From an uncultured Bacilli bacterium (GTDB lineage: Bacteria; Bacillota_I; Bacilli_A; RF39; UBA660), in assembly GCA_944358525.1 (NCBI GenBank), contig CALVRI010000006.1, positions 1 through 47,300 of the forward strand: a DNA stretch of 47,300 nucleotides, in the 5' to 3' direction. A model generated the notes under the pieces. It was not told where the DNA came from. It saw nothing but the letters and a program-made list of their open reading frames with translations, and searched no databases. Both the position numbers and the translations under genes were made by a program. Shown here piece after piece: positions 1 through 47,300 of the stretch (its first letter is position 1; each line of letters opens with the position of its first letter).

Positions 1-89
1 TGGTGCACATGAAGGGACTTGAACCCATACGAAGATCACTCTTCTGCAGATTTTGAGTCTGCCGCGTCTACCAATTTCGCCACATGTGC
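1..89 (-). tRNA. tRNA-Leu (anticodon CAA)
   Basis: Read on the minus strand, this folds as a class II tRNA. The acceptor stem gcacatg (89-83) pairs with catgtgc and is followed by discriminator A and an encoded CCA at positions 3-1. The D-arm block is ggcgaaattggtagacgc, the usual Leu form. The anticodon stem gcaga/tctgc holds the loop ctcaaaa, giving anticodon CAA. There is a variable arm, and the T-arm is gggttcaagtccc. It would read UUG codons. The left end touches the window edge, but the CCA is complete. Confidence 0.95.
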
Positions 90-97
90 ATGTATAA

Positions 98-103
98 ATT
101 ATA
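98..103 (-). promoter_or_regulatory. -10 box for tRNA-Leu
   Basis: On the minus strand this is TATAAT, placed so that transcription would start about two bases before the tRNA 5' end at 89. The matching -35 position (about 121-126, TTAAAT) is weak. The placement is typical of tRNA promoters; the call is inferred from position and consensus. Confidence 0.5.
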
Positions 104-147
104 TCATATTTTTGAACGAAATTTAATATAAAAACATATAGATCATC

Positions 148-171
148 ATTTTTTAAAGATCTTTAAAAAAT
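148..171. repeat. 24-bp perfect palindrome between divergent genes
   Basis: A run of T, then aaagatcttt, then a run of A forms a perfect 24-bp palindrome centred between 159 and 160. It lies between the tRNA-Leu promoter on the minus strand and the extended -10 of the AIPR gene on the plus strand. It could be an operator for a dimeric regulator, or the remains of a bidirectional terminator. Nothing in the sequence decides between these. Confidence 0.6.
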
Positions 172-194
172 ATATAGAACATTTTTGCTTTTTG

Positions 195-203
195 TGATAT
201 ATT
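195..203 (+). promoter_or_regulatory. Extended -10 promoter of the AIPR gene
   Basis: TGATATATT is an extended -10 (TGn plus TATATT). No good -35 is seen 17 bp upstream. The start site would fall near 210, so the ribosome binding site gaggtgat lies almost at the 5' end of the message, leaving a very short leader. Confidence 0.45.
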
Positions 204-221
204 GTTTTTAGAGGTGATTTT

Positions 222-2192
222 ATGTATAGAGTCGACACTTTAAAAACGGTAATTAGACAAGCTATTAATAATATAATTGAAAGAGAAAACACTGAATATG
301 CTGAATTGAAAAAAATATATTTAGAAGTTGCTTATATTTTAAAAAAGGAAAACAATATAACACTGCAAAGTCAAATTAGAGGCCGTTTGCAAGAAAATTG
401 TATACAAACAAAATCATATATTGGTGAGAATTTATTTGAAACTAAAAAATTACGTTCTGGATTATGGAAAAACGTAGATAATCATGAAAAAAATTGTTTT
501 AAATATATTCGATATATTAAAAATTCTTATTTAGTTACTAATGATAATTGGGAACATTTTTATAAAGCACTTAATGTAGATGGAAAATATGTTTTGGAGA
601 ATAATGTTGATATATTATATGAAATAAAATTAAAAGAACAAATTGGAATTTGTAAGGCCAAAATAATAATTTTAGAGTTAAAAAAAATTCGTGAGTTGTT
701 AAGAAGTATGAAGAAAGTTGATAAATGTGAGGAGGGATATGGGACAGCATTTGAAGTGTTTGCTATTGCTGTTATTTATAATTTGAATTATGAAATTATT
801 ATTAATAAATATATTGTGCATGGGGATTATGATGGTGGTATTGATGCAATAGTTTATTTGAATGATAGCGATGAGGTGGATATATATCAAATAAAGTTAA
901 ATGAAATTTCTGATGTAGCATATGATATTATGAATAAAAATTATACGTTATGTGTTAGTGATGATGTGGTGCCAGAGAATGGTGCAGATTTGTACAATTA
1001 TATTTTAAAAAGAAAGATTTTACTTCAAAATAGGAAAATGAATTTAAAAACTATTTCTTGGAATTCTAAGAAAGATTCAAATATAACACCACTTGATATT
1101 TATAATATGTTTTTTAAAAACAAACTATTACCTAATAGAGATAACAATTTAACTTTATATATTGAAAAACCTGTTTTAAATTCGGCATATAATATTGCTT
1201 CTTATAAGGATAAAAATTATACTTTCTTTTTGAGTGCTGAAGAGTTAATAAAAGATATGCTTAATGCACTTGAAATACCTAAAAACAGTGATATATCATC
1301 AGTTGATTTTTCTAGATTCTTTTGTGATAATATTCGTGGCGCAATGCCTATTAATAAAAATATTTATAAAACTATAATTAAAGATCCTAATAATTTTATT
1401 AATTATAATGTCGGAATTGATATTACTGGAAAAGTAAGAGATTTGTCTTATCAATTAGAAATAAAGAATCCTATTATTAATAATGGTCAACAGACTATTA
1501 TGTCGTTAATTAAAACTAATATAAATTTAGATAAAATTATGCTTTGTATACATGTAAAAAATCAAAGTGATTTAATTGTGAAAAGCAATATTTCTATATT
1601 TACTAATGAACAAAAGCCTGTAAGACCAGTGGATAGATTGTCTGTCAATTATTTTATTCGTGATATACAGAAAAAAATTTTTGATGATGGAGAATATTTT
1701 TTGCAGATTTATTCTTCAGGTGATAGGGAAAATGATTATATTATTAATAGTATTTATGGAAATAAGGTAATAGTTTTGTCTGATTTTATAAAACTATATT
1801 TTGCTGTAATTACTACAAATTTAGGTGGTTGGAAAAATGCTTTTAATCAAGAATTAGAAAAAATTAATATTAATAAACCTTTTGATTTAAATTTATCTTT
1901 TAAAGTGTGCGAAAGTATTGTAAGGTTTGAAAGTTATTTAGACACTATTTCAGATAAGAGAGAAAGGGATAATTTGCGTAGTGCGGATTTGGCTTTTATG
2001 TATCTATTATGTAAAGAAAATTTATCAGTAGAGCAAGCGAGAAAGGTTATTGATATGATAAATAATGAATATTTTTATTCAAAACACACTAGTAAGTTGA
2101 TAGATGTATATAAAAGTTCGACTATTATGAATAGATTAAATAGACAACTTAAAAGATTTGAGAAAAATAATAAATTGGATTTAGTGAAATAA
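222..2192 (+). CDS. AIPR-family abortive-infection protein with a Mrr-like nuclease motif
   Basis: The 656-residue product looks like a phage-resistance protein of the AIPR family (PF10592). The diagnostic stretch runs from about residue 367, with a DNIRGAMPINKNIYKTI segment, then an NFINYNVGID segment, and ends in NGQQT at 421-425, the AIPR signature. Upstream, around residues 175-226, is a PD-(D/E)XK pattern: Glu178 in a helix, Asp208 in GGIDAI, and Gln223-x-Lys225 in YQIK, so a D...QxK nuclease is plausible. About 170 N-terminal residues have no motif I recognise. The start follows gaggtgat. It stands alone next to a tRNA gene, a common landing place for defence genes. AIPR proteins are linked to abortive infection; nuclease activity is inference. 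Confidence 0.85.
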   Translation: MYRVDTLKTVIRQAINNIIERENTEYAELKKIYLEVAYILKKENNITLQSQIRGRLQENCIQTKSYIGENLFETKKLRSGLWKNVDNHEKNCFKYIRYIKNSYLVTNDNWEHFYKALNVDGKYVLENNVDILYEIKLKEQIGICKAKIIILELKKIRELLRSMKKVDKCEEGYGTAFEVFAIAVIYNLNYEIIINKYIVHGDYDGGIDAIVYLNDSDEVDIYQIKLNEISDVAYDIMNKNYTLCVSDDVVPENGADLYNYILKRKILLQNRKMNLKTISWNSKKDSNITPLDIYNMFFKNKLLPNRDNNLTLYIEKPVLNSAYNIASYKDKNYTFFLSAEELIKDMLNALEIPKNSDISSVDFSRFFCDNIRGAMPINKNIYKTIIKDPNNFINYNVGIDITGKVRDLSYQLEIKNPIINNGQQTIMSLIKTNINLDKIMLCIHVKNQSDLIVKSNISIFTNEQKPVRPVDRLSVNYFIRDIQKKIFDDGEYFLQIYSSGDRENDYIINSIYGNKVIVLSDFIKLYFAVITTNLGGWKNAFNQELEKININKPFDLNLSFKVCESIVRFESYLDTISDKRERDNLRSADLAFMYLLCKENLSVEQARKVIDMINNEYFYSKHTSKLIDVYKSSTIMNRLNRQLKRFEKNNKLDLVK

Positions 2193-2288
2193 TTTTTATA
2201 ATTAAAAGGAAAATAATGTTATTGTATAGACTTTGAAAAAATCTTTGTAAATTTTAAACATATTATTAAATGGTAGGAGGGATAATAA

Positions 2289-2780
2289 ATGAAGGTTAGT
2301 CATGAGTTTGGACCATATATTAATAAAGATAGTAGAATTCTTATTTTAGGTTCTATTCCATCTGTAAAATCTAGAGAGTGTGGATTTTATTATATGCATC
2401 CACAAAATAGGTTTTGGAAAATAATAACTGATTTATTTGGCGATAATTATCCTGAAACAATAAATGAAAAAAAAGAATTTTTAAATAAGTACAAAATTGC
2501 TTTATGGGATGTGCTTGATAGTTGTGATATAGATGGATCGAGTGATAGTTCAATAAAAAAACCTAAAGTAAATGATATTAAGGGACTGATTAAAGACACC
2601 GATGTTAGATATATTTTTGTGACTGGTAAAAAAGCTTTAGAATTATATGATAGGTATTGTTATGATAATGTTTTAATTAAAGCTATTTATTTACCTTCGA
2701 CTAGTGGAGCAAATTGTGCTTTTAGTTATGATAAATTAAAGAAGAAATATGAAATAATTATAAAATATTTGAAAAAATAA
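2289..2780 (+). CDS. DNA-deoxyinosine/uracil glycosylase (UDG superfamily, HDG/MUG type)
   Basis: A 163-residue single-domain base-excision repair enzyme. The N-terminal motif ILILGSIPSVKSRECGFYY followed by HPQNRFW is the active-site and substrate-pocket region of the hypoxanthine-DNA glycosylase (UDG family 6) group. Near the C-terminus YLPSTSGANC matches the LPSTSPAN loop that inserts into the DNA helix. It would excise deaminated bases (hypoxanthine, possibly uracil) and leave an abasic site. Length is normal for the family. The ribosome binding site is taggagggat. It sits between the AIPR gene and the secretion locus and probably belongs to neither functionally. Confidence 0.88.
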   Translation: MKVSHEFGPYINKDSRILILGSIPSVKSRECGFYYMHPQNRFWKIITDLFGDNYPETINEKKEFLNKYKIALWDVLDSCDIDGSSDSSIKKPKVNDIKGLIKDTDVRYIFVTGKKALELYDRYCYDNVLIKAIYLPSTSGANCAFSYDKLKKKYEIIIKYLKK

Positions 2781-2798
2781 TATTTTTCTTTTTTTTTA
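2771..2798 (+). terminator. AT-rich intrinsic terminator after the glycosylase
   Basis: gaaaaa (2771-2776) pairs with tttttc (2783-2788) across a six-base loop, followed by nine T. The stem overlaps the stop codon. It is weak because it is all A-T apart from one pair, but it sits just before the promoter of the secretion locus. Confidence 0.5.
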
Positions 2799-2811
2799 TT
2801 GGAAAATAGGT

Positions 2812-2817
2812 TATAAT
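2812..2817 (+). promoter_or_regulatory. Putative -10 of the secretion locus
   Basis: TATAAT lies 28 bases before the first gene of the large block and just after the terminator at 2771-2798. No clear -35 is seen. The same TATAAT pattern precedes many starts in this window. Confidence 0.45.
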
Positions 2818-2844
2818 TATATTATAGGGAAGGGGCGGCTTAGG

Positions 2845-4452
2845 ATGATTTTAAGAAAACCTTATGCGTTTTTTATAAAATATTTTAAATTGCTACATGC
2901 TATTATTGCGGTTTTAGTGGCATTTTTGTTGTACCGTTCTTTTACACTTTATAATTTTTTTAGAACTTATGTAACGGATTATAGTTCGGCTTTAAATGAT
3001 TTAAATCCCCGTTCGCTTTTAAATATGTATAGTTTTTTGATGGTATTGGGGGTAATTGTAGTAATTATTATATTGTTGTCTGTAATGATTTATAAGAAAA
3101 AGCCAAAATTTCTTTATATTTATAGTTTGATTGTTTATGTTTTTGTAATTATTTTATTTGGTGTGACTTATCCAGTATTAAGAGATATAAGTGCTTCTAT
3201 TTTAGATATTCGTTTTTCTAGTGCATTACGTGATTTCTTCTTAATCGCAATTGTTGTACAAGCTATTGGTTTGATTTTGTATATTGTTAGATCGACAGGT
3301 TTTGACATTAAGCAGCTTGATTTTGGCTCAGATTTACAAAAATTAGATATTGATGAAAAAGATAGCGAAGAAATTGAAGTTGCTTTGGAATTTGATAAAA
3401 ATAAAATTAATAGACAAGTTAGGTATAAACTTAGACAGTTTAAGTATGTGTATGTTGAAAATAAGTTTTTAATTAATACAATTGGTGCGATTGCACTAGT
3501 TATAATTGCTTTTGTAATATATTTTAATATTGGTGTCTATACAGCATCGTATAGTCAAGGATCTTCTTTTAGTGCTAGTGGAGTTGTTATGAATGTAAAA
3601 GACACTTATTTGACACAAGAAGATCCTTTAGGTAATTCACTTACAGATGATATGATTTTGGTTGTTAAAGTGGATATTAAGAGTCAAGGTGGTATAAATC
3701 AAACTTTAAATACAGGGTTAGCAACTGTTAGAATTGATGATAAATCATATGGACAAGATGTTAATTATGCAAAAGAGTTATATGATTTAGGTTCACCATA
3801 TACTAGTCAAGAATTGACTGATGAGTTTAAAAGTTATATTTTGACATTTTTAATTCCTAAAGAAGATATAAATAAAAAAATGATTTTGAAATTTAATGAT
3901 AATGTTAGTTATGTAAAAGGCGAGATTGGAGCCAAAAATATTTTAGTTACTTTGAATCCTACCAATTTAAGTGAAAATGTAGATGGTGGTTCTAAAAAAC
4001 TTGGTGAAGAAGAGAGTTTTAATGATAGTATACTTGGCACTTCTTCATTAAAAATAAACAGTTTTGAAGTTGGTGATAAATTTCAATTAAGTTACAAATA
4101 TTGTTATGGAACGGATAAGTGTATTGATTCTACTGAATATGTTACACCAACAGCAACTGGCAATTACTTTAAAACATTAATGAAAATAAATGCAGATTTT
4201 TCTATTGATCAAAATATTAATAGTTCAGAAATATCTACGTTTGTGAGTTTTCTAAATACTTTTGGAACTATTAATTATAAAGTAAATGATAATTGGTCAT
4301 CTACTAAAATTAATACTCAATCAGTAAAACCTAAAGTGGCTAAAGATAATAATAATTATTATATTGAAGTTCCTAGTGAGGTTAAGAATGCTAGTGAGAT
4401 TAATTTTACATTTAAAATTCGAAATTATACTTATAAATATGTTTTAAAATAA
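2845..4452 (+). CDS. Polytopic membrane protein with large extracytoplasmic domain, first gene of the secretion locus
   Basis: A 535-residue protein whose family I do not recognise. There are hydrophobic helices near residues 16-36, 60-83, 89-110, 129-149 and 213-233. A charged, probably cytoplasmic linker lies between the fourth and fifth. After the fifth helix come about 300 residues rich in Ser, Thr, Asn and Asp, including an SSFSASGVVMNVKDTY stretch and a Cys pair in YKYCYGTDKCIDS, probably outside the cell. The topology, with a membrane base and a large outer domain, would suit a VirB8/TcpC-like or scaffold role, but no homology is claimed. It is followed by a second anchored exported protein 40 bases on. 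The ribosome binding site is gaaggggcgg. Confidence 0.6.
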   Translation: MILRKPYAFFIKYFKLLHAIIAVLVAFLLYRSFTLYNFFRTYVTDYSSALNDLNPRSLLNMYSFLMVLGVIVVIIILLSVMIYKKKPKFLYIYSLIVYVFVIILFGVTYPVLRDISASILDIRFSSALRDFFLIAIVVQAIGLILYIVRSTGFDIKQLDFGSDLQKLDIDEKDSEEIEVALEFDKNKINRQVRYKLRQFKYVYVENKFLINTIGAIALVIIAFVIYFNIGVYTASYSQGSSFSASGVVMNVKDTYLTQEDPLGNSLTDDMILVVKVDIKSQGGINQTLNTGLATVRIDDKSYGQDVNYAKELYDLGSPYTSQELTDEFKSYILTFLIPKEDINKKMILKFNDNVSYVKGEIGAKNILVTLNPTNLSENVDGGSKKLGEEESFNDSILGTSSLKINSFEVGDKFQLSYKYCYGTDKCIDSTEYVTPTATGNYFKTLMKINADFSIDQNINSSEISTFVSFLNTFGTINYKVNDNWSSTKINTQSVKPKVAKDNNNYYIEVPSEVKNASEINFTFKIRNYTYKYVLK

Positions 4453-4492
4453 TAAAACGATGTGTTATAATAGGAAGGGGGAGACGCAAAAA

Positions 4493-5113
4493 GTGGTTAA
4501 ACAAATTAAATATGTGATTTTTGTTTTAATATGCATGTGCGTTACTCCTTTGATCACACATGCTGAATGTGATTATCAAAGGCAAGCTGAACTTTCTAGA
4601 TTAGCTAGTAATGTTCAGTTAAGCTATGTTTATAATAAAGGAACTGGTTTTCAAGTTATAATGACTAATTTGACAAATGATTTATATGCGGTTGATATGT
4701 ATGGACAGATAATTAATGGTGGTGCAGAAAGAACATTTAGTTATGCAAGTGGTACAGTTTCTTTTGATATTTATGCTACTGATAAATCTTGTTCTGACAA
4801 TAAATTATTAACTAAAACAATTGATTTGCCTATATTAAATGCTTATTCTTATTCCGATGAGTGTAAAAGTTATCCTGGTTTTAGATATTGTCAAGTATGG
4901 GGAAGTTTTTCAATTACACAAGAACAGTTTACGCAAGAACTTGAGGAATATAAAAAAGAAGTAAATGATTCTTTTACTATTGCTGATGATGATTTAAATG
5001 TTTTAAAAATTATTTTAGATACTCTATCTAAGAATGTATTTATGTTTGTGTTTCTTGGGTCTTTAATTATTGTGGTGATTATATATTTACAAGTGAAAAA
5101 AAGGCATAAATAA
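4493..5113 (+). CDS. Secreted, C-terminally membrane-anchored protein of unknown family
   Basis: A GTG start at 4493 is preferred over an upstream in-frame ATG at 4460, because it follows ggaaggggga at a proper distance and begins a clean signal peptide (MVKQIKYVIFVLICMCV... cleaved near THA-EC). The product has 206 residues. The middle is a beta-rich outer domain with four Cys; the last 30 residues hold one transmembrane helix followed by KKRHK, so the C-terminus is anchored. No family is recognised. It lies between the polytopic protein and the 937-residue exoprotein, with a TATAAT at 4466-4471 that may be an internal promoter. Probably a surface component of the same apparatus. Confidence 0.65.
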   Translation: MVKQIKYVIFVLICMCVTPLITHAECDYQRQAELSRLASNVQLSYVYNKGTGFQVIMTNLTNDLYAVDMYGQIINGGAERTFSYASGTVSFDIYATDKSCSDNKLLTKTIDLPILNAYSYSDECKSYPGFRYCQVWGSFSITQEQFTQELEEYKKEVNDSFTIADDDLNVLKIILDTLSKNVFMFVFLGSLIIVVIIYLQVKKRHK

Positions 5114-5125
5114 TAGGAGGTCTTT

Positions 5126-7939
5126 ATGAAGAAAAAAATAAATGAAATTTTACTTATTTTAGCATGTTTAATTATTATGCCGGCAGTAATATTTGCAGAT
5201 GATGCTGGTGGTACTGGTTCTGGTGGTGGAGCTGGTGGTACTGGTGGTTCATCGGGCGGGTCTAATTCTATGTACTGGCAAAGTGGAACTCAGTCACAAG
5301 TTAGAGTTGCTGCTTACAGATTTGACTTAGTTTATAAGCCAAAAAATGGTAATAGATATATACTTAAAACTGTTGTTGCACAAGATAATAGTAGCGATAA
5401 TGCGGGAAGTTGGTGCGGTACAGGAAGATCGTTTTTGAAAGAAAGAGTTAAGGAATATACTTCTGCGGTTAATGCAACTGGTGGTAATGCGGTTTATGTT
5501 GAAAGTGGTCCACTCGTTGAATTGGCTAGAAGATTAAGTAATGGTGAAAAAATAGATGATATATTTAACGATAATAAAATAATAGACGAAGAAATAATTA
5601 AACTGTATATAAGAAGTTCTTTAGGCTTTAATATAGATCCAGATGAGATGACTCTTGAACAAGATGATAATCCTGGAACTTATGACTCTTTTGGGTATAG
5701 AATTTTAATTCAACAAATTCAGGTTTTTGCTAGTGGTGCCGAAGGACAAGAATGCTCAAGTTTTTATAAGTTTGCGGCAACAAGAAAAGATGTTACCGGA
5801 GATTCTAAACTTTTAAGAAGACTTACGGGAAATTCTTTGCCTGTTGAAATCGCTCCTTATAGAGTTCAAGGAATAGGGGAGGATTTGTGGACGACGAGAC
5901 CTGATATTGGGATTAGTAGTGGTGAAGTTCATGCTTTTAAACCTAATGAAACGGGACCACAAATTAGAAATAAAGCTAAATATTTTGCTGATTGGAATAA
6001 TGGATTGGGTTATAATATTTTGTGGTTTTCCAATGATCAATTTAGTTATGATTATTCTGTTGATGCTGCTTGTGTGAATTGTGAGTCAGATAATACCGAT
6101 AATAAGGCATACATTATTCAAGATATAACAGATTGGGATGCTATATTGGCTAGTAGAAGTTCTGATAATGAAAATGTCAAAGAATATTATCACAAAGGAA
6201 ATGGAGTTTATTGTAGAGAAGAATATACTGTTTATTTTCCAAACACAAATAATACAATTTATGTTGAGCCTGGCAGATACTTTACTTTAAACCCTTCAGC
6301 TGAAGCTTTGGATAAAATTGTTTCTTCTGCAGCTATTCCAAATATGAAACCTGTAAAGGTTGTAAAAAAAAGACAATGTAGAGTTAATTCTGAAGAAAAT
6401 TCTTCTAATTCAACTACTGTTTTAGATAGCTTTAGAAGAAAATCTGAATATGATTTTAAAGGTAAAACTGGGACAGTAAGTTTTAAATATAATGAACGAT
6501 ATGAAGATAGTCGTTATAATATGGATAATATGGAAGAATTGAGTGTGTATGAAGAACCAAATAATTATACTTATTCTATAGATAATGGTACTTTGAATAT
6601 GGAGGTTACTAGATATTATACTTTACCTAGCAATTATTATCAGTATATAAGAAAGCAAGATGGGCTTTCTATGAAAGTTAAACCATCGGCTAATTTAGGA
6701 CATTATATAAATGTTGGAATTCCTAATTTACCGGTTTCTTTCAATAACACTGGTGATAATGGTATTGCAGCTGATATACAATTTTTATTTGAATTACCTA
6801 CAAATGATCAATATTCAAAATTGGATGAAGCATATAAAGCCGATAATTCTTATTTAAAGACTGGTGAAGACTCTTCAAATATTTATAAAAGGTATGATGA
6901 AAATAAGTTGCGTGAAGGAGAAGATATAAGAAGTAGTGCGTGTGCAAAAATGTTTGGTGATGATAATCAAAATTTTAAAACTTGTGTAAATAACAGACAA
7001 AATAATTCGATTGGTGACATTGATAAGAATGCTAATTGTATTGTAAATAGTAAGATAACTACATCTACTAGATCGGGTTATTCATGTATAGTGTTAACTC
7101 CTAAGGAAACTGATGATTGTAGTAGTGAGGATGATGCGAATAGATTAGGTCTTGATTGGAATCCATATAATCAGACTTGTTGCCCGGTTGGAACAACATA
7201 TAATCCAACCTTAGGAAAATGTGAATCTAATAATGAGACGTGCCGAATAGAAAATGGTAAATATTATGATTTTGATGGTAATGAAATAACTAAAGAGGAA
7301 TATGATAGAATTTGTCCTAATTCTGAAAATGGTGATACATGCCGAATAGAAAACGGCAAATATTACGATTTTGATGGTAATGAAATAACTAAAGAGGAAT
7401 ATGATAGAATTTGTCCTTCTAATTTACCACCTACATGTGAAACTGATGGTGATTGCCCATATGGATGTTGTCCTTCTGGAGAATGTGCTCCAATGCCGGA
7501 TGGAACTTGTCCAGGATCAGGTGGTATAGATGTTATTTATAGAACTATTGATTTAGTAAATCCATTCCCTGGTCAAAACGCCGAACAGAGAAATACTGGA
7601 GCTAACTGGTGTAGTTACAATATAAGAACACAGAAAATTGATTGTAAATATAATAATCAAACGGTTAAAAATTATATTACTAGAGAAAAGGGTGGAACTG
7701 AGCATGGTGGAGAGGTTTACCGTGAGGATCATGTGTTATATGAAGTTACATTAGATTCTAGTACGATTGGCAAAGTTAGAGATTATAATGATAGTCATAA
7801 ATATGATGATTGGGATTTAGATTGTTTGGATAATGGAAGGGCATGTATTAGTGATTTTTTAAGAGATCAAGTTACTACTACAGGTAAATGCTCTAGAGCA
7901 AGTAAATCTACATTTTATACTTGTGATGAGGATGTTTAG
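5126..7939 (+). CDS. Large Cys-rich secreted protein (937 aa) with a tandem internal duplication
   Basis: A signal peptide (residues 1-24, ending IFA) is followed by a Gly/Ser/Thr linker (residues 27-46) and then some 880 residues with many Cys, Asn, Asp and Tyr. No transmembrane helix or sortase motif is seen at the C-terminus, so retention may be through partner proteins or disulfides. A 27-residue unit beginning TCRIENGKYYDFDGNEITKE occurs twice, 33 residues apart. It is followed by a compact Cys cluster (CPYGCCPSGEC). No enzyme motif is recognised. Its place, 17 bases before the next small pilin-like gene, suggests a surface or tip component of the apparatus. The start follows taggaggtct. 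Confidence 0.7.
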   Translation: MKKKINEILLILACLIIMPAVIFADDAGGTGSGGGAGGTGGSSGGSNSMYWQSGTQSQVRVAAYRFDLVYKPKNGNRYILKTVVAQDNSSDNAGSWCGTGRSFLKERVKEYTSAVNATGGNAVYVESGPLVELARRLSNGEKIDDIFNDNKIIDEEIIKLYIRSSLGFNIDPDEMTLEQDDNPGTYDSFGYRILIQQIQVFASGAEGQECSSFYKFAATRKDVTGDSKLLRRLTGNSLPVEIAPYRVQGIGEDLWTTRPDIGISSGEVHAFKPNETGPQIRNKAKYFADWNNGLGYNILWFSNDQFSYDYSVDAACVNCESDNTDNKAYIIQDITDWDAILASRSSDNENVKEYYHKGNGVYCREEYTVYFPNTNNTIYVEPGRYFTLNPSAEALDKIVSSAAIPNMKPVKVVKKRQCRVNSEENSSNSTTVLDSFRRKSEYDFKGKTGTVSFKYNERYEDSRYNMDNMEELSVYEEPNNYTYSIDNGTLNMEVTRYYTLPSNYYQYIRKQDGLSMKVKPSANLGHYINVGIPNLPVSFNNTGDNGIAADIQFLFELPTNDQYSKLDEAYKADNSYLKTGEDSSNIYKRYDENKLREGEDIRSSACAKMFGDDNQNFKTCVNNRQNNSIGDIDKNANCIVNSKITTSTRSGYSCIVLTPKETDDCSSEDDANRLGLDWNPYNQTCCPVGTTYNPTLGKCESNNETCRIENGKYYDFDGNEITKEEYDRICPNSENGDTCRIENGKYYDFDGNEITKEEYDRICPSNLPPTCETDGDCPYGCCPSGECAPMPDGTCPGSGGIDVIYRTIDLVNPFPGQNAEQRNTGANWCSYNIRTQKIDCKYNNQTVKNYITREKGGTEHGGEVYREDHVLYEVTLDSSTIGKVRDYNDSHKYDDWDLDCLDNGRACISDFLRDQVTTTGKCSRASKSTFYTCDEDV
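7238..7417 (+). repeat. In-frame 81-bp tandem duplication inside the 937-aa exoprotein gene
   Basis: Copy 1 spans 7238-7318 and copy 2 spans 7337-7417. Each codes for the same 27 residues, and the copies start 99 bp apart. Most of each copy is identical at the base level, with synonymous changes near the start (for example aatggt to aacggc). This indicates a fairly recent duplication kept in frame. Confidence 0.9.
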
Positions 7940-7956
7940 TTAGGAGGGGATAAAGC

Positions 7957-8358
7957 ATGAAGGAATCATTTTGGGGCATATTTGTGTTAGGCCTTGGTGT
8001 TATGTCAATATTCTTTATTGTTTTATTTCAAAACTTGACTAATACTGATGAGCACAATTCACAATTATTAAAAGAAGTAACCGAGGCATCTATGTGGGAT
8101 GCATTTGATTATGCTTCTTATAGGACTTCTGGTGAAATTAGAATAGATAGAGAAAAGTTCGTCGAAAACTTTATTAGAAGATATGCTGAAAGTGCTAGTA
8201 TGTCTAGACAATATACAATTAAGTTTTACGATATTAATGAGAAACCACCAAAAGTAAGCTTAAGTGTACAAAGCGGAGTGGTAGGTGTTGGAGGTAGCAC
8301 TCAAATAACATTTGATTTACAAAATAGAATCGATGCTATTTTGGAAGTACCTTATTAA
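7957..8358 (+). CDS. Small single-pass pilin-like/assembly protein
   Basis: A 133-residue protein with one N-terminal hydrophobic helix (about residues 7-26) and a soluble domain containing an amphipathic stretch (TEASMWDAFDYASYRTSGEI), then beta segments. It starts MKES, similar to three other small proteins in the block (12575, 12867 and 13361). It resembles small uncharacterised proteins found next to Tad genes in Firmicutes (I believe DUF5411, not verified). It has the TadE/TadF-like layout, with an N-terminal anchor and outer domain, but I see no clear prepilin-peptidase site. It is immediately followed by cpaB. The ribosome binding site is aggagggg. Confidence 0.6.
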   Translation: MKESFWGIFVLGLGVMSIFFIVLFQNLTNTDEHNSQLLKEVTEASMWDAFDYASYRTSGEIRIDREKFVENFIRRYAESASMSRQYTIKFYDINEKPPKVSLSVQSGVVGVGGSTQITFDLQNRIDAILEVPY

Positions 8359-8384
8359 AATAAAAGAAAAGAGAGGATGAGATT

Positions 8385-9440
8385 ATGAATAATGTAGTGG
8401 CGTCAGCCAAAAAGTTTTTTAAAAACAAAAATGTGGTAACAGTTATTGGAGTTGTTGTGATTCTAATCTTGTTATATGTTGGTTATAGTACACAAATCAA
8501 CAATGCAGTACAACCAGTACAAGTTCCTGTTGCTACACAAACAATACAACCAAGAACAGAAATCACTGATGATATGGTGCAGTTGGTAGATATGCCCAAT
8601 ATTTCACTTAGTGATAATGTTATTAGGTCAAGAACACAAATAGTTGGTAAATATTCAAATGTAAATTCAGTAATTCCTGAGGGAAGTATGTTTTATACTG
8701 ATACAGTAATTTCTGAAGAAGAATTACCTGATGCGGCTTTTACAAAAGTTAAATCTGGTGAGGTTGTTTATAATTTTCCTGTAGATATGGAAAGTACTTA
8801 TGGTAATTCTATTTTTCCTGGTAATTATATTGACATTTATATGAAAGTTGGAGACGGAACTGATGAAAGAATAATGCTAGGAAAGTTAATTGAAAATGTT
8901 GAAGTGTTGGCTGTTAAGGATTCTTCTGGTAGAGCTGTATTTGAAAATACTAGTGAAGAGAGAACTCCTGCTATGTTAATATTTGGATTAAAGAGCAATT
9001 TATATACTATTTTAAAGAAAGCTTCATATATGGATGGCTTGGGTGTTGAACTTTATCCAGTACCACATGGTGGACAAGTTGATACTGAAGGTGCAACTCA
9101 AGTTTCTACTCAACAATTGGTAGATTATATCGATGCACATTCTGTTAATATTCCTGAACCAGAACCAACAACTGAAGAAGATCCATTAATACCAACAATT
9201 GAGGAAACTGGAGGAAATCCTAATACTGTTACAATAACTTTCCCTGATGGTTGTGATGGTACATATACTTGTACATATGTAAAAGATGGTGGAGATAGTC
9301 GAAGAGTAACTAAAAATACTCAAGATATTATTTATACTGCAAATGGTACTTTGACTGCAACAGTTCAGGAAGAAGATGGGACTGCTCATTCAATTACGAC
9401 TGATATACCAATGACTAATTCAACTACAACGGGGCAATAA
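8385..9440 (+). CDS. cpaB: CpaB/RcpC-like Flp pilus assembly protein (SAF domain)
   Basis: A 351-residue protein with a transmembrane helix at about residues 18-35 and a SAF domain from about 45 (VPVATQTIQPRTEITDDMVQ...). A second conserved block follows around 120-215, with a NIDIYMKV-like segment (actually NYIDIYMKV). This is the usual CpaB layout. CpaB proteins help Flp/Tad pili through the envelope. The C-terminus beyond residue 250 is a Pro/Glu/Thr-rich spacer followed by a short beta domain with a Cys pair (PDGCDGTYTC), which is not standard. Two bases separate its stop from the CpaF ATPase start, indicating translational coupling. Confidence 0.85.
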   Translation: MNNVVASAKKFFKNKNVVTVIGVVVILILLYVGYSTQINNAVQPVQVPVATQTIQPRTEITDDMVQLVDMPNISLSDNVIRSRTQIVGKYSNVNSVIPEGSMFYTDTVISEEELPDAAFTKVKSGEVVYNFPVDMESTYGNSIFPGNYIDIYMKVGDGTDERIMLGKLIENVEVLAVKDSSGRAVFENTSEERTPAMLIFGLKSNLYTILKKASYMDGLGVELYPVPHGGQVDTEGATQVSTQQLVDYIDAHSVNIPEPEPTTEEDPLIPTIEETGGNPNTVTITFPDGCDGTYTCTYVKDGGDSRRVTKNTQDIIYTANGTLTATVQEEDGTAHSITTDIPMTNSTTTGQ

Positions 9441-9442
9441 TA

Positions 9443-10801
9443 ATGAATAATATGTTTGACCAAATAGATTTCGGTCATTTGAAACCTTATTTGGAAGATG
9501 ATGATATTACTGATATTTCTTATGATAATGGTGGACAGATACATTTAAAGACTTTATCTAAAGGAATATTTAGAATCGAAAATCCTGCTATTAATAATGC
9601 ATTTATGGAAAAGCTAGCATTTCAATGTTCTAATGTTATGGGTAAGACTTTTAACATGGCACATCCTTTCTTGGATGCCGAGAGTGCAGAGTTACGTTTA
9701 GCTTTTATTCATGAATCTGTTGCACAAAACGGTATTGCTTGTGTTGTTCGTAAAACACCTGCTAAAATACGTTTGCAAAAAGAAAAAATAGTTGCGGATA
9801 AATATGTTGAATTAGATATTATTGATTTTCTAGAACAATGTGTATTAGGTCATTGTAATATGATTGTGTGTGGTGAGACTGGTTCTGGTAAGACTGAGTT
9901 AGTTAAGTATTTAGCATCTAAAATAGCTGATAATGAAAAAGTTATTACAATTGAAGATACTTTGGAACTTCATTTGGATAAGATTTTTCCGCATAGAGAT
10001 ATAGTTGCTTTAAAAACAAATAATATTGCTTCTTATACAGATATATTGGAAGCATGTATGAGACAAAATCCAAAATGGATTTTGCTTTCAGAGGTACGTA
10101 GTGCTGAGGCAGTACTTGCTGTACGTAACTCTATTTCATCTGGACATTATATTTTATCTACTATTCATGCCGATAAAGCTGCTTCTATTCCTAATCGTAT
10201 GTATAGTTTGCTTGAGACTAATCAGGATTTGGATCAGTTTATGAGTTCAATTTGTAGATATATTCAAATTGGTATATATGTTAGAGGATATCAAGATAAG
10301 GCTACCAAAAAATTTAGACGTGAAATAGCAGAGGTTACTGAATTTTATGTAACTAATGATACAAATGAGGCTCGTCATAATGTTATTTATCGTAAAGGAG
10401 CGGATGGAAAAGTCATTAGAAATAATCCGAGTCCTTATTTAATCGATTATCTTGAAGTACAAGGGGTATTTTTACCAAAAGAGCTTCAAAATATGGCTGG
10501 AGAGTCTTATGTTGATAGCAATTCAATGAAGGGTAATGCTGAAGTTCAAGTTGAAAAAAATTTGAAGTCAAATAATTCCACTAATTTAATGAATGATTTT
10601 ACCAATGGACAAGTAGTTCAAACAGAAAATTTACAGGATAATAATGTTTCACCTCAAGTTAATGTTAATAATGGAGTTACTTCAATTAATGATGTAGTTA
10701 GTAATTCTCAAGTTGATGTAAACACTAATCAGACAGTTAGTTCTGATGGTACGATACCTTCATCTACTGCAGAAAATAAAACAGAAAATTTATTTGAATA
10801 A
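9443..10801 (+). CDS. cpaF: CpaF/TadA-type secretion ATPase
   Basis: A 452-residue cytoplasmic motor for Flp/Tad pilus assembly, of the type II/IV secretion ATPase superfamily. The Walker A is GETGSGKT (144-151). The Asp/Glu box is IEDTLELH (170-177), the Walker B region is ILLSEVRSAEA (213-223), and the His box is STIHADKA (239-246). The N-terminal part (residues 1-130) is the usual CpaF N-domain in short form. Residues after about 355 form a long Asn/Ser/Val/Gln-rich tail without predicted structure, which is unusual for CpaF. It is followed by TadB and TadC homologues, so the motor and platform are complete. Confidence 0.92.
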   Translation: MNNMFDQIDFGHLKPYLEDDDITDISYDNGGQIHLKTLSKGIFRIENPAINNAFMEKLAFQCSNVMGKTFNMAHPFLDAESAELRLAFIHESVAQNGIACVVRKTPAKIRLQKEKIVADKYVELDIIDFLEQCVLGHCNMIVCGETGSGKTELVKYLASKIADNEKVITIEDTLELHLDKIFPHRDIVALKTNNIASYTDILEACMRQNPKWILLSEVRSAEAVLAVRNSISSGHYILSTIHADKAASIPNRMYSLLETNQDLDQFMSSICRYIQIGIYVRGYQDKATKKFRREIAEVTEFYVTNDTNEARHNVIYRKGADGKVIRNNPSPYLIDYLEVQGVFLPKELQNMAGESYVDSNSMKGNAEVQVEKNLKSNNSTNLMNDFTNGQVVQTENLQDNNVSPQVNVNNGVTSINDVVSNSQVDVNTNQTVSSDGTIPSSTAENKTENLFE

Positions 10802-10814
10802 AGGAGGGGAAGCT

Positions 10815-11720
10815 ATGACATTTATAATATTTTTAATTGTTTTGGCAATTGCAATATTTGTTATTTTATATCGAAATAATAGTAATAGTAACAATGTTTA
10901 TAAGTTTATAAATAAGAAAATTGGTGTAATTTATGATAAATATGCTCCTTATTCATTTAAAGTAGTTAGAGAAAAGGTTAAGGAGCTTGGTCAAGAATAT
11001 ACTCCAAAACAGTATGCTATTCAAGTTGTAGTATTTGCGGTGAGTGCGGCTGTAGTTACATATTTATATTTCTATAATATTGTAGTTTCACTTATTTATG
11101 CTGCCTTGGCTGTATTAGTTATTCCTTATTTAACTTATTTAAGGTGTAAAAGACTTTATAGTGAATTTATATTTGAACAAATTCAAGTTTATACAACAAA
11201 TACAATAATGGAATTTGCAACTACACAATCTTTTGTTAAAGCATTAGAAGGAGTATATGCTTCAAATGTGCTTGAAGATCCCGTTAAGTCTGATGTTAAA
11301 ATGATGATTGACATGGCTTATGAAAATGGTACTATTGATCAATCACTTAATTATATGAATTCAAAATATGACTTTTATATAGTAAGAAATATGCATCAAT
11401 TGTTTTTACAAATTACAAATGAAGGTGCTAGAGATTCTGGAGAATCTTTAGAAAATATGAGCCAGGATATAGATATGCTTGTTGAAGGTGTTTATCGTGA
11501 TAGAATTGATAGAGCCACATTTCACAAGAAGTTTTTGCAATTTGGTATTATACTTTATTTAATGGTCATGCTTGTTCAATTTATGCTTGGTATGGAAACT
11601 TATAATCAAATGCTTGGAGATTGGTGGGTTCAAGTGTTGTTACATGGTATTATTTGGCTAAATACATTCTTTCTACTTTCTGGTGAAAAATATTATAATG
11701 AAGATGTGGGGGCGGAATAA
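10815..11720 (+). CDS. tadB: TadB-like inner-membrane platform protein (T2SS F family)
   Basis: The ATG at 10815 directly follows aaggagggga and gives 301 residues; an upstream in-frame start inside cpaF has no ribosome binding site. It starts with a transmembrane helix (about residues 2-20) and has paired helices around 70-110. The cytoplasmic GspF-type domain carries the pattern FATTQSFVKALEGVY, and two C-terminal helices follow. TadB and TadC form the membrane platform on which CpaF acts. The stop codon is directly adjacent to the ATG of tadC (11721). Confidence 0.85.
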   Translation: MTFIIFLIVLAIAIFVILYRNNSNSNNVYKFINKKIGVIYDKYAPYSFKVVREKVKELGQEYTPKQYAIQVVVFAVSAAVVTYLYFYNIVVSLIYAALAVLVIPYLTYLRCKRLYSEFIFEQIQVYTTNTIMEFATTQSFVKALEGVYASNVLEDPVKSDVKMMIDMAYENGTIDQSLNYMNSKYDFYIVRNMHQLFLQITNEGARDSGESLENMSQDIDMLVEGVYRDRIDRATFHKKFLQFGIILYLMVMLVQFMLGMETYNQMLGDWWVQVLLHGIIWLNTFFLLSGEKYYNEDVGAE

Positions 11721-12515
11721 ATGGGTATAGGTTTAACGTTTATAATTATTGCAGTTATTGTGATATTTTTGCTTGAATACAACAACCATTTCAGCTCTAA
11801 TAAATTTATTAAAGAAACTGCGCCATATTTTAGAACTATGATGGAATCTGATTATGAATTTTTACTTAAGGTAAGATATGGTGGAGATGTTGATGTAAAC
11901 AAAATGTATGGATTAAGGGTTCGTAATGGAATTATTGGAATTATATTTTGTTTGTTTATATTTATGGATCAGCTTTCATTTGCTTATGTTTTACTTTCTT
12001 TATTGATTGGCTTTGCTTTATTTAAGTTGCCTTATATGCAGTTAAGTAGTTATTATAAGCAAAATTTGCATAAAATTAATTTAATGCTTCCATACTATTT
12101 AAAGGGACTAGAAATTTTAATTCAACATTATACAGTCCCGGTAGCACTTGCAAGATCAATTGAAACAGCACCAGAGATCTTTAAACCTGGTTTGCAAAAA
12201 TTGGTAGCTAAAATTGATGCGGGTGATTCTTCTGTACAACCTTATATGGATTTCGCTAGTGAATATCCAGTTCGTGATTCAATGAGAATGATGAGACTTT
12301 TGTATCGTTTAGGACTTGGTAGTCAAGAAAATAAACAAGAACAATTACTTATGTTTTCACGTACAATTTCTTCTTTACAAAATAAAGCTCGTGAACAAAA
12401 ATATAAAGAACGTCTAGAAAAGATGGAAAACAAGACAATGATGATGTTATTTTGTACAGGAGGAGGAATTTTAGGTTTTCTACTTTTGTCAATGATGATG
12501 ATGATGAATTATTAA
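11721..12515 (+). CDS. tadC: TadC-like inner-membrane platform protein (T2SS F family)
   Basis: A 264-residue partner of TadB. It has one N-terminal helix, a helix pair around residues 75-105, and the GspF cytoplasmic domain (LPYYLKGLEILIQHYTVPVA, then SIETAPEIFKPGLQKLV). A C-terminal helix ends in a run of Met. It is translated directly after tadB with no spacing; the ribosome binding site ggggcgg lies in the tadB end. A repeated atg run near the stop (12491-12505) gives the MMMMM end. Confidence 0.85.
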   Translation: MGIGLTFIIIAVIVIFLLEYNNHFSSNKFIKETAPYFRTMMESDYEFLLKVRYGGDVDVNKMYGLRVRNGIIGIIFCLFIFMDQLSFAYVLLSLLIGFALFKLPYMQLSSYYKQNLHKINLMLPYYLKGLEILIQHYTVPVALARSIETAPEIFKPGLQKLVAKIDAGDSSVQPYMDFASEYPVRDSMRMMRLLYRLGLGSQENKQEQLLMFSRTISSLQNKAREQKYKERLEKMENKTMMMLFCTGGGILGFLLLSMMMMMNY

Positions 12516-12538
12516 GTGTAGTAAAATATTTTAAACTA

Positions 12539-12547
12539 TGTTATAAT
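12539..12547 (+). promoter_or_regulatory. Extended -10 promoter of the small pilin gene
   Basis: TGTTATAAT is an extended -10 (TGn plus TATAAT). It lies in the 59-bp gap after tadC and 28 bases before the 77-aa pilin-like gene. With the terminator at 12821-12842 it makes a separate short transcript. Confidence 0.6.
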
Positions 12548-12574
12548 TAAAAATAGGAGGGTAGGTGATTAGTT

Positions 12575-12808
12575 ATGAAGGAAGCAGCTGGTGAGGCTAA
12601 CTTAACTGTTGTAGCTATTATTTTGATTGGTGTTGTTGTTGCTGTTGTTACTCCACTTGTTACAAGCTTAATGAGTAGTTCTGCTGAAAAAGCTTGTTGC
12701 TCAGATGCTGGTGGAATTTGGAGAAATGGAAGTTGTCAAGCTGGTAGTAGTGCATATGATGCATCTGGTTATCGTGATTGTGTTAATGAGGCTACAGCAA
12801 ATCAATAA
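12575..12808 (+). CDS. Small Flp-like major pilin candidate (77 aa)
   Basis: A 77-residue protein beginning MKEAAGEANLTVVAIILIGV, with a single strongly hydrophobic helix (residues 10-33). A short outer domain carries three closely spaced Cys (ACCSDAGGIW...GSC) and one more near the end (RDCVNE). Size and layout fit a Flp-type pilin placed after tadC, though the usual G/xxxxE cleavage motif is not clear; GE at residues 6-7 is the only candidate site. It has its own promoter and its own terminator, and a very strong ribosome binding site (aggagggtaggtgat). That fits a highly expressed structural subunit. The function is inferred. Confidence 0.65.
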   Translation: MKEAAGEANLTVVAIILIGVVVAVVTPLVTSLMSSSAEKACCSDAGGIWRNGSCQAGSSAYDASGYRDCVNEATANQ

Positions 12809-12820
12809 GATTTAAATATG

Positions 12821-12842
12821 CTTGCTTTAGAGCAAGTTTTTA
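12821..12842 (+). terminator. Intrinsic terminator after the pilin gene
   Basis: cttgct (12821-12826), loop ttag, agcaag (12831-12836), then a T run. It is a clear short hairpin that would end or attenuate the pilin transcript, with some read-through expected into the following genes. Confidence 0.8.
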
Positions 12843-12866
12843 TTGGATATTAAGGTGGTGATTTAA

Positions 12867-13364
12867 ATGCGTGAAAGTATTGGTAGTGTATTTTTATACA
12901 ATATAATTATTTTATTTGTAATTATAGTTTTTGGTTTACTTTCGGCTACTATAAGTTACTATAAAGCATTTAAAGTTAACGAAAGAATACTTTATTCTTT
13001 GGATAAATTTGAGGGATATAATCAATTTTCTGAGGCAGAAATAGAGGATTATTTGGTGAGTATTGGTTATACTTATAGTCCTACTGGTCAAGATGCTTGT
13101 CCTGAGGAGAAAGATGGCGGAACTTTAATTCGCTCTAATAGTGCTAAACATTTATATTGTGTTTATTATTTTTCGGATGATAGAGGTAGTAATGAGAAAG
13201 ATAGACTTAATGGTGATGATGAACCAATTTACTATAATTATGCGTTAACTAGTTATATTTATGTAGATTTACCAATTGTTGGTGCATTTAAATTACCTGT
13301 TTATACTAAAGGCGAGAGGATATATAATTTCAGTGATAGTCAAGAACAGGGGGCGATAATATGA
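12867..13364 (+). CDS. Minor pilin-like protein A (165 aa)
   Basis: Starts MRESIGSVFLYNIIILFVII, a single N-terminal helix (about residues 8-30), followed by YYKAFKVNERI and a beta-rich outer domain with two Cys (DACPEE and LYCVYYF). It is a paralogue of the next gene. Both share the [SY][YS]KAFKV segment after the helix, a CVYxF strand, and a late strand of the form D[LV]PI. The layout resembles TadE/TadF minor pilins. Its TGA stop overlaps the next ATG (ATGA), so the two are coupled. Confidence 0.6.
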   Translation: MRESIGSVFLYNIIILFVIIVFGLLSATISYYKAFKVNERILYSLDKFEGYNQFSEAEIEDYLVSIGYTYSPTGQDACPEEKDGGTLIRSNSAKHLYCVYYFSDDRGSNEKDRLNGDDEPIYYNYALTSYIYVDLPIVGAFKLPVYTKGERIYNFSDSQEQGAII

Positions 13365-13846
13365 AAGAGGCAATTGCTAATGCGGGCATTTATAACTTGG
13401 TAATTATATTTGTTATAATTTTGCTTGCTTTCTTTATAGGTTCCCTTTCTTATTCAAAAGCTTTTAAAGTTAAAAATAAGATAATTGAAGAAATTGAAAA
13501 GGATCAAGGATATACAACTGGTATTAATGATTCTACTGAGGATAGAGTAGAAGAGTGGATTTCAAGTATTGGTTATAGAATTAATACAGGAAATACTAGA
13601 AATACCGAAAATTGTCCTACAGTAACTGGTAATGGTGGTGAAACGGGAAAACTTGTAAATACTGATGGTGATTATCAGTATTGTGTTTATGAGTTTGATA
13701 CATGTACTGCTGGTTCTGATAAAGCAAAATGTGGTAAATATTATCGTGTTACAGCTTATATGTATTTTGATGTACCAATTTTAAGTGGGTTGCTTAAATT
13801 ACCTGTAAGTGGTGAGACTATGATATTTAATGAGATAGATAGTTAA
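13361..13846 (+). CDS. Minor pilin-like protein B (161 aa)
   Basis: A 161-residue paralogue of the preceding protein. It has N-terminal MKEAIANAGIYNLVIIFVII, one helix, then SYSKAFKVKNKI. The outer domain has an extra Cys pair (DTCTAGSDKAKC) besides the shared NCPT and YCVYEF cysteines. Both end with a D[LV]PI segment followed by a K-L-P-V strand. Probably a minor pilin or pseudopilin of the Tad-like machine, possibly forming a dimer with its neighbour. Start codon overlap of 4 bases with the upstream gene suggests equal expression. Confidence 0.6.
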   Translation: MKEAIANAGIYNLVIIFVIILLAFFIGSLSYSKAFKVKNKIIEEIEKDQGYTTGINDSTEDRVEEWISSIGYRINTGNTRNTENCPTVTGNGGETGKLVNTDGDYQYCVYEFDTCTAGSDKAKCGKYYRVTAYMYFDVPILSGLLKLPVSGETMIFNEIDS

Positions 13847-13861
13847 GGAGGCGAAGGATAA

Positions 13862-14872
13862 GTGAATGTAATAGTTGCTAACAAATATCGTGATGCATTA
13901 GCTGGTTTAGATATTGAAGTTATAAAAAAACTAGAAGGAGAATATACTGTTGATGAGATTATTGGGACATTTGAGAATTTCTTCTTTAATAAAATGATTT
14001 TAGATGTTACAGCTTTAAAAGATTATAAAAATATTAAAACTTTACAAAAGTTGTCTTTGTCGCTTGATGTAGATAAAGTTATTTTACTGTTAGATGGTTC
14101 ACCTGAAACTTCAGATCCTGAATATTTATCTGATTTAATTTCGATGAGAATATATAATTTTACTATGAATGTTGAAGGTGTAAAATGGCTTTATGAACAT
14201 CCAAATAGTTATCGTGATGTTGCTCAATATCATCAATTAGATACAACTCATGGAGCATCTTATAATAATGCAGTACCATCTTCTAGTCCTTATCAAGAGT
14301 TTAAAAAGAATACAATTATTTGTTTTAAAGATATTACACCTGGAGCAGGCTCAACAACTTTAACATATATTGCAAAAAAACAATTAGCCCGTAATTATGA
14401 TGTTGTGGCTATTGAGGTGGATAAACACGATTTTATGTATTTTGATGAAGACAAGATGTATAGTGTGTCTAGTAATGGGCTTGGTAATACTATATCTAAG
14501 TATAGTAATTCGGATGTTATTTTAATTGATGCGAATAGTAGTTCTGTAGCTGAGGGGTTTGCTAGTGAAACAATTTATTTGTTAGAACCTTCTAAGATTC
14601 AACTTAACAAGTTATTGGCACGTGATCCGAACGTCTTAGAACGTAGTAAAAATAAGAAAATTGTATTAAATCAATGTATGCTTAGTGATCAAGATGTTTC
14701 TGATTTTGAGTATGAAACTGGTTTAAGTGTGTTTTATAAAATTCCACCACTTAATGATCAAAGTTCTAATAATGCTGATTTAGATAAATTTTTGGTTAAA
14801 TTAGGATTTTATAAACAAGATGTTTCTGGTGGTGAAAGTAATAAAAAAGGATTTATGGGGTTATTTAAATAA
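13862..14872 (+). CDS. CpaE/TadZ-like ParA-superfamily protein with degenerate P-loop
   Basis: GTG start after aaggaggcgaagg; 336 residues. The N-terminal 110 residues look like a receiver-type fold (strands at VDKVILLLD). From residue 150 comes a MinD/ParA-like domain: IICFKDITPGAGSTTLTYIA stands where the deviant Walker A (KGGxGKT) should be, but the P-loop Lys is missing (GAGSTT, Ser164 in its place). Later strands VVAIEVD and DVILIDA match the MinD layout. CpaE/TadZ proteins place the Tad machine at the cell pole; some members are poor ATPases. It is the last gene before a gap with a transposon relic. Confidence 0.7.
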   Translation: MNVIVANKYRDALAGLDIEVIKKLEGEYTVDEIIGTFENFFFNKMILDVTALKDYKNIKTLQKLSLSLDVDKVILLLDGSPETSDPEYLSDLISMRIYNFTMNVEGVKWLYEHPNSYRDVAQYHQLDTTHGASYNNAVPSSSPYQEFKKNTIICFKDITPGAGSTTLTYIAKKQLARNYDVVAIEVDKHDFMYFDEDKMYSVSSNGLGNTISKYSNSDVILIDANSSSVAEGFASETIYLLEPSKIQLNKLLARDPNVLERSKNKKIVLNQCMLSDQDVSDFEYETGLSVFYKIPPLNDQSSNNADLDKFLVKLGFYKQDVSGGESNKKGFMGLFK

Positions 14873-14890
14873 TCTCTTTTTTATATACTA

Positions 14891-15058
14891 GGAATTTGCT
14901 TTGTAAAAGGTAAAGATTTGAAGTTGAGAAAATGGAAATTCCTAGTGTGTTATACAAAGAGTAAACGAGATTATAATGCCGCAATTAATATAATGTTTAA
15001 AGGCTTAGAAAAAGTATGTATTATATTTGAAACGATCTATCTAATCAGTAAATTTTGA
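14891..15058 (+). pseudogene. Decayed C-terminal fragment of an IS605-type TnpB
   Basis: One plus-strand frame from 14891 to a TGA at 15056-15058 reads ...KDLKLRKWKFLVCYT, then KSKRDYNAAINIMFKGLEK. This aligns by eye with the end of TnpB/OrfB (RKWxCpxCGxxHDRDxNAAxNI). The first zinc Cys has become Phe, the CG has become CY, and HD has become SK; there is no start and no upstream domain. It is therefore a relic of an IS200/IS605 insertion between the Tad half and the type IV half of the block. The rest of the 274-bp gap holds only a promoter. Confidence 0.75.
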
Positions 15059-15088
15059 CATTTTGTTCTAAAGTAGTTATGTATTCTA

Positions 15089-15117
15089 TTGACAAAAATG
15101 GTAATTAAAGGTATATT
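15089..15117 (+). promoter_or_regulatory. Sigma-A promoter upstream of the VirB2-like genes
   Basis: TTGACA (15089-15094), 17-bp spacer, TATATT (15112-15117): the best match to the vegetative consensus in the region. It lies 30 bases before the first VirB2-like gene and should start a strong separate transcript for the two small subunits, which ends at 15922-15948. Confidence 0.75.
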
Positions 15118-15146
15118 TATAGTATAAGTTTAGAGGAGGTTAAATT

Positions 15147-15509
15147 ATGAATTTAGTTAACGTTTTGGATTATTGTACTGGTATTTTTGAAAATGGGCAA
15201 GGTATTCCAGATGGAATAGGAAATGTTGTTCATTTAATTATAATAGCTATTCAAGTGGTTGTACCAATATTACTTATTATTTGGGGTATGATTGATTTTG
15301 CTAAGGCTATTATTGGACAAGATGAAGACAAAATTAAAGCTGGGCAAAAGACTTTTATAAAAAGATTAATTGCTGCGGTTGTCGTATTCTTAATTGTTAC
15401 CATCGTTCAACTTGCTATTAATTTAGCTGTAAGTGTTTCTGAGTCTGGAGACGGAAATGAAGCTCAAACAGCTTGGAATTGTGCTTATGAGTTGATTAGC
15501 GGTAAATAA
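15147..15509 (+). CDS. VirB2/TrbC-like pilin subunit 1 (120 aa)
   Basis: 120 residues with two hydrophobic helices (about 28-52 and 75-96) joined by a short charged loop (GQDEDKIKAGQKTFIKR). This is the VirB2/TrbC pattern in which the loop is cytoplasmic and both ends lie outside. A Cys precedes the first helix (DYCTG) and another follows the second (WNCAYE), a pair that recurs in three paralogues. No cleaved signal peptide is seen. In type IV systems such proteins build the pilus or line the channel. Strong promoter and ribosome binding site (agaggagg) suit a structural subunit. Confidence 0.75.
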   Translation: MNLVNVLDYCTGIFENGQGIPDGIGNVVHLIIIAIQVVVPILLIIWGMIDFAKAIIGQDEDKIKAGQKTFIKRLIAAVVVFLIVTIVQLAINLAVSVSESGDGNEAQTAWNCAYELISGK

Positions 15510-15529
15510 ATAGAAAGTGGGAATCGGAT

Positions 15530-15922
15530 ATGAATTTATTTTATGTGTTAGATGCTGCTGACTCAACATTATGTGAAGGTATTTTAGTACCAAATGTTTT
15601 GTTTAATGTAGTGTCAACAATTATTACAGGTATTAAAATTGTAGTTCCAATATTACTTATTATTTGGGGTATGCTTGATTTTGCTAAATCTGTAGTTGCT
15701 AAAAAAGAAGAAGATATAAAAAAATATCAAAAAGCATTCGTATCACGTCTTATTTCTGCTTTAGTTGTATTTTTGATTATATTTATTGTTCAACTTGCTG
15801 TTAATTTAATTTCAGGTGTTGAAGATAGTACTAATCCAGATGGTACTACTGTTAGCGATATTTGGAGCTGTAGCAAGAAATTTATTAATGGTGTTGATAC
15901 AAATAATGAAACAAGTGAATAG
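15530..15922 (+). CDS. VirB2/TrbC-like pilin subunit 2 (130 aa)
   Basis: A paralogue of the preceding gene. Both share VPILLIIWGM[IL]DFAK, a charged loop (KKEEDIKKYQKAFVSR), then a second helix ending in IVQLAVNLI. It again has one Cys before the first helix (STLCEG) and one after the second (IWSCSK). The product ends with a short hydrophilic tail. The ribosome binding site (gaaagtggga) is weaker than that of subunit 1, so it may be made in smaller amounts from the same transcript. It is followed by a terminator. Confidence 0.75.
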   Translation: MNLFYVLDAADSTLCEGILVPNVLFNVVSTIITGIKIVVPILLIIWGMLDFAKSVVAKKEEDIKKYQKAFVSRLISALVVFLIIFIVQLAVNLISGVEDSTNPDGTTVSDIWSCSKKFINGVDTNNETSE

Positions 15923-15948
15923 AGTTATCGTTAGATAATTCTTTTTTT
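15922..15948 (+). terminator. Intrinsic terminator after the two VirB2-like genes
   Basis: gagttatc (15922-15929) pairs with gataattc (15934-15941; one G-T pair) across the loop gtta, followed by seven T. It begins at the last base of the stop codon. Confidence 0.7.
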
Positions 15949-15979
15949 CTGCAAATGTAAAGTTTTATATGTAAAATAT

Positions 15980-16007
15980 TTGTTGGTTAGATAATTTATG
16001 ATATAAT
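15980..16007 (+). promoter_or_regulatory. Promoter of large pilin-fusion gene 1
   Basis: TTGTTG (15980-15985), 16-bp spacer, TATAAT (16002-16007) with an extended TGA. The surrounding sequence (taaaatattt ... aatttatgatataatg) recurs upstream of the next paralogue, so the promoter was duplicated along with the gene. Confidence 0.6.
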
Positions 16008-16034
16008 GATTATAGTTTGAAAGTTAGGGATAAT

Positions 16035-17060
16035 ATGAAAAGATGTTTAAAATACTTATTTTTTTGTTTTTTTGTTTTTACTGTTATAATTAATAGTAAT
16101 GTTAAAGCTGCTCCAAAAGCTATTGCATGTGATTATGGTATTGTGTGTACTTATTCTTTGCCTTATCTTAGTGTGACAGCTGGTGGTCATTCTTATGCAA
16201 ATGCGTATTTAGGCATATATTATCAGTGTAAAGACAATTCTAAAAAACTATCTGAATGTACTACTTTTGAGAGTGCCGCATATTCTTCCATTTTAAAATA
16301 TAATTCTCAAGGTGGAGTAGATAAGGTATCTTTTAATAATTATGATGATATATTTTATGCGACCGATACTTACAAAGATAAATTTAATTATAACGGTCAA
16401 TTTAAATGTCCAGTTATTTTTTATCATGGAAGCGGTGGAGGTACTGCTAATCCTAATGTAACTTTATATTATAATAAATCAGATGCGGGTAAAGATATAA
16501 ATGATTATAATGGTGCTACCTTAAAAGATAATGCTTGTATATCTAAAAATACAAATGTAGATTGGTCAAAACTTACAGATACTATAGATCAGGGTGCAGA
16601 AGCTTCACCGTTAGAAATGGCTGGTAGTACAGCTGATGAAGATATTCGTGGTGATTCTGAGAATCCTGAAGATCTTGGCGAAGATGCTGCTATATTAGAT
16701 GCAATAAATAAGTGGGGAAATAGTGGCGATAGTACTCGCTATAATCAAGACTCAGTTGATCCTTGTGATTTAATAAGTGATGATATACAAGATTTATTAC
16801 ATAATATATTTTTCTTTATTAGTGTTGCGGGGATAATTATTTTAGTAGCTATGACTGCTATAAGTCTAGTGAAAGTAATAACTGCTAGTGAAGATGAAGC
16901 TTTAAGAAACTTTTTTAAAGGTTTATGGAAGAGAATTATATGTTTAATTATATTGTTGATATTACCTACACTTGTGACATTTATTGTACAGCTTGTAAAT
17001 AATGTTGCACCAGGTTTAGGTATTAGAAGTGATAATCCTTTGTGTAATGTTACTGAATGA
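16035..17060 (+). CDS. Cys-rich ectodomain fused to a VirB2-like module (paralogue 1)
   Basis: The ATG at 16035 gives 341 residues with a signal peptide (MKRCLKYLFFCFFVFTVIIN... cleaved near VKA-AP); a TTG six codons upstream is less likely. The ectodomain (about residues 28-230) has several Cys (ACDYGIVCTY, YQCKD, FKCPV). Residues 242-341 form a two-helix module like the VirB2 subunits: DPCDLI before helix 1, the loop TASEDEALRNFFKGLWKR, helix 2 ending FIVQLVNN, and a last Cys in DNPLCN. I infer a pilus-tip or adhesin subunit that assembles through the shared module. The last 303 bases are nearly identical to the next gene. Confidence 0.7.
   Translation: MKRCLKYLFFCFFVFTVIINSNVKAAPKAIACDYGIVCTYSLPYLSVTAGGHSYANAYLGIYYQCKDNSKKLSECTTFESAAYSSILKYNSQGGVDKVSFNNYDDIFYATDTYKDKFNYNGQFKCPVIFYHGSGGGTANPNVTLYYNKSDAGKDINDYNGATLKDNACISKNTNVDWSKLTDTIDQGAEASPLEMAGSTADEDIRGDSENPEDLGEDAAILDAINKWGNSGDSTRYNQDSVDPCDLISDDIQDLLHNIFFFISVAGIIILVAMTAISLVKVITASEDEALRNFFKGLWKRIICLIILLILPTLVTFIVQLVNNVAPGLGIRSDNPLCNVTE
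16758..17060 (+). repeat. Direct repeat copy 1 (303 bp), 3' module of the paralogous fusions
   Basis: Matches 17914-18216 without gaps at a constant offset of 1156 bp. Encodes the VirB2-like module. The two translated copies differ at only seven of 100 residues, while the 5' ectodomains are far apart. Confidence 0.9.
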
Positions 17061-17072
17061 TAAAATATTTAT

Positions 17073-17100
17073 TTGTTATCTTGTTAATTTATGATATAAT
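17073..17100 (+). promoter_or_regulatory. Promoter of large pilin-fusion gene 2
   Basis: TTGTTA (17073-17078), 16-bp spacer, TATAAT (17095-17100) with an extended TGA. It has the same surroundings as the promoter at 15980-16007. It serves paralogue 2 and perhaps the downstream type IV genes, since no terminator is seen until 25921. Confidence 0.6.
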
Positions 17101-17130
17101 GTATATAAGGTAGAGAAGGTAGGGCATGCT

Positions 17131-18216
17131 ATGAAAAAATATGTTATATCTTTTTTAATTTTTGTTAGTGTTTTGTTTGTCAATCTAAGTAGAGTAGAGG
17201 CAACTAATAATGTAGATGGTGGAGGAAATACTAGCAGTGATGGTAATTCATGCGAGTATGGTATTATATGTAATTATGAATTTTGTGTGCGCCGCGGTCA
17301 AGCTTCTGATAAAGGGTATTTGGCTTTATCTTGTCCACAAAATAGTGGAAACGTCGTTTTATCTGTTGCATATACATGTTCTTCTTCTGGGGTTTCGTCT
17401 GCTAATTGTGATTCGTTTGTTTCGTGGGCAAAGATCGCAAGAAATAATGCAACTAGTTATGTGAATGTTAATTTTGGAAATTATGATGAAGTATTTCACA
17501 ATGCTGATTATTTAAAAGATAAATTTAAGAAGAGTGGCTCTTTTTCTTGCCCTTCTTATTATGTTTCGTTATCAGATGCTTTGGATGATGATAAATATAG
17601 TTTTAGTTTTACGAATAATGGTGGTAGATTTATTTCTCCAAATGGAACTAGTGATAAAAAATATTCTTCTCAAGAATGTATAAATAAAAATACTACTACT
17701 TCAGAAATTAATGCTAGGCTACAAGAAATTACTACTAAGAGAGCTTCTGACACTTCAATTGATCAAATTGAAGAGGAAAAAGATTTTTATAGTGGTGATT
17801 CAGATTATTCGTATATTGATTGTGAAGTTGAGGAAAATAAGGATTCAATTATTTGTTCAATACTTAATTGGGGAAATGCTTTAGGGACAACAAAATATGA
17901 TCCTAATAGTTTAGATCCTTGTGATTTAATAAATGGTCAAATACAAGCTTTATTGCATAATATATTTTTCTTTATTAGTGTTGCGGGGATAATTATTTTA
18001 GTAGTTATGACTGCTATAAGTCTAGTGAAAGTAATAACTGCTAGCGAAGATGAGGCTTTAAGAAACTTTTTTAAAGGTTTATGGAAGAGAATTATATGTT
18101 TAATTATATTGTTGATATTACCTACACTTGTGACATTTATTATACAACTTGTAAATAATGTGGCTCCAAGTTTGGGTATTAGAAGTGATAATCCTTTATG
18201 TAATGTTACTGAATAG
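17131..18216 (+). CDS. Cys-rich ectodomain fused to a VirB2-like module (paralogue 2)
   Basis: 361 residues; signal peptide MKKYVISFLIFVSVLFVNLS... cleaved near VEA-TN. The ectodomain has the same frame of Cys motifs as paralogue 1 (SCEYGIICNYEFC, YTCSSS, GSFSCPSYY, ECINKNT) and a shared NYDE/NYDD-D...KDKFK block, but most of it has diverged. From about residue 262 the VirB2-like module is almost the same as in paralogue 1. This looks like a duplicated subunit whose exposed part changes while the assembly part is held constant, by selection or gene conversion. Followed 14 bases on by the VirB6-like gene. Confidence 0.7.
   Translation: MKKYVISFLIFVSVLFVNLSRVEATNNVDGGGNTSSDGNSCEYGIICNYEFCVRRGQASDKGYLALSCPQNSGNVVLSVAYTCSSSGVSSANCDSFVSWAKIARNNATSYVNVNFGNYDEVFHNADYLKDKFKKSGSFSCPSYYVSLSDALDDDKYSFSFTNNGGRFISPNGTSDKKYSSQECINKNTTTSEINARLQEITTKRASDTSIDQIEEEKDFYSGDSDYSYIDCEVEENKDSIICSILNWGNALGTTKYDPNSLDPCDLINGQIQALLHNIFFFISVAGIIILVVMTAISLVKVITASEDEALRNFFKGLWKRIICLIILLILPTLVTFIIQLVNNVAPSLGIRSDNPLCNVTE
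17914..18216 (+). repeat. Direct repeat copy 2 (303 bp), 3' module of the paralogous fusions
   Basis: Partner of 16758-17060; same length, no gaps. Long stretches, including the region coding for ISVAGIIILV, match base for base including silent positions, which suggests recent duplication or ongoing gene conversion. Confidence 0.9.
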
Positions 18217-18230
18217 ATGGAGGTGTAATA

Positions 18231-20306
18231 ATGGAGGGTAATTGGTTTACAGATATATTAAATATGTTTTTTACCTTTCTAGATAGAATTGTCTATGGTC
18301 TTATAACCATTTTATATCAATTGTTATTATATTTGGCAAATTTAGATTTGTTTCAAATGTCTACATTAGCGGATAATCCTGATCCTACTAATGTAATTAT
18401 GAATTTTTCAAGTCGTGTGTATGCGTTACTTGGAATCTTTATGTTGTTTAAGATAAGTTTTTCAATATTACAATATATGGTAAATCCTGATGATTTTTCT
18501 GACAAGAGTAAGGGTTTTGGAAAAATGGTTACAAATACTTTGATTTCTTTGTGTTTAATTGTTGCAGTTCCATATATATTTCAATTTGCTTTTAAAGCAC
18601 AAGGTATTATTCTAGAAAGTAATTTTCTTGGACAACTCATTTTAGGTAATACTACTACAAGTGGGGAAAGTACTAGTGAAGAGTTAAAGGATATGAATCT
18701 TAATGAAGAGATGGCAGAGGATTTGCAATTTCTGGTGTATGGTTCATTTTTCTCGGTAGATAGTAGTGTAACTGATAAATGTTCTTCGGGTCCTGTTCTT
18801 GGAACTAAATCTATGGCTCAAAACGTGGGATGTTTGAATTATTTAGCTGAACGTTTTGAGAGTGTTGGCGGTGCAAATAAGTTAGGTGATTTCTTTGCTG
18901 CTGGTGGCGTTGAGAGTACTGAGAGAAGGTTTGATGCTTTTGGTGAAGTTGTAAACATTAAAACGGAAGATAATAAGTATTTATTTAAATATATGCCAGT
19001 AATATCTACAGTGGCAGGTGGATTTGTTGTTGTAATGTTACTTTCATTTTGTATAGATGTTGCTGTAAGAATTATTAAACTTGGATTTTTAGAAATAATT
19101 GCACCTATTCCTATTATTTCGTATATGGATCCAAAACAATCTGGTAAAGATGGTATGCTTGGAAGATGGGGTAGTGAATGTTTTAAAACATATTTATCAT
19201 TGTTTATTAGATTAGCTATAATATATTTTGCTTTCTTTGTGGTTGATGTTGTGGCAAATAGTGTATTAGCTGATTCTACGGAACAATTATATTTGAATGA
19301 TAATCCTCCGGAAGGACTTATGGCAGTCTTTGTTCAAGTTATGGTTATTCTAGGAGTGTTTATGTTTGCTAAAGAAGTACCTAAATTGCTTGAAAACTTA
19401 ATTCCTGGAATGAGTGGCGCAGGAAGTCTTAGTATTAATCCACTTAAGAAAATAAATGAAAGTCCACTTGCGGCAGGGGCTTTAGCATTTGGTGGAGCTG
19501 CTATTGGTGGAGCTGCTGCTAATGCAATTGCTGCGGGTAAAAATGCTTTTGATAACAGAAAGCAAATAGCTGATGATTTTCGGAATATTAAGAATGCTAA
19601 ACATATGACAAAAAGTAATAAAGCATTATCATATGCCAAGATGATAGGTGGCGGAGTTGGAAGCGCTGCCGCATCAACTGTAGCTGGTGGTGCAGGTGCA
19701 GCCTTTAGAGGGGCTTATAGTGCTGGAAAAAATAAAAATTTACTTAGTGGTATAACGACAGGAAGAGTACAAGCTGCTGAAGCTAGAGTAAACCGTGATA
19801 AAAGGCAGGAAAGAGGTTATACACCTTTCAAAAGAGCTACGGATGCTGTATGGAAATTTGCTAATGTAAAAAATAAGGCCGGCGGAATTGGACAAATGGA
19901 TGAACAAGTTAAAGAGTGGACAAGAGCAAGAGAAAATGAAATGTCTAAAGAACAATCGATACGTGATGCTCAAAGACAAGCACTTGTTAATTCAAAACAT
20001 AACGAGGCAGATATGAATAAAGCAATGTTTAATCCTTTATTGGATAAAAATGGAAAACAAATGGTTGATAAAATAACGGGACAATTATTGTGGGATAAAG
20101 ATCCTAACAAAATTAGAACTTATGAAGAATATCAACGAGATGTTTGGGATGGTAATTATTCTACTTTAATTGATGAAGATTTATATAATTCTTATTCTTC
20201 TTCAGAAAAAGATGCCCTTATTGCAGATCAAAATGCAGAAACTTATCGTAAGGCAATTAAAGAAAATCAAGATATTATGGATATTAAAGGGAAAGATGGT
20301 AAATAG
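18231..20306 (+). CDS. VirB6/TrbL-like polytopic channel protein
   Basis: 691 residues. The first 380 or so hold about six hydrophobic segments, with a conserved-looking FFTFLDRIVYGLITILYQLL start, a NPDDFSDKSKG loop, and a long Cys-containing outer loop in the middle. A C-terminal part (about 400-691) is soluble: an Ala/Gly-rich stretch (ALAFGGAAIGGAAANAIAAG) leads into a highly charged helical tail. This is the TrbL/VirB6 layout of the inner-membrane channel in Gram-positive type IV systems. It directly precedes PrgI/VirB3 and VirB4, the canonical order. Ribosome binding site ggaggtg. Confidence 0.8.
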   Translation: MEGNWFTDILNMFFTFLDRIVYGLITILYQLLLYLANLDLFQMSTLADNPDPTNVIMNFSSRVYALLGIFMLFKISFSILQYMVNPDDFSDKSKGFGKMVTNTLISLCLIVAVPYIFQFAFKAQGIILESNFLGQLILGNTTTSGESTSEELKDMNLNEEMAEDLQFLVYGSFFSVDSSVTDKCSSGPVLGTKSMAQNVGCLNYLAERFESVGGANKLGDFFAAGGVESTERRFDAFGEVVNIKTEDNKYLFKYMPVISTVAGGFVVVMLLSFCIDVAVRIIKLGFLEIIAPIPIISYMDPKQSGKDGMLGRWGSECFKTYLSLFIRLAIIYFAFFVVDVVANSVLADSTEQLYLNDNPPEGLMAVFVQVMVILGVFMFAKEVPKLLENLIPGMSGAGSLSINPLKKINESPLAAGALAFGGAAIGGAAANAIAAGKNAFDNRKQIADDFRNIKNAKHMTKSNKALSYAKMIGGGVGSAAASTVAGGAGAAFRGAYSAGKNKNLLSGITTGRVQAAEARVNRDKRQERGYTPFKRATDAVWKFANVKNKAGGIGQMDEQVKEWTRARENEMSKEQSIRDAQRQALVNSKHNEADMNKAMFNPLLDKNGKQMVDKITGQLLWDKDPNKIRTYEEYQRDVWDGNYSTLIDEDLYNSYSSSEKDALIADQNAETYRKAIKENQDIMDIKGKDGK

Positions 20307-20318
20307 TGAGGTGATTAA

Positions 20319-20645
20319 ATGAATTTCTTAATTCCTGCAAATACAAAAAAATCAATGTTGATTTTTGGTATTTTTACAACATTTGATTTGATATTATTTG
20401 GAGTTGGAATAGGAGTTACAATACTGCTTTTAATGATTGTGAGACCAAGTTCTTTACTAACGGCATGTATTGATTTGGCTCCGGCTGTTATATGTGGTTT
20501 TTTGGTACTTCCGGTACCTAATTACCACAATATTAGAGTTGTTATTCAAGAGGTATATACCTTTTATACCAAAAGACAAAGATTTATATGGAAGGGCTGG
20601 TGTGTGAAAGATGAGTACGGAGAATCGAAGCAAATATACAAATGA
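20319..20645 (+). CDS. PrgI/VirB3-like inner-membrane protein
   Basis: 108 residues: a short start (FLIPANTKKS), two adjacent transmembrane helices (about 17-42 and 48-66), then PVPNYHNIRVVIQEVYTFYTKRQRF. This is the PrgI-family layout found directly before VirB4 in Gram-positive type IV systems. Its 3' end overlaps the next coding region by 35 bases, so translation is coupled. Confidence 0.85.
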   Translation: MNFLIPANTKKSMLIFGIFTTFDLILFGVGIGVTILLLMIVRPSSLLTACIDLAPAVICGFLVLPVPNYHNIRVVIQEVYTFYTKRQRFIWKGWCVKDEYGESKQIYK

Positions 20646-21156
20646 TTTTGTACCTATAAAATCAATTACAAATGGTATTATTATTACTGATAATAATGAT
20701 AAGATTACAGGGATAAAGATTTTTCCTAGAAATATCTTTATTTTGGAACCAGATATGCAAAATATGATTATTAATAATTTGAGAAATGTTTACAATTTAA
20801 TTGATTATGAGTTTTGGATTATTGCAGCTGATAGACCTGTTGATATTACTGCTTATTTATCTAGATTACAATTACTTTATAATTCACAAACTAGTCCAGT
20901 AAAAAGAAAACTTATTATGGATGATATTAATAAAGCGAATATGTTTACTACTAATAATGTTGTTGATACTGAATTTTATTTATTATTTAAAGAGAATGAT
21001 ATGGATAAAATTCAGAAAAAGATTAGAAATTTAATTCAAGCTTTTGCTAGTGCTGGACTTAATGCTACACAAACATCGAATGATGATTTAAGAATTATTT
21101 TAGATAATTTCTTAAATGGTGGAACTACCACAACATTTGGGACGGTGATGAGTTAA
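20611..21156 (+). CDS. VirB4 N-terminal domain as a separate polypeptide
   Basis: 181 residues corresponding to the N-terminal non-ATPase domain of VirB4: YTNDFVPIKSITNGIIITDN, then WIIAADRPVDI, VDTEFYLLF, and a late DDLRIILDNFLNGG. In typical VirB4 proteins this is followed in the same chain by the ATPase part. Here a TAA stop overlaps the next ATG in TAATG (21154-21158). It begins inside the PrgI gene. The domain looks intact, so the split is more likely stable than a fresh frameshift, but a -1 shift or sequencing error is not excluded. Confidence 0.75.
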   Translation: MSTENRSKYTNDFVPIKSITNGIIITDNNDKITGIKIFPRNIFILEPDMQNMIINNLRNVYNLIDYEFWIIAADRPVDITAYLSRLQLLYNSQTSPVKRKLIMDDINKANMFTTNNVVDTEFYLLFKENDMDKIQKKIRNLIQAFASAGLNATQTSNDDLRIILDNFLNGGTTTTFGTVMS

Positions 21157-22940
21157 TGGATATAAGAACGCAGATTGCCCCTAAAGGGTTAGAATTTAAA
21201 CCTAGTAGTTTTATTACTAGTGATAAATATTGTACTATATTAACTGTTATTAGTTATCCTAAAATTATTAATCCTGGTTTTTTATCTGATTTGACAAGTA
21301 TGGCAGGAGTTAAGATGGTAATTAAACATATCCCACTTCCATTTGGTGTTATTCAGAAGATGATTAATAAAGAAATTGCTGATCAAAAAGCTCGTTATCA
21401 AGAAGAACACGATGTGACAATACAAGAAAAAATTCGTCAGGATTATGAGTCTTTGGAAGAATTTATCAAACAATTAGCAGCAAGTCAATCTAAAATTTAT
21501 GATTTTCAGTTACATCTAATGATTACGGCTGATTCTGATGAAGAATTAACTTCTAAAAAATTACAACTCAGAAGTTATTTGGAAGCTATGGATATGAGAG
21601 CAATACCTTTAAGATTTGAACAAGAAAAAGTACTTAAAAGTATGCTTCCCATTTTTCCAAAACAAGATATTGAAGATAGAATTGGTACTCCAATTCCTTC
21701 ACCAACACTTGCGGCAATGTATCCATACGTATTTGATAGTATAAAAGATCCAGGATTGTCTACTTTACTTGGTGTTGATTTTTCTGGTGGTGTTGTTTTA
21801 TTTAACCAGTTTTTATATCAAGTTCAAAAAGAACACAATAGAAATAATGCGAACATGATTATTTTAGGTACTTCTGGTAGTGGTAAATCTACAGCTGCTA
21901 AATTACTTTTAAGAAGTCATATTAGAAATGATTATAAAATAGTTGTTATTGATCCTGAGGGTGAACTTGAAGAGATGACAAGACTTTATGGTGGAGATTT
22001 CATCGATTTAGGTAAAGGTGGAGAATTTGGTATGATTAATCCACTTGAGATTATTATGGATGCTGATGAAGATGAGATGAAACAAGGTTTGGGGTATGCT
22101 GTACTTACTAGATCTTTGCAAACAGTAAAAGCATTTATGAAATATTATGATCCTTCTATTACTGAAGATGTTATAAATGTATTTAGTGAAATGGTACAAG
22201 AAACGTATAAACGTTTTGGTATTGATTTTAATACAGATTTTACTCATTTCACTTCTAAAGATTATCCTACTTTTAAAGATGTATATGCGACAGTTAGAGG
22301 AAAAATTACGGCAATGCCTGAACAAAGTAAAGAAAGAGAAATACTTGAGCAATTAGAATTGAAACTTCGTCCATTGATTGGTGAGTTAAGATTTTATTTT
22401 GATGGCAATACAACAATTTCTCCAAAGAGTAATTTTATAGTATTTAATATTAGAGAATTAATGAATACGGATACAAATATTAGAAATGCTTTATTCTTTA
22501 ATGTTTTAAAATATGCTTGGAGTTTAACTCTTGATCCTAATATTAATACAATTCTTACTGTGGATGAAGCTCACGTTCTTTTATCTGGAAATAATACTTT
22601 AGGGGCTGATTTCTTAGCTCAAGTTCAAAGACGTGCTCGTAAATACAATACAGGTACAATTATAATTACACAGCAACCTACAGATTTTAGTGATCCTATG
22701 GTTATTACACAGGGTAAAGCTATATTTGATAATGCGTCTTATTATTTAGTGATGGGACTTAGAAAACAGGCTGTTGAAGATTTATCAAAACTGATAGACT
22801 TAAATGATAATGAAAAAGAAAGTATAAAGGGATATAATCAAGGTGAAGCTTTGTTTGTATGTGGAAGTAAGAGAATGAGAATAAATGTTGTAGTTACTCA
22901 ACAAGAATTAGATTCATTTGGTTCTGGAGGAGGACTATAA
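21156..22940 (+). CDS. VirB4-type ATPase (central and C-terminal part)
   Basis: 594 residues. It begins with IAPKGLEFKPSSFITSDKYC, the linker to the VirB4 core. Walker A is GTSGSGKST (238-246), followed by VVIDPEGE (about 263-270); Walker B is TVDEAH (468-473). A later RRARKYNTGTIIITQQPTDF is the usual sensor/arginine-finger region. This hexameric motor powers type IV substrate transfer and pilus formation. Together with the preceding 181-residue piece it adds up to normal VirB4 length (775). The start is coupled to the upstream stop by TAATG. Confidence 0.93.
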   Translation: MDIRTQIAPKGLEFKPSSFITSDKYCTILTVISYPKIINPGFLSDLTSMAGVKMVIKHIPLPFGVIQKMINKEIADQKARYQEEHDVTIQEKIRQDYESLEEFIKQLAASQSKIYDFQLHLMITADSDEELTSKKLQLRSYLEAMDMRAIPLRFEQEKVLKSMLPIFPKQDIEDRIGTPIPSPTLAAMYPYVFDSIKDPGLSTLLGVDFSGGVVLFNQFLYQVQKEHNRNNANMIILGTSGSGKSTAAKLLLRSHIRNDYKIVVIDPEGELEEMTRLYGGDFIDLGKGGEFGMINPLEIIMDADEDEMKQGLGYAVLTRSLQTVKAFMKYYDPSITEDVINVFSEMVQETYKRFGIDFNTDFTHFTSKDYPTFKDVYATVRGKITAMPEQSKEREILEQLELKLRPLIGELRFYFDGNTTISPKSNFIVFNIRELMNTDTNIRNALFFNVLKYAWSLTLDPNINTILTVDEAHVLLSGNNTLGADFLAQVQRRARKYNTGTIIITQQPTDFSDPMVITQGKAIFDNASYYLVMGLRKQAVEDLSKLIDLNDNEKESIKGYNQGEALFVCGSKRMRINVVVTQQELDSFGSGGGL

Positions 22941-22963
22941 GTTAGTTAGGTGGTGATACTGGC

Positions 22964-25183
22964 ATGAATCCATTGAAAAAATTAACAGGTAAATTTTTTG
23001 GGAATAAAGGCAAGAAAAAACAAACGGATCCTGTTAGCAAAATTTTAACCGTTAAGGCTAAAATCATGACATATGGAATAGGTGTTAGTATTGCCTTTTT
23101 TGTGGCTATTATTGCTGTTATTTTAGCTGTAGTTAGTTATTTCTTAGGTTTTGTACAAGAAAATGTCGAAAGAGTAGGAAATTTATTACGTGGTGGTTGT
23201 ATTTTATGTACTACTGAAGAATTGGAACAGATGAAAGAAGATCAGTTTTATACTAAAATTAGAATTATTAAAGAAGAAGGTGGCAGCAAGATTGATGATG
23301 CTGTTTTAGCTTCTACTGTGTTATTCCAAGGAGAATATACTGATATTATTGATTCTTTATATGATGAAGAATTTGACGAGGCTGATTTTGCTGATCATGT
23401 TTCTAACTTTTTTGATTCTCTAAGTGTAACAGGTGATCATCAATACAAAGGTGTTACTCAAGAACAAATTGATTTATTAGATGCTGCGGCTCTTATTATG
23501 GTAAATTCAAATGTTGATGGAAAATATAATGAGGACAGTTATAAAAAAGCTTTAGTAAATCCTGGATTTGGTTCTGATAATTGGTTTATAGATGGAGCTT
23601 CTTGTATCACTAGTGCTTTGAATGATATTGTTGATGGTTTTGTTAGTGCAATACCATTGATTCCGCTTATTACTGGTGGCGGAAATGTCGTTGATAATAC
23701 AAATCGATTTTTTAATACAGCATCTATTTGTGCTGAAGGATTTATTGGTGGTACTTATGATAATATAGCCTCTATTTCCGATGAGGAGCAAAAGCAAAGA
23801 AAAAAGGAAGAAATTGCGCAAAATATTATAGATTTTGCTAAGTTTTACAGACAATTGTTTCCTGAAACGACTGCTAATAATGCTGCTGGTTCTGTTTGCT
23901 ACTATAAGGTTCCTTATATAGATGAAGAAATTTCTAATTTAAAAGTACAAACTATTCAATGTGAATCTGGTAATGTGACTGGTGGTCCATATGATGATAT
24001 TGCGACTGAAGGTTTAATTGATTTTGAAAATATTTATGTTCCTGGTGTAGTTTATGCTGAATTTGGTGGAGCAGATGAAGAAACAATGAAAGCACAAGCT
24101 GTGGCAACACGTAGTTATGCTTTGACTAGACATATGCCTGGTGCTAATATTGGAATTACCTTGGAAGATGGACAATGGGTTTTGCGTATTAGGACTTGTA
24201 CTTCTGATCAGGTATTTTGTCACCCTGTATTAGGTTGTCATTCAATTACTGGTAGTATGCAAGGAACCACTAGTGGTGGAGATACTGTGTATGCTGGTGC
24301 TGATGATAGTGGAAATTATACTAGGCCACCAATGTCTGAGGATAGTCCGGTATTGGAGAGAGTTAAAGCTACTAAAGGTGAGGTTGCTGTAGATTCTTCT
24401 GGTACAGTAGTTAATACAGGGTTTGTTTCAACTGATCAAAATGCTTGGGCATCAATGGCAGCTGGTGGAATGAATTATAAAAATATTATTATTAATTACT
24501 ATAGTAATAAAGGGGTTTCTGATGTTAAGTCTGATTGCCGTGGTGGCGGTAATGGTATATATACAACTGAACAATTGGAAGAGTATGTTCAATTATCAGA
24601 TGCAGCTCCAGTTACTAATAATTGGGCTAATGCGGATTTATCATCAACTGAATATGGATCTATTGAAGGCCTTAGTCAACATATTAAAGATAGTGTAAAC
24701 AATGCTGGTTATGGTACTAGAGAAAGTGTAGTTGCAGCTGGTGTGTCTTTGATTGGTGATTATATAAGGGCAACTGGCAAAAGAGCGAGATATGATCAAG
24801 CTCAAAGACATCCTTGGGAAGTTGAGGGTATTATTAGAGATAACTTATATTTTGACTGTAGTAGTTTTGCTTGGTGGGCTTTGTATAATGGAGGTTTTAA
24901 AGTTCCAACTCATGCTTATACTGGTGATCAACGGAGTTGGGCAAATAGCAATGGTTATTTAAAAACTCCTGGTCCTGGTGTTGGCCAAGGTGGAGATTTC
25001 TTGATTAGTGGTGGTCATATTATTTTGATAATTGGTAATTATGATGGCGGTTATTATGTGGCTCATGCATCTAGTTGGACTAATGGCTTAAAGATTAATA
25101 AGCTTGATTATAATTCTGCTAGAGCATCATATGATGTAATAGATATGACAGAATATTATAATAATTCAAGTAATGTAAGGTGA
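22964..25183 (+). CDS. Membrane-anchored SpoIID + NlpC/P60 peptidoglycan hydrolase
   Basis: 739 residues. One transmembrane helix lies at about 37-63, then about 290 residues of mostly helical, acidic sequence. Next is a SpoIID/LytB domain (about 350-515) with YVPGVVYAEFG (Glu366 as candidate catalytic acid) and MKAQAVATRSYAL. The C-terminal domain (about 585-730) is NlpC/P60-like: Cys632 in DCSSF, His685 in SGGHIILIIG, and His701 as a possible third residue. It should cut both glycan strands and stem peptides to let the machine cross the wall. In known Gram-positive conjugation systems this role is filled by SLT+CHAP or SLT+NlpC proteins, so a SpoIID partner is unusual. Ribosome binding site taggtggtg. 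Confidence 0.85.
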   Translation: MNPLKKLTGKFFGNKGKKKQTDPVSKILTVKAKIMTYGIGVSIAFFVAIIAVILAVVSYFLGFVQENVERVGNLLRGGCILCTTEELEQMKEDQFYTKIRIIKEEGGSKIDDAVLASTVLFQGEYTDIIDSLYDEEFDEADFADHVSNFFDSLSVTGDHQYKGVTQEQIDLLDAAALIMVNSNVDGKYNEDSYKKALVNPGFGSDNWFIDGASCITSALNDIVDGFVSAIPLIPLITGGGNVVDNTNRFFNTASICAEGFIGGTYDNIASISDEEQKQRKKEEIAQNIIDFAKFYRQLFPETTANNAAGSVCYYKVPYIDEEISNLKVQTIQCESGNVTGGPYDDIATEGLIDFENIYVPGVVYAEFGGADEETMKAQAVATRSYALTRHMPGANIGITLEDGQWVLRIRTCTSDQVFCHPVLGCHSITGSMQGTTSGGDTVYAGADDSGNYTRPPMSEDSPVLERVKATKGEVAVDSSGTVVNTGFVSTDQNAWASMAAGGMNYKNIIINYYSNKGVSDVKSDCRGGGNGIYTTEQLEEYVQLSDAAPVTNNWANADLSSTEYGSIEGLSQHIKDSVNNAGYGTRESVVAAGVSLIGDYIRATGKRARYDQAQRHPWEVEGIIRDNLYFDCSSFAWWALYNGGFKVPTHAYTGDQRSWANSNGYLKTPGPGVGQGGDFLISGGHIILIIGNYDGGYYVAHASSWTNGLKINKLDYNSARASYDVIDMTEYYNNSSNVR

Positions 25184-25188
25184 TAATT

Positions 25189-25914
25189 ATGTTAAAAAAA
25201 ATAATATTATTGTGTTTAGGTGTATTTTTATTGACTGGGTGTGATGCAACTTATAATTTAGAAATTGATGGTAATGAGTATAAAGAAAATGTATCTATCG
25301 TAGAAAATAATTCAGCATACTTTTATTCTGGTGATTATCCAGCTAAATCATTGTTAGAATATGGATTGAGTTATCCGTTTGCTTTAAATGCAGATTTTGT
25401 TTCTTATTCTGAATCTACTGAAAAGGTGGATGGTATTGAATATTATAATGTTGAGGATATTTCAGATAATAATAGTGTTGGTATAAGATTTGATGGTACT
25501 TTTGATTCTGACAGTTTCGAAAGGTCAAATATGGTTGTTTCTAATTATAATAGATTTGTTAAAGCAACTATTGATGGCAATGTTGTATTGTCAACTGGTG
25601 AACGTTTGAAATCTTTTGATCAATATACCAATTTAAATAGAGTTATAATTAATATTAAGACTAATAACAAGGTGGTTAAACATAATGCGGATGAAGTAAA
25701 TGGTAATACTTACACTTGGACTATAGATAGAAATAATTATGTTGATAAATCAGTTTATTTTGAATTTGAACAACCTAAAGGGTCTGGCGGGGATGGAGTA
25801 TCAAGTTTTATATTTAATCCGATAATTTTAATAATTATATTAGTGATAATTATTGTTGCTTGTATAATTGCACTGTTTATATTTATAAAAAATAGAAAAA
25901 ATAACAGATTATAA
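25189..25914 (+). CDS. Lipoprotein with an additional C-terminal transmembrane helix
   Basis: The ATG at 25189 follows aaggtgat at a good distance; the GTG at 25180 is less suited. 241 residues. Lipobox LLTGC puts the lipidated Cys at 18. About 180 outer residues, beta-rich, share no clear family. Then one hydrophobic helix (about 210-233) and a basic end (KNRKNNRL). A protein held by both lipid and helix is uncommon. It overlaps no gene but lies six bases after the hydrolase stop and before a terminator, so it ends the VirB transcript. A structural link between membrane and wall is a guess. Confidence 0.7.
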   Translation: MLKKIILLCLGVFLLTGCDATYNLEIDGNEYKENVSIVENNSAYFYSGDYPAKSLLEYGLSYPFALNADFVSYSESTEKVDGIEYYNVEDISDNNSVGIRFDGTFDSDSFERSNMVVSNYNRFVKATIDGNVVLSTGERLKSFDQYTNLNRVIINIKTNNKVVKHNADEVNGNTYTWTIDRNNYVDKSVYFEFEQPKGSGGDGVSSFIFNPIILIIILVIIIVACIIALFIFIKNRKNNRL

Positions 25915-25920
25915 TAATAT

Positions 25921-25953
25921 AAAAAAGTAATGTTAACAAATATTGCTTTTTTT
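25921..25953 (+). terminator. Terminator between the lipoprotein and the coupling ATPase gene
   Basis: aaaaaagtaat (25921-25931) pairs with attgctttttt (25942-25952; one G-T pair), followed by T. It has the shape of an intrinsic terminator, and the 3' arm runs into the promoter of the next gene. Confidence 0.6.
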
Positions 25954-25954
25954 G

Positions 25955-25963
25955 TGTTATAAT
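25955..25963 (+). promoter_or_regulatory. Extended -10 promoter of the VirD4-like gene
   Basis: TGTTATAAT is an extended -10 right after the terminator at 25921-25953. The -35 is poor (TTAACA at 25933-25938 is 19 bp away). It suggests that the coupling ATPase can be expressed apart from the VirB genes. Confidence 0.6.
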
Positions 25964-25993
25964 ATTGTTGACTAATTAATGGAGGGTTTGTAT

Positions 25994-28357
25994 ATGAAAT
26001 TGAAGTTTAGAGCAGAAAAAAAAGATTGGATTATATTTGGGGGTTATGCGGTAGTTTTACTTTATTTTGTTGCTATTGCTCTTTTGAATATTATTCAATT
26101 TGCTAAAGGTGATTTAGATCATCCATTTCATGGGCTTAATCCATTTCCAGCTTTTTCATCAAATATGATAGGTCTTACTTTTACATGTTATATTATTGCT
26201 TTAGTGGCTAGTATATTTAGTGTTTCTGATAGATTTTTTGATAGAGAAAAAGGTTTTGGTTTTTCTACTGAAGGTAAAAAATCTTCTAAAGGATATTCTA
26301 GATGGACATCAGTTGATGAGATGAAAAAAGAACTTACAATGGTTAAAGTACAAGCTCCACAAGCTGATGCTGGTGGACTTCCATTAATTAATGATGGAAA
26401 AAAAATGTGGGTGGATAATGGTGAAGGGCATACTTTGATTATTGGTTCTACTGGTGCTGGAAAAACTCAAGTTGCAATTTTTCCACTTGTACATTCACTT
26501 GCTAAGCATGATGAGTCAATGATTATTACTGATCCAAAAGGAGAAATTTATGAAACAACTGCTGAGATGCTTAGAAAAAGAGGGTATAATGTTGTACTTT
26601 TAAATTTTCGTAATCCACAACAAGGAAGTGGTTGGAATCCATTACATTTACCTTATAAATATTATAAAGAAGGAAATCCTGATAAAGCTAATGAGCTTAC
26701 AGATGACCTTGCTATGAATATTTTATATGATGAAAATGCTCAAAACAATGATCCGTTTTGGGAGAAGACATCAGCCGACTATTTTTCTGGTATTTGTTTA
26801 GGCTTATTTGAAGATGCTAAAGAAGATGAAATTAATTTAAATAGTGTTAATTTATTTACGACTGTTGGTGAAGAAAAATGTGGACCTAATGCACTTTATG
26901 CTAATGAATATTTTAAAACTAAAGATCCAGCTTCACCAGCTTATGTTAGTGCTTCTTCTACTATTGCTGCACCTAATGAAACTAGAGGTAGTATTTTATC
27001 TGTATTTAAACAAAAAATTAGATTATTTGCGGCTCGTGAGAATTTATCAGAAATGCTTTCTCACAGTGATTTTGAATTTGAAGATATTGGTAGAAAGAAA
27101 ACTGCTGTATTTATAGTTATTCAAGATGAAAAGAAAACATATCATTCACTTGTTACTATATTCCTTAAACAATGTTATGAGACTTTAGTTGATTATGCAC
27201 AAAAATGTGGTGGAAAACTCCCATATAGAACTAATTTCTTACTTGATGAGTTTGCAAATATGCCACCATTAAAAGATGTTGATACAATGGTATCAGCAGC
27301 TAGAAGTAGAAAAATGAGATTTTTCTTTGTTATTCAAAACTATGCACAATTAGCAGAGGTTTATGGCAAGGAAAAAGGAGATACAATTAGGGGTAACTGT
27401 ACAAATATTGTCTATTTGATTAGTACAGAACTTTCTGCATTAAAAGAAATTAGTGAAATGTGTGGAGAGGTTAAAGTTAAAACTGATAAGAAGGATAAGG
27501 ATGGTAAAGCAATAGAAGAAACAAGACCACTTATTACGGTTAGTGATTTGCAAAAATTAAAAATGGGTGAAATAATTTTACTTAGACTTCGTATGGATCC
27601 TTTTAGAACTAAATTAAAACTAAATTATCAGATTGACTGGGGTGATATTGATAAGTGTGATAAAGCAACTTATCCAACAAGAGAAAAACAACCAGTACAT
27701 ATATTTGATTTAAAAACTTTTGTTAATAAAAAAAGAGAAGAAAAAAGAGAAGAAAGCATGAATAAACTTATTAGTCAAGTAATGCCTAATTTCAATAAAA
27801 ATGGTGGAGTACAAGGTGTTAATGGAAATATTAATGTACCTGGAGTTAGTAATTCTAAATCTACTAAAGCACCTATGACTATGGCAGAAATGCTCAAAAA
27901 CATAGATAAAGCTGTGGAAAAGCTCGAAAAAGAGGAACAGCATAAACGAACTGAATTTATGGGTAATAGGAATTCTGTTGGAAGAATTGAACCTGCGAAA
28001 GTTCCTGCTAGTATGGCTAACAATCCTACGATTGATCCAGTTAATGTAAGTAATAATATTAATAGTGTTAATACTAATGAAGTTCCACCAGCAGTGAAAC
28101 CTTCTGTTGCATCTGCACCTAATGTTCAACCTAAAGTAAAAAATAAACCTAAGGTTAATACTATTAATAGTGCTGATTTTGCGGCTAGAATAACTAATAA
28201 AGTTAATCAAAGTGTTAAAGAGGAACACAAGGCTTCAGTTCAACCAACTATTAAAGCCACATCTGAGACAAAGATTAATGGTGAACCAGTACCACCTAAA
28301 GATTATGTTACAGATGATCAATTTTTTGATGATTTTTTTGCTGATGATGACGATTAA
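25994..28357 (+). CDS. VirD4/TraG-type coupling ATPase
   Basis: The ATG at 25994 follows ggaggg; 787 residues. There are two N-terminal transmembrane helices (about 12-36 and 57-76). Walker A is GSTGAGKT (151-158), then IITDPKGEIYE (177-187), GWNPL, and Walker B with LLDEFANMPP (416-425), followed by SAARSRKMRFFFVIQNYAQL. This is the VirD4/TraG pattern; these hexamers bring substrates to the type IV channel. The C-terminal 200 residues are Asn/Pro/Lys-rich and end in an acidic-aromatic tail (DDQFFDDFFADDDD), perhaps a recruitment or docking tail. Presence of a coupling protein without a relaxase points to protein substrates. It ends the locus. Confidence 0.93.
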   Translation: MKLKFRAEKKDWIIFGGYAVVLLYFVAIALLNIIQFAKGDLDHPFHGLNPFPAFSSNMIGLTFTCYIIALVASIFSVSDRFFDREKGFGFSTEGKKSSKGYSRWTSVDEMKKELTMVKVQAPQADAGGLPLINDGKKMWVDNGEGHTLIIGSTGAGKTQVAIFPLVHSLAKHDESMIITDPKGEIYETTAEMLRKRGYNVVLLNFRNPQQGSGWNPLHLPYKYYKEGNPDKANELTDDLAMNILYDENAQNNDPFWEKTSADYFSGICLGLFEDAKEDEINLNSVNLFTTVGEEKCGPNALYANEYFKTKDPASPAYVSASSTIAAPNETRGSILSVFKQKIRLFAARENLSEMLSHSDFEFEDIGRKKTAVFIVIQDEKKTYHSLVTIFLKQCYETLVDYAQKCGGKLPYRTNFLLDEFANMPPLKDVDTMVSAARSRKMRFFFVIQNYAQLAEVYGKEKGDTIRGNCTNIVYLISTELSALKEISEMCGEVKVKTDKKDKDGKAIEETRPLITVSDLQKLKMGEIILLRLRMDPFRTKLKLNYQIDWGDIDKCDKATYPTREKQPVHIFDLKTFVNKKREEKREESMNKLISQVMPNFNKNGGVQGVNGNINVPGVSNSKSTKAPMTMAEMLKNIDKAVEKLEKEEQHKRTEFMGNRNSVGRIEPAKVPASMANNPTIDPVNVSNNINSVNTNEVPPAVKPSVASAPNVQPKVKNKPKVNTINSADFAARITNKVNQSVKEEHKASVQPTIKATSETKINGEPVPPKDYVTDDQFFDDFFADDDD

Positions 28358-28382
28358 AATCCTTTAATTTAAAGGATTTTTT
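28358..28382 (+). terminator. Terminator at the end of the secretion locus
   Basis: aatccttt (28358-28365) pairs with aaaggatt (28371-28378) across aattt, followed by a T run. It starts directly after the stop codon of the coupling ATPase. Confidence 0.85.
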
Positions 28383-28439
28383 AGTTTGTTTAAATATTTA
28401 TTAAATTATTAATACATATAATATGTTAGAGGTGATAAG

Positions 28440-28721
28440 GTGGAAATTTCGGTTAGTGATTTTTTGAAAGTATATAATCCTAATGTTATAGATATTAGAA
28501 TGCCTCAAAAGTTTAATGATAATCATATTCCTGGAGCTGTAAATATAAATGCTAGTATGCTTTTGAATAATCCAGAGAAATATTTAAATCCTAGTTTAAC
28601 ATATTATATTTACTGTCAAAAAGGAACTTCTTCTAGAACTTTAGCTCAGGTTCTTAAAGTAAAAGGATATAATGTTTATAATATTATAGGTGGTTATGAA
28701 GCTTGGATTTTGGAATTATAA
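28440..28721 (+). CDS. Single-domain rhodanese-like protein
   Basis: 93 residues, GTG start after taggaggt-like gaggtgataag. It contains VIDIRMPQKFNDNHIPGAVNI and the active-site loop YCQKGTSSR, with the catalytic Cys at 59. It ends with NIIGGYEAWI, the usual rhodanese end. The domain carries sulfur as a persulfide; the partner is unknown. It is a single gene with its own terminator, and is probably unrelated to the secretion block. Confidence 0.88.
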   Translation: MEISVSDFLKVYNPNVIDIRMPQKFNDNHIPGAVNINASMLLNNPEKYLNPSLTYYIYCQKGTSSRTLAQVLKVKGYNVYNIIGGYEAWILEL

Positions 28722-28743
28722 GAAGATTTATCTTCTTTTTTTC
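28720..28743 (+). terminator. Terminator after the rhodanese gene
   Basis: aagaaga (28720-28726), loop ttta, tcttctt (28731-28737), then T. It overlaps the stop codon. Confidence 0.75.
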
Positions 28744-28772
28744 TTGAATGATAGTTTGTTATAAGATATAAT
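28744..28772 (+). promoter_or_regulatory. Promoter of rmuC
   Basis: TTGAAT (28744-28749), 17-bp spacer, TATAAT (28767-28772), 24 bases before the rmuC start. The -35 begins right after the terminator T run. Confidence 0.7.
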
Positions 28773-28795
28773 GTATTAAGAATAGAGGCGATGAT

Positions 28796-29860
28796 ATGGA
28801 ATATATAATAATTGGATTACTTGTTGTTATATTGATTGTCAGTATAATTGCACTAACTAAAAATGTTAATGAATCTAATATTACGGAAAGACTTGGAAAA
28901 TTAGAAACTGAGATGGTTAAAGAATTAGGCGATTTTAAAACTGATATTAATAAAAATTTAACTGATGATTTTAATAATTTAAATGAAAGAATTGATCATA
29001 GATTAAATTTAATTAATGATAAGGTAAATGAAAGATTAGATCAAAATTTTGAAAAGACTAATAAGACTTTTACTTCGGTTTTAGAAAGATTATCTAAAAT
29101 AGATGAAGCACAAAAGAAGATTGATTCTTTATCTACAGATATTGTGTCTTTGCAAAGTATTTTAACTGACAAAAAAACTAGAGGTATTTTTGGTGAAGTT
29201 AATTTAAAACATATTTTAGTGAATGTTTTTGGCGAAAATAAGGATAATATATATAGAATGCAGTATACATTAAGCAATGGAACAATTGCTGATAGTGTGA
29301 TTTTTGCTCCTGAACCTTTAGGTTTAATTGCTATTGATTCTAAATTTCCACTTGAAGATTATCAAGCTATGGTTGATAAGAAAACACCTAATCCAACACT
29401 TGCTGAACGTAAGTTTAAAAGTGATATGAAAAAACATATTGATGCAATTGCTTCTAAGTATATTATTCCAGGTGAAACCACTGATCAAGCAATACTATTT
29501 TTACCAGCTGAAGCTATTTTTGCGGAGGTTAATGCTTATCATCAAGATATTATTGATTATGCTTATAATAAAAGGGTATGGATATGTGGTCCAACTACTT
29601 TAATAAGTACACTTACAACAATCGAAATTATTATTAAAAATATTGAAAGAGATAAATATACAAAAGTTATTCATCAAGAACTTAGACTTTTAGATGTAGA
29701 GTTTAAACGTTATAAGGATAGATGGGACAAACTTTATAGAAGTATTGAAACTGTTAGTAAAGATGTTAAAGATATACATACAACCACAGATAAAATTACA
29801 AAAAGATTTAATGCAATTAATCAAGTAGAGGTGGAGGAAATTGGTCATGAAGAAAATTAA
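28796..29860 (+). CDS. rmuC: RmuC-like DNA recombination/limiting nuclease protein
   Basis: 354 residues. It has an N-terminal membrane helix (1-22), a long coiled coil (about 25-115), and then the RmuC domain with RGIFGEVNLKHIL, a VIFAPEPLGLIAIDSKFPLE stretch (PD-(D/E)XK fold with Asp and Lys), and ILFLPAEAIFAEV. RmuC proteins limit inversions between repeats; the family is near universal in bacteria. The stop overlaps the next start by 14 bases. Confidence 0.92.
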   Translation: MEYIIIGLLVVILIVSIIALTKNVNESNITERLGKLETEMVKELGDFKTDINKNLTDDFNNLNERIDHRLNLINDKVNERLDQNFEKTNKTFTSVLERLSKIDEAQKKIDSLSTDIVSLQSILTDKKTRGIFGEVNLKHILVNVFGENKDNIYRMQYTLSNGTIADSVIFAPEPLGLIAIDSKFPLEDYQAMVDKKTPNPTLAERKFKSDMKKHIDAIASKYIIPGETTDQAILFLPAEAIFAEVNAYHQDIIDYAYNKRVWICGPTTLISTLTTIEIIIKNIERDKYTKVIHQELRLLDVEFKRYKDRWDKLYRSIETVSKDVKDIHTTTDKITKRFNAINQVEVEEIGHEEN

Positions 29861-30392
29861 TATTGGTTTACTTATTATTACTTTAGTTTGTTCTTTTTTT
29901 ACAATTATTGGCGAACTAGACAAGGGAATAGTTATTATTTTAAAAGATTCTAGTATTATTTTAACAGCTACTTTACCTTATATAGTAAATAAATTATTTA
30001 AAGTTAAATTAAATGATGGGGTAATATTTGTTTGGCTTATATTCATTTTTCTAGCTCATTATATGGGAGTTACAGCTGAATTTTATAACAAATGGGAAGG
30101 TTTTGATAAAGTTGTGCATACCTTTTCTGGAGTATTAACTGCTTATGTTGGAATGTTATTTATACCTAAAGGTGTTAAAAATATTTGGTTTAAAATATTA
30201 TTTATAATTGCTTTTAGCTGGATGTGTGCAGGTCTTTGGGAGACATTTGAATTTGTATGTAATATTTTATTTGGTGGAGATGCGCAAAGGGTTGCGGCAA
30301 CGGGTGTTAATGATACGATGTTAGATATGATTGTCGCATTTATTGGTGCTAGTTTATTTAGTTTAGGTTATTATGTAAGAGAAAAGAATTAA
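29847..30392 (+). CDS. DUF2238/YjdF-like integral membrane protein
   Basis: The ATG at 29847 follows ggagg within rmuC; a TTG two codons earlier is less likely. 181 residues with about five helices. The conserved spots are FDKVVHTFSGV, GLWETFEF and the later NDTMLDMIVAFIGA, that is Asp/His, Trp-Glu and Asp-x-x-Asp in membrane segments. This fits the DUF2238 (YjdF) family by eye; no function is established. Coupled to rmuC by overlap. Confidence 0.7.
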   Translation: MKKINIGLLIITLVCSFFTIIGELDKGIVIILKDSSIILTATLPYIVNKLFKVKLNDGVIFVWLIFIFLAHYMGVTAEFYNKWEGFDKVVHTFSGVLTAYVGMLFIPKGVKNIWFKILFIIAFSWMCAGLWETFEFVCNILFGGDAQRVAATGVNDTMLDMIVAFIGASLFSLGYYVREKN

Positions 30393-30449
30393 GAAAGACT
30401 ATATTTTTTAGTTTTTTTGCTTTATAATGGATATAAAGGGGTTGATACC

Positions 30450-32579
30450 ATGGAAGAAAAAGTTTTGGATATAATTAATAATCATAATAAAGCTTTAACA
30501 TATGATGAGATTTTAGAAAGATTAACTGATGAAGAGATTCCACAATTGCCTGAGGTTTTAAGTAAATTAATTAAAGAATTAAAAATAAGATTTACTAATA
30601 AAGGTAAATATGCGAAGTTTGATGATAAATCACAAAAGATTGGAACATTTGCGGCTAATAGAAAAGGCTTTGGTTTTGTTATTATTGATGGAGAAGATAA
30701 GGATTATTATGTCTCATCAGATAATGTAAATGGAGCAATTGATGGTGATGAGGTTGTTATTAAAGTACTTGATGAGTCAAGACATGAAGCAGCTGTTGTT
30801 AGAGTTAACAAACGTAATTTAACTAATATGCTTGTTGGTGAATTTTATAAAAAAGATGGGAAAAATTTACTTAAGTTAGATGATGATAAATTAAATATTA
30901 TTGTGGAAATTTCAGAAGATGATGCGAAAGGTGTGGTTCCTGGTCATAAGGTTGTCGTTAAGGTTGAAAATAAAATAGAGAAGAGTAATTATTATCAAGG
31001 TAAAATAATTCGTGTTTTAGGTCATAAGGATGATCCAGGTGTTGATATTTTATCGATTGCCGCAAGATATCAAATTAATGATGTATTTTCTGATAGAGTT
31101 ATAGAGGAATTAAAAAATATTCCTAATGAAGTTAGTTCAGATGAACTCAAAGGTAGACGTGATTTAACAGGTGAAGTGATATTTACTATTGATGGTGATG
31201 ATACGAAAGATATCGATGATGCAATTAGTATTAAAAAATTAGATAATGGAAATTATTTATTAGGTGTACATATTGCAGATGTCAGTCATTATGTTAAAGA
31301 AGGTACCGCTTTAGGTGATGAGGCTTATGCGAGAGGTACTAGTAGTTATTTGGCTAATACGGTTATTCCGATGCTTCCACATCAGCTTTCTAATGGAATT
31401 TGTTCATTAAATCCTAATGTTATAAGATTAACACTTTCTTGTGTTATGGAAATAGATGATAAGGGTAAGCTTGTAGACAGTGATATTTTTGAAAGTTATA
31501 TTAAATCTCGTAAACAGATGACTTATAAAAATGTTAATAAAATTTTGAATGAAAATGTTATTCCTAAAGGATATGAAGAATTTGCGGATGATTTAAGATT
31601 AATGGAAGAACTTTCTAAGATTATTAGAAAACGTAAGTTAGAAAAGGGATATATTGATTTTGATGTACCTGAGCCTAAAATTATTACTGATGAAGAGGGT
31701 AGAGCTATAGATATTCAAAAAAGAATACAAGATACTGGTGAAAATTTAATTGAGGATTTTATGATTATGGCTAATGAAACAGTAGCTAGTACAATTTCTT
31801 ATATGGATTTACCATTTATATACCGTGTTCATGGTTTACCTGATGAAGAGAAGATTAGAAATTTCTTGCACTTTGTAAATATTTTAGGTTATAAAGTTAA
31901 TGCGAATATTAAAAATATTACACCTAAAACTATTCAAAATATTTTAGGTCAACTTAAAGATAAAAAAGAGTATAGTATTTTATCTTCAATGCTTCTTAGA
32001 AGTATGCAGAAAGCGGTTTATGATAATGTGAATATTGGACATTTTGGTTTGGCAAGTAAATTTTATACACATTTTACTTCACCAATTAGAAGATTTCCTG
32101 ATTTGACAGTTCATAGATTACTTAGAACGTATTTATTTAATCATAATATTGATAATCAGGTTATAGATTATTATAATAGTACTTTACCGGAGATTGCTAA
32201 ACATTCATCTGAAAGAGAAATGGCAGCAACACAGTGTGAGAGAGATGTAGATGATATGAAGATGGCTGAATATATGGAAGGTCATATTGGTGAAGTTTAT
32301 AAAGGTATTATAAGTACTGTTACTAATTATGGTATTTATGTGGAACTACCTAATTTGGTTGAAGGTATGATAAAAATAGATCAATTAGAAGATGATTATT
32401 ATTTCTATGATGAATCGACATTTAGTTTAGTTGGTAAAAGAAGTAAGAAGAGATATATGCTTGGCGAGGCTATTGAGATTGTTGTAGATAGTGTAATAAA
32501 GGATAAGGGTTTAATTAATTTTAGACTTTACAAAAAAGGTGATAAAAATGGAAATACTAAACAGGAATGCGAAGTATAA
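30450..32579 (+). CDS. rnr: Ribonuclease R
   Basis: The ATG at 30450 follows aaaggggttgat; 709 residues. Domains in order: a winged-helix-like start (residues 1-60), cold-shock OB folds (GTFAANRKGFGFVIIDGEDK), then the RNB catalytic domain with TIDGDDTKDIDDAISI carrying the metal-binding Asp residues. A C-terminal S1 domain (GEVYKGIISTVTNYGIYVEL) completes it. It degrades structured RNA from the 3' end and works with SmpB/tmRNA on stalled messages. smpB overlaps its 3' end and ssrA follows, so the three trans-translation genes lie together. A TATAAT lies at 30423-30428. Confidence 0.97.
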   Translation: MEEKVLDIINNHNKALTYDEILERLTDEEIPQLPEVLSKLIKELKIRFTNKGKYAKFDDKSQKIGTFAANRKGFGFVIIDGEDKDYYVSSDNVNGAIDGDEVVIKVLDESRHEAAVVRVNKRNLTNMLVGEFYKKDGKNLLKLDDDKLNIIVEISEDDAKGVVPGHKVVVKVENKIEKSNYYQGKIIRVLGHKDDPGVDILSIAARYQINDVFSDRVIEELKNIPNEVSSDELKGRRDLTGEVIFTIDGDDTKDIDDAISIKKLDNGNYLLGVHIADVSHYVKEGTALGDEAYARGTSSYLANTVIPMLPHQLSNGICSLNPNVIRLTLSCVMEIDDKGKLVDSDIFESYIKSRKQMTYKNVNKILNENVIPKGYEEFADDLRLMEELSKIIRKRKLEKGYIDFDVPEPKIITDEEGRAIDIQKRIQDTGENLIEDFMIMANETVASTISYMDLPFIYRVHGLPDEEKIRNFLHFVNILGYKVNANIKNITPKTIQNILGQLKDKKEYSILSSMLLRSMQKAVYDNVNIGHFGLASKFYTHFTSPIRRFPDLTVHRLLRTYLFNHNIDNQVIDYYNSTLPEIAKHSSEREMAATQCERDVDDMKMAEYMEGHIGEVYKGIISTVTNYGIYVELPNLVEGMIKIDQLEDDYYFYDESTFSLVGKRSKKRYMLGEAIEIVVDSVIKDKGLINFRLYKKGDKNGNTKQECEV

Positions 32580-32982
32580 TTATCAGATTTTTGAGACTGT
32601 AGAAGCGGGAATTGTTTTAACAGGAACTGAGATTAAGTCTTTAAGGTTAGGTAAAGCTAATATAAAAGATAGTTATGTAAGAGTTAAAAATAATGAGATG
32701 TATATTATAAATATGCATATAAGTAGTTATGATAATGGAAATATATTTAATCATGATGAAACTAGAGAAAGAAAGTTACTTTTACATAAAAAAGAGATAT
32801 TTAAATTTAGAGATAAGATTAAATTAGAGAGTTATACAATTATTCCTTTGAAAGTTTATTTAGTTAAGGGAAGAGCTAAAGTATTAATAGGTCTTGCTAA
32901 AGGTAAGAAAAATTATGATAAAAGAGAAGATATTAAGAAAAGAGATATCGAGAGAAATATTAGAGCTAGACTTAAAAAATAA
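32548..32982 (+). CDS. smpB: SsrA-binding protein SmpB
   Basis: The ATG at 32548 follows aaaaaaggtgat inside the rnr end; 144 residues. Typical motifs are NRNAKYNYQIFE, GIVLTGTEIKSLR, GKANIKDSYVRV, and the C-terminal helix region GLAKGKKNYDKRE...IRARLKK. SmpB carries tmRNA into the stalled ribosome. It overlaps rnr by 32 bases and lies 49 bases before ssrA. Confidence 0.97.
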   Translation: MEILNRNAKYNYQIFETVEAGIVLTGTEIKSLRLGKANIKDSYVRVKNNEMYIINMHISSYDNGNIFNHDETRERKLLLHKKEIFKFRDKIKLESYTIIPLKVYLVKGRAKVLIGLAKGKKNYDKREDIKKRDIERNIRARLKK

Positions 32983-32985
32983 ATT

Positions 32986-33013
32986 TTGAAAAAAAGCTTT
33001 TATATGTTATAAT
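32986..33013 (+). promoter_or_regulatory. Promoter of ssrA
   Basis: TTGAAA (32986-32991), 16-bp spacer, TATAAT (33008-33013) with an upstream TG. It sits directly after the smpB stop, and the first tmRNA base (33032) is 19 bases on. Confidence 0.75.
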
Positions 33014-33031
33014 ATAAGAGCTTTATAAATT

Positions 33032-33385
33032 GGGGCCGTTTTTTGGTTTCGACAGGGATATGGAAGAATAAATGGCAAGTCGGAGGGACACGTTAAGTCC
33101 AAACTTAAATATAACTGGAAACAGAAATAATTACGTACCAGCATTTGCCTAAGGCTTTAAAGGTACACTCTTTTAATTCTTTAGCTCTCGAAGGATTTTA
33201 AGGGTTCGCATTTAGAGAGATATATCATTATTTAGCCTAGAGGTAATGATGAATTTTATGGGCTTACTAGTAAACGTAGTTGTTAGTTACTAATCTTTAC
33301 TGGGAAATTTTCTAACTAACTAAACTTGTAGATGTTTATTTGGAAATGTTTCTGGACAGGAGTTCAAATCTCCTCGGCTCCACCA
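33032..33385 (+). ncRNA. ssrA: tmRNA (10Sa RNA)
   Basis: 354 bases in one piece. The 5' end ggggccg pairs with cggctcc near the 3' end to form the acceptor stem, followed by A and an encoded CCA (33383-33385). The conserved 5' block ggtttcgacagg is present, and the T-arm is ggagttcaaatctcc. An internal reading frame supplies the tag. It rescues ribosomes stalled on broken messages with SmpB. The gene is intact even though an islet appears to begin at its 3' end. Confidence 0.97.
33117..33152 (+). other. tmRNA tag reading frame
   Basis: From a likely resume codon GGA at 33117, the frame reads GNRNNYVPAFA and stops at TAA (33150-33152). The tag would be A-GNRNNYVPAFA with the alanine from tmRNA charging. 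The AFA end resembles Mollicutes tags rather than the common Firmicute LAA/ALAA end. The exact resume codon is inferred from position after ataact. Confidence 0.75.
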
Positions 33386-33391
33386 AATTGA
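33381..33391 (+). repeat. att-like direct repeat, ssrA end copy
   Basis: caccaaattga spans the last five bases of ssrA and six downstream bases. The same 11 bp recurs at 34880-34890, after the AlbA gene. Each copy is followed within ten bases by a terminator hairpin, as expected if an element entered at the ssrA 3' end. Confidence 0.6.
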
Positions 33392-33399
33392 TAATTACT

Positions 33400-33426
33400 C
33401 GAACTAGCGATAGTTCGTTTTTTTTA
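33400..33426 (+). terminator. Terminator of ssrA
   Basis: cgaacta (33400-33406), loop gcga, tagttcg (33411-33417), then nine T. It is a strong intrinsic terminator 14 bases after the tmRNA end. Confidence 0.9.
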
Positions 33427-33441
33427 AATTTTAAATTACAT

Positions 33442-33470
33442 GGTCGAAAAGCGGTCGAAAAGCGGTCGAA
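33442..33470 (+). repeat. Tandem 11-bp repeat (2.6 copies)
   Basis: The unit ggtcgaaaagc occurs at 33442 and 33453, and its first seven bases again at 33464. The 11-bp period places the copies on one face of the helix. It lies between the ssrA terminator and the -35 of the AlbA gene, so it could bind a regulator or be an old integrase arm site. Confidence 0.75.
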
Positions 33471-33474
33471 TATA

Positions 33475-33503
33475 TTGATAATATTCTTTGTTTTGTATAT
33501 AAT
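33475..33503 (+). promoter_or_regulatory. Promoter of the AlbA-domain gene
   Basis: TTGATA (33475-33480), 17-bp spacer, TATAAT (33498-33503). The tandem repeat at 33442-33470 ends five bases before the -35, a position suited to regulation. Confidence 0.75.
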
Positions 33504-33520
33504 AATATTGGGTGATGAAA

Positions 33521-34822
33521 ATGTATAAAGAAGATCAAGAAACAGAATTAAAAGTTGAACTTACAAAGGATATAAAAAAAGAAATAGTTGCTTTTGCAAA
33601 TACAAATAATGGAACCATTTATATTGGTATAAATGATAATGGAAAAATTATTGGTTTAAAACATGCTGAAAAAGATTTAGAAGCATTAAGCGGAATGATT
33701 CGTGAGGGAATTAAATCTGATTTAACTCTTTACACAAAAATATATATTGAAAGAGTTGAAGATAAGGATATAATCATAGTTAAAGTTAGTGAAGCACCAA
33801 ATAAACCATATTATCTATCTGATAGAGGATTAAAATCATCAGGTGTTTATTTAAGGCATGGTAATGTATCAGTACAAGCAAATGAAGAAGTTATAAAAAA
33901 ATTGTTAATAGAAAGTAATAGTAATTCTTTTGAGAACAATGTTTCAAGTATGCAAGATTTACACTTTGAATATTTAAAAAATATTTTTAAAAATCATAAT
34001 ATTGAAATTGATGAGAATAAATTTAAAACACTAAATATTGTTAATTTAAACAATGAATACACCAATTTAGGATTACTTTTATCAGATGAATGTCCTTATT
34101 CAATAAAATGTGCAATTTTTAATGGAAATAGTAAATTAGAATTTAGAGATAGAAAAGAGTTTACTGGTTCTGTTTTAAAACAAGTAAATGATACATTTGA
34201 ATATCTTGATTTATATAATAAAACAAAAGGTAGAATTGTTGGTCTTGAAAGAATTGATACAAAAGATTATCCAGAATATGCACTTAGAGAATCGTTATTA
34301 AACGCAGTTATACATAGAGATTATAATTTTACGGGTAGCATATTAGTATCTTTATTTGATGATCGTTTTGAAATTACTTCTTTAGGAGGATTAGTCAAAG
34401 GTATTAGTATTGAGGATTTGTACAATGGTGTATCTGAATCTAGAAATCCTAATTTAGCTAATATATTTTATAGATTAAAATATGTTGAAAGTTTCGGTAC
34501 TGGTATTGAAAGAATTATGGAATCTTATGAAGGATATGATAAAGAGCCATTAATAACAAATACCCAAAATTCATTTAAAGTAACTTTATATAATGTTAAT
34601 TATATAAATGAAAATATTGTAAAAATACTACCTGCCAATTTAACTCAGGAAGAACAAATCATTGAATACTTGAAGAAAAATAGCAAAATAAATAGGAGAA
34701 TCGTAGAATCTTTATTAGATGTATCAAAAACTAGAGCAAATGATATTTTAAATAAAATGATCAATAATAATATTTTAATTCAAAATGGTACTGGCAAGAG
34801 TACATATTATGTGTTAAAATAG
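33521..34822 (+). CDS. AlbA/Schlafen-domain putative transcriptional regulator with HATPase-like domain
   Basis: The ATG at 33521 is chosen after ggtgatg; other in-frame starts lie 6 and 9 bases upstream. 433 residues. The N-terminal AlbA_2 (Slfn) domain has ETELKVELTKDIKKEIVAFA, then NNGTIYIGINDNGKIIGL. The central part is HATPase_c_4-like: ALRESLLNAVIHRDY and RFEITSLGGLVKGI, then NPNLANIFYRLKYVESFGTG. A C-terminal winged helix (VESLLDVSKTRANDILNKM) may bind DNA. Such proteins are common on islands and near defence genes; the target is unknown. It is the only gene of the islet between the two 11-bp repeats. Confidence 0.88.
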   Translation: MYKEDQETELKVELTKDIKKEIVAFANTNNGTIYIGINDNGKIIGLKHAEKDLEALSGMIREGIKSDLTLYTKIYIERVEDKDIIIVKVSEAPNKPYYLSDRGLKSSGVYLRHGNVSVQANEEVIKKLLIESNSNSFENNVSSMQDLHFEYLKNIFKNHNIEIDENKFKTLNIVNLNNEYTNLGLLLSDECPYSIKCAIFNGNSKLEFRDRKEFTGSVLKQVNDTFEYLDLYNKTKGRIVGLERIDTKDYPEYALRESLLNAVIHRDYNFTGSILVSLFDDRFEITSLGGLVKGISIEDLYNGVSESRNPNLANIFYRLKYVESFGTGIERIMESYEGYDKEPLITNTQNSFKVTLYNVNYINENIVKILPANLTQEEQIIEYLKKNSKINRRIVESLLDVSKTRANDILNKMINNNILIQNGTGKSTYYVLK

Positions 34823-34879
34823 GATTAGATTGATTTTTATATTAAATTATTGTAAAGTTGTAGATAACTTTCCCAATAG

Positions 34880-34890
34880 CACCAAATTGA
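34880..34890 (+). repeat. att-like direct repeat, distal copy
   Basis: caccaaattga, identical to 33381-33391. A terminator hairpin starts four bases later (34895). The sequence just upstream does not resemble the rest of the tmRNA 3' end, so only the core is repeated. Confidence 0.6.
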
Positions 34891-34894
34891 AAAT

Positions 34895-34918
34895 AACCGT
34901 TGAGAAATCAACGGTTTT
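34895..34918 (+). terminator. Terminator after the islet (perhaps the original ssrA terminator)
   Basis: aaccgttga (34895-34903), loop gaaa, tcaacggtt (34908-34916), then T. It has a 9-bp perfect stem with a GNRA-type loop. From its place after the second att-like repeat it may be the terminator that ssrA had before the insertion. The remaining gap to 35026 holds only AT-rich sequence with a TATAAT at 34960-34965. Confidence 0.85.
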
Positions 34919-35025
34919 AATATAATATTATTGTCTTTATATTTATTTGAATGATGTAGTATAATATTAGTAGTGATTATTTAATTAGTAAAAAAACAAT
35001 TTAATAGAGAAGTTAGGTGAATATT

Positions 35026-35778
35026 ATGAATCAAGTTTTTGATGTAAAAAATAATTTAATGGATAATGTAGATTTGGATATAATAAAAGATATAGAGGGT
35101 AAATGTTTTAACTTTGAGAGTTTATCACAAAGTGAGATAGATTATTATTTAAATTATATAGTTTATCAAACTAGAGTTTTACTTTCTTCTAAGAAAGGTA
35201 AGGATATAAATGATTACAAATTTAATTTTATGTGTGATACAGCTCAGTCTATTATTGCGAGATATTTTGAAAAATTAAATATATCTTATAAACCAGTGGA
35301 AACGAGAAGATCAATTACTAGTGACATTTTAGGTCATAGCTTTTTGATAGCAGATTTTAATGTAGATGGTGAACTTAAAAGCTATATTATAGATCCAACA
35401 TACAATCAATTTTTTGATGTTGATAGATGTAGTGAAAATAATTTTAAAGTTATTAATGGTGTAGTAGTGAAAACACCTGATTTAGGTTATTTTGCTTTAA
35501 AGGAAAGTGAAAATAATCAAAATGTTATAAAAAATTTAATTAGATGTGGTTATATGGAATTAACTGAGGAAAATGCAAAAATATATGGTGATTTATTTTA
35601 TAAAACAAAAACAGGTAATATAAATTATTTTAATTCAAAGTTAGAAATGTCTGGTGGAATTTATATTAAGGGTTTTAGAAATTCTGACGCACATTTAACT
35701 TATACTGATAATGAGCTTTTAGAAATGAGTCTTTGTTTAGAACCTATTTATAAAGATAATTTTAAATTAAAAAAATAG
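35026..35778 (+). CDS. Unknown protein with a Cys-His-Asp pattern (papain/transglutaminase-like candidate)
   Basis: The ATG at 35026 follows taggtga; 250 residues, no signal peptide, no membrane helix. The pattern is Cys70 (FMCDTAQSI), His104 (LGHSFLIADF) and Asp123 (YIIDPTYNQFF), in the order and setting of a transglutaminase/papain-type triad: a helix after Cys, then two strands with His and Asp. I do not recognise a family. A secreted effector of the type IV machine is possible but is only a guess, since no export signal is visible and the locus is 7 kb away. Confidence 0.55.
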   Translation: MNQVFDVKNNLMDNVDLDIIKDIEGKCFNFESLSQSEIDYYLNYIVYQTRVLLSSKKGKDINDYKFNFMCDTAQSIIARYFEKLNISYKPVETRRSITSDILGHSFLIADFNVDGELKSYIIDPTYNQFFDVDRCSENNFKVINGVVVKTPDLGYFALKESENNQNVIKNLIRCGYMELTEENAKIYGDLFYKTKTGNINYFNSKLEMSGGIYIKGFRNSDAHLTYTDNELLEMSLCLEPIYKDNFKLKK

Positions 35779-35825
35779 TATAATTTTTGTATAATTTCCC
35801 ACAATAATTATTGAGGAGGGAAGTT

Positions 35826-36557
35826 ATGAAAAAAGTATTATATTTTCTAGTGGCAATAGTTTTACTTACTGGTTGTAGTTGCAGCGCTAACATGGGTAAT
35901 ACACCGACTAAAAAAGTTGAAGAGTATTTGAATAAATACCAAACTAACGATGATGATGTTGTTAGTGATTTAGATGAAGTACTTACAAATGATACAACTT
36001 TAACAGCTGATGAGAGAAATGATTATAGTGATTTCATGAAAACACATTATCGTGATATGCAGTATGAGATAAAAGATGAAACTATTGATGGCGATACAGC
36101 TACTGTCGATGCTGAAGTTATAGTTAGAAACTATGCAGATGTAGTAAATGAAGCTAATGATTATCGCTTAAATAATCCTGATGAGTTTGATGATAACAAT
36201 ACTTTTGCATCTTATAGGTTGGGTAAGTTAAAAGAAGTAACTGATACAGAAACTTATACAATCACTTTCCATTTGACTAAAGAAAATGATGAATGGAAAA
36301 TAGATGATTTAAGTGATGATGATTTACGTAAACTTAGTGGTTTATATGGAGTTACTGATGTAAATACAAGTGTACCTGATAATACTAATGATAACACTAC
36401 TGATGATAACAATAATGATGATAACAACGGTGTTATTGGTGATATAGTTGATGATGCAACTGATAGTATGACTGATAATAATACAACAAATGATAATAGT
36501 ACAGATGATAACACTGATAACAATACAACTAATGATAATAATACAGATAATAATTAA
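35826..36557 (+). CDS. Lipoprotein with Asn/Asp/Thr-rich C-terminal tail
   Basis: The ATG at 35826 follows gaggaggga; 243 residues. Lipobox LLTGC with the modified Cys at about 18. The middle (30-165) is a helical plus beta domain of DUF4878/NTF2-like look (KKVEEYLNKY at the start, TFHLTKENDEWKIDDL at the end). The last 70 residues are a repeat-like D/N/T tail without structure, probably spanning the wall. Two TATAAT-like sites lie in the 47-bp gap before it. Function unknown. Confidence 0.7.
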   Translation: MKKVLYFLVAIVLLTGCSCSANMGNTPTKKVEEYLNKYQTNDDDVVSDLDEVLTNDTTLTADERNDYSDFMKTHYRDMQYEIKDETIDGDTATVDAEVIVRNYADVVNEANDYRLNNPDEFDDNNTFASYRLGKLKEVTDTETYTITFHLTKENDEWKIDDLSDDDLRKLSGLYGVTDVNTSVPDNTNDNTTDDNNNDDNNGVIGDIVDDATDSMTDNNTTNDNSTDDNTDNNTTNDNNTDNN

Positions 36558-36578
36558 TTTGTAAACTTAATTATTGTG

Positions 36579-36603
36579 ATGGACATATTTGTCCATTTTT
36601 TTG
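36579..36603 (+). terminator. Terminator after the lipoprotein gene
   Basis: atggaca (36579-36585), loop tatt, tgtccat (36590-36596), then seven T. Confidence 0.88.
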
Positions 36604-36627
36604 TATATAATTTTTTAGGTGATATAG

Positions 36628-37701
36628 ATGAAGAAATTAATTTTAATACTTCTTTTATTTTTACCTTTTAAGGTTTTTGCCTATTCTACTAGTGCGAAAG
36701 CGGCTATTTTAATGGATATGGATAGTGGTAGGGTTATATATGGTAAAGATGTTCATTATGTTCAAAGTGTGGCTTCAATTTCTAAAATAATGACAGCAAT
36801 AGTAGCTATTGAAAATAGTGATATAGAAAAAGAAGTAACAATTGGTGATGAAGTTTTAAAAGCATATGGTTCAGGAATTTATGTACAAATAGGTGAAAAA
36901 ATTAAATTAGAAGATTTACTTTATGGACTTATGCTTAGAAGTGGTAATGATGCGGCTTTAGCTATTTCAGTAGCAGTTTCAGGGGATACGGATAAGTTTG
37001 TTAAGATGATGAATGATAAAGCTAAGGAACTTGGAATGAAAAATACGACTTTTAATAATCCAAGTGGTCTTGATGAGGAAAAGGGTAATTTTTCTTCAGC
37101 TTATGATATGGCTTTACTTATGAGTTATGCGATGAAAAATAAAGAGTTTAGAAAGATTACTGGAACTAAAGATCATACGGTTAAGACTGATAAAAATGTT
37201 TATAAATGGCATAATAAAAATAAATTACTTTCTAGTTATAAATATATTACTGGTGGAAAAACAGGGTTTACAAAAATTGCTAAAAGGACTTTAGTGACAA
37301 GTGCGAGTAAAGATGGGATGAATTTGACAGTAGTAACAATTAACGATGGTGATGACTGGGATGATCACAAGAATTTGTATGAAGAAGCTTTTAGTGAATA
37401 TACATCATATACACTTTTAAATAAAGGTGAAATTAGTATATTGGATGAAAGTTATTATGATAAAGATACACTTTATTTAAAAAATAATTTTAAATATTTA
37501 CTTAGAAAAAATGAAGAAAGTATTTTAAAGTTAAAGTTTGAAATAAATAAAAAAAGAAAGTATAAAACGGGAGATAAAGTTGGGATAGTTAAGGTTTATT
37601 TGGGTGATAAGGTTGTACACGAAGAGGATATTTATGTAAAAAAGGGTAAAGAAAAGGAGAGCTTTTGGAATAAAATTTTAAGCTGGTTTAAACATGATTA
37701 A
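36628..37701 (+). CDS. dacB: D-alanyl-D-alanine carboxypeptidase (DacB/DacF type)
   Basis: 357 residues with a signal peptide (cleaved near VFA-YS). The catalytic motifs are SISK (Ser50, Lys53), SGN (105-107) and KTG (211-213). A C-terminal beta domain follows, and the end (FWNKILSWFKHD) looks like an amphipathic membrane anchor. It trims the last D-Ala of peptidoglycan stem peptides. The order here, carboxypeptidase-spmA-spmB-rluB, matches the Bacillus dacB operon, in which DacB controls cortex cross-linking in spores. That context, more than sequence, favours dacB over the related dacF. It overlaps spmA by 8 bases. Confidence 0.9.
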   Translation: MKKLILILLLFLPFKVFAYSTSAKAAILMDMDSGRVIYGKDVHYVQSVASISKIMTAIVAIENSDIEKEVTIGDEVLKAYGSGIYVQIGEKIKLEDLLYGLMLRSGNDAALAISVAVSGDTDKFVKMMNDKAKELGMKNTTFNNPSGLDEEKGNFSSAYDMALLMSYAMKNKEFRKITGTKDHTVKTDKNVYKWHNKNKLLSSYKYITGGKTGFTKIAKRTLVTSASKDGMNLTVVTINDGDDWDDHKNLYEEAFSEYTSYTLLNKGEISILDESYYDKDTLYLKNNFKYLLRKNEESILKLKFEINKKRKYKTGDKVGIVKVYLGDKVVHEEDIYVKKGKEKESFWNKILSWFKHD

Positions 37702-38281
37702 TAAACTTTGGGTGGGACTCATTGTAATAGGCTCTTTGTGTTTAATTTTTACTGGTAAAGGAGATGTTTTAAATGCTCAAATACTTTCTTCTGGTAAGGC
37801 AACCTTAGAGCTGGTGATGCAGATTTTTCCATTAGTTTCTCTTTGGCTTGGTATTATGAATATTGCGAAAGAGTCTGGGTTACTTTCTAAAGTATCTAAA
37901 TTTATTTATCCTCTTTTGCACAAAATTTTTCCGGATATTCCTAAAGGTCACGAATCATTTAGTTATATTTCTTCTAATATAATTGCGAATATGTTTGGTC
38001 TTGGTAATGCGGCTACACCTTTTGGTCTTAAAGCGATGAAGTCACTTCAAAGCTTGAATAAGAACAAAGAACAGGCAAGCCGTAGTATGATTACTTTTTT
38101 GGTGATTAATACATGTGGGCTTTGTATCATTCCAACTACTATTATTTCCCTTAGAATGCTTTATGATAGTAAAGATCCTTCTTTTATAATGATTCCCTGT
38201 TTAACCATCAGTTTTATTTCACTTATATTTGGACTTGTTATTGATAGAATCTGGAGTAAAAAAGGTGGTGGTCATAAGTGA
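37694..38281 (+). CDS. spmA: Spore maturation protein A
   Basis: 195 residues with about five helices. It contains the nucleoside-recognition (Gate) pattern: LGIMNIAKESGLL in the first half and NMFGLGNAATPFGLKAM in the middle. In Bacillus SpmA and SpmB help dehydrate the spore core. It overlaps dacB and spmB at both ends, so the three are translated together. Length is normal for the family. Confidence 0.92.
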   Translation: MINKLWVGLIVIGSLCLIFTGKGDVLNAQILSSGKATLELVMQIFPLVSLWLGIMNIAKESGLLSKVSKFIYPLLHKIFPDIPKGHESFSYISSNIIANMFGLGNAATPFGLKAMKSLQSLNKNKEQASRSMITFLVINTCGLCIIPTTIISLRMLYDSKDPSFIMIPCLTISFISLIFGLVIDRIWSKKGGGHK

Positions 38282-38796
38282 AGATGGCATCAAGTTTGTT
38301 TATTCCTATTTTAGTTTTGGTGGTTATTATATATGGTGTTTATAAAAAAATAAATGTTTACGATAGTTTTATAGATGGAGCTAAAGAAGGAGTACCAATG
38401 GTTAGTTCGATGTTTTTTTCACTTTTAGCAATGATATTTGGGGTAAATATATTTTTAAAAAGTGGAGTTGTAGATTATTTTTTTGATTTTTTAAAACCTT
38501 TACTTGTATTAATCCATATTCCCGCTGAAGTTTTACCGGTGGCAATTATGAGACCGCTTTCTGGAAGTTTTGGACTTGCTTTACTTAATGATATGTATAA
38601 AGTGTATGGTCCTGATAGTTTTATTAGTATTTTAGCTTCAGTTATTCAAGGTTCTAGTGATACAACTATATATGTAATAACTTTATATTTTGGGACTATT
38701 GGGATTAAGAAAATTAAATATGCTTTATGGGTTGGATTATTAACTGATTTATTTATGGTTATAACTGCTTTAATTATTGTTCCCTTGTTTTTTTAA
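38278..38796 (+). CDS. spmB: Spore maturation protein B
   Basis: GTG start overlapping the spmA stop (gtga); 172 residues, several helices. It has the Gate pattern with FIDGAKEGVPMVSSMFFSLL and the later IMRPLSGSFGLALLNDM and QGSSDTTIYVITLYFG. Partner of SpmA. Followed by rluB, as in Bacillus. Confidence 0.92.
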   Translation: MKMASSLFIPILVLVVIIYGVYKKINVYDSFIDGAKEGVPMVSSMFFSLLAMIFGVNIFLKSGVVDYFFDFLKPLLVLIHIPAEVLPVAIMRPLSGSFGLALLNDMYKVYGPDSFISILASVIQGSSDTTIYVITLYFGTIGIKKIKYALWVGLLTDLFMVITALIIVPLFF

Positions 38797-38813
38797 TTTT
38801 TATTATGTATAAT
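38785..38813 (+). promoter_or_regulatory. Promoter of rluB
   Basis: TTGTTT (38785-38790), 17-bp spacer, TATAAT (38808-38813). It overlaps the end of spmB and would let rluB be expressed in growing cells apart from the sporulation genes. Confidence 0.6.
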
Positions 38814-38830
38814 TTTTATAGGTGATTTTG

Positions 38831-39547
38831 ATGGAGAGATTACAAAAAATTATAGCAAATAGTGGATACTGCTCTAGGAGAAAAGCTGAGGAGTTAATTT
38901 TAAATGGTAAAGTAAAAGTAAATGGTGAGACTATTAATACATTAGGTAGTAAAGCTAGTTATGCGGATACGATAATTATTAACGGAGTTACTTTAAAATT
39001 GGAACCTAAAGAATATGTTTTACTTTATAAACCTAGGGGAGTAGTGTCAAGTGTACATGATGATAAAGGACGAAAAACAGTTGTCGATATTGTAGAAAGT
39101 GAAAATAGACTTTATCCGGTTGGTAGACTTGATTATGATACAAGTGGATTATTACTTTTAACTAATGATGGGGAACTTACTAATTTACTTATTCATCCTT
39201 CACATGAGGTAGAGAAAGTATATTTAGTTAAAATTGATGATATTGTTAATCCTAGTTTAGTTAAAAGTTTAAGTAATGGAGTTGTAATAGATGGTAAAAA
39301 AACTGGTAAGGCTAGAGTTAAAATAAAAAAAATAGATAAAAAGAAAAAAAGTTCTTTAATAGAACTTACAATTTATGAAGGTAGAAATCATCAGGTTAAA
39401 AAAATGTTTGAAGCAATTGGTTACAAAGTTTCTAAACTTAAAAGAGAGAAGTTTGCGGGGTTTACTTTAGAAGGACTTAAATCTGGGGAATATCGTCATT
39501 TAAATATTAAGGAAGTTAAGACTTTATATGCGGTAGCTAAAAAATAG
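38831..39547 (+). CDS. rluB: 23S rRNA pseudouridine synthase, RluB/RsuA family
   Basis: The ATG at 38831 follows taggtga; 238 residues. An N-terminal S4 domain (RLQKIIANSGYCSRRKAEEL) is followed by the RsuA-type catalytic region with PVGRLDYDTSGLLLLTNDG (catalytic Asp in RLDYDTSG) and EGRNHQVKKMFEAIG. It makes pseudouridine in 23S rRNA, probably at the RluB site. It ends with zero bases between its stop and the convergent stop of the next gene. Confidence 0.93.
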   Translation: MERLQKIIANSGYCSRRKAEELILNGKVKVNGETINTLGSKASYADTIIINGVTLKLEPKEYVLLYKPRGVVSSVHDDKGRKTVVDIVESENRLYPVGRLDYDTSGLLLLTNDGELTNLLIHPSHEVEKVYLVKIDDIVNPSLVKSLSNGVVIDGKKTGKARVKIKKIDKKKKSSLIELTIYEGRNHQVKKMFEAIGYKVSKLKREKFAGFTLEGLKSGEYRHLNIKEVKTLYAVAKK

Positions 39548-39557
39548 CTACTTTTTT
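39533..39557. terminator. Bidirectional terminator shared by convergent genes
   Basis: gtagcta (39533-39539), loop aaaaa, tagctac (39545-39551), then six T; read from the other side the A run in front serves as T run. The stem contains both stop codons: TAG of rluB (39545-39547) and, in reverse, TAG of the nuclease gene (39548-39550). Confidence 0.85.
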
Positions 39558-40294
39558 ATTTTGATTAGTTTGTGGTCGCTAAAATCGTTATCGATAACAT
39601 CAACATTTTCAATAATAAATTCTTTAGGAATGAATATATGATCTGGAGTTTTACAGTTATATGATAATTTAAATGGGTTTACAGGAGGTTTAAAAGTGTT
39701 TTCGTTTATTGGGATTAGTTTACAGTTATGCTTCTGTATATACTTTACAAATTCTTGAAATAATTTATTATCTTTGTTTAGATTAAAATCACCAGTTAAG
39801 ATAATAGGGTAATTATTATTTAATTCAATGATTTGTTTTAAATGAATTAACTGTGTTTTTCGGCCAGTATTGGTTAGGTGGTCAAGGTGAGTGTTTATAA
39901 CTGTAAACTTCCTTTTTTCTTTAGTTAGTGTTGTTACTGTAGCTATTCTTGGAAAGATAGAAAGTAAACTTCTTTTTCCTATTTTATTTATATTTTTTGA
40001 TAGAGAATAAGTTTTAGTTTTGATAATTTTTAAGTTTGTTATAATAGCATTTTTCTCACCAAAATGAGAATACCATATACTTTTATTATTAAATCTATTT
40101 TCACCGGTAAAGTGGTAATTTGGCATAAAAGTTTTTAATCTATTTTCGTAAGTATCAGTAAGTTCTTGAAGACATATGATGTCAGGATTTTGTTTATTTA
40201 TAAAATCTGCAAAAGCTTTCGCATTTTCTCCACCATTATAATTTTTATTTACGACTTTGTTTTGAATGTTAAAATTAATTATTGATAGTTTCAT
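39548..40294 (-). CDS. Endonuclease/exonuclease/phosphatase (EEP) family protein
   Basis: The ATG at 40294 (reading leftwards) follows ggaggga; 248 residues. EEP motifs in order: NFNIQN, DIICLQELTD (metal-binding Glu), VINTHLDHL, ILTGDFNLN (Asp and Asn) and a final DHKLI with FSDH. This is the DNase I/exonuclease III fold, which cuts phosphodiesters; the exact substrate (DNA, RNA, lipid or nucleotide) cannot be told. No signal peptide, so it acts in the cytoplasm. Confidence 0.88.
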   Translation of the reverse strand: MKLSIINFNIQNKVVNKNYNGGENAKAFADFINKQNPDIICLQELTDTYENRLKTFMPNYHFTGENRFNNKSIWYSHFGEKNAIITNLKIIKTKTYSLSKNINKIGKRSLLSIFPRIATVTTLTKEKRKFTVINTHLDHLTNTGRKTQLIHLKQIIELNNNYPIILTGDFNLNKDNKLFQEFVKYIQKHNCKLIPINENTFKPPVNPFKLSYNCKTPDHIFIPKEFIIENVDVIDNDFSDHKLIKIKK

Positions 40295-40336
40295 GTTTCC
40301 CTCCATTTAAAAGTATATGAAAAAGAAAACTTAAAA

Positions 40337-40522
40337 TTAGTTTTCTTCTATTTCAATAGCTTCGGTTGGACAACCTTCTGCTGCCATTTTTACATCATCA
40401 TTAATTTCATCTTTTACTGCTTTTGCTAGTCCATCATCATCAAATTCAAAGACTTCTGGACATGTAGCTGTACAGGCACCACAGCCGATACATTTGTCCT
40501 TGTTTACGGTTACTTTTGCCAT
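40337..40522 (-). CDS. Single-cluster [4Fe-4S] ferredoxin
   Basis: 61 residues. Cluster ligands are Cys11, Cys14 and Cys17 (CIGCGAC) and Cys51 followed by Pro (GCPTEA). Cys21 is extra and may pair or be spare. It is an electron carrier of the type used by anaerobes (partners such as pyruvate:ferredoxin oxidoreductase), which points to an anaerobic life. The ribosome binding site is tggaggtatg; the promoter lies just upstream. Confidence 0.93.
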   Translation of the reverse strand: MAKVTVNKDKCIGCGACTATCPEVFEFDDDGLAKAVKDEINDDVKMAAEGCPTEAIEIEEN

Positions 40523-40541
40523 TTTTCATACCTCCATAAAA

Positions 40542-40570
40542 ATTATAAATAAAACTATTAAAAAAAGCAA
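40542..40570 (-). promoter_or_regulatory. Promoter of the ferredoxin gene
   Basis: On the minus strand TTGCTT (40570-40565), 17-bp spacer, TATAAT (40547-40542). Confidence 0.7.
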
Positions 40571-40627
40571 GTGTTACTTTTAAAATATGACAAAATATGA
40601 TATTATTAATAATAAGAGGTGGTACGG

Positions 40628-41440
40628 GTGGCATCGAGAATGGAGAAGTATTACAAAAAAGAGGCTCAAGGTAATTCTAGAACTAAACGTAATACAAGAC
40701 TTTATAATAGTATTTATTCATATGGTAAGTATAGTAATATTGAAGGAATTGCATCTATTGATAATACTAACGAGATAGATATTACTAAAGTTAAAGAGAT
40801 GCTGGAGACAAGAGAAAAGTATCAAGCGGAGAGAAGATATAGAAGACTTACTAATGAGGATAAACCAGTTCAAGAGTTACCTAAGGTTCAAAAAAGGTAT
40901 AAAGAAGATGAAGAGCGAACTTATGATATTATGGATGTATTAACTAAGGCTAGAGAAAAGAAGGAACCAGATGATAAAGAGCGAGTACTTAGTAAAACTA
41001 GTTATGATGTTTTAAAAAATATTGATTTGAAGAGAAATGTGAATAGAAAAGATTACTATGATGGTGATGAGTTGGATGATATGATTCAAACAATTTCAAA
41101 CACTAGTATGCTTAATAAACTTGATGATGCAGATTTAGCAGCCGATATGTTTAGTGATTTGAAAGGACATAATGAAGATACACAGGTTGGTAATTTAAGT
41201 AATATAAAGGATTTAATTGAAGAAAACAAGAAGTTTGTAAAAGATGATAAAAAAGAACAAACTATGGATAATTCGTTCTTTACATCTAATTTAAAATTGA
41301 AAAAAAAGGATTTTGTTTCATATGATGATGATGAAGATAAAAAAGGTTCAGTATTTAAAACTATTTTTGTAACAATTCTTATTTTAGGGATTATTGCGGT
41401 TATAGGTATTTTAGTTGTTCAAAAGTTAGGTCTTTTTTAA
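40628..41440 (+). CDS. Charged protein with a C-terminal membrane anchor, family unknown
   Basis: A GTG at 40628 follows aagaggtgg and gives 270 residues (another GTG lies three codons upstream). About 235 residues are very charged and probably helical (KEMLETREKYQAERRYRRL and similar), in the cytoplasm. Then one hydrophobic helix (about 244-266) ends the protein. It has the look of a Bacilli division or cell-shape accessory protein, but no homology can be claimed. Its last 15 bases overlap the convergent gerAB. Confidence 0.65.
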   Translation: MASRMEKYYKKEAQGNSRTKRNTRLYNSIYSYGKYSNIEGIASIDNTNEIDITKVKEMLETREKYQAERRYRRLTNEDKPVQELPKVQKRYKEDEERTYDIMDVLTKAREKKEPDDKERVLSKTSYDVLKNIDLKRNVNRKDYYDGDELDDMIQTISNTSMLNKLDDADLAADMFSDLKGHNEDTQVGNLSNIKDLIEENKKFVKDDKKEQTMDNSFFTSNLKLKKKDFVSYDDDEDKKGSVFKTIFVTILILGIIAVIGILVVQKLGLF

Positions 41441-41449
41441 ACTTTTGAA
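41418..41449. terminator. Bidirectional hairpin at a convergent gene overlap
   Basis: ttcaaaagtt (41418-41427) pairs with aacttttgaa (41440-41449) across 12 bases holding a T run. It lies in the overlap of two convergent coding ends, so both transcripts could stop here. There is no long T run outside the stem, so efficiency is uncertain. Confidence 0.5.
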
Positions 41450-42499
41450 GAAAGTTATTAAAGGTATTATGAAAAAAGCTATATAAAGAATGTATATTAA
41501 TTGATGTTTGAAATAAGCTATTTCTGTACCTTTTGTTGTAAAAATAATGCTTGTTAAAATAGTGATAATTAAACAAACAATAATCATAATAATGTTGTTT
41601 GTTTTTTCTTTGATTTGAAATATTTCTTTTAAAGCTTCTTTGATAAAAAATAAAGACATCATTATTTGAACAAATAAGGCGAGAAACCATTCTAGTGATA
41701 ATATACTTTCAACTCTATCAATAATATCTAAAACACTTACTCTTTTTAGAAGATGAAAACTAGGGTAGTTGTATAATTCAGATAAATGTATACCAAATAT
41801 GCTGATGGTTAGAAACATAACATTTAAAAGGGAAAGACCACTTATTAGATAAAATATAAAACTTTTTTTAGGAGAGTAATTTTTAATGTTATTTTTAGGA
41901 ATTATATTAAGAAGAAATAGAGGTATTATATTAAAACCAATAAAACAAAATGATCCGTATAAAATGTTATTTGGATTATTATTTAAAATTGGCTTGATAT
42001 TATCAACATTAACATTTCCAATAAGTCCTGATAGTATAATTATGATAAATATTAATGATATATAAAACATAATAAGACTTACTTTGCTGAAAACATGAAA
42101 GTTTTTAGTTATAGTGTAGATGACTGGAAGTATTAGGATGATAATAATTATGGTAGTTGAAGTTCGATATAAATACTGAGAGTCAATAAAGTGGACTATT
42201 ATCCAATAACTACATATAGCAAAAATAAATGTTGCGGCAATTAAGATAAGATTTAAGAAAGTCCCAAATTTACCCAATTTTTCTTTGTTAATTTGAATAA
42301 TATTTTTATCCGGGTATTTATTTTTTAAATAAGAATATAGTGAGAAGGGAATAATACCTATAATAATGGCAATTAAAATACTTATCCAGGAGTCTTGATG
42401 AGCGGTACTTATCAAAATTTCAGCAGTTATTTCAATAAAAGTGGCTCTTGTTAAAAACCATAAAAGTGTATTATATTCTAATGAAGTTATTTTTTTCAT
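41426..42499 (-). CDS. gerAB: Spore germination permease, GerAB family
   Basis: 357 residues, about ten membrane helices. It belongs to the amino-acid-permease-like germinant receptor B subunits. Its features are an early ALLW-type segment (LEYNTLLWFLTRATFIEITA), a loop with QYLYRTSTTI, and helices through to FFIIPLITFF. It binds the germinant in the spore inner membrane. Last gene of the operon; its ATG overlaps the gerAC stop (TAATG) with ribosome binding site aggaggataa. Confidence 0.88.
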   Translation of the reverse strand: MKKITSLEYNTLLWFLTRATFIEITAEILISTAHQDSWISILIAIIIGIIPFSLYSYLKNKYPDKNIIQINKEKLGKFGTFLNLILIAATFIFAICSYWIIVHFIDSQYLYRTSTTIIIIILILPVIYTITKNFHVFSKVSLIMFYISLIFIIIILSGLIGNVNVDNIKPILNNNPNNILYGSFCFIGFNIIPLFLLNIIPKNNIKNYSPKKSFIFYLISGLSLLNVMFLTISIFGIHLSELYNYPSFHLLKRVSVLDIIDRVESILSLEWFLALFVQIMMSLFFIKEALKEIFQIKEKTNNIIMIIVCLIITILTSIIFTTKGTEIAYFKHQLIYILYIAFFIIPLITFFKSLKKT

Positions 42500-43677
42500 T
42501 ATTTATCCTCCTTTATTGTGTTAAGTAAAGAGCCTGTCGCATTTATTTTTAAGTTTGTTTTTACTTTGATATTTAAGTTTGGAAAGTATTTAGAATTCCA
42601 ATTTTTTTCTAGTTTTTTCCATGTGTTTGGGTTATTTTTATATATTAGGTTACCAAAACCAAAGATATCAGCTTGCCATTTATTTTGTACTTTTTTTATA
42701 ACTTTAGTTAAATCTTTTTTTAATGATGAACTCCAAACTTTTTCTATTTTGTTTATTTCTTTATAATCTTGGATATCTATTTTATTATTAATGTTATAAA
42801 TATCACCAACTCCACTAATTGTTATTTCAATATTTTTTTCATCAATTATTTTTATGTTTGATTTTAATGAACTTGTTTCAATACTAATATTTTCATTTTG
42901 ATATTTAACATTATAATTTATTTCTTTGGAATCTCCTTTTAAGACATTGATGGCCCAGCTTTCTTCTTCAGTGGAAAATCCTTTTAATTTATCACCTTTA
43001 TAAATAGCAAGAGGACCTAACATTAGATATGATTCTGGTTCAGTTGTTTCTAGATTTTTTTCATTACTTCCTTCTTTGACACTACCATTTATAGTTATAG
43101 AAGGTAGGACTGGATCATAACCTTTTTCTAATATTTGACTTATGAAATTACTATAGGTTATAGATGTGGCAATGGATTTTGTTTCAGAGTTGGATTCAAT
43201 TAAGGTTGCTATACTTTGTGAAGGGAATGATTCTAAGGGGGAGACTATTTTTAAGATGTTTTTTGCTTTTTCATCTTTAGCTTGGAGTAAGTAAAACTTT
43301 TTTCTAGTTTGGGGATTTCTAAGTAGCCAATCAGCTATTTTTAAAAATCCATCTTTAGCAATATCTTCGGATATGACAACGACATTTATATGACCTAAAT
43401 ATACTTGTTTGGGAACAATTTGTTCAATGTCTTTTGAGGCTTCGGCAATAGTTTTTCCTTTACCTGTATAAACGGTTGTTTTAGCTTCTCCTTCTTTGGC
43501 AGAAGTTTGGGCTTTAGGAGAGTTGGCAATTAAAAAACTTAATTCGTATTCATCATCTGCTTTATCAAAGGCAACAGCTGTTACTATTGATAGGTTATTT
43601 AACTCTTCATAGCCACCGCATCCAGTTAAGGTTACAGAGATAATAAGTGTTGTTATAATAAGTATTAATTTTTTCAT
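42499..43677 (-). CDS. gerAC: Spore germination lipoprotein, Ger(x)C family
   Basis: 392 residues. Lipobox LTGC with the lipid Cys at about 20, then GGYEELNNLSIVTAVAFDK, the usual GerAC start (normally WDxxEIxxLxxVxxxGxD). The outer domain is full length, with a NPQTRKKFYLLQAKDE segment. It forms the germinant receptor with GerAA and GerAB. Second gene of the operon, overlapping gerAA by 4 bases. Confidence 0.9.
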   Translation of the reverse strand: MKKLILIITTLIISVTLTGCGGYEELNNLSIVTAVAFDKADDEYELSFLIANSPKAQTSAKEGEAKTTVYTGKGKTIAEASKDIEQIVPKQVYLGHINVVVISEDIAKDGFLKIADWLLRNPQTRKKFYLLQAKDEKAKNILKIVSPLESFPSQSIATLIESNSETKSIATSITYSNFISQILEKGYDPVLPSITINGSVKEGSNEKNLETTEPESYLMLGPLAIYKGDKLKGFSTEEESWAINVLKGDSKEINYNVKYQNENISIETSSLKSNIKIIDEKNIEITISGVGDIYNINNKIDIQDYKEINKIEKVWSSSLKKDLTKVIKKVQNKWQADIFGFGNLIYKNNPNTWKKLEKNWNSKYFPNLNIKVKTNLKINATGSLLNTIKEDK

Positions 43678-45134
43678 TTTGTCCTCCTTTGTCTATGAGG
43701 GTTTAATTTACTTACATAATTAGGTCTGGTGATAAGTTTTTCTTCTGGTGCTTTATATATGGCATTTGATTGATCTTTTTTGGAAAAAGGAGCAAAAGGG
43801 GCTAAATAACTGGTTTCTAAGTTTTCTAATGATGATAGTTTTACAAGCCAAATAATAGCAAATGATAGGATACCAATTATGCCTAGAATACTGGCGGCTA
43901 ATATGAAAATAAAACGCCATGATCTAATACCATTCATGAAGTCAATATCAGTAAAGATTAAACTACATATAGATGTAAAGGCAACAACTATAACGGTTAT
44001 TGGTGATACAATTCCTGCATCTACAGCGGCCTGCCCTAAAACTAAAGCACCAACAATACTCATTGCGGCTGACATACTGCTTGGACTTCTTAAATCACTT
44101 TCTCTTAAAATTTCAAAAATTGTTGTGAGTAAAATTATTTCAAAGGTTGTTGGGAAGGGGACTCCTTCTCTTTGAATGGCTAAAGATATTAATAGTTTAT
44201 CTGGTATAGTATTTTGGTCATAGGTGGTTATTGCTATATATATGGCTGGTGTAAATATTGTTATGATTAAGGCTATTGTTCTTAGGACTCTAGTGAAGGT
44301 GATGTTTGATGATTTTTGATTTTCATCTTCGGATGTATGAAGGTAATCAATAAAAACATTTGGTAAGATTAAAGTAAAAGGACAATTTTCAACAAATATG
44401 ACTATTTTTCCTGATAGTAAAGCTTGCGAGACAACATCTGGTCTTTCACTACTTTGAATTTGAGGAAAAACGGATTTATTTTCTATTAAATAGTCTCTAA
44501 TATTACCACTATCTAAAACACCATCAACATCTATTTTTTTTAATCTTTTTTTTATTTCCTTTAACTTTTTTGGATCAGCGATACCATTTATGTAAGCAAT
44601 ACTAACTCTTGTCTGGGTTCTTCTACCTAATTTCATTTCATTAAACCAAAGGTTTGAATCTTTAATTCTTTTTCTTATTAATCCTAAGTTTTTAGAATGA
44701 CTTTCGGTGAAACTATCTTTGGAACCTCTTAGTATTGGTTCACTTGTGGATTCGGTGACACCTCTATCTAGCTGAGCTCTTGTTTCCATGATAATAGCTT
44801 CACTAAATCCATCGACAACAATAATTGTAAAACCGCTTGATAAGAAGTAGGGAAACTGAGTGTAATCGTTTATGGTAAATAACTGACTATTGAATAAACT
44901 ATTTTTTAGGGCATCAAAAATATTTTGGAAAAGATTTTTATTAGTTTTAGTATATAATGTTCCTTTGATAATAAAGTCACTGATTGTGCTGGCTTGTGAC
45001 GAACTTTCTAGAAAAATAATACCAATATTTGTTCCTTTGAGGTTTATAAGTCTAGTGTTGACATCGGGACTATTTCCGTATAGTTTTTTTGTTTTTTCAA
45101 TTACTTTTTTTGCGTTTTTTTCTATTTTTTCCAT
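43674..45134 (-). CDS. gerAA: Spore germination protein, GerAA family
   Basis: 486 residues. A soluble N-terminal part (about 1-280) is followed by four or five membrane helices. Typical GerAA motifs: VVDGFSEAIIMETR, EPILRGSKDSFTES, then IALIITIFTPAIYIAITTYD and REGVPFPTTFEIILLTTIFE, LRSPSSMSAAMSIVGALVLG. Largest subunit of the nutrient germination receptor. First gene of an A-C-B operon. Upstream on the minus strand CATAATA (45161-45155) with ACATA 18 bp further upstream could be a forespore sigma-G promoter (weak call). Confidence 0.95.
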   Translation of the reverse strand: MEKIEKNAKKVIEKTKKLYGNSPDVNTRLINLKGTNIGIIFLESSSQASTISDFIIKGTLYTKTNKNLFQNIFDALKNSLFNSQLFTINDYTQFPYFLSSGFTIIVVDGFSEAIIMETRAQLDRGVTESTSEPILRGSKDSFTESHSKNLGLIRKRIKDSNLWFNEMKLGRRTQTRVSIAYINGIADPKKLKEIKKRLKKIDVDGVLDSGNIRDYLIENKSVFPQIQSSERPDVVSQALLSGKIVIFVENCPFTLILPNVFIDYLHTSEDENQKSSNITFTRVLRTIALIITIFTPAIYIAITTYDQNTIPDKLLISLAIQREGVPFPTTFEIILLTTIFEILRESDLRSPSSMSAAMSIVGALVLGQAAVDAGIVSPITVIVVAFTSICSLIFTDIDFMNGIRSWRFIFILAASILGIIGILSFAIIWLVKLSSLENLETSYLAPFAPFSKKDQSNAIYKAPEEKLITRPNYVSKLNPHRQRRTK

Positions 45135-45154
45135 AATATCCCTGCTTTCTTTTA

Positions 45155-45184
45155 TATTATGGACAAAAATATTCTAGTTTATGT
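45155..45184 (-). promoter_or_regulatory. Possible forespore (sigma-G-like) promoter of gerA
   Basis: On the minus strand ACATA (45184-45180), 18-bp spacer, CATAATA (45161-45155). The -10 resembles the sigma-G consensus CATnnTA; the -35 is a loose fit. Germination receptor operons are normally under sigma-G, which is the main reason for the call. Confidence 0.3.
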
Positions 45185-45218
45185 TATAATTCTTGGAAAT
45201 ACAGTTTATTTTGTTTGT

Positions 45219-45263
45219 AGTGTGAAACTTTTTTGATTTTTTTTAATAAAAATGTTTCACACT
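45219..45263. promoter_or_regulatory. Inverted repeat, possible operator of the Fic gene
   Basis: agtgtgaaac (45219-45228) and gtttcacact (45254-45263) are perfect 10-bp inverted repeats, 25 bases apart. The right arm covers the -35 position of the Fic promoter. This arrangement suits a repressor that bridges two sites; self-regulation by Fic-type modules is known in some systems but is not shown here. Confidence 0.5.
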
Positions 45264-45283
45264 TTTGTTTGAAATGTTATAAT
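45255..45283 (+). promoter_or_regulatory. Promoter of the Fic-like gene
   Basis: TTTCAC (45255-45260), 17-bp spacer, then TATAAT (45278-45283) with an extended TGT. It overlaps the right arm of the inverted repeat. Confidence 0.6.
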
Positions 45284-45304
45284 ATAATAAAAGGATTTGG
45301 TAAT

Positions 45305-46240
45305 ATGAAAAATGATTTTGAACTTATAAATGTTTTAATAAGTAAACAAAAATTAGAAGAAAAATTGAATTTGATGATTTATGGCTCTGCTGAGATAAGA
45401 GAAAAAGGCGGAAAGAAGTATATTTATGTACATTATAGAGATGGTGGTGTGCTAACTACGAAGTATGCGGGTGAATATACGGATGAATTATATAATTTGA
45501 TTTTGAATAATAATGCAGAAGTAAAAAAGATAAAGAAAGAAATTAAAACTTTAGAGAAAAAGTTAAAGGAATTAGGATATAGTTTTCCAGGATTAAGCGA
45601 TAAAGTTAAATTAAATATTGATTTTGCAAAAAGAAATATGGCGATGACAATTTATGATCAAGCAATATTAGAAGGAGTTGCGACAACTTTTGTGGATACT
45701 GAAAATATTATTGAAGGTGGTAAAGTAAATAATATGACTTCAGATGATATTATGAAAATAATTAATCTAAAACATGCCTGGGAGTTTATTTTAAATGAAA
45801 ATGTAGTTTTATCTCCAGATAATTTTTCTTTACTTTCACAGATTAATAAATTAGTTATAGAAGGATTTTATTATAATGCGGGTGTGGTAAGAAGTACACC
45901 AGTTAGAATAGGTGGAACAACATGGTCTCCTAGTATTCCTATAGAAAGTGAGATAATAAGTGAGATGGATGAGTTAGTAAATAGTGATTTAAGTGAAGTG
46001 GATAAGGCTACCGAACTACTTTTATATGTGATGAAAAGGCAAATATTTATTGATGGTAATAAAAGAACAGCAGTTTTGTTTGCAAATCACTATTTGATTT
46101 CACATGGTTTAGGAATAATTGCGATTCCAGCTGATTTAACTGATGAATATAAAAAGTTATTAATTTCATATTATGAAGGCAAGGATGAAAGTAAAATAAA
46201 GATGTTTTTAAAAGAAAAATGTTATATTGCATTAAAGTGA
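45305..46240 (+). CDS. Fic-family protein with altered catalytic motif (His replaced by Gln)
   Basis: The ATG at 45305 lies 22 bases after the -10 and is preferred over an upstream in-frame ATG at 45233, which lies before the promoter. 311 residues. A helical N-terminal part (10-95) is followed by a Fic domain whose motif reads QIFIDGNKRTA (246-256). In active Fic enzymes the first residue is His (HxFxxGN[GK]R). Here it is Gln246, so AMP transfer may be lost or changed. An inhibitory-helix-like TENIIEGG occurs at 132-139. It may be a regulator, a Doc-like kinase variant or a dead enzyme. Stop overlaps the ribosome binding site of the next gene. Confidence 0.8.
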   Translation: MKNDFELINVLISKQKLEEKLNLMIYGSAEIREKGGKKYIYVHYRDGGVLTTKYAGEYTDELYNLILNNNAEVKKIKKEIKTLEKKLKELGYSFPGLSDKVKLNIDFAKRNMAMTIYDQAILEGVATTFVDTENIIEGGKVNNMTSDDIMKIINLKHAWEFILNENVVLSPDNFSLLSQINKLVIEGFYYNAGVVRSTPVRIGGTTWSPSIPIESEIISEMDELVNSDLSEVDKATELLLYVMKRQIFIDGNKRTAVLFANHYLISHGLGIIAIPADLTDEYKKLLISYYEGKDESKIKMFLKEKCYIALK

Positions 46241-46248
46241 GGATAAAT

Positions 46249-47300
46249 ATGGAAGAGGTTTTAGTTAAGTGTGAAAGATTAGATCATTTTGGTAGAGGAC
46301 TTGGTCATGTTTTGGGAAAGATTATTTTTGTACCTGATTTGTTACCAAATGAGGAAGCTTTAGTTAAGATTATTTTAGATAAAAAAAAGTATATGGTTGG
46401 TGAAGTTATTCAGTTAGTTAAAAAATCTAATTATAGAATAGAGCCTAAATGTCCATATGAAAACTGCGGATGTGCACTTAAAAGTTTAGATTATTTAAAA
46501 ACTTTAGAATTTAAAAAAGATAAGGTTATAGATACTTTGAAAAGGTATGGAGAGATAGAGGGCGTAGTTAAAGAAATAGTCTCTAGCCGAAACATTTATG
46601 CTTATAGGAATAAAATAACTTTGAAGGTTAAAGATGGTAAGATAGGTTATTTTAAAAATGGAACAAATGATTTAATAGAAATTAATAGATGTGAAATAGC
46701 AAGTAAAAAAAGTAATGAGATTATTGATATTTTAAAAAGAAATGATTTAAGTAATGTTAGAGAGATTGTTATTAAAGATTTTGGTGAAGTAATGCTTATA
46801 ATTAAAGGTGATATGAATATAGAAGAATTAAAACCTTTAGTAAGTTCAATTTATATTAATGATAGATTAGTTTATGGTAAGGAAAATATAATAGCCACTT
46901 TAGGTGAATTTAAATTTTATGTTTCTAAAGATTCATTTTTCCAAGTTAATATGGATGTTGCTTTAAAACTTTATAATAAGGTTTTGGAGTATTTAGATGG
47001 TGGAAAAAGTGTTTTAGATTTATACTGCGGAACTGGAACAATTAGTTTATTTTTAAGTAAATATTTTGATGAGGTTACTGGCATTGAGATAAATGAAGAA
47101 GCGGTTAGATGTGCCTTTTTAAATAAAAAATTAAATAATATTTCTAATGTTAGATTTATATGTGGTGATGTTAGTAAACTTGTTTATGATTTGAAAGCTG
47201 ATAATATTGTGGTTGATCCACCTAGAAGTGGTTTAACTAGTAAAGGTATTAGTGATATTTTAAATATTAATCCAGATAGAGTAGTTTATGTTTCATGTGA
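46249..47300 (+). CDS. 23S rRNA (uracil-C5)-methyltransferase, RlmD/TrmA family (cut by window end)
   Basis: The ATG at 46249 follows gtgagga; 350 codons are visible and the frame is open at the window end. An N-terminal TRAM-like part (VLVKCERLDHFGRGLGHV) precedes an iron-sulfur Cys set (PKCPYENCGCAL). The SAM-binding region has LDLYCGTGTISLFL and GIEINEEAV. The catalytic part begins with NIVVDPPRSGL and VVYVSC, at the edge. It methylates uridine in rRNA or tRNA at C5; which site cannot be told. Eight bases after the Fic-like gene. Confidence 0.93.
   Translation, partial: MEEVLVKCERLDHFGRGLGHVLGKIIFVPDLLPNEEALVKIILDKKKYMVGEVIQLVKKSNYRIEPKCPYENCGCALKSLDYLKTLEFKKDKVIDTLKRYGEIEGVVKEIVSSRNIYAYRNKITLKVKDGKIGYFKNGTNDLIEINRCEIASKKSNEIIDILKRNDLSNVREIVIKDFGEVMLIIKGDMNIEELKPLVSSIYINDRLVYGKENIIATLGEFKFYVSKDSFFQVNMDVALKLYNKVLEYLDGGKSVLDLYCGTGTISLFLSKYFDEVTGIEINEEAVRCAFLNKKLNNISNVRFICGDVSKLVYDLKADNIVVDPPRSGLTSKGISDILNINPDRVVYVSC

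Follow-up and report, generated by a model that had tools for sequence, protein, structure and literature searches.

Four neighbouring genes of an uncultured Bacilli bacterium encode proteins which, judged by their sequences, are homologous VirB2-like (PF18895-type) hairpin modules, two of them short and two with N-terminal display domains. Each module is bracketed by one cysteine on either side. On balance we favour the reading that a disulfide joins the N-tail and the C-tail cysteine within one subunit, which would make these proteins an analogue of the peptide-cyclised conjugative pilins; the bond, its intramolecular nature and the assembly into a pilus are what we infer.

The pilin array and its gene neighbourhood

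The sequence analyzed, here referred to as the window, is a stretch of 47,300 nt of contig CALVRI010000006.1 (assembly GCA_944358525.1). The four ORFs were found on the plus strand where an earlier note on this DNA had placed them, and the cysteine pair was confirmed in each (Table 1). The common architecture described there, a helix, a charged loop ending in K/S-R and a helix with V/IQL, was borne out in all four. The modules of the 341- and 361-aa proteins carry an extra cysteine inside helix 2 (RIICL), which was absent from the earlier note. For the 341-aa protein an alternative upstream TTG start at 16017 would lead to 347 aa.

The pilin genes are located between a TadZ-like gene and virB6, an order that recurs in relatives, most of which have the TadZ-like gene upstream of their pilin genes. 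Genes for a PrgI-like protein, VirB4 (two ORFs), a SpoIID/NlpC protein and VirD4 follow after virB6. The locus encodes a T4SS that is chromosomal, linked to Tad genes and found in an order of Bacilli. With regard to MPF_FATA systems, the VirB4 and VirD4 ATPases were present and an associated relaxase was not found in a PF03432 search of the genome (80% complete), whose sole PF03432 relaxase belongs to a separate ICE on contig 3.

VirB4 is split into ORFs of 181 and 594 aa rather than being encoded by one, and relatives have VirB4 loci that match almost the whole of the 594-aa part. Among the Tad genes, Pfam matches were obtained for RcpC and TadA only, and the others were assigned by position and size. 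Two of the Tad pseudopilin-like proteins (12575-13846), of 77 and 161 aa, each have four cysteines or four ectodomain cysteines, an even number as again in the pilins (see below). A large exported protein of 937 aa with 30 ectodomain cysteines and no informative Pfam match (5126-7939) adjoins the Tad genes.

Table 1. Features of the pilin locus in the window
Feature	Position	Strand	Remarks
Upstream Tad-type pilus genes	8385..14872	+	RcpC/CpaB, TadA ATPase, TadB/TadC-like, three small pseudopilin-like genes, TadZ-like
Short VirB2-like pilin 1, 120 aa	15147..15509	+	hairpin ~residues 22-98; bracketing C10 (DYCTG) and C112 (WNCAY)
Short VirB2-like pilin 2, 130 aa	15530..15922	+	bracketing C15 (TLCEG) and C114 (WSCSK); 50% identity to pilin 1
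Long VirB2-like protein, 341 aa from ATG	16035..17060	+	signal peptide, Cys-containing N-terminal domain, C-terminal hairpin between C244 (DPCDL) and C337 (PLCNV)
Pilin module of the 341-aa protein	16779..17060	+	homogenised copy; DNA identity includes flanks
Long VirB2-like protein, 361 aa	17131..18216	+	signal peptide, beta-rich N-terminal domain, hairpin 269-344 between C264 (DPCDL) and C357 (PLCNV)
Pilin module of the 361-aa protein	17935..18216	+	homogenised copy; DNA identity includes flanks
VirB6/TrbL-like, 691 aa	18231..20306	+	N-terminal hairpin weakly matches PF18895, without flanking Cys; internal control
PrgI/VirB3-like	20319..20645	+	PF12666, 18.0 bits, below cut-off
VirB4 ATPase, two ORFs	20611..22940	+	20611-21156 N-terminal part by position, no Pfam match; 21156-22940 ATPase part
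SpoIID/NlpC-P60-like cell-wall protein	22964..25183	+	putative VirB1-like role
VirD4/TraG coupling ATPase	25979..28357	+	PF02534, 195.5 bits

Within the family 175 of 193 genomes contain homologues, and within the order 134 of 146 sampled genomes do. Searching and start calling were done mechanically, and many of the genomes are incomplete. In a class-wide draw just two genomes from outside the family reached E 1e-3, both marginally. The array is almost absent from the rest of the class. The relatives are uncultured metagenomic Bacilli including Candidatus Coprosoma and Faecisoma, and a scan of viral contigs revealed no relatives.

Family identity

The whole-protein scores of the four window proteins against PF18895 were 17.4, 18.9, 24.5 and 22.3 bits, all below the gathering cut-off of 26.6, and in a search of the genome the two long modules scored 28.8 and 26.7 bits, above it. 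The short members also hit several unrelated membrane families with comparable E-values, and the identity therefore rests on the relatives. Here, PF18895 was the commonest Pfam match (33/60 short and 21/32 long forms, best E 1.3e-9). Short and long modules are homologous to each other (hhalign 99.3%, E 1.8e-20). The combination typical of PF18895, a two-helix hairpin beside T4SS genes, is present in the window. PF04956 (TrbC/VirB2) was matched neither by the four window proteins nor among the families listed for the 60 and 32 relatives; the pilin of the ICE in this genome scored 27.6 against 27.9 for this family. The VirB2-like identity proposed earlier is thus supported by the most frequent match and by the operon position beside VirB6, PrgI and VirB4.

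The proteins could instead be hairpin membrane components of the VirB6-associated inner-membrane complex of the T4SS that carry the same disulfide, an alternative which is compatible with disulfide closure and which we regard as possible but doubtful. It would fit the ambiguous matches of the short members, the PF18895-like hairpins of VirB6 and a statement in a study on Patescibacteria that VirB2 pilins are missing from the Gram-positive classes of T4SS (PMC12102498). The predominance of PF18895 among the matches of the relatives speaks against it, as does the resemblance of the arrays to the VirB2 arrays of Patescibacteria (PMC12102498).

The AF2 model of pilin 1 (mean pLDDT 74) contains helices at residues 22-56, 60-98 and 105-118, and C10 falls into a stretch of low confidence, which counts against disulfide closure. 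The model of the 361-aa protein (mean pLDDT 67) shows the hairpin. In 32 homologues of the latter C264 and C357 were both invariant, and C47 and C140 of the N-terminal domain nearly so. Fold assignment of both models by VIA-align returned generic helical hairpins only (Z < 7), so no fold is claimed. A PDB sequence search with profile A1 gave no matches.

Homogenised pilin modules

The modules of the 341- and 361-aa proteins share 94% DNA identity including the flanks. The bracket which the earlier note had reported for four proteins was therefore observed in all of them and represents three independent examples, not four. In the window and in six further loci (L035, L037, L046, L049, L209, L246) each pair of long paralogues has modules with a DNA identity of 85-98% next to N-terminal parts at background level. 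Between L035 and L037 the N-terminal parts of the first genes share 60% of amino acids, compared to 37% and 44% with their own paralogue, whereas the modules are 96-97% identical within a genome and 74-77% between the genomes. The same pattern was found for L046 and L049.

Judged from these identities, the modules undergo concerted evolution, probably by gene conversion. The pattern suggests that variable display domains are carried on a common pilin module.

Conservation of the cysteine pair

In a first survey both cysteines were present in 213 of 214 modules, and the sole exception (L023) was cut by the end of the locus. Low-scoring copies were then added on purpose to find exceptions, resulting in 328 distinct modules that were scored for cysteines within 20 residues before and 25 residues after the module. 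Two cases were corrected by hand, L174 for a late start call and L052 for a long C-tail, and both count as having the pair. Cysteines in both tails were found in 323 of the 328 modules and, among modules at less than 60% identity, in 151 of 154. Cysteine makes up 4-8% of the tail residues compared to 0.2-0.3% within the module.

The idea of the earlier note that the two cysteines belong together was not refuted by a check for homologues that lose them at random: the N-tail cysteine alone was never found, the C-tail cysteine alone twice (L169, L218) and neither cysteine three times, once in L226 and twice in L246. Loss was linked (table [[323,0],[2,3]], Fisher p=1.7e-6, kinship among modules ignored). 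Both the two modules with a C-tail cysteine only and the origin of the joint losses from just two genomes count against disulfide closure. The two cysteine-less copies of L246 have a module that is 98% identical and represent one event. In L226 the paralogue adjoining the cysteine-less copy retains both cysteines at matching places (FTCSTF and DISNCGIA vs HGIIFV and DISIYGVG), which is a direct view of joint cysteine loss.

As a control, the N-terminal hairpin of VirB6 encoded in the same operons was analyzed. No cysteine in either flank was found in 70 of 71 orthologues, and none of the 71 had cysteines on both sides. Since 323 of 328 modules have both, chance is ruled out. The pair is also absent from the PF18895 proteins of Mycoplasma-type genomes (TGA = Trp) and from the ICE-type T4SS pilin of the same genome, which is cysteine-free and has a relaxase gene nearby. 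The feature is thus a property of the pilin array rather than of the fold, of the genome or of the Pfam family. To our knowledge, the VirB2 sequence of Agrobacterium has no flanking cysteine pair.

The second T4SS of this genome, of ICE type, is found on contig 3 (12000-31000, locus L144; at 3543-14064 therein) and comprises a relaxase, a coupling protein, a cysteine-free TrbC/PF18895-like pilin, VirB6, VirB4 and a putative cell-wall enzyme.

Cysteine parity was determined for 145 short pilins in which the module starts too early to allow a signal peptide. The number of tail cysteines was even in 143 of these (46/48 non-redundant), and where cysteines beyond the basic pair were present the extra number was even in 62 of 63 (19/20 non-redundant). 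Short pilins with four cysteines and a C-tail of the type CxxCF...C are common (e.g. L057 6833-7171, L062 6880-7230, L065 6824-7177 and many others), and some loci pair them with two-cysteine forms.

The CxxCF with another cysteine behind it in many C-tails could point to a metal or redox cofactor (Zn or Fe-S) bound at the outer face of the pilin. Such a site is highly improbable, as the gap between CxxC and the next cysteine varies between 4 and 13 residues, and as 81 of the 145 short pilins have exactly one cysteine per tail. Even more remote is the idea that the N-tail cysteine serves for lipoprotein attachment and has no relation to the C-tail cysteine. A lipobox-like context occurs at 30 of 318 N-tail cysteines and is missing at the remaining 288, most short forms lack a signal peptide, and lipidation would leave linked loss and even cysteine numbers unexplained. 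Both readings were rejected.

Topology and redox setting

The mean net charge is +3.0 for the loop and -1.8 and -1.9 for the tails, the loop being the most basic part in 322 of 328 modules, and the long forms have signal peptides. From this asymmetry and the signal peptides the loop is probably cytoplasmic with both tails outside, in support of the external ends assumed in the earlier note.

DsbA was not matched in the genome itself and VKOR not in 58 genomes of the family, and both results count against disulfide closure, as does a host that is probably an anaerobe, given its relatives from animal guts. CcdA-like DsbD_TM was found in only some genomes of the same genus and is absent from this one. 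The genome encodes exported or anchored thioredoxin-fold proteins with the motifs CPHC, CSAC and CSYC. Furthermore, 18 of its 19 ectodomains with at least two cysteines have an even number (simple ORF calling, ~0.47 Mb, window proteins included). These two observations make disulfide formation in this organism plausible. Candidate thiol oxidoreductases, lipoproteins or membrane-anchored proteins of thioredoxin fold with CSAC, CPHC and CSYC, are located in L291 (1108-1512), L292 and L278 (15286-16137).

Proposed closure of the pilin tails

From the earlier proposal of a disulfide that closes the module or links neighbours in a pilus, the VirB2-like identity, the external ends and the co-conservation of the cysteines have stood up; the bond, the choice between one subunit and two, and the pilus are still inferred. 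We propose that the hairpin would be inserted into the membrane in such a way that its basic loop faces the cytoplasm and the two tails lie on the outer side. An extracytoplasmic thiol oxidoreductase may then link the N-tail to the C-tail cysteine, turning each hairpin into a covalently closed ring, and VirB6, VirB3 and VirB4 would draw the closed subunits together as a short pilus or a channel. Such a disulfide would take the role of backbone cyclisation in TrhA and RP4 TrbC, locking the tails and stabilising an exposed filament. In the four-cysteine forms a second disulfide could be formed within the C-tail.

A bond from the N-tail cysteine to the C-tail cysteine of a neighbour, possibly of another paralogue, would result in a covalently laddered filament or ring. 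It predicts the same co-loss, and nearly every paralogue of the array, with several per genome, keeps one cysteine per side. We nevertheless consider this arrangement unlikely. The spacing between helix and cysteine varies widely (mostly 6-15 residues before and 5-22 after the module), which would be easier to reconcile with a flexible link inside one subunit than with a fixed contact in a lattice, and the L226 paralogue next to the doubly lost copy retains both cysteines.

Comparison with known systems

As the earlier note had suspected, a described VirB2 family with a cysteine bracket was not found in the open-access literature. The PF18895 family (T4SS_pilin / Mbov_0395, NF045849) resembles the window pilins in its two-helix hairpin, charged loop and location beside VirB6, PrgI and VirB4, and the long forms of the window reached 22-29 bits across searches. 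Its Mycoplasma members differ by lacking the flanking cysteine pair and a display domain, and the profile comparison with them was weak (66.7% probability, helix 2 only).

The arrays of Patescibacteria are alike in grouping several divergent pilins of the PF18895/VirB2-like type in the vicinity of virB4, usually with no relaxase (PMC12102498). The array studied here differs in its Bacilli order and its linkage to Tad genes; the parts of the text on which the comparison is based mention no cysteine pair for Patescibacteria (PMC12102498). The archaeal CedA1/TedC DNA-transfer pili, which belong to a T4SS relative in monoderm cells, are likewise built from VirB2-like pilins, in a paper that mentions neither cysteines nor disulfides (PMC9905601). 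VirB2 of Agrobacterium, with periplasmic tails and a basic cytoplasmic loop, shares the topology deduced from charge for the window pilins, and its C64S variant supports nearly wild-type substrate transfer (PMC4074166).

A parallel in topology is provided by IncH TrhA and RP4 TrbC, two-helix conjugative pilins whose N- and C-tails are joined by a peptide bond, as demonstrated by structure and by mass spectrometry, respectively (PMC11722321). Gram-positive T4SS classes are said to be without VirB2 pilins, and what pilins gain from cyclisation is unsettled. The bracket on almost every paralogue, the few natural double losses and a cysteine-free pilin in the same cell allow a direct test of what covalent closure of the tails does. 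Tentatively, a whole Bacilli order may use disulfide closure in place of backbone cyclisation, with nearly every paralogue of a fixed chromosomal T4SS closed and some carrying variable surface domains on gene-converted modules. The same ring would then be reached in two ways, by a backbone peptide bond after C-terminal cleavage in TrhA and TrbC and by the proposed disulfide in the window pilins.
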